Shown one piece after another: positions 1 through 64,000 of a stretch of DNA of 64,000 nucleotides; the stretch's first letter is position 1; every line of letters begins with the position of its first letter. The notes below the pieces were generated by a model. It was not told where the DNA came from and did no database searches. It saw nothing but the letters and a program-made list of their open reading frames with translations. The DNA is from Asterochloris sp. CNOR1. Lineage: Eukaryota; Chlorophyta; Trebouxiophyceae; Trebouxiales; Trebouxiaceae. The position numbers and the translations under genes are program-made. The DNA lies in contig OZ017750.1 of the NCBI GenBank assembly GCA_963969365.1, forward strand, positions 2,170,001 to 2,234,000, in the 5' to 3' direction.

Positions 1-3000
1 ACCTCTGACTGTTCTAGTCTGTTGACGCCTGCCAGATTGTAAGCTATCCGCAGGCGCATTGCCAGACCTTTCTGGCCATGCTGGGTATTTGTGACTGTCA
101 ACCTCTGTGTCACCGTACCAGCGGCATTGGCCGGCAGCATGTTGCCAGAGGCAGGCTGAAGCCTGAGCTGCATGAACTTCGGTACAGCAGCCTGCACAAT
201 CATCCAAGGGTGTGAGCGTCTGCTTGTTGAGCAGCAGCTGAAGTGGAGGAGCTGAGCCAGAGCCTGACCTGCAATGAGAAGTCGCTGATGGCTGTATCTG
301 AGGTGTTGCTGTAGCTGCCCTCGATCTGGGTGACCTCGGGGTGCCCTGCAGGCTTGCTGAAGCTGAAGGTGACCGTGATGCCATCCTTCTGCCAGGCCAC
401 AATGTTGGGGAAGGAGGGCGAGGCTGCACTGGGAGTGGGACCGCCCAGCAGGTCATCGAATGCACCCGAGTGGGACACAGCAGGGGCCTGCAGGGCAAGT
501 AGCCAGCACTCTGGGGTGGCAGCCCAGACATCCACAAGAGACTGCAGACAGCACTGAGACTCATAACAAGCAGACACCACAGGTAGGGCCTGCAGAGCAA
601 GCAGGCAGCTCTGCTTGGGCCGCAAGACAGCAAGCTGCAGGCCAGATTGGCAGCACTCCAGGTTGTGGAATGGCAGCACTGCAGTGCGCCAATGCAAGTA
701 CGAGAGAGGAGCAGTGCAAGCAGAGATGGCCTCTGGCGCCAAGCATGTATGCAGTTTCAGCCCTATGGGTCTGCACCTGCGACTGTCCAGCTGAGCCAGC
801 ACCGCCACCCAGCAGATCCAGCACATCAGCAGTGCTGGCGCTGCCAGAGGCGGTGGGACCGACACCACTCAGCAAGTCCTCCAGGCCACCTCCTGCGGCA
901 CAGCCAAATCACAGTCTTGAGCTGATTGCTGAATCCTCTGAGCGATCAGCGAGTGCCCCTCAACTACCTGCAGACTTGGCTTATAAGGACAGTGCATGGC
1001 AAATGGAGCAGCACTGCACCCAATTTGCAGGCAGGAGCACTGGGCAGCACTCTGGTGCCAGATCAAGGCATGCTTGTGAAGTGAGGCGCCTTGCACAGCA
1101 CACACATTACAACAGTGTCCCTTTGCTTTGAAGTGGCCTAACCTGCCGCCACGTTGGACACCGCGCTGCCCAGCTCCCCACTGAGCAGGTCCTGCAGCGC
1201 GTTGGCAGCTGTCGAGCTGCCGGCAGACAGGTCGCCATTGCCGCTGATGGCGACCAGTCCCTCTCCTAGCTCCATGCTGAGCAGGTCTGCAATGCCCTCA
1301 GGCTTAGCTGCCGTGGCTGGCACAGACGCCAGCTCGTCATTTGACACCACCTGCACAGCATTGGAGAAGGCCATTCAAGCTACAGCTGCTGCAGAGCTCT
1401 TGATGTCACTCCCAGCAGAATATTGCAGCACTTCAGGGAGGACACGCACGGCAGGGTTTGTGCTTGGAAGCCTGCCGCTCCCTGGACTAGCACGCCGCTG
1501 GTGGGCACCAGGCAGACTGCTGTGAGGGCCCTCGTGTCGTTCAGCAAGCAGCAACACGTCAGCCCAAGTTTGAGCCTCTGCTTCCCCAACAAGTGAAGGT
1601 GGGCCAACAGACGAGAGATGGAAACGTCTGCTTCACTGACGCCAGGTGACTCACTGCCTCGCTTACCTGGACACAAGCAGGCTGCGGCCCTCATCCAATC
1701 AGCCAGCGTCATGAACAGCTTGGTCAGCCTTACCCAGGCCTTAGTTTGCTGATACAGAAAAGCAGCAGCGCCCCTTCTGAGCAGCAGTACATAGAGCAGG
1801 TGCAGCACTGCAACCGGCATCGCTTGTGCGACCTGCTGATGAGCAGTTCAGGTTGCCATGCAGCAGCAGCCCATGCATGAAGCCTGCTGTCCATGAACCC
1901 AGTCGGTTGCCAATGCTGGTGGTAAGCCAGCTGACATGCTCAAGGTCGGCCTCTAGGCACTGACAGCACCACCACACATCAGCATCAAGAGCAGCTGCAG
2001 CTCAGCAACTGTCGTACGTCGCTCACGTTTGGATATGGAAGACTTGAAGCATTTGATGGCAACAGGAATTCAGCTGTCAGATGTCGAGTAGGTGAGACAG
2101 CATCTTACCTGCGCAGCCTGCCCGTCCATCATGACAGCTGAGTTGCCGATGTTGCGGCTGTAGGTGCTCTCATCCAGGGGCGGGATATGCTCCAGGAGGG
2201 CGCCTCGAATCTTGTCCAGCTTGAAGATGTGGCTGTACTCACATGAGCGCGTCTGCACCTCCAGGATGGAGCTGCCCGTGTACTGATCCACCAACACCTG
2301 CAGAGGTGAAGCAGGGCTTGGAAAAGTAGGGTGGCAACAGGACAAGCCATTTGTAGAGGGAGTCACTGCTCCCAGCAGCACTGATTGAAATAACCCTGGT
2401 ACTAATCTCCAGCAGGACAAGCCATCTTAGCCTGAGGTGATTGCTTTCTGCAGCACGGTGTGTGAGGCCTTGTCTGGGACAGAGAGCAGATATCTCAGCC
2501 GTGTCTGAAGCCAGTGCCTGCAGGGCAACCTGAAGCTTGTTGAAGCGGGGCATTCATTTCGCTGCTGTAAATGATCTGCAGGGCACCGGACATACGAGCT
2601 GCCCTTGTACATGTCTACGAGGGGCCTGCAGCGGTCAAGCACAGGGTTTCGACACACATGGGAGCACTCTGTTGGGGCCAGGACAAGCTGCCAGCCCAAG
2701 GCAAAATTGTGCAGGCAGCCAGGTTCCACAGACTAGAGAACAAGAGCAGCCCACAGAAGCTGGTGGCCCACCCAGGCCTGCAGGGGCAAGATGGGCTGTG
2801 GTGCATGGTGGCTGGAGGACGAGGGGACACCACATGGGCTGAAGCCAGGGGCTCATCGTGTTGGAAGTGCTGCCGCGACCTTGGCCTACCAGGCAGAGGT
2901 AAGACGTGAATCAACCAATGGCCGACCGGCAGAGTAGCAGCATTGACACCAACCAACAGAGTTGAGGACAGGCCTGGCACGGGATGGCCAGCCAGGCTGC

Positions 3001-6000
3001 AATATCACAACTCCTGGGAAACCCTCTGCACCCATGGTTGAAGCCCAGTGGGAAGGCTCGGCCTGTAAGGTCTACAGCCTTTTAGATATGAAGGTATCAG
3101 GCTCCTCTTTACAGTGCGCCATGCCTGGTCAGGCGGGTGAGCAGCATGCCCACATCCTGATCAGCACCACCACAACCCCATATTCACAGCTTGTCCGCCT
3201 CTTGCAGCTGGCGTCTCACCGCGATGCGCTGTGCCTGGTCCGGCAGACGGGTTGACAGCTTCATGAGGGCTGTCAGGGCATACTCGCGCCCCACAGGGTC
3301 TGTGGTGGTGGCAGTGGCCACACTCTCCAGCATCTGCACGATGTCGCCGGTACTGACTGACAGGGCAGCTTCCCCCTCCCTCAGGCCGCCGCTGGAGAGC
3401 AGGAGCTCCCCAAACTCCCCTGAGGGTGCAAAGGAAACAGCGTCAATCTCCTCATGTGAGGACACAGCCATGGACACCTTTCTGTCAGGAAGCAGTGCTC
3501 AACCTGCCTTTTGGTCAGAGCCGTTCTGCACTCAGTGGTGTACATGATGTGTGCCATCACTGATGCTGAGCAAGCATCAGTGAAAGATGCAGAGGGTGAC
3601 AGACTGGGCAGCATGAGTCAGAGGTCCAAGCCCGCTCCCAGGAAGCTGATGACTGAGTGAATCAAGTAAAGGGCATGGGCAGAGCAGGCACGCTCCCTGG
3701 CCTGCAGTCCGCCAGACGCACCTAGGAACCAGGTGGTCACCATCAGCAGGCTGAGAGCGAGCTGCTCCCTGTTGGTCTTCAGCGCAGTGTACATCTGGCG
3801 CACAGCGTAGGCGTGCAGCTCGGGGGCATTGCTGACCAGCACCACCAGCGCCCGGCAGACCTCCTCCTTCACGTGGGCACCTGCCTGGACCATGACCTGC
3901 AGCAGGGGCAAGCGATGGGCTCTGAGAAGGAGGGTACTCTGAGGACCAAGCTTGATCTGCAGCCCAGCGTGTGCCAGGGGATTGCTGGGGATCTACAATA
4001 TGCATCGTGACCCCACAAGGGCTTTGAGCTGGCAGTGAATAGAAGGGCTGCACCATGAGTTGCAGCAAGGCAGCAGGCTCTAAGGCTGATGCATCCTGCC
4101 TTCAACACCCCAGGCCCTCCATGCAGCATTCCGCCCCATGAATTGACAGAACTCCCTCAAAGACATGACGGCCAGAGGCCACCTTTCAAATTGACAAGAT
4201 AGCCTCCCTAGGGGACCACCCTTAGCAAGGCAGGACCTGTCCTCAGACAGGTTGGCAACAAGCCATCAAGAAAGACATGCAGGTATATGTGAAGGGGTCT
4301 TGAGAGACCCCTCACAGTGAAGGCCCACCTGAAGCAGGGAGTCCAGGTGCCATTGCTTGTCAGGCGCAAATCGCTGGATGAGCATGCAGACTTTGTTGGT
4401 CAGGTCGGGCTTGAACTCAAGGTCACTGATCTTGAGGTAGTCCAGCAGCTCCTTGGTGAGCGTCTTGATGTTGCCCTCGTTGACCAGGGCATACACCAGC
4501 TCCAGCGCTCGCCGCCTGTACCATACGAGCACGAGGTCAGTGTCCTGACAGTGGTGCACCGAGGGGCATGCTGGCGCCCGACAGTTTGCTGCCTGCATCG
4601 GCTGCCATCAGGGCTCCACTGCCGGCATCACCTGCCTGCAGCGGTCATCTGTCAGACGGACAGGCATCGCATGCCTGCACCATCAGACAGCACAACAAGG
4701 TGCTCTGGTGCAGCACAGCGGCAGCTGCGCTTCCTTCCTGTGGCACCAGAAGGGCACGGGCAAGGCGCTCTGTGCGCTGCAGACGAACACCACTCCCAGC
4801 TGAGTACAGACACGATGGCCGGGGCATCACCAGCAGCTGGGACCACAGCGAGATACCGACGTATGGGGTGGGTGCACAGGAGCAGCCTGCACAAGAAGGT
4901 GCAGCCGCATGCACTTGTGTGCAGCCAGCAAGGTTCTTTGCCTGCAGCAGGGTGAGCCCTCTGATGCACAGGGCACATCTCCGGTGCACCAGGGTGGAGC
5001 GTGCAGCCCACTGCCCACCTGATGGACACGTCTGCATCCTTCACGCACTCCACGATGGTGGTCCTGTGCCGCTGCACCGCCTGGGTGTCCACGCCGACCA
5101 CCTTGGACAGCGTGTTCAGGGCCACATACCGGATGTTGTTGTCCCTGCAGGGCAGCCAGCAGTCGAGCAATACGCTGGGGGAGGCAAGGCAGCCAGGCAC
5201 AGCAGACAGTGGCCAGCACACTGTGCTGCCGTCACTCTGTGTACCAGCTGGCGTCCAGCGCACTGACTTGTGGGGCACCAATGCCATGCCCCTGCTCAAG
5301 AGATGGGCCAGCAATGCTGCTGCTGTGAAAGCTGCCATGTCAGCAGCAGAACTCGACAGACCCAGGAACACCCAACCCCTCACCTGCTGGCCAGAAAGCA
5401 GTACCAGCATGTATGGGCGGCGTGCGCAGCCATCACCGCAGGAGCACAGCGAGAATCTGCAAGACCACAGTCTTGCCACCCTCCACCAGCAGCAAGCTGC
5501 AGCAGCTGTCCTTCATCCCCTCGACCAGCCCAGTCGTTGGCTGCAGAGCGCCCCAGGATGGATTTGGGGTGCGTGTGCAGCCAACATCAGGCTGAACAGC
5601 AGGACTGCCAAAGCGCCACCTGGAGGTTCAAGCACCCAGCAGTGCAGGCCCCACCTGTTGGCCAGGAAGCGGCCCAGGATGTTGATGGCCAACGTGCGCA
5701 GGCCCCCAATGGAGTCCACCCCCATGATCGTCTGCACGCACTCGTACAGGATGGCGTTCCCTGCATTGCGCGCCCCCTCTGTGTTGGTGGCCACTTGCGC
5801 CAGGATGTCGCTCATCTGGTCGCTGGCGTCTGCGTGCCCGCTGCCCAGCCTGTGCAACAGGCGCAGCACCTGCAGGGCAGTTGGTGCGCATGTAGAAGTG
5901 AGCCGGAATGCTGCATTGAATGAGAAGCTGTGTAGAGTAGGGGCCGGCCTCTGCATGCCTCTGCCCAGCTTGCGCAGCGGGCAGGCACCAGGCACAGCTG

Positions 6001-8051
6001 CCGTGGGACAGACAGGGAGCCAGCAGACAGCTGATTCATTGTCAAAGATGCACAGTCCTGCTTGAAGCCCCGGGCTGATAACGTCTGCTCCTCCATGCCT
6101 GAGCAGCACGTGCAAGGGACCTGTGACACCACTCACATCCTGGCTCAGCGAAGCCTACACATGCGCAGTCTGAACTTCATGCGTCACCCAGCGGCGCTGC
6201 TGGCAGGCCTCACCTTGACCTGCAGGAAGGGGTCAGTGATCCCCCCCACATCGTGCTCCGGCGCAAACCCGCTCATGAGCAGGCTGCGCAGGATTTTGCA
6301 CAGCATGGGCACATGCTTGCGGTAGTGGGCCACAGCGTCCGGGTGGATTTCGCAGATGTCCAGCATGAGGGTGACCCCTGCCAGCAGCACACCGTGGTGC
6401 CTGTCATTCAGCAAGCTGGCCGCCCGGTCTATGAAGCCCTCTGTCATGTCGGGCACCTTGCGCAGCACCCTGCAGGGGCAGGGGAGGCCTCGGCAAGCTG
6501 GCTGGCCTATGTGCTCTGCAAGAGTGCTTGTGATACCCTGTCTGAGGGAACACTGGTCATCTGCGGCGTGACTAGCCACTTTTGGGCTGAAGCAAAGCCC
6601 AGGCGGGGCTGCACCGGCCACTTGCCTCAAGCTGCCACCCACCGCAACGCCAACACAGGTCTCAAGCACGCAGCCTGCTTGAGGCCCCTCCTCCTGCCCA
6701 GCCGGTGGCACCCAGCGCAGCTTTCTTGTGCTAACAGCCGTTGGTGCTGGCCAGCAGCCTCCCACCGTGGGCGCCAGGAGACAGGGGCTGGTCAACGTCC
6801 GTTCTGCCTCAGGTGGCGCAGCAGGGACCCTTTCAGCTGACCCACAGAGACTGTTCAGCACTCCTCCCCAGCCCACCTGGTGGCGCACAGGGCAGCCTTC
6901 TTGCGCACATAGCTGTTGGTGCTGGACAGCAGCTTCTCCACCTCAGGGGCGAGGTCGCGCGCCATCTCAGCGCTGCAGATGTTGCCCAGCGCACACAGCG
7001 CGAGGCCCACAATGTACTGGTTGCGCGTGTTGAGATCGTTCTTCAGGGAGTTGGTGACCAGCATGAGCACCTCCTGGCGCTCATCTAGCAGGATCATCAG
7101 GCCCAGGTAGCCGATGCGCTGCAGGAGAGCCAGAGCAGAAACACTTGAATGGAACAGCCGTGTGCAGCAGCACCATGAGCGTTTTGGGGGCTGTAGGTAG
7201 GCACCGGACGCACTGCTGCTGCAGGTTATCAGGCCCCTGATACCCAAAGCACTGCAGCAACATCATTAGCCCCAAATGGCAGCAAAGCATGAGCAAATGT
7301 TTACTGCAAAAGGTCAGTGGCAGCGGCACCTCAGAGGCCGAGGCGTGGCAAGCCTGTTCTCCAGCAGCAGGGACAGGCAGCAGCAGCTCATGAGGCAGCC
7401 AAACCTGATGCGCTGCAGCAGGGGCAGTGTCAGGCTTTGAGGCTCCAGAACACCGCTGCACATGGAGTCAACGTGATTGCGCAGCACTGGCCAGTGCTCA
7501 TGAGTTGGCGATCATGCAGCTGATTTGGCCAGCATGCAGCATTCTGCATTTGTTGACCCAGCATTGCCGGCCTGGCGCAGGCTGAGATGCAGCTGCCTGG
7601 CCTCTTGCAAATTGGTGCGCGTATACACAATGCGCTGCAGCTGCGGCAGGTGAGGGGAGATGTGTACAGCTGGCGCCTCTGTGGTGCTGTATGAAAGAGG
7701 TGCATCACATGCAGTCTGTGATGCACTCCAGGGGCCACCTTTCCCATTAGGACGCCTGCAGAGGCAGCAACACAGCAATTTCATGACAGTCACCTTCTCA
7801 GGGAAGCTGGAGGCAGCAATCAGCTTGAGCGTCTCCATCTGCCCAAAGTGTGTGGGGTAGCCCAGCATGTGGATGTACATGAGCTTGGCCACATTCCTGT
7901 GCCTGTAGACAGTGTCCTGCTCCTTGAAGGCATTGCGAAGAGCTGCGCTCTCCTTAGCCACCACATTGCGCTCCTCGGCAGCAGTCTTGCACTGCCGCAC
8001 GCTCCTGATGAGCTCCCTGCATGCCAGGAAAGCTCGAAAGCTGAGCTCCAT
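1..8051 (-). CDS. AP1G: AP-1 complex subunit gamma (gamma-adaptin), 3' end outside window
   Basis: Large subunit of the AP-1 clathrin adaptor, which sorts cargo at the trans-Golgi network and endosomes. Thirteen exons can be read on the minus strand: 7794-8051, 6877-7118, 6214-6469, 5655-5869, 5019-5144, 4329-4515, 3722-3896, 3188-3419, 2109-2297, 1143-1350, 777-892, 269-487 and 1-191, about 870 residues. The N-terminal trunk shows family landmarks such as [49 protein letters not shown] and [10 protein letters not shown]. The hinge has several DLL-type motifs ([13 protein letters not shown]). The ear begins near GAFDDLLGG and continues through [10 protein letters not shown] and [15 protein letters not shown] to the window edge, where it is cut shortly before the expected stop. 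The start Met at 8051 (MELSFRAF) gives nearly the usual N-terminal length, but an upstream mini-exon is possible. The middle hinge exons are the least certain boundaries. Confidence 0.93.
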
Positions 8052-8095
8052 GTGCAGCTGCAGGGACAAGTGCAAGGGTGGCATTGTGAGCTACA

Positions 8096-8168
8096 CGCCA
8101 GGGATGGCAGTGCTACTGTGTGACACTCAGGCCATTGCCATCACACAGTAGCACTGCCATCCCTGGCG
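8096..8168. repeat. 28-bp perfect inverted repeat (hairpin) upstream of AP1G
   Basis: Left arm 8096-8123 and right arm 8141-8168 are exact reverse complements, with a 17-nt loop. The element sits 45 bp upstream of the gamma-adaptin start codon, so it is probably in that gene's 5' UTR or promoter. The motif GCCATCCC recurs once more just to its right. No transposon end or target-site duplication was recognised. Confidence 0.9.
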
Positions 8169-9627
8169 GGACATTGCCATCCCTTTTGGACAGGGCCCTT
8201 CTGACTAGGGTGGGATGACTGCCTGGTACTGCTAATACTGAGAAGGGCATGGCAGCCTAGCAGCTGCAGCTGAGCCCACTGCACAGGGGTGCGCTGCAGA
8301 TCCAGGCAACATCAATGCTGCCCAGAACAGCACCTGAGCCTGATGGTCATGTGGGAACCTCCAAGTGATCAGCAGGCTCCCCAGATGCTACTTAGAGCTG
8401 TCAACGTCAGAACGTGGGGGTTCGCTGATCGCTATCTTGGACACCGGAAGCCCAGCAGTCCTGATTGTTGAGCAACGGAAGCACAGCGGACTGATGCCAG
8501 CCTTCTAGGGTCAAACCTGAGAGTTGACCCCATTGTAGCTGGCCTCCCTTCACGGGGACCGGGGCCTCTTCTTGTCAGTTGAATCCCTTCTTGGTGGCAA
8601 GATAAGGCGCATTGAAAGAGGGATGGTTGACCACACTGCCATAAAGCGGGGTGGGTGCATTGCATCATTGAGATGGCTAAAGGCAGCTGGGCGATGCAGC
8701 TCGGCCTCAGAGCTGTACCTGCCTCAGGTGAGAGCGGGCACTTGTATGGTGTGTCCGGTCATGCCTCAGCTTTGTGCTTTCGGCCTAGGCACTCTTTGCC
8801 GGCAGACGTCATCAGGGTGCTGCTCCATCAGTTGCATCCCTGCTTATGCACAGCTTTTCACAAGGCAGCTCCGCAGCAGCATCTGCTCACATAGCTCAGC
8901 CATCCCAGAGCCCTTTAGTCTGCTTCTTCTTGTGCTTTGCAGTGTTGAACTTGACGGCCTTGGTGTCTACACGCCCAGCCACAGCAAGGGCCTGCAAACC
9001 AGCCACTTATCAGGCGCAGGAGCCTTGAAGACTGTTGTAGCACGCAGGCAGAGACTGACCTTTTCAAGTTTGCTTTGTTTCCTGCGCTTTTGATTTTTTG
9101 TGCGCTGGCCTCGCTTTGCTTGCTTCGGCTTCCTACAGGGCACAGCATGTCAAGACCATCAGTCTTGAGCAAGAGCAGCCAGCCAATAACATCAGGCCCA
9201 GTGCCTGATGGATTTAACTATGGTGCAACACACGAAGCTCACGGCTGCAGTGGTGCCTGGACACTGGCTTCCTCGCCAGTTTCTGCTACCTCCATCTCTG
9301 CAGACACCAAGTATCTTCTTGATGCAGGCTTGCACCTTGGTAGCATGCAGAGTGGTGCCTGTCTTTCAGCATACCTTGTGCAGGAGCTGTCTGCCATTGT
9401 TCAGCTGGTGCTGCCTCTATGGTCATGGCATGCTGCGCCTTGGCTCCTGCAGCACCAGCAGCCAGCTTGCACACACCCAGCCAGACAGCAGCAGATTCGA
9501 GGGTGATGAACAGCCTGACCTTTCCTCTTCACCATGCTGGCTGCCTCTGGCTGAGCTCAACCAGAAACCTGTCTCTCCTATACATTACTTGCTTTCCTTG
9601 CAAAGTCATAGCCTGGAGTTCCCTGCG
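8169..9627. other. Intergenic stretch, no supported gene
   Basis: This 1.46-kb stretch lies between the divergent AP1G and RING-CH genes. Open frames exist on both strands (for example around 8572-9093 and 9075-9506), but none has recognisable homology or convincing splice structure. It may hold promoters and 5' UTR exons of the RING-CH gene, whose coding frame is open upstream of the chosen ATG. Confidence 0.5.
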
Positions 9628-11974
9628 ATGCCGCCAGGGCAGCGGAGGGCACTGGGCCAACCGCCAGGCCTAGGGCTTGGGCCCATCGCTGCAAGAACCG
9701 GCGCGGAGAGCACACTCATGGCTCCGAAACAACTAGCTCAGCCAGCCAAGGTCATAGAGTGTGACGATGATAGACAGTGTCGCATTTGCTGGGGAGAGGA
9801 GGACATGTCCTTGACCAGATCCACTGTGGACGGCATGTTGGTTGCCCCATGCAGTTGCGCAGGTGTGTTGCAGCCCTGGGTGTGTTTGTCAGCTGCCTGC
9901 TGCCAACGCTTGCAGCATCCTCAATCAACCCCTTGTATATTGCCCACCAGGTTCACGCCCCGGGGAGCCTGCGCTGTGCCAAGCAATGCTGGCTGCTTTG
10001 AAGCCTGCAGTGACCTTGAGCAGCCTTGATGGCATCTGCTGACCAACCACAACAGCTGGTCATGGCCATTGCAGGCACTGCCAAGTGGGTCCACCTCAGG
10101 TGCCTGCGTGAATGGCAGAGAAGCAATTCCACGAGCCCTCCGAGCCAAAGAAGGCGATGCTCAAGTTGTGAAATATGCAACCGGTGCGCTGCCAGGCCTG
10201 AAAGGTCGCTAGGCCTTGCCTGAAGCTTGCATGAGCCAGCTTACATGCAGTAGCACTCCATTGCAGCTAGGCTGCAGCGATAGGCATACACAGCCAGCAG
10301 GCAGCAGGGCATCCCAGCCTGAGCCGTCCTGCTGCAGCTGGTTGCTAAGCCCCCACCAAGCCATAGTAGGACCATGCATGGGCTCTGGCAGAATGCTGTT
10401 GAACAGCTGCACAACCACTGGCATGAGTCATAAGGGTCTTGCCAGGCTGCAGATCTGTTGCATGGTGCTGGCCTGGTGCAGATTCAGCAGCGCATGGTGC
10501 CCATGAGTAGCACAGCACCACGGCAGACATGGTGCCGTGCAGGCGCTACCGCTTCCCACGCAAGGTTCTGCAGCAAGAGGCACTGGATCGCGGCCAGACA
10601 GCCATGGCCTTGCAGATCTTTGTGGTGAGTCATCACGGCAAATGGCCATTACACGGGCCGATGCTCGACAGCCCAGGAGCTGCATGTATGCGCTGGTGAG
10701 GTTCACTCTCACGGGTCTTGCCGCGCAACATATGGCTGTCTGCAATAGCAGCTTTAGCAGTCGTTTCTGGCTGGGTCACCCTGGCTGCAAAGCCAAGCTA
10801 CAGCTCTTCCAGCAGCAGCTGTGTGCTTGGAGGAGGGCATGAAGCGATGTGTCCAGTTGTGTGCAGGACGACTGCCGCGACAGGATCCTCTGCAACCCCC
10901 ACTACCAAAAGCTTGAGCAGGCAGCTGGGGTGTGGCGGAAGGTGCTCGTGGTGAGTGCAAGCTCCTCACCCCTGTCTGTGCTGCCTGCGACGGAAAGTGG
11001 TCAGGGGCTGGGACCTTGGCCTGCGCAAGGCAGCGACTACAGGATGGCCAGGGCAGCTCGGTTGAAGGTGAAACTGCACTGTGCAAGCAGAACTTATCTG
11101 ACGGACCAAGCTCTTAGCCCCTGCACAAGGCACCCTGTGGCATCGTTGGGGCAGGCTTGCCCGATGACAGAGCTGCAGTTGGCAAGTGAGTGCTGCTTGT
11201 TGAACAGCTGTGCCACAAAAAGCTGAGCCCACTCAAGGCTGCCCCTACAGCACTGCTCCTGTCATCTCGCGATCATGTCATGCTGGGAGGTACCTAGCTG
11301 AGGGCTTCCACATATCTGCTCTGCAGACTCTGGGCATCCTGAACGCTTTCAGAGGCGCTGTGGCAGGCGCAGTGCTGGGCAGTGGGCTGGGCCTCTTCTC
11401 TGCGCGCAGACACATGCAGATCTACCAGCATAACCTGCCCAACATCCTGCTCTTTGCCACCCTGTGCCCACCCCTGCGGGTGAGGCAGCGCCAGTGCAAG
11501 CTGCTGCGGCAGCTAGATGATGTGACATGCTTCATGTTGCCAAGGTGTGCCCACTCCTTTGGCAGACGGCAATTGTGGAGGCGGCCTGGCACACCTGCAG
11601 CTGTGTGAAGTCCAGGCATCAAGCTCCAGAATATCAGCTGCAGTCAGCTCTGCACAGGGGCCTGTGGACAGCTTGCTGTTGGGCATCTGCGCCTGTGACA
11701 ATGCCTTTTCTCACTGCAGATCCCTCTCTTTTTCATCAGCACCTCACTGGTCGTGGGCGTGGCCTCAGAGGTGGTCGTCCTGGCAGTCGCGCATGCCTAC
11801 GTGGGCTCCCTCATGGGCTTTGGCAAGGGCTGCCTAACAACTTTGAAGGTCACTGTCAGGCTGCAGCTGGGCGCTGTCTTGCTGGGCCTGCAGGGCACAG
11901 ACCAGGCTGTCCGCGGCCTGCTGAAGCTAGGAGGCCTGGCTGTAGGGGCCTTGCTGCGCATGAGCCGCCCCTGA
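9628..11974 (+). CDS. RING-CH (RINGv, MARCH-type) membrane E3 ubiquitin ligase
   Basis: A predicted E3 ubiquitin ligase that would act at a membrane. Exons read as 9628-9862, 10075-10183, 10543-10624, 10867-10950, 11327-11479, 11566-11604 and 11720-11974. Phases join into 318 residues. The C4HC3 RINGv ligands are Cys51, Cys54, Cys75, Cys77, His85, Cys88, Cys110 and Cys113, with the family spacing (C-x1-C-x7-H-x2-C, then C-x2-C). The Trp of VHLRCLREW is also present. Downstream are hydrophobic stretches: a glycine-rich one near residues 171-195 (GAVAGAVLGSGLGLF), a short one near 204-215, and one near 235-265. This fits MARCH proteins, which have a RINGv followed by transmembrane helices. The RING half is certain. 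The junction at 10624/10867 and membership of the C-terminal exons in the same gene are inferred from phase and smooth reading. The start ATG is one of two in-frame choices (the other is at 9718). Confidence 0.75.
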
Positions 11975-12712
11975 AATTGTGACAACCTGCTGTGCTGCAT
12001 TTAGCCAGAATCTGCAGGGTGATGCAGGCAAACGCAGACCACTGCAGCCCCCAAGCTGCCAGCATTAGCCCCCTCACACTGCGTGAACACCTGCCATTTC
12101 TTCTAGCCCTGAAGCCTGCTATGCCGGGCTACTCTCCCTGAATGAACAGCGTGCGTGCCTGTACAGCCTGCCTCTTCCCCCTCTGTGTGTACAACCAGGC
12201 CCCTGCATCAGAGGCCACTGCAGCTGGCATCTATGTAAAAGATCACAGTCTGTCCAGTTTAAAGGTATGAGAGAAGCGGCGGGGAGGCAAGCCTTCTGAG
12301 ATCAGATCCTCAGGACCAATGTAAAGGACCCTGTGTTCACTCCAAGACCCTGAGACGGTGGGTGTCTGGACTAGCTGGCGCCAGCATGCCGCCATTTATG
12401 AAATTTATGAGGGAGAGAGATGTCTATGCTAGGAGTGCCTCATGGCACAGGCTGTCAGCTCACTATACTGCTACTAGGTGGCCTGGGCACAGGCTCACTC
12501 ATTGTTTGCACAGCGTCTTGTGCGGGGATGTGCTGAGTGCCAATTGGGCCTCAAGAGAGGCATTCCAGCAAGCACCAGTCCTGACTGACTGTCCTGCTGC
12601 GTTATCAGTCTCAATGGCCCTCTTCGGGACGGTGATTGGGTGGCTTAGCGGCAGCCGTCTCTGTTGCAAATGCCGCAGAGCCAGGCACAAGTGCGGGGCC
12701 TGGCGCTTAGTC
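11975..12712. other. Convergent intergenic region with two TGTAA motifs
   Basis: The region separates the 3' ends of the RING-CH and CCCH genes. Plus-strand TGTAAA motifs at about 12234 and 12320 match the canonical poly(A) signal of green algae and could end the RING-CH transcript. A 117-codon plus-strand open frame at 12362-12715 has no recognisable feature. Confidence 0.4.
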
Positions 12713-15700
12713 TGAATTCACAGGCTGGGTGTCCCCCACAGGGCCAGTAGCGCTGCTGCTGTCATGCCAGGTTGCAGAGGTAGGCCTGAGGGTTGCGTCG
12801 CTTTGAAGGTTGGGGGCCTCCAGAGACTCCAGGGCAGGCTGCTGCTCGGGGTATGGGCCAGCGCGGGGCTGGCTGGCTGCTGCTAGCTGTTGGGCCGCCC
12901 GTCCAGAGGCAGGGCCAAAGTGGGCTGCAGCTGCAACGCCCATGGGGGCAGAGCCCTCGGCTGCTGGGAGCCCGCAGGCCGCAGCGGCAGCCTGATCTGC
13001 CAGCATTGCACTGTGCCTGGCAGCCGGCGGTGACGTAGCCGCCCCAGGGGGTACCAACTGCCCATCGAAGCTCTGGCGCTGAGGGTGGTGCGGGCTTGCA
13101 TCACGGGGGGAGGCCTGGGCCAGCGGCTCATCCAGGCCAGGGTCTGCGTACTCATGGACGGCCTGCTGCTGGTGCTGATACTGCTGGGCTGAGGAGATTC
13201 GCGCCTGTAGAGGCAAGCAGGCAGTCTGGAAGGTTGAAGGGTGCCAGCAACCCGCCTCACAGGCAGGCAGTCCCTGTCTACCCTTTGCAGCCATGCATTT
13301 GCAATCAGCACCTTTGCCCAGGCTGGCAGCGCAATTTGCCTGCCTGTGACTGTCAAGAAGGTTGATACGAGGTGTTGCAGACATTGTTGGGGCACGCTTG
13401 CACCCTCATTGCAGTGCACAGCCCACAGCAGCTGCTCAAGTGCCTTTGGCTGACAGCATGCTGTGCAATGCCCAGGTCGGGACCTTACAAGCGATCAGGG
13501 CAGCCTACCTGGCTGAGCACGTGGCTGCTGCCGGCGCCCCCGGCGTGAAGGTAGGGGAGACGGGTGGCGCTGCGGCGGCTGGACGTGCGGGCAGAGTGGG
13601 AACCCTCGCTGGAGGATGATCCCTGGGGCGTGGCCAGCCCTCGTCCAGTGAACCCCCTTCCGAGGGGGCGGCCCCCCTGGCGCTGCTGCCGCTGCATGTC
13701 ATGCCCACAGGCTCAGTGCTCTGTGAGTCAGGTGTGGAGGAATTTGACCCCAGACAACTGCTGCCATGTGCAGCATGTTCGCCTACAGGCGGCTCTACAA
13801 AGCAGGTGCAGATGCTGCAAGCTCATGCAATAGTATTTCAGGCTCTGGCAGCTGGGGATGGCCTGAGGCTTTTGTGGACTTGGTTGAGTTGCAAGGCACT
13901 GGCTGGCCAGCGCCTCAAGAGTTTGCAGGTTGGTGGTACAGCCAGATTTGACAGATCATCACGCAGCGCAATGTACAGAGCACTGTCTCTCACCTCGGAG
14001 CGCCTCCCAAACTGGCTGCTGTCTGGCATCAGCCCTGCTGACTGACCCCTGCCTGCATGAAGCCAGGACCAGGTCCATGAGCAACGGCATCTGCAGAGTA
14101 CAGTCGCCAGACATCTTTTCCCAAAGCATGTACCCACAGTGATGTGGGCCCCAAGCATGAGCAGATCCTGCATACCATGAGGTGAGCTGACAATGGGGAG
14201 CCAGCTCAGCAACCCCTTATCAAGCTTACAGATGCCAACACCATGAGGTGAGCTGACAATGGTGAGCCAGCTCAGCAACACCCTATCAAGCTTACAGATG
14301 CCAATATGCCAGTGGAATGGCGCCGACCTGACTGCAGATTTCCGTGCAGCCTCCACTCATCAAGCTTGCAAACATATCCAAGTGGCTTGCAGTCAAAGTC
14401 ATGGACAAGCAGGACGGCAGCGCTTTGTGCATCAATCATGACCTGCAGCCCAGGCTATGTATTATGTCAAACAGGGCCCCACGAAAACGGCGCAAGCTCA
14501 TTCATCTGAACACAAGCAACCCTTCTCCAGATCTCCGTTCTGCTCAGGCATGCGCTGCAAAGCACTTAGACTCATCCTGTCAGCAAAATGCACACCTGAT
14601 AGCTGAGGGCTGCGCAGACCAGCCTCACTCCCCCCGGAGTCCATGCTGTGCAGCGATTGCATGCTGTTGAAGTCTCGCTGCAGCGGCGCTGGGGGCGTGC
14701 CGGAGCCCATCACGGGCATGCCCTGGGCACCCTGCATTGCCATCATCTGGCTGGCTGCCGCCAGCGCCTGCATCTGCCCCAGAGCCCCTGCATGCACCCA
14801 GGGGGCCGATCAGGAGTGCCAGTGCATGGCACACCTGTCAACACCAACCAATGTGCAAAGCTGCTGCTAGCACCTGGCTCCAATCATAAAGCCACTGCAG
14901 AATCATCAAGAGAATGTCAAGTGAAGTGCTGACCATCTTATGAGTCCACAGAGGTGGCCATCTCCAGTCGACTGCAATGTTGGAGATGGGTTTTGCAGCT
15001 GTATTAGGCCACAGCCCAGCAACTCAACACAGGCTCCTGCTGTCTCCTCCCATGGGAGCTGCAGTGGCTTTGGAAGCTCTGGGGCCCAATCCTGGTCTCA
15101 CACCAGCAGCTCATTGGCTGCCTGCATGATGGCATGACCCTCCTCTGCCGTCATCCAGCATGGCCAGATGGCAGGCAGCACAGCTGTCAGACGACAGGCA
15201 TGCCTTAATGCCAGGCAGCAGCCCACACAAGCCAAAGGCTGTGCCTACACTTGCAGCAACCATTGCTGCGTGCCCTGCTGCATGCAGCACCAAAATGCGC
15301 CTCAGCAATGCATACATCACAGCTGTCGCTGGCACACTCACCTCCAGTGCCAGGTGGTAGCCCAATCATGCCAGGGTACCCCAGTACTGCCATCATGGGA
15401 GATGCACCAGGAGCTCCCATGGCTGCCATGTGGGCTGGCATCAGTGCTGCCTGCAAGGAGGCAGACTTGGCTTTGTTGGCTGCTGTAAGGGTTGGCATGT
15501 CCGCAGTTGGGTGGACAGAGCTCATGGCACCATGTGGGCTGGCTTCAGCGCAGCCTGCAGGACAGGGCAGAGCGGGCGCAAGAATGTTGAGCGCAGGCAT
15601 GGCATGTGTTGCTTCTTACTCCCTGCCGAGCAGATTGCGCCAGCACAGGCCGGGAGGCAGAAAGCAGGGTTGTCTTCTGCACAAGCAAACACAGCTGGCA

Positions 15701-18255
15701 GATCATTTGCCAGCAGCTCAAGCGGCCTCAGGAAGCCATGTGCTGAGAGGGGGGGGCTCAGGGCTTGGCAGTAACCAAAGGCACATGCCATCCCTGCTCT
15801 TTGACTCAACGAGATGCATGTGGACAACACGTTAGCGGGAGAGGCCTGGCAGTAGCAGGCAACACAGCAGCTTCAAAGCAAAATGATAGGTCCTGGCAGG
15901 CAACTCACCCCAGCCACAGGGCTGTGCATGGCGAAGGAGGGCAGACCCTGCATGCTCTGCATGCCCGCCACGGCGAGGCCCATGTTGTTGGACATGGGTA
16001 GCCCCAGCCCAGCCATGGGCATCCCAGCAGGGAGCGCCATTCCCAGCGCACTCCCCACTTGCAGCTGCTGCAGCCCTGAGGCCATCGGTTGCATGCCCAA
16101 TGGCGGCTGCTGCGACTGCATGTGCAGCTGGTGCTGCATGAGAGCCTGGCCCAGAGGGGTGGCCAGGGACCCTGGCACGGGCTCGCTGTGGTGGAATCGG
16201 CAGCTCATGCCAAAGCCACAGCGACCGTTCTGCATGTAGAAGCGGCAGTCGGGCTCCCCTGCAGCCAGCAAAGCCATGCTCAGACATGGTCCACACATGG
16301 GCTTGCTTGGACTGAGCTTGGGCAGGCAGGCCGGGTGTGTGGGACAGAGCTGAGCTGTTTGCACAGGCCAGTGCAGGAGGTGCACTGCAATGCAGGGAGA
16401 GCAGCGCAGGCAGGCCCACTGACCTTGCCGAATGGGCAGCCCTACACTGTTCATCTGAACTACTGGCAAACGTTCCTTGGGGGGGTGCTCAAACTTGCAC
16501 CTGCAGGACACATTTTGGTCTCAATTGGCAACTGGTTGAAGGCTGTCTACCTGATCAAGAACAAGTGCCCCTGAGCTCAGCTTGTACTCCCACACGCAAC
16601 CTGCCGAGGCCAAAGAGGTCTCAGTGCAGTGGGTGCAGGTCAGGAGAACCCTGACGCAGGGACCACATGGCACCAGCTGCAAAGCGCCTGGTCTGCGGGT
16701 ACAACATGCACAGCCCTGCGCGCTGCAGAGGCTGGCTGCATTGCAGGTCAGGTACGCCTTGATGCAAGGATGCACACTCACGTGTCACCAAAGGCACAGC
16801 GCCCAGTCTGCAGGTAGAATTTGCAGGGCTCCGTGCGCTGCTGGGCCTGTGCCCCGCGCTGCGCCTGCTGGTGCTGGTGCTGCCAGCTGCGCAGCTGCTG
16901 GCGCCGCAGCTGCTGCTGCTGCAGGGAGGGGCCGCCCCACTCCTGTGCCGCCTGTGCGGGGCCAGAGGTAAAGTCTGGGGTGCCCGAGTCCTGGTGCCGA
17001 TCAGAGGGGAAGTGTGCTGCTCTCAATGAGAATGCGCCCTCCTCAGACTGCAGGGTCTCATCCTGTGCCACGTACACATCGCGTGGCTCCTCACTGACAT
17101 CACCTGCAGGCAGTAGTGGCAGCCTGGTTGCGCAGCAATGGTGCCGCTCAGGGCAGAGCCAGTTAGCAAGCCAGGGATACAGCTTCCAGGTCCAGAGCAG
17201 TCAACTCGTGACATGCAGGGCCCAGCGCTTTTCAGGGAGGTAGCCAGCCCAACACCTGCAGATCATGCTGGCAGTCCCTGTTGGAGCTTTGAGGCTTGGC
17301 TGAGCCCGGCCGAGCATCAAGGGCTCCCACATGGCGCACAGCTGGGCAGGCACTGCTGACAGCTGCTAGCGGTCTCACCTGCAAAGCTGGGTGATCTGGG
17401 GCAGTAACTGATGGCTGGGGCATGGTGCTGGGTGCTGGGTGCCCCTTCCTGTGTTGGGGTAGGCAATGCCACCTCGCTGCGTGCCTGAGATCCCTGCGAT
17501 GCCGGGCAAAACTCTGTGGCGAGGCACGTGGGCTGCAGCTGCTGCTGCACACCTGCCTCCCCCCGGGGGGGTGGGGGCCACCGCTCCCCTCCAGTCGAGG
17601 CAGCCCTCAGCGACTCCCCAAGACGTGGCAGCAGCTGAGTAAGCTCAAGGGAGGTCTGGGACGGGAGCTCGTCAGTGCTGGCGCCGCGTGAGGGTGCCTG
17701 AGGCTGGCCTGGGGCGGCACCAGCAGCAAAGGTGCCCTCCTGCTGCTGCTGGCGGTGGCGTTGCTGCTGGGAGGAGGCAGGCGCAGGCTGCTGGGTGCCC
17801 TGAGCAGTCTGCTGTTGCGGTGGCAGTGCAGTGCCCTGGCGCTGCTGGTGCTGTTGGGGCGCTATGCCAGGCTGGCGACCGGCCGGGGCTCTAGCGGCGC
17901 GACCAACTGGCCCGCCTTCAGGCGGGCGGCTGCGGTACCGGGGCCCCTGCCCCTGCTGCCTGAGGCTCCCTTCCAGGCCGCCCCCAGCTGCCCAGGAAGC
18001 CTCTTGCGCCTCAGTGGTGGCAGTAGACGCCCTCAGGTCCTGAAAGTCCTTTCTGGGCGGCAACTGCTGCTGGTGCCGTGCTCCGGGGCCAGGGAGCTGC
18101 GCGGTGGGGCCTCCTGAGCTCCCAGAAAATCTTCGCGCTGAGCCCTGGAAGGGTGGGGGCGCTGCTTGCTGGTGAGACTCGGCCTCCCACTGCTGGTGCC
18201 CAGGGTCTCCTGTGGGGCTGCTGGCAGCTCGGCCTGGAGCCTGCAGGGCCACCAA
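12713..18255 (-). CDS. Gln-rich CCCH zinc-finger protein
   Basis: Probable RNA-binding regulator with two tandem CCCH fingers. Clear exons are 17379 to about 18255 (Gln/Ala/Pro-rich N-terminus), 16782-17103, 16424-16500, 15909-16258 and 15342-15450. Less certain exons lie at about 14600-14800, 13920-14050 and 13500-13700, and the terminal exon is about 12713-13215. Finger 1 is split by an intron (CKFYLQTGRCAFGDT joined to CKFEH). Finger 2 is CRFYMQNGRCGFGMSCRFHH. Both fit C-x8-C-x5-C-x3-H. The rest is low-complexity: polyQ before finger 1 and a Met/Gly/Ala/Pro-rich region after finger 2, ending QPVNSD-stop. Architecture resembles plant ZFN-type CCCH proteins, but those usually carry more fingers. 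The true start may be in an upstream exon, since a splice acceptor lies just inside the long first frame. Confidence 0.75.
14174..14305. repeat. 66-bp tandem direct repeat, two copies
   Basis: Copies at 14174-14239 and 14240-14305 differ at only a few positions; both begin ACCATGAGGTGAGCTGAC and contain CAAGCTTACAGATGCCAA. They lie in a presumed intron of the CCCH gene. Confidence 0.9.
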
Positions 18256-19099
18256 AAAAGGTCGTAGCGTCTAAGCAGAGAGCGGGCCACTGACGGCCGC
18301 CGGCACATCAGAGCGGCCTGGAGTCTGCAGAAGGACCATGGACCATCTTGAGGGCGCCAGTGGGCAGGGAACAGGGCTCGCAACGCATGATGAGTACAAT
18401 GATGTATCATCATGACGATGCTACATGATGATGCACTTCTGAAAGCTGCAACCGACTGCCAACCACCGGGAGGGGCTGTGAGCGCGGGACCTGCAGCAAA
18501 GGTCACCCTCTCTGTGGGTGTATGCAGCGAACCTCAGTCGGGTCCCGCTTCCTGCACCAGGGCTGTACAGTCATCCAGCAGGTGACCTGGCACCACACAG
18601 TCAAAAGTCTACTCTTCGTCCATGCAGGCACACAACTAGAGCCATCCTGCCTGACTGCAGGGCCTGCTCTGCAGCATGGTGGCCACACAAGCGTGCAAAG
18701 CTGCGCCCTTTTGCTCCAGCTCTTGAATGAGTCACCTTGCTGCACCATGCGGAACAGATACTTTGGCCGTCACAAAAATTGTACCCCACAGCTCCCTTCA
18801 CAAGCGCATGCTTCCTTATGGGAGCAGTGGTTTGGCAAGAAACTCTTGTCAAGGCTCAATCGCGGGCTGGGCTTACCAATCAGGCAGCCTGTGTTTTGTC
18901 AAGCATGGTAATGCAGCACTTTGACCAGCTGAGATGCAGTGAGGTGCATGCACGATACCAGGGGCCACCAGAGGTACACAGAGAGCACACAAAGCATCCT
19001 CAAATCCCAAGAGGCGTAATGCCACGGCATGGAGCTTGCATCCCCCTGCTGTTGTTGTCACTGAGGCTGAAGGTGCAGCAGATGCACTGCCCCCTAGAC

Positions 19100-22000
19100 A
19101 TTAGGTGGCCATTGCTAAGTGCGTTCTCATTGAGCGATATGGATCCAGGCAAGACCTGCTTGGCACAGTCACCTCTGCGAGCCTCATGTGGGGCCTTGCA
19201 GCGCCACTGCCTGCTGAAGTGCGTGATGAATGTCGCAGAGGCCGCGGGGGGCCCTGGATCGGCACATGGCGTCCCCTTTCCTCTGGAGCCGTCCCCATGC
19301 TCAGCACACCCAGCATGAGCTCCTGAGCAGCCTCCTGCTGGCCCGGCATCGTATCCCCACAATTTGGCAGCGTCCAGCTCTTAGGGTTGAAGAAGGTTAT
19401 CGGGCGACACCAGGAGAGGCACAAGGCTGGTTGTGACGTTCAATAACCATCAAAGCATCTGCAGGATCTGCAAAGCTTCCAGCTTGACGGTTTGCAGACC
19501 TCGTGTTGGGTTGCAAGCACCCTGGCAGCCACTCACAAACATGTATAGTGAGTGGCTGCCTCTTGCTGATTCTGCTCTACATTGTCAACAGGGATGGTGT
19601 TGTTGCTGGACAGCTGTGCGGCGCTTCGTGCTGTCACGCCAGTTATACCAGGCCTTTTGGAGGCAGGGAGTTGCGTGCTGCTGGTGGACGGCTGGCAGAG
19701 GTCACCTGTGAACATAACATGCAGAATTAGCATGAAGAGGCGGATGCAGGATTGCACATGGCAGTGGAGGGCCTATTCCAGAATGGCCCACCAAGACCAT
19801 CTGCACTTCAAGATGGTGACTATGGATGTTAAATCTGCACATTGAATTCACAGTAGACGTTGTAGGTTCTGTTCAGATCAGGTGAAAGTGAAGTAAGCCC
19901 TCCCACCTTGACATCAGCACTTGGCGGCGCAGAGCTCCTAGGTCCTGGTGCATCAGGCTCAGTTGCTGGCGCTGCTGTGCAATGACTGCGTCAACATCAT
20001 ATCGCGAACCGCCCATGATCAGGGGCATGCCTGGGCCACTGCATGCAGCAGGGCAGATGTCTGGATGGCCTGCTGTGGGACTGCCACAGCAACAGGGAAC
20101 AACATTGCAGCAGACATCAGCAGGCACCAGCCTACAGCAGACACCAGCAGGGCACAGTAATCAATAAGCCGCAGTTTGTGGTGGGGGTCAGCACCGCAAC
20201 AGGCAGCCGCAGGAGACAGCAGCCCTGCCCGCCTGGCCCTGAGCCTACCTTGGCTGCAGTGCAGCAACACCTGGCCACGCAAGCGACGAAATGGGCTGGG
20301 CCACCTCCTGCCGTCCACCAGCCAGCTGCTTGGAGGGTGGCCTGCCTGACCGCCAAGCAGGAGCTGTTGCTGGCCGCTGCCTCCTCTTGTGGACATCACG
20401 ATTGGCTTGCTGCTGATCCTGCTGCTGCTGCTTGGCCTCTGCACCAGCTGCTGCAGCCCTACGCTGCGCGTCCTCTACACTCTGAGCTGCATGCAAACCC
20501 TCCACAGCCAGAGACTGATCGGGCTGGAAAGGCTGTCCATTGATGCTGTCCACCAGGCTGGGGCTGCAGAGCCAACGTCCTGTCTGGGAGGCTGTGCTGG
20601 CATACTCAGGTAGAGCCGACTCTGACAGGCTGGTTCGGCCAGCACTGCTGGCACGACCCTCAAGCTGAATAGCCTCAGTTGCAATCTGCAGGTGGTGCTG
20701 CACCTGTTCAGACACACTGTTTGCAGGGCTGTCATGATAACAGCATCAGTATGTGTCAACATGGCCGCCCGGCTGTGTGGACACATGGGGCTCATGTACT
20801 GGAGGCCTGAAACAACAACCTGCCTTACTTGGGTGTCACACCTGTGCCTGACAGGACAGATGTTGTGCTTCGAAGCTGTTTCGGCCAGGCTGCAGCCTGC
20901 TGTGTGAGTGTACATGTACATGATGCACCCACCAGGTGCTTTCCACTAAGAGTGATGGTTGTGCTCAAAGCTGCCTTGGCCAGGCTGCAGCCATGTGAGT
21001 GTGCAGGCAGGTGGATGTGTAGGGCTGACCTTGCTGTTCAGCTTGTGGAGCTGGATCCAGTCGTGGCTCATGCGCGCCTTATGCCAGCGGTGGCGCAGGT
21101 CGCGCAGATGCTTGGCAAACTTGCGGCCGCTGACCTGCAGCTCCCCCTGTAGAGCATCTGCCTGCTCCCGTGAACGCAGAAGCTGCTCCTGCAGCTGACC
21201 CTGAACCTCCCTGCAGGTCATAGATGCGTGCCCAAGGCCACTGCTGCGGCTAATGTGTTGATGCCTTTACAGATGCCTTAGTTAGAAGCTGGCATAGCCA
21301 CAATTGTGTTGCTCACCAGCAGAGATGCAGATTGCTGCTGCCAAGACTAGCAGCTTCATCGCAGCCAACATGCACCTGCCCTGCTTGCCCGTGTTGTCAA
21401 AAGTTACCCACATGATCTGGGTGCAATGATGCTCAAGGAAGGCTGCAGCCTCCTTGGCTGCATCCAGCTCCCGCAGGGCTGTCAGATACAGGTCCATGGG
21501 CACTCCGCCAGCCTCTGCTCCATCCTCACTGCTGCAGTCTTGCAGGCGCCCGCTGCCCTGCCCCTCATGAGCAGGCCCCGAGCTGAGCTCCAGGCTAGCA
21601 TGGTCTCCCCCACTCCGCACATGCAGGCCCACCACACGCAGCTGCTGCTGCTTGGGGCTGTGGCGCCTCAGCCTGTGGTCAACAGAGTCCCCTGGGCTAG
21701 GCTCCGCTCCCTCTGTTTTGGTTGGCAGCACATGTCGTGGAGCTGTGGCAGGCCGATCTGGCAGCAAGGACAGAGGGGCGCGCCGCCTGCTGGGGTGCGC
21801 ACTTGAGGGGCGGCACCCCACTCCCTGCTGCACTGTGTGCTCCTGCAACTGCTCGCTGGGGTGGGTGTCTGACCCCTCGGCATGGTCCCCAGCAGCTGCA
21901 CCCAGCAAGGCTGCCGGCGGGCCCGCATCAGCACTGTCCTTCAGGGCATCATCGTACTGCTGGCCCTCCAGCGTCACCTGACGGTCCTGTTCTGCAGGTG

Positions 22001-25000
22001 GCAGGCCTGCTGCAGTGCTGCTGCCATGTTTAGGGTCTGCTGCTCCTCCTGCCACAGCATCCTGGGCACCTCCACCAGCGGGAGGCCCACCAGTAGCATC
22101 TGAGGGCGTGGCTGCAGACACCTGCTCCTGTCCAGCCACAGACTGAGCCTCATCCTCATAAGCCCCCAGGACGTCCTTCACAAAAGACGGAACGTCTGGC
22201 AGCTCGTCCTGCAGGGCTGAGCTGTGCTGTTCCAGCTGGCCGCCGTAGGGCACTGTGAAGTACTCTGAGCGCACGGAGGTGGGAGTGTTGGGCAGCGAAC
22301 CAGACACCTGCAGATGGAACGACAATAGTGCCTTGAGCTGGGCCCGGGCAGGCATGGGGGACACCTGGAGGCCTGGCAGCCAGTAACATCTACTGTGTTG
22401 GTGGTCTGTGGTGGCTCAGCCAGGTTTCAGTTTGCGTAAGACAGCCTTTGGGCAACCTTGCATCCTCTGCTGCGCTTCTGGACTCAAGCATGAGCTTCCC
22501 CAGGCTCGCACCCTGATGGCCACACCCCAGTGCTCGTGTACTGCCTGGGTCCCTGTATGCATCACTGACTGCACACCTCCGTGCAGCCCTTTGCCGAGAC
22601 ACACCTTGAAAGACCCTAGCCCCTGGTGGAAGCCAGCTGCAGTGGCAGACCAAGCAGACAGAGGTCGGCTGGCCGCGCCGCTGACCGCCTGGCTGAGATG
22701 CGACAGCGGGGGCAGTTCGTCTGGAGACTCCTGCCCTGGCATGATGGAGTCCTGGGCGCACGACGCCACACTGCTGCCTCCCAAGCTTGCGCTGCTGCCC
22801 TGCACCTCCAGCTCCCCAGCAGCATGTGCTCCAGCCACAGCAGCAGCAGCGCCGGAGTTTTCGGCGTCGGCTGGTGCTGCCTCTGGGCTGTCAGGCAGCG
22901 CAGAGACGTCCCTGAAGGGGGTGCCAGGTCGTGTGGAGCCAGGGCTGACGGCCTGGCTGGCTGGCACATTGCTGCGGGCGCCTGATAGGCGAGAGCGGGG
23001 CACATCCTGCACAGGCGATTCGCTCATCGGCATACGGCTGGGATGCAGCCACCAGCTGCAGGCCCTTTCATGCAGAACGAGGAGGGATCAACCCCATGAC
23101 CCCAGAAATTTTTAGTGCTGCAGCAAGATTTTGGCTGGTGCAGCCCTGCCACAGCGCCACTGTTGTGCGCAAGGGGTTGGAGTCGTTGCGACACCCTGCT
23201 GAATGCACAAACCCAGACTGTGAAGGCGCACCTCTTCATTGCTCCTCAGCCTGTTCATGTTGCCCCTGCCGCCTGCATTGTGGCCAGCAATGCTCGACCC
23301 AAAGCCAACAGGCCTCCGCAGGGACTTTTGGTGGTGAGCCTGCCCTGCTCTGGCCTCCTGGAGCTCCTGCAGAAGCCACAGCATGCAAGGATGACAGCTG
23401 GGAGAGCAGACTGCTCAGAATCTAGGTGTAATACAGAAGTGCAGCCTGCAGGCAGCCCACAAGGCCCAGCTGCGGCACTGACAGCTGCCTGGCCTGTGGT
23501 GCAGCAGTGCAGTCCCCAGCATGTCACAGGCTCAGCACTGGCCCTGACAACAGCCTCACCTTCTGTGCAGCAGCCTGGACACTCTGGGCCTGCTGCAGCT
23601 CCAGCTGAGCATTGAGGTAGTCAATCTGCAGCTGCTCATGCTGTTGCTTGAGGTGCTGCATCACGGCTGCCTGCTGCTCGTACTGCCACTTCAGGGCTTG
23701 CAGCAGGCTGCATGCCACGCACAGTGGTCAGCAGCAGGTCCTGCTGCGCAGCACAGGCTGCACAACATGGCAACACATCAGCGGCCACCCACAGAGACAA
23801 GCAGTGCAGGTTGCCTGAACATGGCATGCTCACAGCTGCCATTGCAGACATATGACTGGACACCAGAGGAGGTGAAGTAAGCAGTCACCTGCTGGTCGGG
23901 GTAGCATCCTGAAGGCGGCCGCCAGCAGGTTGCCCCAAGCCAGAGGACTGAGAGAGCTGCTCACGCATCTCACGATATTGATCGGAGAGGTCCTCCCTGC
24001 AGGGGGGCAGCTGTGGCATGCCGCGAAAGCAGCGCAGGAGGTGCCTGCCATGCATGTGCAGGATCACAGCCATCATTTGTTGCAGCCCATCATGCTGCCA
24101 CAGCAAGCATACAGAGCAACCTAAGCCTGGAGACTGCGGAGCTTGTCACCCAATGCCAGACACCATGCCAGGCTGCAGGCGGGTTGGGTTGGGTTGTGCT
24201 CGAATGAGCCCCAGGAGCAGGCACTCCTTGCTGAGTGCAGCAGTTTCTCCAGTAGGTGCTATTCTGCAGCAAGGGAATTGACAGCATGCGCTGTGGTCAT
24301 GTCAGGCAGCTGGATTTGTGTACCGTCAACATGCCTCCGTGCAGCAGTGATGCTGTAACTTTCAGGTGATGCACCTCGCTGAGTGGAGCTCCCCTTCCAG
24401 CTCCTTATTGTGCTGCTGTGAGATTGCCAATGTGCGTCGAAGCCTCTCCACATCTGCCATGGCGTGCTGTTGCTCCCGTTTGCTGCCCTGCACAGTTGAG
24501 CAAATATACTGACTACATGACCACCTGATGCGGAAGGGCCGCCGTGACTCTCATCACAGCAGCCTCAGTCCTGCGACATCTGAGGCAGCAAGAAGCGGTT
24601 TCATGACACCAGCAAACTGTCTTGTTCCCGCGGAGGATCCTCTGCAGGGCAGCAGCCTGCCCACAACCTTCCTTGTGCGGGGTAAGCCCCAACACTGCCA
24701 GCCCCTGTAGTGCAGCGCAGCTGGAGTCCTGTCAAAACAGAGCACCTGTCTCCTCGGCAAGCTGCAATGTAGGACATCACCCGCCTGCAGCTTGCGAGCC
24801 AGGTCTGCGGCCTCTTCGCGGGTGCGCGCCTCCAGCTCAGTCTGCCACTCCTGCTGCCTCGCCTCCAGCTCGGCCCGCAGGTGCAACCTGACCTCCTCCT
24901 GCCAGGCCAGCAAGCGCAGCCGCGTATCACGTTGCCGCTCCTCGTGCAAGATTCGCAGCTCCCTGACTTGCTGCATGCCAAGCAGGGAGCAGGTCACCAT

Positions 25001-25968
25001 CAGGGCAGGGCAACCCAGTGGGCTGTAAGGCATTACCTGCGCAGGGGAGGGATGTTCAGCTTTCTGAATGCCAAAGGCAGGAAGCTAGTGCAAAGATGGC
25101 GAGGCAATGAGGCTCCTGGCTGGCTGCATATGCAAGGACTTGTACTTGATGCAGCACACCCTTTCATAGGCTCAACGTAAAGGCTTTGAGCAAGGCAGCC
25201 CAGCTCCCTGATTGTCTACAGACAAACAGAAAGCGAGGGCTGTGTATTGCAGACCACATGACAAGTCAGATGCCTGCTCTTTGATGCTGGCATTGGTGCT
25301 TTCATGTTTGTGCTGGAGGCTGGGCAGATCTTGGCGGGAGTCTGCTTTGCACGTGCAGCCCAGCAGGCTCTTGGGAAAGGGGAGCCCTCCCTCAAACATA
25401 GTTGTTTGTTGGGTTTTGCAGCTTCACACAAGCAAAGAGTGCCGTAATGGCTGGCGTCTCTCCGGAAGTTCTGCAGCAGGCCCAGCAGTCTGGGACAGGC
25501 ACCGCAGCATGAACTTTACATTCATGTCCTGCAGTCGAGTGCAGACCTCTCACAGCCAGCAGTTTCAATGGTGGCTGACCTGCTTCCAGATGCCCTGCAT
25601 TTGATCCACCAGCTGCGGTGGGTACCGCAGCAGGCGCTCCACCCTGAAGACAGCCTTCTTGAATTCTGCATCCTCTCCAACATGGCCCTGCAATTGCACC
25701 TGGCTGGTTCATGCAGATCTATGCGGTGGCTCTCAGGATTGCAACTTGGTCAGTGAGGCGCGCACCTTGAGGGCACTGCACAGCGTCTTGACCTGCTCCC
25801 TGACCTCGTCAACATCAGCTGAGAAGGAGTCTTTGGCAGTCTGCAACAGAGCAGACAGCTTTGCTTGTTTTCATGTGAGTAACGCAAGTGCATGAGCTGA
25901 CTGTGATCTTGGCATGCCTGGAGGGTACCCAGACTGCTCGCATAGACGTCCTCCTGGACTTGAGCCAT
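19100..25968 (-). CDS. Long coiled-coil protein, function unknown (3' end unresolved)
   Basis: I do not recognise the family. Many exons on the minus strand read in compatible frames: near 25750-25850 (QTAKDSFSADVDEVREQVK), 25575-25680, 24785-24978 (dense heptads around EERQRDTRLRLLAWQEEV), 24365-24488, 23885-24000, 23560-23720 (ALKWQYEQQAAVMQHLKQQ), 23233-23368, about 22620-23035 (Ser/Pro/Ala-rich, disordered), 21430-22310 (acidic, disordered, then a helix DLYLTALRELDAAKEAAAFL), 21040-21215 (coiled coil), 20250-20725 and 19910-20038. It thus has coiled coils at both ends and a long disordered middle, as in many structural, centrosomal or axonemal scaffold proteins. The ATG at 25968 faces COG6. 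The stop was not identified, and exons below about 19700 may belong to something else. Confidence 0.5.
19524..19560. repeat. 13-bp perfect inverted repeat carrying GTGAGT on both strands
   Basis: Arms GGCAGCCACTCAC (19524-19536) and GTGAGTGGCTGCC (19548-19560) with an 11-nt A/T-rich loop. It lies in the poorly resolved 3' part of the coiled-coil gene. Confidence 0.75.
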
Positions 25969-26096
25969 TGTGGAAGCACAGGCAGGCCTACACCAGACTT
26001 TTTTCCGGCAAACCTACCTTTGGCTGTGAGACATACAGCACTTGCTGTTTTTGAATCGTGTTCCTGTGTTGTGGCCTTGAGGGCTGCAGGCGAGAC
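25969..26096. promoter_or_regulatory. Shared 128-bp intergenic promoter region
   Basis: Only 128 bp separate the inferred start codon of the coiled-coil gene (minus) from the COG6 start codon (plus), so both promoters and 5' UTRs must fit here or overlap the genes. No TATA box is obvious. Confidence is limited by the start choice of the coiled-coil gene. Confidence 0.4.
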
Positions 26097-29000
26097 ATGG
26101 CTGCTCCGTCATTAGCTCCTGGCCTTGCAAGGAAGGTCAAGAAGGTACGTCCCCCCAAGAGTGCATCTCTTGCAGGGAGCAGATCCTGTTTTCAACCCAA
26201 CAGACTGATCAGACCTCCTGCTGCTGCATGCAGACCCTGGAGATGCGCACAGAGTCCCCAGAGATCCTGGGCAGCCTGGCCACACTGTCCAGTTTTTATG
26301 AGGACAACACACCTGCCGCAAGGAGGCAGCTGTGTGCCACCATTGAAAAGCAGGGGCTCAGCATCACCCAGCAGTATCTCCAGAGCGCAGAGCATGTTGT
26401 CCAGGTACAGGCTCTGAAGCTGTCTGAATGTGGGTCTCTGTGCCCATTGTGCCCACCAAGTTATGCTGGGCAGTATTTATCAGTGGCAGGGGCCTGCACA
26501 TGCCCCCTTTACTGCTGTGAACTGCCGCTGCACAGGGGCTGCACAGCCTCAAAAGCCACGTGCAACTCCCCTTGAATGGATGCTGTGGCCCCTGCAGCTG
26601 CTGATCAAGCACCCTTGTGGGTGCAGGCACTGGACGCTGTGCAGTGCTCCTTGGATGGCCTGACAAGTGGCTGCCGGGCAGCCAACAAGGCAGTTGCCAG
26701 CAGCGACACAAGCACAGCCAACATGCTGGCGGTCAAGGAGAAGCTGCAGCAGGCCCTAGCCACACGGGAGCAGCGGGGTCTGCTGGTGCACAAGTTCCTG
26801 TCCCGATACCAGCTGTCCGCGGCAGAGGTGGCCGCCTTGCAGGCAAGCCTTTGAGACAAGATTGGTGATGTGGCAGATGCCCTCAGTGCCATCTCTGGGC
26901 CCCACCCTGCTGTTTGCGGAGGTGACAGCCTTGCAGGCATGCTGTAGACATGTAGACAAGCAGAGAGGTGCCTGAAGTGAGGATCCTTGTTTGTGCACCT
27001 GCTTATCATAGCAGCATCGTCAGCCCTTCAGGCAAGTGTTGCGGCCATGCTGTGTAAGCTGAGGACGTGCCGTCCTTGGCGAGCATGCTCCCAGTCAAAG
27101 TCCTTGCCTTCACAGGTGTTCGGCTCCTGCTGCTGGCAGTGTGCACCATCAGCTTGCTTAGCGCTGGGGCCTTGTTCTCACTCTTTGTGCTGCAGGCTGA
27201 GCGCATCACCGACGACTTCTTTGCCGCCCTGGAGCGCGTGCGGACCATCCATGCTAACTGCCGCTCCCTGCTGCGCTCCCACCACCAGCGGGCTGGCCTG
27301 GAGCTCATGGAGATCATGTCCAACCACCAGGAGGCAGCCTATGAGCGCCTGTGCAGGTGACCCAAGTTCAGGCTGCACATTCAGACTGGCCAGGTATTAT
27401 ACATCCAGGCTGGAAGCCTGGACAACAGCAGGCTCGCTGTGCTACAACACAGCCCCACTTCAGCCTTGAGGGCCAACCAGGTGGACAGGCTGGCGGTGCT
27501 TTTATTGAGGCAACACGCCCTGGCAGCTTGGGCAGGGACCTGACTGCATGAACAGGAAGCAGATCGAGGAGCCCTGGGGTGCTGCTGCATGTGCAGGTGG
27601 GTGCAGGGGGAGTGCCGCGGACTGGGTGACATGGACGCCCCTGAGGTGAACCCTTTGCTGCAGCGGGCAGCCCAGGCGCTCAGGGAGCGGGAGGTGTTGT
27701 TCAGATACTGTGCTGAGGAGGTTGCGCAGGCCCGGCACAATGCCCTCTTCCAGAGGTGATGACGGCTGCCAGTCTTTGCAATATGCCTGTGGAGGGCACA
27801 CGTTGCAATCTCTGCAAGTTGTGCAGGGCAGGCTTGCTCTGATGCTGAGGGGCGGGAAGGCTTGCTGCCAGCTGCGTGCGTGTCCTCTCTTGAGTTGCCC
27901 AGACCTGTCCAGACATTCACATTGTATGGTCTGCAGCTAGCTGTCAAACATTGCCTTGCAGCACAACACCCTTTCCCAAAAGGGACGCCTGGCAGGTTCT
28001 GCGTCCTCCTTTAGCTGTGCGCCTCCTGCTGTCTGCGCAGACCCTGCATGTGCTAGGCAGCCTGCACTCTGCCTGAAGGAGGGTGCAGATCAATCACTGC
28101 TGCTTGTGCATGCAAGCAGGCAACCTGCTTCACAGATCGCTTAGTCAAGCACAGGCTACTGTGGCAGGCTCCTGCAGCTGATCACCCTGGGCTGCAGGTT
28201 TATTGCAGCCCTGACACGAGGCGGCCCTGGCGGCATGCCACGCCCCATTGAGATGCATGCCCACAACCCCCGCCGCTACATTGGTGATATGCTGGCCTGG
28301 GTGCATCAATCCCTGGCCTCAGAGCGTGAGCTGTTGATGGCGCTATTTGGGGACAGACGGCCTACGGAGGAGGGCAGTGGGGAAATGCCCAGCACGGCTG
28401 TGCTGCTGGACAAGGTGTTCCAGAGCATCTGCAGGCCCCTCAAAGTAGGCCACTGTGCAGCTCCTATGGTGGCTCCTGGCGGCTCTGTGCAGGCCCTCTA
28501 GCTGAATCATTGTATGCGCTGTGACACCTGCTGGGCGGCTGCGCTGCCTTTTCAAGACACTGTATGCACGCAGCTTAGGGTTGATGAGTGGCAAGCAGCA
28601 CAGACATTACTCACGAGCAGCCTGTACACTTGGCAACCTTCCAGCCCATCCTCGAGGGATGCTGTGCACCAGCCCTGCTGTGCACATGCAGGCTTACAGT
28701 GAAGTGCTCAGTTGCTGCTGGTCACACAACTCCCCCGGCCTGATCCTGTGCTTCCATGTCAGGTGATCCTGCAGGGTGTCTAGCTGCAGGCTGCTGTACA
28801 CATGCAGGTACGCATCGAGCAGGTGCTGCTGGGCAGCCCTCAGCTGCTGCTGTGCTTCACAGTGAGCCAGCTGCTGGCATTCTATGGCACCACTGTGGAC
28901 AGACTGCTGGGCAGCGAGGGGCAGCTCACAGAGGTCCTGGTCAGTTGCCACCAGCTGGCCAAGAGAGTGTTCCATGAGCAGCTGAAGAGACGAGGGGACC

Positions 29001-30724
29001 AGCTTGTGCGATCGCCGCCGGCGCCGCCAAAGGACCTCTCGCCTCCTCAACAGGTAAGGGCCGTCATATCGAGGCCGAGTCTGTCGGACTCCGCGATGCT
29101 CATTGCTGGATGTGGTCAGATGCTCAGAGCCTGCCAGGCGATCACGTGCATTCTCTCACAGCTGAAGGGGCAAGGGACGCGCGCGTGCGCCCTGCGCCAT
29201 CGCCCGCAGCCGGACCTGTTCCCTCCGTGCAGCACTTGTGGGGTAAGTTGTTTCATGAGCTGTGAGCCTGGCTTCTCAACCAGCTGGAGGGCGACATTGG
29301 AGGAGCATAGCTTTGTGAGCTATGTTTACCTGATTCTTCCCACAGCTCGAATGACGACACAGGGATGTACTTAATGATCTTGATTTGCCTGATTGTCAGA
29401 GCAAGATGAGCAGCAGGCGGGTTTTCCGCCATCGCTACTGCCGCCAGTGTCACTTTGCATTCAAGTCAGGATCTTGCAGTTTTGTGCTGCCTGTGGCAAA
29501 TGCAAGAGGAATTTCATCTGGGGCTGTGCTGCTGGCAGACAGTCGCTGGGCTGCGTGGCACCCACGCAGCCTGGGGACTGACCTCTTTAAAGCATTCAAC
29601 ATGCACTGCTCACTGCGATGACGAGTGTTTGACCTGCAGATGGGGGATGCCCTGCATCAGATGCAAGAGCTGGCCACCTTCTTCGAGTCAGCCTTTGACA
29701 CCAATTCGGGGCACACCCTGGCAGAGGAATTTGAGCCTGTCCTGGGGGCTGTGGTGGACCCCCTGGTGCAGATGTGCGAGCGCAGCGCAGAGGCCCTGAA
29801 CCAGAAGGCAGCCTCCAGGTGCGTGCCCCATCCGAAGTTTGTGAGGGCTTGCTGTCTGACCCATGCAGACAAGAAGCGCTGCTGCAGGCACTGAAATGCC
29901 TGAGCATGCTTGCATGCTGCACGTGGCCTCACTTCCTTGTCAAAATATTCAAGATGGTCCTGCAGGGTGGATGAGGCATCAAAGATGGACCCTGATGCCC
30001 ACCACATCTACCTGCTGAATTGCGGTGCCGCCATCGAGACAGTGCTGATGGGCCACGCGTGTTGTGCCACTCGGCGCCAGCAACTGACAGCACTGCTCAC
30101 CCGGCAGATAGACGCTCTTGTACACGGCCAAGTCAGCAGGGCGCTGGCCGCATGCAATTTTGCTGAGATTGTGGAGCGCATCAGGTGTATCTTGCTGACC
30201 ACAGCTCCTGCTGCTTGATCCTGGGTCAAACAATGCATTGCTGTGACATGGAGGCATCAGACGCAGATTAGGCACCTTCTGCTGCATGCTGAGTGCACAA
30301 GCTGCGCTGCTGATCCTTTGAGCTAATCTTCTGCAGAGAGTATGAGGCTGGCAGCGCTGAGGATGTAGCCAAGATGGCAGCAGACCCCCAGCTGCAGCTC
30401 CCTGCCCTGTCAGAGGCCATGCAAGCCTTCTTTAGCTTCCTGTCTGGAGACCCTCTGCCAGAGCTGCGCGGGCTGCAGGTGGGGTCATCTCCTGCTGCTT
30501 TGCCTCATTTGCTTGACACCACGCATTGAGCTCAGCTGCCGCTGCAGGTGCCCAGGCTCAAGTCAGAAGTCCTCAATCGCATCGCCCAGTCTTTGTTTGA
30601 TTGCTACAGCCTTGTCTATTCAGCCATAACAGCCCCAGAGCATGGGTACAGGCAGCACCCTCAGTACGCGTCAGCTACGCGGCACACGCCCACACATGTG
30701 CAGACCATACTCGGCATTCAGTAG
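26097..30724 (+). CDS. COG6: Conserved oligomeric Golgi complex subunit 6
   Basis: Subunit of the COG tethering complex needed for retrograde transport within the Golgi. Eleven exons: 26097-26144, 26234-26404, 26627-26842, 27196-27356, 27597-27755, 28198-28444, 28808-29053, 29640-29818, 29966-30184, 30337-30478 and 30548-30724. They sum to 654 residues, close to the roughly 660 usual for COG6. Family signatures are easy to see: TPAARRQL near the N-terminus, [71 protein letters not shown] (two adjoining stretches), [18 protein letters not shown], and the typical C-terminus HVQTILGIQ. The third intron uses a GC donor (GCAAGC at 26843). The gene starts head-to-head with the coiled-coil gene and ends 40 bp from the stop of the WW gene. 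Confidence 0.96.
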
Positions 30725-30764
30725 TCATGAAACACATGCAAGCGTTTTTCTGAGACATTCGAGG

Positions 30765-31345
30765 TCAGAAGATGCGCGCAAACAGTGAGAATATCAACCC
30801 AATTCCTGCGCCTGCCCCCACAAGTCCGATCAACTGAGCGCCTGTGCTTCTAAACCCTGCCGGGGGCTGCAAAAAGGGTGACTGCATGCGAACAGGCCGC
30901 CTGCCTTCCGGGCCTGGCATTGGCTCCCCCAGCGCTGTAGTATCCCCTGTCAGGCAACACACTTTGCTCTCAAGTATGGGGCAATACCATTGGATTTTCT
31001 CTGCATCCATGGTCAATTGGAAGAGGCATTGAAGGGCATTTTACCTGTCTGCTCATTCCAGAAGTAAGTAAGGCCTGATGGCTTGTCAATCACAGGTGTC
31101 CACTGCTGCTGATGGGGCTGCAGGGAACACTCATCTGTACGATGTGTGAGTTGATTGGGTGCACCTTGCACAGCAATGCTGGCTGGCCTGGGGGCTGGCC
31201 TGGCGCGTGCTCTGGTGGCTGCCGCAGGGACATTACTGGTGTGGAGGCTGTTTTGGAGAATCTCTGGCTGGATATGTTTGCAGGGCAGCCCCCAGCTGCA
31301 GCCAGCCCTCCAACTGCTGCAAGTGCTGGCTGCAACACGCCTCAT
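30765..31345 (-). CDS. Small WW-domain protein with probable organelle presequence and hydrophobic C-terminus
   Basis: Two exons, 31045-31345 and 30765-31000, join in frame into 178 residues. The N-terminus (MRRVAASTCSSWRAG...) is rich in Arg and Ser without acidic residues, as expected of a mitochondrial or plastid targeting peptide. A WW domain spans the splice junction: WTPVIDKPSGLTYFWNEQT joined to EKIQWYCP, with 22 residues between the two Trp and an aromatic pair (YFW) in the middle strand. WW domains bind Pro-rich ligands. The last 24 residues (about IGLVGAGAGIGLIFSLF) form one membrane helix with a GAGAG motif. The reading frame is also open further upstream but without an ATG, which is why 31345 is chosen. 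Targeting is inference, and I do not recognise an exact orthologue. Confidence 0.75.
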
Positions 31346-31457
31346 AACACCTTCACAGGGCTTCCTGGCTGACACCTGTGTTGCCAAAAACAAAAAAGGT
31401 TTCTGGATGCGAACTGTGGCTCGCTCAAATTCAACTGATGCCCGTGCACAGTTCAGG
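31346..31457. promoter_or_regulatory. Shared 112-bp head-to-head promoter region
   Basis: Start codons of the WW gene (minus, 31345) and the kinase gene (plus, 31458) are 112 bp apart. The segment must contain both 5' UTRs and core promoters unless the transcripts overlap. No TATA box is evident. Confidence 0.45.
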
Positions 31458-34400
31458 ATGGCCGTCCAAGTGACCAACTTGGAGAGACGGCATCTTCCTC
31501 AAGGCAGCATGGCCCACGCGGTTGGGGCTGTGAAAAGCTGCAGCTGGAGCTGCAGCGGGAGTAGATGCTTCAAGTCTTCAAAGCGTGCCACACGCAGAGC
31601 AAGGAAAATCGTGTTCCTCCCAAATAGCCGGTTGCTGTCCAACCTTGCAGCTCAGACAGTGCAGAAGAGAGAGCAGAAGAAGAGTCTGGCGTCCAGGTAT
31701 GTGCCATGCTGCAACAGTAAAAGGCATGATGCAAACCTGATGTTCCTCCCTAGACAGTGGAGTGGAGCCTGTCTGTTGCAACTTGTGCTCGGCATGCGCA
31801 GGCACCTAGCGCCGCAGCCTCTGGAGCTGCTTGGTAATGTCTCTCATGATGAGGACTCGGCCCTGGCAGCCCCGCGCATGCAGCCCGCCCACTATGAGCT
31901 CTCTGGGTCAGACTTCAACGTCCCCACCTGGTGAGTGCCGGGCCTGCTGCTCCGGCATGTCAGCGCTGATTGAAGCAGTGGGTACAGCTTGAACTCACAA
32001 CCTCACCCTTTGTGTGTGCTGCAGCTTCCAAAAGTACTTCATCTTTGGCAAGCACATAGGTGAGCACCCGCCGCTGCAGGCTGACATCAGACCCCTGCTC
32101 AAGTGCATCCAGCCATGGTCCTCGAGACAGTGCTTCTGGCCCCGTCATGTGCTTGAGAGGCTAAGGGGGCCACTGCAGCAGCCCTGAAGCCGGCGTGTCA
32201 GCTTTGCACAGCTCATTGTGCTGCAGGCAGACCCATGCTGGGCCCCCACATTTGAACCCTGTGCTGATTGCACTCCCATGTGCAGGCAGCGGAGCCTACG
32301 GCGTAGTTAATCTGGTCATAGACAAGCAGAGTGGGCAAGAGCTGGCTGTCAAGCTGCTCCCAAAAGTGCGCGGAAAGCTCAGCAAGGTACAGCATCACCA
32401 TGGAGTCTGAATGTGGCCTTCCTACCCCAGCCTACAGATGCCTGGCAGCTGGAAGTAGCCTTACTGTCCTGGCCCGCAAGCGCCTGGCAGGGGCAGCTTG
32501 CTGCCCCGGGTCCCTCTTTGGGTCTGATTTGAAGCTGCCCCTGCGCCGCCCCAACCCCCCAAGCACCTGCGCAACGAAAGCCCTGGTGTTCTGGGGGGAG
32601 CCATCTGCACTGGGTTGCCATGGGCCCACAGCAGCCCAGAAGTCATCTCCCAGGGCAGTACCTGTATTGCAATCTCATCTCTGGCGCGGATGTGGGTATC
32701 TGGGGTCTGAGGTGCTCCAGTTTACAAGCTGTTGCTGCTGCAGGATAAGGTGCTGTGCAGGGTGCATCAGGCTTGGCCTGCGAGGAGGCACATTTGGCAG
32801 AGGCGCTGGGTCCCCCCTCACATCTCACATTCTAGAGTGTTTCAGTGTAGGAAAGCAGCAACCAGCAATGCACTCATGCACAGCAGGAAGCACTTTGCTC
32901 ACAGCCCACACGGCCACTGACTGCAGGAGAAGACGCTGCGCAAAGTGCGCAAGGAGATCGAGTTGCTGGCGCGGGTGCAGGAGTGCGGCAGCGTGGTGCA
33001 CCTGCACGGCGTGTACGAGAGCGAATGCCACATCTATATTGTCATGGAGCTCTGCTTGGGGGGTGATTTGGAGCGCATCCTGGAGGTCAGTTGGGCACAG
33101 GCTCAGGCACAGGCCTGGGAGCATGCTTGCATCCAACTCAGTAGGCCTACTTCAAGCTGCCTTGCTGGGGCGCAGCCTCCCAGGCTAGACAGCGCAGTGG
33201 CAGCCACAGGCTTGCATAGGGGGTCCTGCATGGCGGGCGGCATTGGCGGCATCAGGGCTGCTGGATCTGCTGCAAGCAGTGCCTTGAGGTCACCCAGGCA
33301 GGTTGGGAGCTCTGGTACTGGCAAAAAGCCCGCAGCTGACTGCACTTGGAAGCCCACGTCTGGCCAAGGGAGCACAGGTGGCTGGGCTGAGCCGTGCTGT
33401 GCCTCTTTGCAGGATCGTGGCCCCTTCTCTGAGCGCCAGACAGCTGCAGTGCTGTACGAGTGCCTGAAGGTCATCTCCACCTGCCACACCAATGGGATGA
33501 CGCATGGTGACGTGAAGCCAGCGGTGAGGTGGCCGCTCCACATGGAGCTAGGGCATGACCTGCAACCTTGAACTGCAACCTGTTGCCAGAGAGTTTCCAG
33601 TTGCTGCTTGTCAGCTTGCATTGCAGCAGGAGTGTCGTCCTCCTGGGAGTCATGCTGCTGCCGTCCCGAGCGTGCTGTGTTCCAGGGTCCTGACAGCCTG
33701 TGCCTGCCCTGTCATCCTGCTGCCTTCTCGATTTGGGGGTTTGCTGTGTTCTATATTCCCACTGCCTGTGTCTGCCCTGCAGAACTTCATGATGCGGCAG
33801 CGCTTCAAGGACCCTGTGGCTGCCATTGACAGCGGCGCACTGCCAGGCGCGTGGCTCAAGGCAATCGACTTCGGATGCAGCCAGAGCGTGGCAGCTGACC
33901 GCATGCTGACCAGCAGGCGGGGCACACCTGTCTACATGGCTCCAGGTGGGTGCTGTCTGCCCAAGGAACCAGGGCTTCCTGCAGTTGGAGTCCACACAGG
34001 CAGGCGACACAACTTGTGCAGAGTTGCACATGACTGCAGTCCCCGCAGGGTATACCTGCTCATGGACTTGATTCCAGTCCCTGCCATCTGCAGAGGTATT
34101 CAAGCGGGAGTATGGGCGGGAGGCAGACATGTGGAGCCTGGGCATGATGTTGTATCAACTGCTGACAGGGCGCTTCCCCTGGTGGTGAGCCCCCTGCCTG
34201 CAGCGCTCAGCGCCTGTGAGCCTTCCCTGTGAGGCTGCAGGGCTGCCACGTCCAGGGCATGCCTCCTGCACATGACTGCGCTCACAGTGAACACCCTCTG
34301 TTTACATCTGTGAGCTTCATCACATGGCTGCACCTTCAGGGGTTTGCTGCGCATGCATGACACCCCAATGATGTGGGTGCTCTTAGCCACTGAACTGAGG

Positions 34401-34942
34401 GACAGTGCTGCCAGCATTGGGGGCTTGTGAGCTCTGCTGCTGTGCCTCAGCAATTCTGCAAGCACACAGTGTGGCTTGCCGCACTTCTAATACTGACGCT
34501 CAGTGCCCCGAGGCCCAGTGCCCAATCATGGAACCAAGTGCTCACCCTCTGCAGGTCCTCGCTGGACGAGTGCCGCAACCAGTCATTGGATGACGTGATG
34601 GCAGCAGTGATGACTGCGCCCATCCCCATCAACTATGGCCCCTGGCTGCGCATGAGCAAGGAGGGCATGTCCTTCCTCAAGCATCTGCTGCTGCGCGACC
34701 CCACCCAGCGCCTGACGGCCAGCGAAGCCCTGGAGCATCCCTGGTTCAAGGCTCAGTTTGGGTGGACTGACGAGCCAGCGGCAGCTGGCGACAGTGGCAC
34801 TGGGGCTGACGACGCTGGCAAACCCTTGGGGGGCAGCAGCTCCCTGGGCAACAATATAGTGCCCATTGCGCCACGCTGCAGCCTGCTGCACCCGCGACAG
34901 ACAGGGCAGGGGCACTCTTCAGTCCACTCTGCAACCTTGTAG
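31458..34942 (+). CDS. CDPK/CaMK-like serine/threonine protein kinase, non-RD, no EF-hands
   Basis: Exons: 31458-31930, 32025-32059, 32286-32386, 32927-33085, 33413-33523, 33783-33945, 34094-34184 and 34555-34942, giving 506 residues. Kinase landmarks in order: Gly loop IGSGAYGVV (about 168-176), VAIK-type Lys in LAVKLLPK, helix C EIELLARV, catalytic loop HGDVKPANF (His287, Asp289), DFG at 322-324 (DFGCSQ), APE-type YMAPEVF, then [19 protein letters not shown] and a C-lobe ending EALEHPWF. The catalytic-loop Arg is Gly, so this is a non-RD kinase. After the kinase domain come about 60 low-complexity residues and a stop; there is no EF-hand or autoinhibitory segment. The first about 150 residues are basic with no recognised domain and could hold a targeting peptide. 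A 57-nt GT-AG segment (about 31697-31753) inside exon 1 may be an optional intron; without it the protein is 487 residues. Confidence 0.88.
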
Positions 34943-35528
34943 CAGAGGATGCAGGCCGGCGCGCCCTGTGCCAGCCTGCTGCAGCTCGCCAAGGCCCCCT
35001 GTGTGCTGCTCCCACACATGTGTTAGCCCCTAGCTAGTCGCTCTTCTGCCCTTGGCGCAATCTCTGCCCACGCTGTCCTACCACCTGGCCTCTTGTTAAT
35101 GCATGCCCATACTGTCCCAATATTGTGTGTGCTGTGCCACCCAGCCTGCAGAGCCCCAACTCTGCACGCCTGCCTGATGCACCTCTGGGCGCACATCTAC
35201 TTTGAAGCATTGTTCCTGTGTTGCATAGCTGCATGAGCTGCGTCTGCTCTCTTTCCCTGCGAGAAGAAACCCCTTCTGCCACCCTCTCAGTATGTTGCAT
35301 CCCTCTCATGATGTTGCATCAAAGCGCTTGCTTTGAACATGAGCTGCAGCCATATCTGGCTTGATTCTGCCATACATATGAAGCACACTGAGCACACGTC
35401 CCGACCTCAGGTCTCTTGCATGGCTTCAACGGTTTCCAAGCAATGTGGTGTAATCCTACACTCTTCTTGGCTGGATGTGTACATGGGCCAGGCTGGGAGG
35501 TGACACAGGGAGGGGAGCGACGGCAGGT
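34943..35528. other. Convergent intergenic region, candidate poly(A) signal
   Basis: The region lies between the 3' ends of the kinase and SHIPPO genes. A plus-strand TGTAA motif at 35449-35453, the usual green-algal poly(A) signal, could end the kinase transcript with a 3' UTR of about 0.5 kb. Nothing else is seen. Confidence 0.35.
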
Positions 35529-38320
35529 TTATTCGTAGTCATAGGCTGCAGGGCCTGGGCTGAAGCTGCCAGGCTCCTGCTGCTTGAGCTGCTGGCCCAT
35601 CGTGAAGCCAGGCTTGGTGTTGCAACCGCACGTCTTGCAGCCCACAACATCATGTGCGCCTGGCCCAGGGCCTGCAGCCTCACGCAAGGCTCTCTGCTCA
35701 TGTCTGAACTTCAGGGAGGCGCCCTTTTTGCTGAGGGTGCTTTCCACCTTATACTCTGCAGGAAGGTGATGGGGTTGAGTCAGGGTCAAAGTGCATGGTG
35801 CTCCTTGCAGATGTAAGGTGGTGTCTGGGGCAAGGCCCTTGCACCCCCCCCAGGCAGCTGTTTGGCACCCAGATAGCTGCACCTGTGTCATGGAGTTACG
35901 CTGCCAAAGCACCAGCGGCCTACAGCTGCACAGCCACAGGAAGTCTTGTTCCGCAAGGCACTGCAGGCTCACCATTTGGTGCTGGCTTCTTGTCGGCGTC
36001 CTTGTCCCCGTTCCACCTGAGGCCAAAGCTGTAGGCTGAGGCAGTGGGGTGTGGACCCAAAGCCTTGCTCTCAGTGCGCGCAGTGTAGTGCCCTGGCCCT
36101 GGCGTGCGCTGCCTGTGCCCCGCGCCCTCTGGCTTGCCCCGCAGCGAAATTGCAGGCTTGTGGGGCAGCAGCTTGCCAGCATCAGGGTTGTAGTCTGACG
36201 GCCCTGGGCTCTGCTGGCCTGTCGCAGACAGTTTAGAGCTCCACATCAATGCTGCTGCTGGAGGGCTACAGAGGGTGGATCATGCGCTGTATGCCAGTCT
36301 TGGCAACATGGAGCGGTGCAACTAGCCAGCAGACGTTGCTAACCAGCCAGCTGCTCACTTCCAAGTTGTGCTGCAAACCAGAGCAGCTGAAAAGACAAAT
36401 TGCTGCACAGCTGCCCATGCCCTACCAGCAGCTGCGCAGCACTGCAGTGTTGCTGAGTGCTGAAGGCGTACCCAAGTTGAGCTGATTTCCAGCTGGGCAT
36501 GCCTGTCACAGGGCTGGGTTTCCACTCCTGCTGCACAGCTACAGCTGCATGCAGCAACTCCCAGCAGAGTAAGCAAGGCTCACCCCTGCAGTTCGCTGGC
36601 CACCAGCAAGGTCGGCAAGGCAGCACTGCTTCAAAGGACCTGCACGACTGCAGGTGCTCACAGACGACTGGCAGCCAAGGCGACACACTCACTCCTGCCA
36701 ATGTCTCGACCTCCAGCAAGACTGGCAGCTGGGGCAGTCCTCAGGGTCAGTCTGCTGCTGTCCTGGTAAGCCCCTGGGCCCGGCACTGCCTCCAGGTCCC
36801 CCTTGCACATGCGACTGGCCCTGCCAAAGCTCCAACCACCACGAAACTGGTTGCCAGATGCTGACATAATGGACATGCCAGGCTGCTGAGGGGAGGTGTC
36901 TAGCGTCTGAGCCCTGCACAGGCAGCTGAAGCAGTCTGTCGTGATGCTTGCACCAAGCCTCAATGGATGCTGGGCGTGATGGCGTTGCGTTATCACTCGT
37001 CTGGACAGGCATGAGTGTCTGACTGAAGGCTGGCCACACACTCAGACTGCAAGCCAAAAGGGTGGCCAGCAAGCGCTGCAGATTGGTGCGCGTGCTGCAG
37101 GAGCCTTGCCTGCCTCGCAGCACATATGCGCGGCTGTCATGGAGCCAGGGGCAAGGCCTCAACGCATCATAGGGGGCACATGCTGCTGGCCTGCCTGTCC
37201 AGGCTTGCGGCAGCTCTCAGAGCCTTGTCTCACCTGCCACAGGCAGCTGCCAGGGCGGCCACGAGCACTGCAAGCAGAGGCAGCCGCAGTGCAGTCAGTG
37301 TTGACCCTCCAGCGGGACTCACTTGCGGCTGACTCCAAAGGTGAAAGCAGGCGGCTGCGGCCGATCGGCGCCTATGGCTGCATACTCCCCCGGCCCGGGT
37401 GACGTCGCCTCCCGCAGGGCCCTCTTCTCATGCCTAAACTTGAGCGTGGCTCCCACGCTGCTCAGCGTGCTGTCCATGAAGTAGGCTGCAGCAGGTGCAG
37501 CACACCACCTCAGCAGCCTCTCAGACCAAGCATCTGGGAGTGTCGGGCATCTGAACGCTCAACTGCAGACCCCCAGGGATGCCACGGCGGGAACTATTGC
37601 TCAGGCAGGCACTTCTGTGCTGTTTCCACACCTGGCTGCTGGCTGTGCATGCCTGCCGCCATTCCACACCTCTCAGTTGGTGGGCCCTCACCATTGGGGC
37701 CCGGCCTCCTGTCTGCCTCCTTGTCCCCCTTCCATCTGAGGCCAAAGGTGTAGGCTGAGGAGGTGGGGTGTGGACCCAGCTCCTTGCTCTCAGTGCGTGC
37801 AGTGTAGTGTCCTGGCCCTGGCGTGCGCTGCCTGTGCCCTGGGCCCTCCGGCTTACCCCGCAGCGAAAAAGCAGGCTTGTGGGGCAGCAGCTTGCCAGCG
37901 TCAGGGTTGTAGTCTGACGGCCCTGGGCTCTGCTGACCTGCAGTGTCCAGGGTGAGCCCACTCTTCATATTGCCAAACCATGGCAGTTGTCGACAAAGCC
38001 TGGGTGGCAGCTTTGACAGACATTGTTTTCCCAGTGGCTCACCTACATGGATGTCCCTGCCTCCTCCAATGGTGTAGCTGGGCTGATGAATGGAGTTTGA
38101 ACTGACCAGGTATTGCTTTTCTGACTGGTAAGCCCCTGGTCCTGGCCCACTCTCGCCTGCGGACGAGGCCTGTGGTGAGATGTCTGCCATGTGGGCAGGT
38201 CCAATGTGAATCGGACTTACTGCTAAAGAGATTGGTGTGTCTCTGCCCAAAGCTATAAGCTGGTGGAGTCCTGAGCACAGCATTCTTGCCCCTCTTCCTG
38301 CCAGGAGTATGAAGCAGCAT
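35529..38320 (-). CDS. SHIPPO / sperm-tail PG-rich (STPGR) repeat protein with duplicated exon block
   Basis: Seven exons (38221-38320, 38043-38156, 37692-37937, 37323-37485, 36693-36913, 35973-36218, 35529-35755) join in frame into 438 residues. The protein is built of Pro-Gly repeats: SGPGPGAYQ, SPGPSDYNP, TPGPGHYTA, SPGPGEYAA, VPGPGAYQ, again SPGPSDYNP and TPGPGHYTA, then GPGPGAHDV and SPGPAAYDY. Such STPGR proteins (ODF3/CIMAP relatives) are mostly associated with cilia and microtubule inner proteins, so an axonemal or microtubule role is likely but inferred. Exons 3 and 6 are both 246 nt and encode nearly the same 83 residues (about 11 differences). Exons 4 and 7 are also paralogous (LSSVGATLKFRHEKRALREA against LSKKGASLKFRHEQRALREA). 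The ATG at 38320 opens with MLLHTPGRKRG. Confidence 0.88.
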
Positions 38321-38745
38321 GATGGCGGTCCCGATACAGGTTCTACCTCATTCCTGAGCTGTTCTCTACTGCTGGTCTGGCAGCATGGCAAGATTGGGGA
38401 TGCAGCACAAAAGCTGCACAAAAGTGCCCCAATGACCTAGGATAGCCAGAGTTGTCAGACACCTCAGCTGGCTACCACTAGTGCCCCCGTGCCTCACTGG
38501 CTGCGTGCTCTTCGACTGGCAGGTACTCTCATCGAGCCCCTATGTCGGCTCTTCATGTCCTGCAGCCATTTTGACCGGCAGCTCAGAGAACACTGCCGGT
38601 CCAGCTCCAGGCCACTCACACTTCGTGCGAGGGCTTGCTTGAGCAAGAAGGGGCTAGACTGTCAAGGATTCAAAGAAGCTTTCCAAAGCAGCTCAAGGTG
38701 CCACATTGAGCAGGCAAAAGAGCACCAAGCCAATCAAGGGACAAC
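38321..38745. promoter_or_regulatory. Head-to-head intergenic region between SHIPPO and CstF-77 genes
   Basis: 425 bp separate the two start codons. No recognisable motif or gene is seen. The CstF-77 start exon is only 42 nt, so the exact boundary rests on that small exon being right. Confidence 0.35.
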
Positions 38746-41700
38746 ATGGCGCATGGGGCCTACAGGCAGCCAACGCTGACCGAGCAGGTGCAGACTCAAT
38801 CTACACAAAGTCTCCACGCTCGAGTTGGACATGCACATGCTGCTGCAACAGATAGGCAAAGGGCATGGGGGCTAGCTGAGAAGCCCTTCTGTGTCTGCCA
38901 AGGCTGCGCGAGGCTGAGCATCCCCGCTCAGCCGAAAGTGCACCATGCAGAGCTGGAGACCGAATGTGCACCAGCAAGTCAGCAGCTTACCCTGGCAATG
39001 GACCCATGCTTTGCACTGCATCCAGAGGATCCAACCAGCATCCTCATCATTGCATGCTCCTGCAGAGCCAACACAGGCCTCCATGTTCCTGCCGAGCTCC
39101 CACACGGCTCGTTCTTGTGGCTTCTGCTGGACTGGTGGGAGAGGCCGCAGCCAAGGCTGGGGCCAAAATAGCCGTAAGGCTGGGGCCAACAAAGTGCATG
39201 TTGGGGGTTTGTCGTGGTGGCTGTGAGCAACATCAAGCCCAAACGCATGTGGCTGCTGCCTGTGCAGGCAGTGCCCCTGCGCAGTCGCGTGCGCGCAGAC
39301 AAGTGGGATGTGCAGGCCTGGGAGGGCTTGGGCGAGCTTCTGCTCGCTTTTGCAGACAGGCCAGACACCCTGGGCGAGCAGCGAGACTTGTATGAGGAGC
39401 TGTTGGCCCAGTTCCCTACAGCTGTGAGCCATCTGTTGTTGCCAGTATTCGCCCCCACCACAGGAGGCTGGACCTGCTGTTCACATGCTGACCAACATAC
39501 AGGCTGGGGTTGCGTGTGGCCGAAACCCCTGTGGGCTCTCTGATGGGCCAAAAGCATGAAGGCCTGGCCTTGCTTCAGCTGAGGCTACAGCAGAAGACCT
39601 GGGAGCCCCACATAGCAGCAATGACTGGATACTTTGAGTCACACGTTCATGCTCAGCCTGCATGCTTGGCTGGAACATTCGCCTGTCTTCACACCGCGTT
39701 GACACCATGCCGGTTGCTTGGCGCTTGGGTGAGGTGGCAGGAATCACCTCCAGCTTGCCGCTTAGGCTGCCAGGACCCTTTGTCGGTGGCGCATGAGACA
39801 CCAGCTGTGTTCCATGCCAAAGGGCTTGTTTTGGAAGGTCCTAGGCAGGTGGCGGCCCTCCCAGGTCTCAGAGCCATGGGAATTGTGCGCGCCCAGCCCT
39901 GCACCCCCAGGAATCCTGCTGCCATTCTCCCTCTGCCTGCCTGCCGCAGGGCCTGTTCTGGAAGATGTATGCTGAGGTCAGCATGAAGGCCAAGTCCCCA
40001 GATGTCAAGAACATCTTCAGCCGCAGCCTGCTGTCCTGCCCCTACCTGGACCTGTGGAAGGCGTACCTCACCTTCATCAAAGACGTGAGTGCCTCATGCC
40101 GTCAAGCCCTCCAGCTAGCCCTATGCCCTCACCTTGACCCTTGCCAATATGTATGCACACCTCTGTGACCTGGGCGCCCTCCAGCATGCTCTGTGCGTTT
40201 TAGCCGCCATGCATACCTCTGTGACCTGCGGGCAGTCTGGTGGCAGGTCCCACCACCTGGCCGCTGTGCACACACAGTCATTGCTGGGCTGCCTCCTGCA
40301 AGCTCTATGCAATCCCAGCACCTCACGGTGCACACAGATGCCTCTGGGCTCAAGACAGTTCTTGTGAGGACCACTTGCTGTAAGTTCCAGGGTGTAGCAC
40401 TTCGATCTTCCCAGCCGCAGCGTCCCTACAAGGCGGCAGACGGCCACAACAGCTGCTAGTGTCCCTGCTGGCGAGACCTGCTGGGCTGCTGCAGAGCAAC
40501 AAGGGGCGTGGCAATGAGGGCATGGCCGAAATGAGGCAGGCCTACGAGTTCACGCTGGACCACATCGGCCAGGACTTCCGTGCAGGGGACCTGTGGCGCG
40601 AGTACATCGCCTTTGTGGCTGGCCCTGGCCCTGGAACGCCTGCCTACCAGGCGCTGTGGGGGGATGCTGCACGCCCAGGGCAGGAGTCTAGCGAGCGCCT
40701 GCGTGTCCTCAGGTGGGGTGCCTGCCTGGTTGTCTGCTGGGTCAGGGGGTGCAGGTGGGAAGCCAGCCTGCGCACGGGCGTGCTTTGGCAGAAAGGAGCA
40801 GTTGGTGTTTGGCGTCTGCGCAAGAAGCATCAGCTTGATCTGCCTGGGGCCTGCCTCCAATGCGGTGAGCATCCTCACTGGAGTTGAGGCCTCAGTCGGG
40901 CTGCATTGTACATTGCCTTCTGCTGCCAGCCAGCGCCACTGCTCATGCTTAACCGCACTGGGCACCCCACACTTCCCCTGCAGGCTGGCTGCCAGCGATC
41001 TGTGGCCTATCCCCAGATGGGACCCCAATGTTGCACCCAGCGCAGCATACTCAGCCCTACCCTTGACCCACCCCCTGCTGCCGCTGCGATTAGTCTGCCA
41101 GGGTGCCCTGGGCAGTCAAGCCCTGGAGCCTGCCTGGCTGGCGGCTCAACAGCATCCCTGCTGCTGCTGCAGGTCGGCATACCAGCGCGCGCTGGCCGTG
41201 CCTAGCCGGGAGCTGGACGCTCTGTGGCGCCAGTACGAGCAGCTGGAGCTGCAGAACAGCTCCAAGGTGTTTGCTCGGCGTGTGCTGGACGAGCAGCGCC
41301 CACGCTACCAGGCTTCGAAGGCTGCGCAGCCGGCGAGGCAGCGCCTGCTGGGAGCGCTGGAGCTGGACGTGTTTGCACTGCCGCCAGGTGGGGTCTGACA
41401 ATCTGCGGCTGCTTTGCCGTGCTGCTGGTGAGGCAGAACCTGCTCTGGAGCCTGAGCTGGTCTCTGGGCTGCAGCCTCCTCAGCCACAGTTGCAGATGGG
41501 GGGTGCTGCAGCTCACATCATGATGCAATCAATGCATCTCCTGCACACTTGGCAGCAAGGGCATCCGGCTGGCACCCCTGTTCTGTGCCTCCTTGGCTGC
41601 AGCCTCCCCATCCCCGCTGACGGAGCCCCTGCAGGTGTGCTGCAAAATGTGATGCCATCCACTCGTGCTGCAGGCCAGGGTGGCTTTGCCCAGCAGCAGA

Positions 41701-44700
41701 TGCATGAGGCGTGGCAGGCCTACCTGGACTTTGAGATGAGGAACCCCCAGCGGTTGGAGGCTGCCGCCCTGGCTGCACGTGTGCTGCATGCCTATGAGCA
41801 GGCGCTCATGGTGCTGCTGCACTACCCAGAGGTGAGGCAGCCTGCAGCCGAGCAGGTGGTGCTGAAGCTGTACAGCAGTGGCTGTGCTTGAGGTGCCTAC
41901 CAGTAGGTGCTCATGACGCTGCTGCACCACACAGAGGGGCCAAGCTAGGCAGCCAGGCAGGAGGATGCTTAAGCCATACCGCACTGGCTGCGTCTGCACT
42001 TCACTTTTGGGGTGCCCTTGCCACCTGCAGCCAGCTGTCATGGCTGCCTATGTGCTGTCTGCCTGTGATGCTGATTCATGCTGCGGCCTTCCTTTGAACT
42101 TGACAAAACGCCCTGCCTAGCTCTGGCCACGTCTACATAACTGGCAATGTCACGATTGGCATCTGTTTTTGTGTTGATTGTGAGCCGATTCAGATTCTTC
42201 GCCCAGTCCCAGTCCCTGCCTTCCCATGCAGGCCTGGCTGGAGTATGCTGGCTGGCACCAGCAGCAGGACCCTCCAGACGCCAACTCTGCACGGCAGGTG
42301 CTGGTGAAGGGGCGAGAAGTGAGACCCACACTGCCAGCTGCAATGGCTGCCTTGCTTGGTTTCCTCTGTGATGCCCTCTGTACACTTCTGCAGCTTTCTG
42401 TTCGAGCCCCAACTCAATGCCTTTGGGGACCCATGTCCATCCTGCATCAGTGCTTCCGCCCACCTGGCCACCTGCAAGGTGAGGCAAGGTGGAGCCCGTG
42501 GCCCCCTGCCTGCTACTGCTAAGCCATCAGCATCTGGGTCCCCCTCCTGCCACTGGCTGGACAGCCGTCAACCCCTGCCTCTGTCCCCATGCTCTGCAGC
42601 GCCTGCCCTCCTGCCTGCTGCTCCACTGCGCGGCCGCTGACCTGGAGGAGCAGCAGGGCAGGCTGCCCGCAGCGCGAGCGGTGTATGAGGACCTGGTTCG
42701 TGGGCGCACCCCCGTCCCGGCTGAGCCCGAGGCGGGTGAGATACCGGAGGAGCGGGCCCCACTGCAGCTGCCCGCGGAGCTGGGCACGCTGGCCTGGCTG
42801 CAGTTCATGGCGCTGGTGCGCCGCACAGACTCGGTCAAGGCGGCGCGGCAGGTCTTCCTGAGGGCACTCAAGGACCCTGCGCATGGATGGCAGGTGGGTG
42901 GAGCCGTTCCAGGGCGACAGTGTGGGAGGCTGCCTGTCTGGTGGCTGCTGCAGGCACTGAAGGGCCGTGCACAAAGACGGCACATGGGTGGTGCTTTCAA
43001 AGTATAACATTGGCGACTGCCTGGCTGGTGCCTGCAACAAGGGCAGGAGGTTTTGTGAAGGTTGTGGCAAGTTGCGGTTGCCAGCTTGCCTCGCGACAGG
43101 TCTTCCTGCCATCCAACGAGGTCCTGCCCAGGTGTTTGGCTCTAGTGCAGGGTGATGGCGGGGCGTTGCCTGGCACACGAGGTGATGTCATGGTGGCACG
43201 TGAGAGATGCCAGCACTGATTCTGGTGGAGAGCACATGCGTCGCATTGAAAAGGGGTCTTGCTGTACATGATTGTAGTATCTGGCAGCGTAGCCCTCACT
43301 CTAACAGCTTTGTCTCAGGGTTGGTGCGCTTTTGCGCCCCACTCCTGTCAAGCTGACTCCGCCATGGTGGCAACTGTAAGGGGTGGCAGTCTCCACCAAA
43401 GTTGTCAAGCCAGCATTGCCGCAACCAGAACCCTGAGCTTGGCATGCTCACACCTCTCCCAGTGCCATGCCACAGGTGTACGCAGCTGCTGCCCTCATGG
43501 AGTGGCGCAATGACCGCAGCAATGAGGCCCCTCCCAAAAAGATCTTTGAGCTGGGCGCCAAGAAGTTCCTGGGCGTCCCCGACTTCGTGCTGTCCTACAT
43601 CGACTTCCAGCTGGGTCTGGGAGACATCGCAAATGCCCGCGCCACCTTTGAGCGCGCGCTGACTGTCACGCCAGGGGATCAGCAGGGCCCCCTGTGGGAC
43701 AGATATGTACAGCTGGAGTACCATGTGAGTTGACTGCTGGTGTCAAGACCGCTCTGGGCCCTGGGTCATGTACTTGTGAGTGCTCTGTTCAGGCCGCTGC
43801 TGCCCCTTGGTGAATGGACTGAGCAGCATGCCTGACCTCTCAAGCCTGTGGGACAGAGATGGCCAGCTGGAATACCATATGAGTTGAGTTGCCTGCTAGT
43901 GTCAAACTGTGCTCTGGGCTCTGGTTCAGCCTGCTTGTGCCAGGTCAGTCCAGGCCCATGATGACGGATGCCCACTGTTGTGGCCATCTTGTGAAGAGCA
44001 CAGGAGCATTCCATGTGTGTCCAACAGCAAACAAACTCTGTGTGCCTCCCGCGCAGCGCTCAGGTGCGCTCAACAGCCTCCTGCACCTGGCAGCTGCTGG
44101 GCAGCAGGGCTCCCAGCAGGTACACACGGGCTTGCCAAGTCTGCGCTCCTGCCACACATGCATGAGAAGCGCCTGCCCTGACACCCGCCCTCGCCCCCTG
44201 CAGAACGGCGCTCCCGGAGCGCTGCAGAGCGTGGAGCGGCGGCGCGGGGAGGCCCTTGCAGGGCAGCAGCCCTCGATGGCGGGCATGCTGCGCCTGCAGC
44301 TACTTAAGCACTCTGCGCTGGGGCTGTGGCCCTGCGCGGACCAGGACCAGGAGCACCTCAAGCGGGTGCTGGGGGATCTGCCAGCGCTGCCTGCCCCAGC
44401 AGTGGTGCCTGCTGCAGACGGCGCTGTGGCACTTGCAGGCGAGACACCAACTCCCTGCACTGAGTGGCTGGGAGTCAGCTGACACTGTGAAGGCACCTGT
44501 TGCAGATGGTGCAGCAGTTTGGCTCTGAGTCGCCCAGCAGTGCACCAGGACGCAGCCGCATCAAAGCTGCTGTTGTTAGCTGTGTCATGGGCTGCACCCT
44601 CACTGTGAGCGCTGCCTGAGCTTGCAGGGAAGCATGCATTGCTGAATTGTTGTCTGCCTGACTGCAGGGCCTGTGCAGGTCAATGGGTTCCACGGGGGGC

Positions 44701-45696
44701 CTGGTGTGGAGGATCCCATCAAGGCAGACCCTGGTGCATGGTGAGCCTGCCCCCAGCTGTGCACATTACACATCGCCTCTCTGCTTGCCAGCAACCCGCA
44801 TGCACAAGCCTGTGTGCATTGGTGCAAGCAGGCCCCTGCTTGCCAGCCCCACTCACAGCTTCCCGAACTTTACACCCAGTCAACAGCCTCTGCCTGTGTG
44901 CAGGACGGCGGCTGGCCCCACGCTGCAGCCTGCGCAGCCAGCCTACCCAGCAGGGAACATGGCAGGCGTTGTGGGCGTCATCCCAGCAGCAGGGCCCCAG
45001 CCTGGCCCTGCGCCATACGGGGGTGCTCACGCCCCGATTCGGCCTGCAGTCGACCTCCACAAGCAGCTGCCGGGGCTGCTGGGGGACTTTATCAGCCGGC
45101 TGCCCCCTGCACGCAGCCTGCAGGGGCCGCATCCCGATGTTGACCAGGTTAGGGACCAGCTGGTGCATTGCAGCATGCCAGAAACGGGGAGGATCATTGT
45201 CAGCGTCCCAGTCTCCTGCTGCTGACGCGTAGTCCAGTGTTGCTCTTGTCAAACAGGTGCAGCCTGGCCTGAATGGCCTGACTGCCCGCTGCTGCAGACT
45301 TGTCACAGTTTCAGGCGGGCTCCAGCATTGCAGTGCTCATGTTCAACTCGCTGCATCACTGTGCAGGTGCTGGATGGCATCGCTTCATTTGACTTCTCGC
45401 CAGCGTCCATGGCAGCAGCAGATGCTGCTGTGCTGAGGCAGCACCCAGGGGCAAACAGCTCAGGGCCACATGCCCAGCAGCCATACTCGATGGGCCTCAA
45501 CCACCAGGATGCAGGTCCAATGCTGGGTGGGGGAGGTGGCGGCTATGGCCAGGCCCCTGGCTACCAGGCGCAGCCCCGTCCCGACATGCACGGCATGAAG
45601 CGCAAGCATGAGCCTGCTGGCAGTTTTGGGGCCCCGCTTGATGATGTGTTCAAGCGGCGGCGGCAGCGTGGCATGAGGACCCCCCCTGACTCTTGA
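38746..45696 (+). CDS. CSTF3: Cleavage stimulation factor subunit CstF-77 (Rna14/Suf family)
   Basis: HAT-repeat scaffold of the cleavage stimulation factor that directs mRNA 3'-end cleavage and polyadenylation. Fourteen exons: 38746-38787, 39268-39423, 39950-40084, 40495-40712, 41173-41387, 41674-41831, 42232-42318, 42600-42893, 43476-43724, 44204-44404, 44506-44581, 44668-44740, 44904-45147 and 45367-45696, about 825 residues in frame. HAT motifs include WDVQAWEGL...YEELLAQFPTA, FWKMYAEVSMKAK, DLWREYIAFV, ALWRQYEQLE, VYAAAALMEWRND, KIFELGAKKFLGVPDFVLSYIDF and RATFERALTV, in the order of CstF-77. The C-terminus is Pro/Gly-rich, contains PHPDVDQVLDGI and ends with a basic patch FKRRRQRG. The 14-residue first exon and the splice sites around 44404-44581 are the least certain. 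Length slightly exceeds plant orthologues because of the Pro/Gly-rich tail. Confidence 0.92.
40106..40235. repeat. Degenerate tandem repeat in CstF-77 intron 3
   Basis: Two imperfect copies of about 60-65 bp lie side by side, each running from GCCCTCCAGC to a shared ACCTCTGTGACCTG (near 40154 and 40211). They lie wholly within an intron. Confidence 0.6.
43691..43935. repeat. Tandem copy of CstF-77 exon 9 end and 5' splice site
   Basis: The segment CCTGTGGGACAGATATGTAC...CCATGTGAGT, which ends exon 9 and starts the intron, recurs 154 bp downstream as CCTGTGGGACAGAGATGGCC...CCATATGAGT. Similarity continues for about 85-90 bp into intron sequence (TGCTGGTGTCAA against TGCTAGTGTCAA; GCTCTGGGCCCTGG against GCTCTGGGCTCTGG). 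In the copy the donor GT is AT. Confidence 0.85.
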
Positions 45697-46011
45697 ACTA
45701 GTGATCTCTCATGTGCAGATCATTCAACTTGCTGAAGCCGTCATGCTTTGTTGCAGCACACCAGGTATGATTACATTATAGGCAGGAGCCTTCAAAGCTG
45801 CAATCAGCATGATCAAATGCAATGAAAAGCGGGCCTGTCAAGGAAAGCAAGACTACTGTCAGTATGTGGAATGTCACATGGAGCATGTCACTAGGGCCCA
45901 CTGCAAAGGGGGGCAGCATTGCCGGCACGCACCACGCTGAAAACTGAGCCTTCGGCAACAATTGTGCGGCACAGTGCTTCTCTTGCTGGCACCTTTGCTG
46001 TACAGCTGTGC
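45697..46011. other. Convergent intergenic region, candidate poly(A) signal for the minus-strand gene
   Basis: TTACA at 45771-45775 reads TGTAA on the minus strand, about 240 nt past the stop of the membrane-protein gene. If used, the two 3' UTRs overlap. No gene was recognised. Confidence 0.35.
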
Positions 46012-46835
46012 TCATGCCTGGGTGGCATGCCTTGTCCTGCCTGCAGCAGAAGCAGGTACGAGCTCACCATCACCAAGCCATGCAACATTCAGGCAAGTGA
46101 GCTGCCGTTGCAGGAGCCCCACCTGCAGGGGAGTCAGTGCTGCTGGCAGCAGGCTTCCTCTTGCCGACGCTGCTGGCAACTGCCTCCTCAGCATCTTGCA
46201 GCAGCTTCCTGGCCCCGCTGGGAGTCTTGGGCCCACGCTGCAGGAGGGCACAAGGACGCCTCAACATGGAAGGCGCCAGCTTGCAGCTTGCTTTCAGGCC
46301 AAGCACTGCTTGGTCTAGCTGTTGCAGCAGGCTGTGGTGTTAAGCAGCCTGCTGCAACAACAGCCGAGCAGCATCATCGATGCTGGCTGACAGCTCACCT
46401 TGGAAGGAGTTGATGGGTTCATGCCTGCAACAGAGATGTGCAATGTCGCACGTGGCCAGGACGTTGTGGAGGTGCACTTCCTGTTGCAGATGGTACTGAC
46501 CTGTTGGAGTGCCAAGATTCTCTGGGCTCCACCTCTCCACGGCCTTACGTGACCTGCAGTAGCGGCCAGTGGGCTTGTGAGCAGGGTCAGGCGGCAGCAA
46601 ATGCAAACAACATGGACATGCAAGGGATCAAGGGCTGCTTGTCCCACCTGGAGCTCTTTCTGACCTCATGACCCTCCCGGTCCTTCTCCATGACAGTGCC
46701 CAGCTGCTCGCCGCCAAGTGCTCTGCGGATGCTGCTCGTCTTGTTGCCTAGGAGCCAGAATGCCAGCACTGCCAGGCACACGCACAAGAGCCCAACAGTG
46801 ATGGGCAGGACTAGGTGGGATGGTACTTTCAGCAT
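46012..46835 (-). CDS. Small single-pass membrane protein, unknown function
   Basis: Five exons (46648-46835, 46501-46553, 46399-46424, 46123-46237, 46012-46040) have matching phases and sum to 136 residues. Residues about 6-30 form one strong transmembrane helix (LVLPITVGLLCVCLAVLAFWLL). There is no cleavable-signal pattern; the Lys/Arg-rich segment after the helix suggests a type III or signal-anchor protein with a cytosolic tail. The tail is basic and Ser/Pro-rich (SRKAVERWSPENLGTPT, RGPKTPSGARKLLQDAEEA). I do not recognise a family. Support is the consistent splice phasing over five short exons and the membrane helix. The frame is open upstream of the ATG but has no other ATG before a stop. 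Confidence 0.6.
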
Positions 46836-47201
46836 ACTTGGCTCTGCATGGCGAGGTGCACTGGACCTGTCAGAGGGCAATCACAAACAGCCACCTAATT
46901 GTTGGACAAGCAGTGGTTTCCCTGACCTTCGGCTATCAACAATTTGGTCTTAGCCAAATTCGCAGCGCAGGCAGCTGCACAAAATCGGTAGTTGACCGAA
47001 CGTCAGGCCGATGCCCTCACTTCAGCTATGCAGTCGGTGGGAGTGTACAATTAGACCAATCACCACGAATGCCCCTCGTTGTGAAGCTGAGAAACTGCAT
47101 TCCCGTAAATTGTCAAACTCCTTTGATTCACTTTTTCCAGAAAATTGCTGGGTGCTTCTCTGAGCGATAGATCACCCTCACATGGAACACCTCAATGCTT
47201 T
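46836..47201. other. Intergenic stretch between two minus-strand genes
   Basis: It holds the 3' UTR of the carboxypeptidase gene and the promoter of the small membrane-protein gene. It is more A/T-rich than its surroundings. No gene or strong signal is seen. Confidence 0.4.
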
Positions 47202-50200
47202 TCACGAGTTGTGTCGTGTGCTTCTGATGTCCCTGCTGTGCAGATTTTGTTGCAGCACACTGTCTACAAGCAGCAAACCTGCTCTCGGCTGGTCTCTGGG
47301 GACCTGCAAGGCAGACAGACAGACAGACAGGTTAGGCAAAGCAATTGGAAACCGGTGGATGAAAGCTGCCAAGACCTGTGTTGTTCCTGGTGGTAGGGCA
47401 TAGGATCCCCTTATGTTGGCCCTCAGCCAGTTGTCTCAGCCAGTGGACTCACCATGTGGCCCGCATTCAGCAGCACAAACTGGTGAAGGTTTGTGTGCTG
47501 CTTCCTGAAGCCCATCAGCTCCCCATCTTGGTGCAACAGAGGCTGACTAGGGGCCTTCTCAAAGTCAGCCCTTCCCTCCCAGTCCAGAGTCTGGATCCAA
47601 TCCTCTGTCCCAATGTGACAACAGATCAGGTCCAGCTGACCAGAGTAGATATAAACCGGCACACCTGCAGCATCACCACAACTGCAATGGCCAGCCTTGA
47701 CGGAGAGCTCAGTCTGGCAACTGGGTTCAGCACCCTGAACTTCAGCAACCTGACGACTGGGCAACTCACCTCGATCAAGGACATCATCCACTACTCCAAC
47801 CACATCCAGCATGAAGTCTTCTGTGAGGTTGCTGAAAACGGCTCCAGATTGGGCACCCCATATCACATCATCAGGGATGATGCCCACCAGTTCCCGCACC
47901 TGTAGAGGCGACCAGCTTGGTTATGGGCACAGCAGTGCAGACTGGCCAAGGGAAATGACCATCATCCCAACTAAATCTACATCTCACACACACTGACACG
48001 GGAAGCCAGGGCAGACAGAGAGCAAACGCAAACCAACCAGTTGCTTGCCTCATGGTTCATGAAGTGCCCCAGCTTCTCAGGATGGTAGCGATGGAGGAGC
48101 TTCTGTGCTGCCAGCGGCAAGGGCTCTGCAGCAAGCCGTGTAAAGCATGGCGTGTGAGGGAGCCCAGCAGACTACCGTGCTGGATTGCCCAGGCAGAATG
48201 TAGCAGAATGTAGCCCAGCTGACTACCGTGCTGGATCATGCGGCTGCACTCTTGACTGACTGAGCACTGACATGTAGTATGCAGAGGATAGAGAGCGCAG
48301 AGAACAGAGAGAGCACTCTAGGTGGTTGAATTGCTGACTCATGCACCTGACACTGGGCTCAGCTCAGTCTCAGTACCACCACAACTGCCAAGTGACTTTA
48401 CAGTAAATGCTCACCGTGGGGGTCCAGGGTGGCCAGCCAGTCTTGGAGGGCAGCGGAGTTGCCAGGCACTGTACCCGGCTCATGCACCAGCACATTGTAA
48501 AAGGACACACTGTCAGTCAGGTTCTCGGCCTCAAATTCCGTGGCAGACCACAGCATCGTGGCCCCTGTGAAGTTGCCATCCTCCATCGCTTGCTGCACAG
48601 CAGAGTTAGCAGGTCAACTAGTTGACGAGGTGGCATTCATGCCAATTGGCTGCATTTTACATGCTGCTCCAAAGCAGGGATCCTCATGTCATGGCTGGGA
48701 CCATTGATGTGATATCACATGAAGGGGTGCCACAGGGGCCCAGCAGCCGCCCCCTCTCCCCCCCAAACAGCGCCACAAGGGGTGCCTTGCAGTCAAGTTT
48801 GGCTCCAGCAGGGGCTTTCAAGAGACTGGAAGGTGCTGATGCCGGCACACATGGGCTCCTTCACGGGTGCAAGGAGCCAAAGCAAACTTTGCTGCTGGTC
48901 TGCCTTTTCACAGCTCTGGGAGCCATCCTTTGCTGGCATCACCCCCATTCGCAAAAGCACACAAACGCTTGTGCAAGCAGAAGCCACACTTATCACCTTG
49001 GTGTCTGCAGCAAACGTGGCCAGGTGCTCCTCTGCAGCGTCGTCCAGCAGGGACAGGGCGTGCAGGTAGCCAGGCCACGCCTGCACATAGCTGATGGGCG
49101 ATATCCAGGAGTCACCCAGCGCAATGCCCCTGCAGGCAAAGGCCACAGGCGAATCTGCATGGCTTCCCTACAGCAGCGCCAGGCAGCACTCCACCCGTGC
49201 TTTGATGCTGCATCCACATCAGGTACTGCCCCAAGCTGCAAGGTGCTGCGATGAGGATGTGACTTTGCAACAGCATGCAATTAGCGCGACCTGCCTGCAT
49301 GCTGCTGGGTACATCAGCACACAGTGCTGTCAGCAAGGTGCACCTTTGCATGGAGCCTTAGTTTACCTGAAATTCACTTCCAGCTTCCCAGCTTTGTTGG
49401 CTGCATCAATGTCGCGGGCCCACTGGATGGCCATCTTGCCACCGTATGACTCACTGAAGATGTGCATGGGCGCCTTCTTGAACTCCGGGTGGCCAAACAG
49501 CCACTCGTTTATGAACACCATCAGATCTGATGCAATTTCGTTATTGCTCTGAGCTGCAGGACAACAAGTGACACTCTCTTACATGTCGTCTGGGCTGCAG
49601 CTGCCGGTGGGGCAACGATTTGTGTGTTGCTTCTGCCTGGAGGCAGGCAGGGTCAAAAGGCACTTGCTGGAGTCAACTCTGGTAAGGCAGACAGTGGCAC
49701 TGGGGCCTAGCAGCTGCATCAAGAGGATTTAGCATTTCTGGTCACTGCACTGACTGGTAGGCAGGGCAGCTCAATGCGGGGCTGCCGGGACTCACAAAAG
49801 TTGGCATGGGGCTCCACATAGCTGAAGCCTGTACCCACTGGGTTGTCGATGAACAGCAGATTGGCCCTGGAAGCCCAATTGTGCTTGCGCTCTCTAAAGC
49901 CAATCGTGTAAGGTCCAATTTCCTGCAGAGCGTAAGAGCAGAAGTCAGCAGGAGGCTTGTGAACAGGCTGGGCCACTGCAGACAGGCAAAGCATGGCATG
50001 AGAGCTGAAGCGCGGACCTCAAATGCTCCATAACCTGTGCCACTGGCTCCAGGACCTCCCTGCAGCCAAATTATGAGTGGCTCCTCATCCACAGCTTCAT
50101 GGTGACATTCTCTGCAGGGCTCAAACCACCTGCAGCATTGTGTATGGGCTTGCCAGCATGGACAATGCATGCATGCAAGGCATGGAGCAGGAGCCCTGAC

Positions 50201-50394
50201 CAGAACATGTGTGCCCCCTCTCTGACAGTGATATAGCCAAAGGTGCCCCCCTTGCCAGGGGGAATGAGGGCATTGCCACCAGGGCCAGCCTTGCCCCATT
50301 CACTGCTTGTGGCCTTGGGCAACAGCAAATTTGGGAAGCACAGTGCATGTGGAAGCAGAGCTGCCAGAAGCAGATTCACCATTGTGGACCTCAT
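47202..50394 (-). CDS. Serine carboxypeptidase, S10 family (SCPEP1-like)
   Basis: Secretory or vacuolar/lysosomal peptidase removing C-terminal residues. Ten exons (50201-50394, 50018-50129, 49796-49922, 49367-49553, 48997-49129, 48415-48592, 48049-48125, 47770-47899, 47453-47664, 47202-47303) give 483 residues in frame. The start MRSTMVNLLLAALLPHALC is a signal peptide. S10 landmarks: GAHMFWWFEP, IIWLQGGPGASGTGYG, LLFIDNPVGTGFSY, FSESYGGK (catalytic Ser180), GIALGDSWISP, SGQLDLI (Asp391) and NAGHMVPRDQP (His449); the triad is complete. IIPDDVIWGAQSGAVF and GDSWISP place it with retinoid-inducible carboxypeptidase (SCPEP1) rather than plant SCPL acyltransferases. Intron 7 has a GC donor (GCAAGC, 48043-48048 on the plus strand). 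It sits head-to-head with the phosphatase-like gene, 165 bp between ATGs. Confidence 0.95.
47311..47331. repeat. Short (AGAC)n microsatellite
   Basis: About five AGAC units in the last intron of the carboxypeptidase gene, directly upstream of the terminal exon's acceptor. Confidence 0.7.
48161..48236. repeat. Small direct repeats in a carboxypeptidase intron
   Basis: A 25-bp unit (AGCCCAGCAGACTACCGTGC and five more bases) recurs 51 bp later with one mismatch. Between the copies AGAATGTAGC is repeated in tandem (48195-48214). Confidence 0.8.
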
Positions 50395-50559
50395 GAGATC
50401 CAAATTGTCAGGCTGGCTCAGACCTGGCTCCACCAGTGTCATCATCTGCAAGATCTGCCAATTGAGCTGCAGTCGAGAAAGCTAACGATGCCATGAAGAA
50501 CAGCCCAGGAGCTGTTATGATAGCGAGTCTCACAGACCCACCCTGCCTGCTGCGGTCAT
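50395..50559. promoter_or_regulatory. Shared 165-bp head-to-head promoter region
   Basis: Separates the start codons of the carboxypeptidase (minus) and the phosphatase-like gene (plus). No TATA box is obvious. Confidence 0.45.
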
Positions 50560-53500
50560 ATGTTCGCAAAAGCATCAGCAGTAGTCTGCAGCAGTCAGCA
50601 CTCTTCAGGGCTTGAACAGGTCGCTTTGAGCGGTGCTGCCCATAGGTCTGCACATCCCAGGCAAAGTCCCTATCTGGACTCACTGCAGCCAGTCTACAGA
50701 GCATCACCATATACAGCAGAGGTCCTGCGGGCCCGACAGGCTGCCACAACAGCTCAGATTCTATTTGTGGAGGACGCTGGGCAGTGCAGGTCAGCTTTAC
50801 AACACAGTTCTGCCCGCAAGATCGGGGAGTTCGAAGGACTGCCATCCTGGCTCAGACTTGGTTTATGCTGCAGCATCAAGGACTTGCTGCATCTTTGCAG
50901 CATCTCAACTTCTGCTGGCCTGCTGCTGCAGGGCCGTTCTGGCAGCCTCCCTCTTTGATGCCCTGGCCAGCCTGGCAGGGCTTCAGGGGCTGGTCAGATC
51001 TGACTTTGCCTCAATCGGGCCACCAGTAGCAGAAGGGTGGCATGACCCTCGAGTGCAGTGGGTGCTGCTTGAGCTGTCAGAAGACCTCAAGATGCTCCAC
51101 TTGCGATCATATGCAGACTGCCTGCTATGTCCAGCCAGCCACCATAAGCTGCCAGGCCTTGCCTGATGCTGCGTGCTGCCAACATGCCTGAATCATTCTG
51201 CAGGTCAGCAGCAGATATTGCTGGCTTGCAGCTCAAGCCCCAGCACCTGCGCTGCTTTGATGAGCATGTCGACATCGTCCACTGCGATCTGGTGTTGGTT
51301 ATGGACAGGCCAGACTTGACAGATGTGAGTGCCATGCAATATTCCCCCATGTGGCGCCCTCACTACTTGAGCAAGCACTGCTAGTTGGTTCCATCTACAC
51401 TTGCAAAGGCAGGGCATCGGGTGTGGTGTCCTCCACCTGCAGGTCCTGCGCGAGGTCTCTGTGTTTGACGCAATCAACCCTGAGGGCGGATACAGCAACC
51501 GTGTGCGTATGCTGGGCGCCTTCCAGCGCTACCCAGGCGACCCCACTGCCCCTGCAGCCGTCCCCAAAGCAAAAGATGCCGCAGCATGGGCCCTGCCATT
51601 GCACGCCCAGCACAATGCCTCCAGATCAGCCGCGGCCTGGCGCAGCTTCAATGCTGCAGCAGCCGGAGCTGCCTCGGCCATTGCAGCTCCCGGGGGCTGG
51701 CAGGACGAGATTGCTGACCCCTTGTACTTCAATCGCTGGGACATGAGGTGCGCAGGCCCATTGCCAAATGCCCACAGCCAGCTGCTTTTAAAGTGCATTG
51801 CACCTTGAGATCTTGGGACGCGAGGTGGGCATCCTCCCCCTTGTGAGATGCTGGCATGTCTGTGCTCATGTTGACGTGCTCATGTTGATGCTTGAGGTTC
51901 TTCTGTGAGCTTGTGCAACCTCCCCTGGACGTCACACAATGGCTGTGCTGCATGTCTGCATGAGAGTCCCTGCCTATCGAAAAGGTTGCTGGGCTGATTG
52001 CTACAGTGAAGAGCAGGTCGATGGGCTGTGCCCTGCAGGGAAATGGAGGCACTGGCAGGAACCATTGAGGACTTGCGCACTGCCTGCCGTGGCCTGATTC
52101 GCTACCTGCAGCAATTGCGCGACAGGTGATCTGGTTGATGCCTCCTGCAGCCTGACACCCCCACTGCGGCAGCTGGTGCTGTTGGCATGCATGCGGGGCA
52201 GTGCATCTCGCACCTGAGCTGGTGGGGGCTGCTTGAGCTTCGTGACAGCTTGAGCCCAGCTTTCAGGCCTGGGTGATTGACAGCACTGTGGCAGTTGAGG
52301 CACTAACTGGCTTTGCCCACCCTCAGCATGCTGCCACAGCATGATGCATAAGCAGCAGCTGTGGGGCTTCTGTCTGCCCTGTCCTGTGCCGTCCTGCAGC
52401 TGTGCAGGTAGCTCTAGGGGCCCCGTCAAAGGCAGTGACCCTGACAAATAGCTGCCACCAGTAGAGTAGCCTGTACCCGCCCTGAGGCGCTGGCCTCAAC
52501 AGGCAGCTGCCACTTCCCACATGTAGTTGACACTGTCTCCTTGAGCGCCTGATGCCTGCTGCAGGTGTGCTGGCAGCTCCCTGGGGCTGCCAGAGGCATT
52601 GGCGTTGTCTCTACGCAGCCCCATGCCCAGCCTGGACTTCAGCAGCAAGCAGGCCTCCAAGTTGATCACTGCCCCTGCCCAGGGTGGCAAGCGAGCCCCC
52701 CTTTGGAAGGAGGCAGGAAACCTGTTCACGGTCCGCTACGACAAGAGTGGGCGGCGCTGCATCGTCAAGAAGCGCAGCGTGCCCTGGTAGGTGCACAGCC
52801 TGAGCACGCTGCATTGCAAAGGGGTGCAGGTGGTACAGCATCTGCCGCTGCATTGCCCAGAATCGCCACCCGCTGCGCTGGTTGCATAGCCTGAAGTTGC
52901 TGCATTGCAAGGGGTGCAGCGTGCACAGCATGGGTGCTGCACTGTCAAGAACCGCTTAGGTGCAGCTCCTTGCCCGGCGCTGGCTGATGCAGTGGCTTTC
53001 TGAGGTCATCTCACTGAGCCGCCCCTGCTCATTGGCGGCTGACTGCAGTCCACATCACAAGTGTTTGAGGTTCCTGTGTCTGCTATCAGCAGACTGACCG
53101 AGCCCCTGCTCCTGCAGGGCCTACTGGAGGAGCCTGGACAATGTGGACCGCGAGCTTCAGAGGTGGATGGCAGAGCACCCCCAGATGCACCAGCCAGGGC
53201 TGTTCCCTTCCCAGGGGGCCCTGCGCAAGTCAGGGGCTGCTGCCCTGGCTGTGGCGATCATGCAGCACGGCGGCACGGCTGCAGTGGCGTCTGAATTAGA
53301 GTGAGCCGTGCCCCTGCCTCATCCATGCTGAACATGCAGCTCGGCAGCACAACTGCATTGGAGGCCTGCTGTCACCTGTGCCATCGCGCAGCACAGCGGC
53401 ACTGCAGCACCGGCCGCCCAGCTCAAGCGAGCTTGGCCTGTTGCTGCTCGTGGCCAGCGAGGTCGCCCACCTGCAACGGCTGAGGTGGGCCTGCCTGGCG

Positions 53501-54316
53501 ACCAAGCAGCAGGGCCACACGGCGTGGTCAACTGTCCCAGGTGTTTGGCATGCAGTGCAAGGGCTCAGATGAGTGGCCACCGCACCTGAGCTCTTGCACT
53601 GCATGCCATACAGCCCGTCCAGCTGTGAACCCCCACCCCTCCACCCCAGCAGTTCATGTAATTCCCTTGCTCGACCTGCAAGCCCAGGGACAAGAGCAGT
53701 GCAACAATTCTTGCAGCCTCACATGCTGGGCCTCTGCTGCAGTTTGGGCAAGCCTGCCAAGCGACCTCGTGGCTGGTGGCGTCGGCCCGGCAACCTGGAG
53801 ACTGAACTTCAAAAGTATGTTCAGCCTCAGTCTGCCAAGCCCAGCCAGGCAGACACAGCAGCAGTTGCTGGAGCTGCAGGGGGTCTCAGGCACAGCGCCT
53901 CTGCACCTGCTGCCAGGAGGTCTGGTGCGCCGAGCTCCAGTGCCTCAGCAGCAGCTCAGGGGCCTGAGGGGGATGGAAGAGGCGCAATGCCCACTCGCAA
54001 GCAGCTCCTGGATGCCAAGCGGGCAGACATTGTCAAGGCGGTCATGGAGAGCGGCGGCTTTCCTGCGGTTGCGGCGGAGCTGGGCCTGACTTACAAAGCC
54101 AGGTGAGGCACCCACTAAAGATGCATGATTGGTGTAGTAAGCGTTCTGACTGATGGCAAGGCTGTTCAGCAGGCCCTCTGTGGAGTTGTCAAGCTCAGCT
54201 GCTCTTGCACAGGTCTCAGGTATTGCGGCTGGTGTGTCCAACAGTGCTGCGTGCATGTCAACCCTGGACACTTCTGTTCCTGCAGGTCTCGGAGGACCAA
54301 GGACTGCATCATTTGA
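50560..54316 (+). CDS. LMW-phosphatase-like pseudoenzyme fused to W..N..EL / GG..AVA.EL repeats
   Basis: Nine exons (50560-50789, 50932-51075, 51204-51324, 51443-51747, 52039-52125, 52565-52786, 53118-53300, 53743-54102, 54286-54316) join in frame into 560 residues. The N-terminus (MFAKASAVVCSSQHSSG) could be a plastid transit peptide. Residues about 66-200 have the low-molecular-weight tyrosine phosphatase fold: ILFVEDAGQCR where active enzymes have a C-x5-R loop, EGWHDPRVQ, DLVLVMDRPDL and GYSNRVRMLGAF. The nucleophile position is Glu71 (Arg77 is kept), and no D-P-[FY] acid loop is visible, so catalysis is unlikely. A linker and a segment FTVRYDKSGRRCIVKKR follow. Then come two repeats: YWRSLDNVDRELQRWM with LAVAIMQHGGTAAVASELD, and GWWRRPGNLETELQKYV with IVKAVMESGGFPAVAAELGL, separated by a Ser/Ala/Pro-rich linker. 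Similar W-N-EL plus HGG-VA-LG modules occur in plant and algal proteins as far as I recall. Function unknown; a binding or scaffold role is inferred. Confidence 0.82.
52756..52960. repeat. Tandem copies of exon 6 end and intron start in the phosphatase-like gene
   Basis: A unit of about 90 bp starts inside exon 6 (GCTGCATCGTCAAGAAGCGC, 52756) and runs over the 5' splice site. It recurs at 52847 (GCTGCATTGCCCAGAATCGC) and again, partially, at 52936 (GCTGCACTGTCAAGAACCGC). GCTGCATTGCAAAGGGGTGCAG is shared downstream with one base missing in copy 2. The donor GTAGGT of the real site is replaced by GTTGCA in copy 2. Confidence 0.85.
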
Positions 54317-54890
54317 TGCTTTATGGCCTTCCCTTGACAAAGAAAGGGGGCATGCTGTTTCCAGCCTGCTGAGAGATGTGACATGCAGGCAGGTCAGGTC
54401 TCCTGTTCTGTTGCTGGCTGCTTGCACATCAGGTCAAGCAGCAGCAGGAATCTGCAAACATGTTGCATAGCTGCAGGCAGCCCCTCTGCAACAACATTAT
54501 CTGGTGTCAGATGGAAAGGATTTCGGCTCCACCATCCCAACTAGGCAGACGCGCTGCGCACCTCACCCTCTGCAGAAGGCTGCCATGTGATGGGTGCTGC
54601 CTCAGAGAAACCAGCCCAAGATGCACCAGTCAGGCTCGCCTGCCTGATAATGAATCTTCTCAGCCACTCAGGCTGGTTATTGAACATGGTGGTCGTTGAA
54701 CATGGGGCTCTGACGCTGCTCTTTGAGAGGGTCCTGTTGAAAATTGAACTGGCGGTTAACACCCTCACAGCTAGCATTGGATCCCAAGGAGGCCAGACTG
54801 GCACCTTGCAAGAAAGCAAAGAGCCCCTCAGCTGCCGGCTTGCGTCAAAAAAAAGCTGTCCCGTGATTCAAGCAGCAGCCTTGCATACTG
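54317..54890. other. Intergenic stretch between tandem genes
   Basis: Contains the 3' UTR of the phosphatase-like gene and the DHDPS promoter. Open frames here (for example from 54587) have no recognisable content. Confidence 0.4.
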
Positions 54891-56837
54891 ATGGCCGGCA
54901 CCATACTGCAGGGGAGGTTGACCCCTCCCTTGACAGATGGGCGTCTTCTGCACACATGCAGATCCAGCGATAAGCGCAGCAGAGGCCTTCATGTCTGTGC
55001 TACTGTGACTGCACCACAGCGGCTTACAGCAGTGACAGAGAGCGAGCAGCAGGAGGCAGTGGCACAGATAAAGAAGGCTCGCCTGATCACAGCCCTGAAG
55101 ACACCATATCGGGCAGATGGCAAATTTGATTTGAGAGCCTACGATCAGATGCTGCAACACCAGATACGCAATGGAGTGGAGGGCGTCATTGTTGGAGGCA
55201 CAACAGGTGGGATTGCCCTGCTGCAGTCAGTTGCAGCAGATTGAGTGGTATCTGCATGATGCAGCCTCTGCATCAGGGCACACACAGCGACATCCTATGT
55301 CATTTCCCAGCTCAGTAGGTCTGTGGGGTGTTCATCTGCCGGCTCAAGCTCACCTGACCACCTGAATGGTGGCCTCGACTGCAAGCCAGGAGCAGCTAGC
55401 TGTGACAAGCATGCCATGCTGCCATGCTGATGGCCCTTGCTGTGCACACCTGCCCTGCCTTCCCCTTGCAGCTAAATGAACGCTCTGCATGAAGCCTCCA
55501 GGGTTCCGCTGCCCATCTCAGAGGGACTCGGGGCCTCGATGTCACGTATGTCGGTGACATTTCCTGCAGGCGAGGGGCAGCTGATGAGCTGGGATGAGCA
55601 CGTGATGCTGATTGCCCATACAGTCCACACATTTGGGGACCAGCTGCACGTCATTGGCAACACAGGCAGCAACTCCACGCGAGAGGCCCTGCACGCCACA
55701 GAGCAGGGCTTTGCGGTGGGCATGCATGCCGCCCTACAGATCAACCCTTACTATGGGAAGACTTCCCTGGACGGTCTCATGTCGCACTTCACCGCATTGC
55801 TCAACGAGGGGCCTGCCATCATCTACAATGTGCCAGGTGAGGCTGGCATGGCAGAGGGGGGCGCATGGCAAGGGTTGTGCTGGTTGCAGCACCGCGTGTC
55901 TTATATGGCCCTGTCTGCCAGCACCAGGCAGGCCAAGTGCACCAAGTACTTTGTTGATTGTGTGTCGTACAGGGCTGATGTTGCTAAGGCTGCATGACAG
56001 TGCTGCAGGCCTGGACAGGCCGCTTACCTACCTGGCTGCAGTCAGCCAAGCAAGGCCATGTGGCAACTTGGTGGCTTTCTGCACTTGTCTGCAGGTCGGA
56101 CAGGGCAGGACATCCCAGATCATGTCCAGGAGCGCCTGAGCAGCCACCCAAACTTCTTAGGCATCAAGGAGTGCACAGGTCCGGTCTGGCAGCACTGCCG
56201 TGCCTGGCTGCAGTGCTGGTTGTGGTTTGCTAGTGTCGCCGCACAGTGCTGTTGTGTGTGGCACCTGCTGTCTCCCAGGGAGCACCATGCTTGGGCCTCT
56301 GCCAGCCATGAGCCTCTGACACTGCAGCCAGTTTGAAGAGGCACTGCTGCCTTCTGGCACTGGCTGCACACCAGAAGCTGCACGCCAGCAGCCACCACCT
56401 GCACCAGTGCCTCCTCTGCAGGCAACGAGCGCATCAAGGGCCACAGCAGCCAGGGCATCACCTGCTGGAGCGGGAACGATGATGAGGCACATGACGGGCG
56501 CCACCACTTCAACTCTCAGGGAGTCATCTCAGTCACCTCCAATATCATCCCTGGCCTCTACTCTGAGATGATGCGGGCAGAGAATGCAGAGCTCAATCAG
56601 AGCCTGCAGGCACTCATCGCCTGGATGTTTTGCGAGCCCAATCCCATTCCAGTCAACACCGCGCTGGCCATGTGCGGGTTGGTGAAGCCTGTTTTTAGGC
56701 TGCCCTATGTGCCCCTCAACAAGGAGCGGCGGCAAGAGGGTGCCAAGCTGCTGGAAGCGGTGGCTGAGCATATCCCTGGCTGCAAGGAAGTCCGGGCACT
56801 AGAGGATGAAGACTTTGTGCTTTGTGCTCGGTACTAA
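54891..56837 (+). CDS. DAPA: 4-hydroxy-tetrahydrodipicolinate synthase (DHDPS), plastid
   Basis: Condenses pyruvate with aspartate semialdehyde, the first committed step of lysine synthesis, normally in the plastid. Four exons (54891-55206, 55570-55836, 56095-56178, 56422-56837) give 360 residues. The first about 40 residues ([18 protein letters not shown]...HVCATVTA) look like a transit peptide. Active-site features are present: GGTTGEG (Thr104, Thr105), Tyr191 in YNVPGRTG with Arg196, and Schiff-base Lys219 in GIKECTG. The plant-type C-terminal half is clear: [51 protein letters not shown], ending [10 protein letters not shown]. It follows the phosphatase-like gene in the same direction and converges with UTP21, 201 bp between stops. 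Confidence 0.97.
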
Positions 56838-57038
56838 CACCAGTGTTTTCTGAGCTTTTGGAGGCAACTCAAAAGTCAACTGTATGCAGCAATGCCAAAG
56901 TGATAGACGCTTCCCTCTTGTTTTCCAGATTCCCAGTCTGTGTTTGAGTCGAGTTTGCCACACCCTATCAGCAGCTTGTGTGCTGAGCAGAGCATTTTAA
57001 TGAATTGAAATGTTGAAATGCTGGTCTGAAAGTGGCTC

Positions 57039-60000
57039 TCAGGCAGACAGGTTGCCAACAAATCCCACCATGCATCGAACTTTCTGCATCAAGCCATCTA
57101 GCTGCCCCCAGGTGCCCTTGAGGACCTGGAGGAGCTGCTTGCACTTGGCGTGCAGGTGCTGATCTTGCATGAGCGTGCTGCCATGCACCTGCAGCAAAAC
57201 ACGAAGGAGCGCCTGCACAAACTCAAAATTTCTGTTGGCATCAGTCTCGTGAATAATCAAATTCAGAAGAGTCCCAATGTCTGCCAGCTCCTCCTCTGAG
57301 GTCTCGGGTTCCAGAACCTGCAGGCACAGCATGAAGCTGGTGAGGGGGGTTTTGCATGAACATGCCTCAGAAATTGTGTAGTGCGCAGATGGCATTGGCT
57401 ACTTATGCAATGTTTGTGAAGCACACTTGGCTTCACCTGCAGAGCCCTGAGCTCCTGATCAATGGCAGCTGGCACCATAGCCCGCAGCCTGGCCATTAGT
57501 GTGCTGTAGTCTGTGCCCTCCCTAGAGCGCCTCAGGACGCACACAAAGGAGTCCTGTGCATCACCTGCACAGCAAGACAGACGCAGATCTCTTCATGCCC
57601 TGAGAGCAGTCGCAGCTACAACATTCAAGTCAACAGGCCAGCAGTTATGCTTACAGACTGCGCAAGCAGATCATGCAGCACACAACCTGCAACTGGGATT
57701 GCAAGCCAGCCTGCGCACAGCGGGCCTCACCAAGGCCCTGCTTGACACGGCTTTGGGGGACATCTTCAAGCCCTGCCGAAGCATCCTGCTCCCAGGCCGC
57801 GTGCTGGTCGGTGTCAAAGAGGGGGTCCCGATTGAGGCCAGCCACCGTGGGCAGGAAGAAGGGCGCAGCAGCTGGCTTCTTGGCTGGCTGGATTGGCTTG
57901 TTGCGTTCCTGCAGGGTAGAGCTCAGGTGTTACTGGGCTAGCGCTTCTCCAAACCACACCTGACTCAGCTTTTGAGAGGAGAAGGAAGACAGGTTGAGCA
58001 GGGCGCAAGTCACAGCATGTGTCCAGAGCCAAGCCAGACCGTCAACTGCAAGCGCTGCGCAGCACCACTCAGTCCGACGATACTGCAACTTGCGTGCAGC
58101 ATGACGCCCGGCCAGCACGCAGCCAGGCCTCCAGAGTCCACATCAGTGCACAAGCAGCCAGCACCGACCTTGATGGCGTCCAGGTGCACCAGGCTCTGCC
58201 ACTGCGTTCGGGGCAGCATGGACAGCGTCAACAGGTGGGGCTCCAGGGGCTGAGGTGCCCCTGCAGCAAGACTGAGTATTTGCTTTTCATTCTGGCACTC
58301 GGCTGAGTTGGCAGGAGAGCAGACATAATGCACAGTTGTTTGCTTGAGCATATGGGAGTCTTAAAACATGTCATTGGTGTCACACAGACGCTGACCTGCA
58401 GCATCCCGCCCCTCATACCGGCGCCGTTTGCCCTGCTCGCCAGGCTGAGCACCCACTCCGTTTTCAGCTCCCTCCAGGGCTGCTGGCGAGCGCTTCTGGC
58501 CAGCATGGGTCCCTTCATTGCGACCTGGGTGGCTGGTGCCGCTCTTTGCAGCTGCTATGCAGTTAATGCCAATGGCTGGAGCTGCAGGCTCCTCTGCAGC
58601 ACCTCCATCTTCTGCAGGCAACCAGCTTGTGTTGCAGCCAGCATCTGGGTTCAGACTGGCAGGTGGATCAGCAGTGTGCAGGTGCATTGGCTCTGCGACC
58701 CTGAGCTGCTGCTCATCATACAATATATGCGACGGTGGCTACAGAGCAGTGCAGATGCAGCTTGTCTGTACACATGAGCTGGTGGGGCAGCAGCTCTTGC
58801 AGCGCTCAGCCCAGCCCTTTCTGCATCTGGGCTGCCGCTATCTCACCTTCACGAGCGCTGATGGTTGGCAGCTGCGCCCTAACCACCGTGTCTGAGTGTA
58901 CCACGTCATCCCCGCCCCCAAAGGCCTGGCGGTTGCTCCAGAGGTAGATGCCACGCAGGTCAGCGTGGGTCGTGGCCAGCATCTCCATGCCAGGACTTAG
59001 GCTCAGCGACGTCACCGGTTCCCCCAGGTGCACCACCTGGCAGCAGCCAGGCCATCAGGCAGTTGGCAAGCCGCAGAGCCAGGCGATGGGCAGGTGGTGT
59101 GCTCTGCTGCAAAGTGCAGGAGGTGCTGAGGCATGCAGCAGCTCTGTCCGCATGTACTGGGCAGTCAACACAAGGACTTGGGCTGTTGACTTAGGGGCAC
59201 ATGAAATTTTGGTGCGTGCGCAGACACAGTCTTGCAGGGAAGGGCTCCACCTGCAGAGTATGGAGCCAGATTCTCCTGCTGTGCACAGCCTCCCCTTGTG
59301 CAGTTCCCACAAAGAACGAGAGAACGTGATCTGCTGCAGATTGCAACGGGTGGTAAGCTGCGCAGCAGCTCCGTGCAGATGAGCCTGGTGGTGAGCGACT
59401 GCCAAGGCAAGATGGTGCAGCCACAGTTGCACGCTCTCTCCAGGCCTTGCCCACACAGGCGCAGCCTGGTCGATTGCATGCGTGCTCAAGCATAAGGGAT
59501 GCATACAGGCACAGGCATGAGGGAAGCGCCGAAGGCACCTGCAGGGTGCGTGACTCAGGCACGTCCCACACGCGGACGTGCCCATCAGCCATCGCCACCA
59601 TAAGCCAGCGCGAGTCTGAGCTAAGCTGCAGGTCTGTGATGGCTGCCCGGTGCCCCTGAAAGCGGCGCACCAGGCGCGTCGCTTCCATGTCATACCTGCA
59701 GGTGCATGCACCCACACATGCAGCGCACAAGCAGATGCACAGCCATGAGCGCAGGACAGCCTGGCACTGGTGAAGCTCAGCACCTCTCACAAGCGCATCA
59801 CCAGTCAAAGCTGCCAGGGCCCAGTAGAACGCTGAGCTCTACAACAGCCCGGTGCTCTCGTCAGCTCAGGCTGCTAGCAAGCCGCTGAAGAATGCGTGGC
59901 TGCCTTGCACCTTCAATTGACGACACAAGAAGCTCCACTCACATGCGCACAGACAGGTCCTGGCAGGCCACGGCCACCAGGGCTGTGGCCGGCTGGTGCG

Positions 60001-63000
60001 CCAGGTGGGTGACGGGGCTGCCCACGGCGAGGCGCGAGTGCTGCCGGCGCTGGGCAAAGTCCCAGGTGCACAGCTCCCCACCCAGGGACACGCTGACCAG
60101 CAGGCGATTGCAGGAGTCCAGGGACAGGCCCGTGACCGTGGAGGTGTGGGCACTGAGTGGTGGGGTGCCCTTAGCTGCAGGGCTGGGCGTTGGCCTGCAG
60201 CAGCCAGGCCAGCACAACTGCAAGCACTATCTGCCCCCACCAGTTCAGCTGGCGTGGGCCAGCCAGGAGCATGCAGCTGTGGCACAGCTAGGCCAGCCTC
60301 CTTGGCATGCATGCAGCTCTGTCATGCCTCCGTCATCCATGCATGAGATAACCAAGGTGGGGACATGCTGCATGTCCCGCGTGTGGGCATGTCACCATGT
60401 CAGGGTGCAGGACTGCCTCCCTGAGAGTTCCACAGCCATATGCCCAGCCGCTCACCTCCAAAAGGCTCCACGGTGCAGCCCAGACTGCATGTTGTACCGA
60501 TCAATTCTGCCGCTTTCGCTGCCCACAATGCCAAAGTTGCCGCAGCAGCTGATGGCCACAGCGCTGACGGGAGCCAGTGGGGCCTGAGATACCCTTCCCC
60601 TGCTCACATCTGGCTGCAGCATGTTGTCCCCCAAAGTGAAGTGCTGCAGGCGCCAGGTATAGGCCGCTGTGTCCCCACGGTGGGCCGTCAGCACATTGCA
60701 CCAGTCCCGCTCGCGGACCTGTAGGCAGTGGTGCCGATCTGCTACAAGCAAGGGTGAGACGTAGACCTGATGCACCATACGTACTGACGTGCATGCAATG
60801 CCTTGCTGTGCGAGCATGCTGAAGACCGTCTGGTTGTGGCACCACCCCCTGCTGGCACACCAGCATGTGGCAGGGTCCTGTGCCTCTGCCTGCTGCGACA
60901 TGAGCGTGTTTGTCATTGTTGTTGTTGGCAGGCTGTGGGCTGCCCAATGACCTCAAGCCTGCTCCATGCCTTTGCTGTCTGGGCCATGCGCAAGCAGCTG
61001 GCTGCCACTGCAGGCGCCGCTGCAACAATGCCGGTGCAAGGTGCACACCTCACCTCAGTGCCTCAGTGTGATGCAAACCCAACTGGGACAAGCATGCAGG
61101 TGCCCGCTGCAGCAGCAGCCGTGCCCACCTGTCTGCATGCATGGCAAGTGTGCAGCGCTGTGACCCCTGGCAGGCATGCAGGCAGCAACATCAGGCACTA
61201 CCAACTTGGCAGGTCTGCAGCACAGCAAGACCTGCAGCAGTCACTGCCAGCAGCCCTGGCAGGCATGCAGCTCCCACTGCCTCCCGTTGACATGCAGAAC
61301 GCACTTGGCAGGCATGCAGCGCGATGACTTCCGGCAGCTTGAGCTCCTGCTGTGTGATCTTTAGGCGCTTGGCGCGACGCTCCACATGGTGCTGGCTCAG
61401 CTCGGTGCTCTGCTGGTCCTGTATGGAGCTGAACATGCGGAAGGCGCGGTCTGTGCCTGCGGCATTGTTGCATGATGGTATGGTGGATGCCCAGCTGCTC
61501 ACACAAGAGATTGCCATATCAGCTATGCAGAAGTGTGAGATGGTGGTGTTCACAGCGCGTTGTGATCTGGGGGCACACAGCCAGACCTAGCCCAATGCAG
61601 GACACCAAATCGGTCTCTGGAGTGCTGGCTTCTGGCCTGCGCCCACACCAACCAAGAGACGGCAGGCACAGGGCTGCTGAAAATATGTGGCCCAGGCCTT
61701 GTCCAGCACACCAATCTTGGACCTTTGCTGGCCGCATTTGTGCGCGGGAAGGGCAGAAAGCCAGCAGGCATTGGCGCCACTCAGCGATCTGGAGGCATGG
61801 TGCACTTCAGCTTAACAGCGCTCAGCAGGCTGTAACCCCCTGCACATGGGCAGCAACTCATTGTTGTAACTCCATTCCCCAGACCAACAAAGGCGAGGTC
61901 TCATGCACTGCAGTGCTGTTGTACCTGTGGCAGCCCACTCTCAGGCACAGGCAGCCAGCTCACCAGCGCTGAGCAGGCGGTGCCCCTCCCCATAATGCCG
62001 CACAAGGGTGGGCGGCTCGCTGTGTCCGCTGCGGAAGCGCAGCAGCCGTGCACTGTTGTCGGGGGCATCGAACAGCCACTGCTTGAGAGAGTTGTCCTGA
62101 GCAGCGCTCATCAGCAATGGCTCCCCAGGAAAGAAGTGCAGGGCAGTCAGCGGTGCATCGTGCGCGTCCTGCAAGATGTTGCCCAAGAGTTGACATCAGC
62201 AAGTCTACACCTGCGCTTTGCGGGACATGGCAGCATCCGCTCATGCCCCACATGAGAGGACAGCAGCAGGAGGTGCATAAAGACACACTTTGGGAAACTT
62301 CTTGCGCCAACATGAGTTCGAGCAACACCATACTAAAGTAGCACACCATAATTTTGCAAACAGTGAAGTCTCACCCTGATGATGGTGTGCAGGCGGCGCT
62401 CCTCCAGGTTCCACACAGTGATGACACCGGCACCTCCACCGGCTGCCATCAGGGGGATGCCAGTGCCTGAGCATCAGAGAGACAGCAGTTTCGAGCTGGT
62501 GGACTCATTGGCGGGCGTGCTGGCCGCTCAGCAGAGCAGGACAGGATGCCATGCCCACTGCCAGCCTCCAGCTGCCTCATGCCACCCCAGCAGGTCAGGG
62601 CAAAGTGGCCCACTCAAGGTATCACAGTCTGCTGGAAGTGGAGCTGTGGCCTGCCAAGCAGGCTTTGCTCAGTGAATGAGCAGAGCAGGACGCAAGGGCA
62701 GCCAGACATACAAACCTTTACATGCACCCCTGACAGGGGCAAGCAGCCCACCTGTCTTGAATGAAATGGCTGTGCAGGGCTGCTGCACCGCTGCATCTGT
62801 CTTTGGCAGGCTGCTGAAGGCGGTCAGCTCATTGGCCGCCCCCGCGCCAGCAGCATTAACAAAGGATGTCACCTCCTCATCATACTTGAGGTTCAGCAGC
62901 ACAGCACGCCTGCATGATACAGGCATCTGGGTGCACAACATGCAGAGTCTGCCGGATCCCACCATTACCATCACCTCGCTTTTTGACTGCCACACCAGGC

Positions 63001-64000
63001 TGCCGCCCAGCAACCAGGCACATGCTGAAAAGCTGTTGGCTGCTAGGCAGGCATCATGCTTCAAGAGAAGAACAGTGCAGCCTCACTGAAGACAAAAGGC
63101 AGGCAGGAAGACAAGGGCTGCCCTGTCAAGCCACCTTGTGCCAGAGCTGGAGACAGGGACGGTGCGCTCAAAGCGTGACTGGCTGAGCCCTGCGCTGTCA
63201 CCTGTCGCTGATGCTACTGTCCACTACTGCCAGAGCAGGGCAGTCACACAAACACGACTTGTGCAGTGCAGCGCTCACCCATCACTGAGGCCAATGCCCA
63301 CCACGTCCAGTGCAGGGCTGCTCGCAATGCACAGCACATCTGCAGTGACCAGCGGCTGGAATTCGTGCAGCAGCTTGCCGCTGACGAAGTTCCACAGCTG
63401 CAGGCGCCCCTGGCGACCACCCACGACCACCTTGTTCAGGTATGTGTCAGGGTGGGCCATGCAGGTGGGCGTGAGGCCTGCTTGAAGCTGGATGGTGCCC
63501 TGCACGCAGCAAAGCAGCTACTGTGATGCATGGGTGCTTCCCGCATGGCCAGGGGGCGCAGCGTCTGCCTGAGGAGGGCGAAGGGGCATGCAGAAGCACA
63601 AGCACGCTTGTGTTGTCTTCCAGGCTGCAACACACATGAGGCCATCTGCCAGCAGAGCATGCCAGAGCATGCTGCAGGCCCACCTCGGGAGCTGCATAGT
63701 CTCCCAGACGCCATCTGAGCAGCTGGCCATCTGAACCCAGGCTCAGCAGGTAATCCCCCAGGCACAGCAGCTGCAGGATGCGGCCTGTGTGACCTGGATA
63801 TGTCCCCACCCTGGAGCAGGGCGTCACCGCTCATGTCAGCATAGAACATTGTGAATGTGAGCATTCAAGCAGGAGATGACAGCACTCACTGGTGCACCCG
63901 CTGGCAGGCCACAATGTTGTGCCCCACTGCTGCAAATGTGGCATTGTCTTTGGTGGCAAGGGCTGTGATGTCTCCCTCAAACTGCAGGAGTCGCACTGTC
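57039..64000 (-). CDS. UTP21: U3 snoRNP WD40 protein UTP21 (WDR36), 5' end outside window
   Basis: Component of the small-subunit processome needed for 18S rRNA maturation in the nucleolus. About 16 exons on the minus strand, for example near 63890-64000, 63690-63820, 63280-63500, 62755-62915, 62370-62470, 61965-62185, 61323-61460, 60450-60720, 59940-60165, 59540-59700, 58850-59030, 58395-58520, 58175-58255, 57690-57915, 57437-57565 and 57039-57317. The order of landmarks follows WDR36: HPDTYLNKVVVGGRQGRLQLWN, FPGEPLLMSAAQDNSLKQWLF, SGHSEPPTLVRHYGEGHRLLSAG, RERDWCNVLTAHRGD, ISCCGNFGIVGSESGRIDRYN with MQSGLHRG, MLATTHADLRGIYLWSN, then the Utp21 C-terminal domain (APFFLPTVAGL; NRNFEFVQALLRVLLQVHG; RCMVGFVGNLSA-stop). 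The N-terminal blades and start lie beyond the right edge. Exact exon ends were not all verified. Confidence 0.95.

Follow-up and report, generated by a model that had tools for sequence, protein, structure and literature searches.

A candidate plastid RNA-binding protein of Asterochloris sp. CNOR1 that appears to join a degenerate LMW tyrosine phosphatase-like domain to TMR-type repeats

HCF145 (At5g08720) is a stabiliser of the psaA-psaB-rps14 transcript (PMC11449065). It is described as comprising a pair of SRPBCC domains and a pair of TMR domains of approximately 70 residues, the TMR domains binding to the psaA 5' UTR, and it has been proposed that the SRPBCC domains offer a platform on which metabolic control can act (PMC5897788). 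Stabilisers of single chloroplast mRNAs may couple photosynthetic genes to cellular state. Retention of a dead phosphatase in a genome is a feature of MK-STYX, as it would be of the gene described here. MK-STYX is an animal relative of the MAPK-phosphatases (dual-specificity) and belongs to another phosphatase class than the LMW tyrosine phosphatases (LMW-PTPs). Among the titles and abstract openings retrieved by searches of the open-licence literature, several of them from protist phosphatome surveys, no pseudo-LMW-PTP of plants or algae was found.

In this work we analysed a window of 64,000 nucleotides from the green alga Asterochloris sp. CNOR1 (contig OZ017750.1, positions 2,170,001 to 2,234,000), in which an earlier note had described a maintained pseudophosphatase of the LMW-PTP fold. 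The intron-rich genes and chloroplast-type repeat proteins of this genome are in keeping with a green alga. The evidence tilts slightly towards the gene encoding a plastid TMR-type RNA-binding protein, whose N-terminal accessory domain would be a catalytically dead LMW-PTP fold. To judge from its sequence, the combination of a pseudo-LMW-PTP with TMR-type repeats is real and unusual.

The window gene, rebuilt from the sequence, extends over nine exons from 50560 to 54316 on the + strand and encodes a protein of 576 residues with no in-frame stop (positions are those of the window):

Exon 1, 50560..50789, + strand: Ala/Ser-rich N-terminus with few acidic residues, then the degenerate P-loop ILFVEDAGQCR; the Glu71 codon lies at 50770-50772, and the Arg77 codon, starting at 50788, is divided by intron 1.
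Exon 2, 50932..51128, + strand: AVLAASLFDALASLAGLQGLVRSDFASIG..., following the P-loop as in LMW-PTPs; its 3' boundary (TAT/GTCCAG) is weak and the donor uncertain.
Exon 3, 51209..51324, + strand: DEHVDIVHCDLVLVMDRPDLTD, the counterpart of the LMW-PTP DLILAMD strand; 5' boundary uncertain.
Exon 4, 51443..51747, + strand: the INPEGGYSNRVRMLGAF region, followed by roughly 50 residues of Ala-rich insert and by the general-acid motif Asp273-Pro-Leu-Tyr (Asp codon 51716-51718).
Exon 5, 52039..52125, + strand: the LMW-PTP C-terminal helix EMEALAGTIEDLRTACRGLIRYLQQLRD; 0 of 5000 shuffles match the score of the C-terminal piece.
Exon 6, 52565..52786, + strand: linker and a stretch running into repeat 1.
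Exon 7, 53118..53300, + strand: TMR-like repeat 1 (AYWRSLDNVDRELQRW ... LFPSQGALRKSGAAALAVAIMQHGGTAAVASEL), matched by the profile from other loci at residues 414-448 (19.0 bits).
Exon 8, 53743..54102, + strand: TMR-like repeat 2, made up of GWWRRPGNLETELQKY and AMPTRKQLLDAKRADIVKAVMESGGFPAVAAELGL with a linker of some 50 residues between them, matched by the same profile at residues 528-563 (32.5 bits).
Exon 9, 54286..54316, + strand: the final residues SRRTKDCII and the stop codon.

The exon boundaries were picked to hold the frame open, which for that reason carries no independent weight. Introns 1 and 3-8 start at a GT donor and end at a CTGCAG acceptor. The exon 2/3 junction is weak on its acceptor side as well (GGTCAG/CAG), so that the model may be off by a few residues there. 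The frame had previously been described as open, which holds in the rebuilt model, and as 560 codons long and ending at 51747, neither of which does; the gene continues to about 54316. GC content by codon position is 0.656/0.533/0.653 over the coding sequence and 0.589 in the introns; the lowest value at second positions over the whole coding sequence is as expected for coding DNA, although the pattern is uneven across exons, the second position being lowest in five of the nine. Ala and Ser account for 10 each of the first 60 residues of the protein, Arg for 5 and acidic residues for 3, a composition that suggests a transit peptide-like N-terminus and, on this ground, import into the plastid. 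Upstream of the gene, on the minus strand at 49363-50018, lie serine carboxypeptidase exons (Peptidase_S10, E = 8.5e-11 and 4.4e-10).

A repeat unit, composed of a W...N...E-[LM] part followed by a P[ST]xxxL...GGxxxVAxxL part, occurs in two copies in exons 7 and 8. A protein search of the alga's own genome with these repeats returned three rows for the window itself and one each on contigs C8 (E = 0.0107), C17 (E = 0.0968) and C12 (E = 0.494). On inspection the C8 and C17 loci carry the repeat unit, and none was seen in the frames inspected at the C12 locus. The single-sequence match to the HCF145-like C8 locus, at E = 0.0107, is thus weak. A profile was built from six copies, cut by eye, of the C8 and C17 loci, which had themselves been found via the window's own repeats. 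It gave two matches in the whole window protein (53.7 bits; 56.3 bits with the C-terminal part alone), and the best of 2000 shuffles of the C-terminal part reached 14.3 bits. Both matches span only model positions 16-51 of 54, that is, the second half of the unit. The window repeats are homologous to those of two other loci of the same genome. The profile finds two copies, and the approximately 70 residues of a TMR unit are matched by repeat 2 only when its linker is subtracted. Pfam assigned the window repeats to no family; repeat 2 is touched by HTH_1 (E = 0.17) and by YdaS_toxin (E = 0.28), both far under their cut-offs. The best hit in a PDB search had an E-value of 1.5, which is chance, and none of six stretches from viral contigs was confirmed as a relative.

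The name of the repeat and the domain layout of HCF145 are taken from PMC5897788 and PMC11449065. The C8 locus (L096, C8:2541000-2550900, about 1880-7300) encodes Polyketide_cyc/SRPBCC pieces, one above the Pfam cut-off (E = 2.6e-5) and two further fragments below it (E = 0.0011 and 0.0013), followed by two TMR-like repeats. We call the window repeats TMR-type because this layout is that of HCF145 and because the repeats are homologous within the genome, HCF145 itself being compared by its published layout; the assignment is thus an indirect one. As far as that published layout goes, the window protein resembles HCF145 in being nuclear-encoded and in carrying, behind an accessory domain of pocket-forming fold, two TMR-type repeats at its C-terminal end, and it differs in that the two SRPBCC domains of HCF145 are replaced by a degenerate LMW-PTP; its repeat 2 is also divided by the linker of about 50 residues. 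Pfam found no SRPBCC domain in the window protein, where an HCF145 orthologue would be expected to have two; the Polyketide_cyc matches lie at a different locus, L096.

At the C17 locus (L097, C17:1818000-1827900, about 4516-8070) several TMR-like repeats follow a peptide with a weak match to the RimM PRC-barrel (E = 0.0076, below cut-off), and this gene possibly encodes a plastid rRNA-maturation factor joined to such repeats. Near it, at about 1000-1990 of L097, an open frame contains many GGHLAVLQWARQ-GC-W repeats, ankyrin-like by eye.

The LMW-PTP-like region of the window protein spans residues 65 to 322 approximately. Exon 1 reads ILFVEDAGQCR, and residue 71, at the position of the Cys of Cys-x5-Arg, is Glu, encoded by GAG, whereas Arg77 is retained; in this the earlier reading of the loop was right. 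GAG differs from either Cys codon at all three bases, and one wrongly called base would therefore not account for Glu71. The loop E-D-A-G-Q-C-R-A of the window protein stands against C-W-G-N-I-C-R-S in the canonical gene of the same genome: Gly14, Asn15 and Ser19 are replaced too, and Ala follows Arg77, so that the Cys-x5-Arg-[ST] P-loop of an active LMW-PTP is absent. A different exon 1/2 junction restoring the Cys had been named beforehand as the finding that would overturn the loss. We therefore enumerated the in-frame solutions around this junction, allowing GT/GC-AG introns of at least 35 bases; C-x5-R was restored in none of the 167 one-intron alternatives, and the narrower pattern [ILVF][ILVF]-x-C-x5-R-[ST] in none of the 10,731 two-intron alternatives, and, as far as the sequence by itself can tell, rescue of the loop by another splice form was rejected. 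The replacement of Cys by Glu together with that of the loop Gly, Asn and Ser argues for a catalytically dead domain. That it is also "maintained", as had been proposed, rests on the open spliced frame of a model chosen for its frame.

The general-acid motif tells a different story from the one first given. The D-P-aromatic motif had been reported as lost on the strength of the INPEGGYSNRVRMLGAF stretch, yet ADPLYF is present within exon 4 and within the span given in the earlier note, after the Ala-rich insert: the INPEGGYSNRVRMLGAF stretch comes first there, the insert next and DEIADPLYFNRWD last. The INPEGGYSNRVRMLGAF stretch aligns ahead of the motif, and the same segment precedes it in LMW-PTPs; the C-terminal helix of exon 5 comes after it. 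With the insert cut out, phmmer aligned eiadplyf with evqdpyy in 2cwd (E = 0.004) and with evpdpyy in 5o7b (E = 0.4). When the uncut domain was aligned by MAFFT to 81 LMW-PTPs, Asp273 fell on the general-acid Asp in all seven reference rows inspected. In the alignment of the references without the window protein this column is D, and the following one P, in 81 of 81. A lost Asp was thus rejected on Pfam, phmmer and MAFFT evidence. Of the motif Asp273-Pro-Leu-Tyr, the first aromatic position is occupied by Leu and the second (Tyr276) is kept.

For the window protein an RNA-binding role in the chloroplast is likelier than an enzymatic one, because the essential Cys is lost and two repeats of a type found on a chloroplast mRNA-binding protein are attached. 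Under this preferred reading the nuclear-encoded protein would be imported into the chloroplast, where its two TMR-type repeats would bind and protect a plastid transcript, as HCF145 does on psaA. The LMW-PTP-like domain would dephosphorylate nothing and would act as a scaffold or as a ligand- or redox-responsive module in place of the SRPBCC domains of HCF145. Such a pseudo-LMW-PTP on TMR-type repeats would be a second platform beside the SRPBCC one, and a testable one. A more specific version, in which the dead domain is a stromal sensor of a phospho-compound, or of redox state via Cys76, that gates binding of the repeats to a plastid mRNA, is fairly unlikely.

The retention of both Arg77 and Asp273 implies that part of the pocket survives, and the main function could accordingly be that of a pseudophosphatase binding a phosphorylated protein or metabolite through these two residues, the repeats being incidental. 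We consider this distinctly improbable. Glu71 and Asp72 open the anion-binding loop, from which Gly14, Asn15 and Ser19 have gone, and this would weaken phosphate binding; the phosphate-binding role that the earlier note had entertained is therefore less likely than estimated there, even with Arg77 and Asp273 in place. Speculatively, Glu71 may fill the pocket and pair with Arg77. The repeats are also unlikely to be incidental, since they are homologous to the repeats of other proteins of the same genome.

Cys76 lies beside Arg77, where LMW-PTPs have the second Cys of their P-loop, and together with the remaining Arg and Asp273 it could have become the redox or nucleophilic residue of a neofunctionalised enzyme or redox switch. 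This has little probability: Cys76 does not stand in the Cys-x5-Arg spacing, the neighbouring loop residues have changed, and the second P-loop Cys of the family is not known to act as the nucleophile.

Whether the domain is an LMW-PTP at all depends on remote similarities, the insert being removed by eye and its boundaries varying by a few residues between the Pfam, phmmer, shuffle and plasmid tests. The LMWPc family of Pfam (PF01451, cut-off 23.2 bits) matched the insert-cut protein at 25.4 bits (E = 1.8e-5) and the uncut protein at 12.9 bits (E = 0.13), so that the comparison with PF01451 proposed at the outset passes the cut-off only with the insert removed. Matches of the insert-cut domain to solved bacterial LMW-PTPs were weak in phmmer (2cwd, E = 0.004; 4etm, 0.041; 5o7b, 0.4; 4kk4, 0.77), and a PDB search with the whole protein found 4etm at E = 0.12. 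An LMW-PTP profile was then used, made from 81 sequences, namely the canonical one of the same genome and 80 bacterial ones, the best 80 of 293 relatives obtained with search patterns that included FVCWGNIC. The bacterial sequences were extracted by the motif C.GN.CR[SA]; invariance of both Cys, Gly, Asn and Arg in this set is by construction, since the motif demands them, whereas the Ser column is S in 81 of 81 although S or A was allowed, and the Asp column lies outside the motif.

Against this profile the domain alone scored 6.6 bits uncut and 12.9 bits cut, in both cases more than all of 2000 shuffles (best 5.7), and the full 576-residue protein scored 3.6 bits, below the best shuffle. Taken piecewise, the real score was equalled or exceeded by 0 of 5000 shuffles for the C-terminal piece (3625 of them reported by the program, the remainder counted as lower), 4 of 5000 for the P-loop piece and 6 of 5000 for the middle piece. 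A superficial likeness, or mis-modelled exons 1-3 and hence no LMW-PTP, would account for the uncut domain falling under the Pfam cut-off, for the full protein being beaten by shuffles and for the weak splice sites at the exon 2/3 junction; it is nevertheless a poor candidate, since three separate pieces, standing in family order, beat nearly all shuffles, the domain alone beats all of them and the cut domain passes the Pfam cut-off. We regard a diverged LMW-PTP in the window protein as well supported by its sequence and remote. Its remoteness follows from the fact that both a six-frame PF01451 search of the genome (56.4 Mb, 21 contigs; the window lies on C5) and an NCBIfam scan of the protein missed it. 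A gene in decay, with Glu71 as one sign of a pseudogene in the making, would fit the lost Cys and the second-position GC minimum in only five of nine exons, but has a low probability given nine exons free of in-frame stops (in a model picked for this), the GC minimum at second positions over the whole coding sequence and the intact repeats and general-acid motif.

As expected, no relative of the LMW-PTP-like domain was confirmed among 4 stretches from viral contigs and 63 from prokaryote genomes, and a tblastn search of plasmids with the cut domain gave two records with E-values of 5 and 7, taken as chance; these collections hold viral, prokaryote and plasmid DNA, and the results are thus uninformative on algal orthologues. 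A protein search of the alga's own genome gave five rows for the window itself and a further one on C2, which at E = 0.68 was regarded as a chance match.

With known LMW-PTPs (PF01451, and 2cwd, 4etm and 5o7b as weak matches) the window domain shares the order of elements, i.e. the ILFV strand, the P-loop position, the DLVLVMD strand, the D-P-x-Y motif and the C-terminal helix. It differs from them by the Glu in place of the nucleophilic Cys, the replaced loop Gly, Asn and Ser, some 50 inserted residues ahead of D-P, a longer gap from the first to the middle element and the fused repeats. The genome has a separate canonical LMW-PTP on C3, detected by the PF01451 search, with Cys and Asp intact. 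This gene (L003, C3:2679000-2688000, about 3141-4400) has Cys-x5-Arg and D-P-Y-F. It belongs to the same family as the window domain, by the PF01451 search and the Pfam scan respectively, but has an apparent intron inside the P-loop after Cys-Trp, whereas intron 1 of the window gene divides the Arg77 codon, and no repeats were noticed in the part inspected. A recent duplication of the canonical gene was rejected on this search and on the protein search of the genome: the PF01451 search found only two exons of the canonical locus on C3, and that it missed the window gene indicates how diverged the latter is.

Elsewhere in the window, Pfam matches were found to Adaptin_N (5513-6154 and 6184-6942, minus strand, one above and one below the cut-off), a CCCH zinc finger (15873-16520, minus strand), a protein kinase (32921-33571, plus strand), Suf (41094-41891, plus strand) and WD40 (59191-59838, minus strand), the last with its best E-value on WDR36/Utp21, under the cut-off of that model. 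A SHIPPO (sperm-tail PG-rich) repeat match at 37594-38436 on the minus strand would deserve attention should the organism be regarded as lacking flagella.
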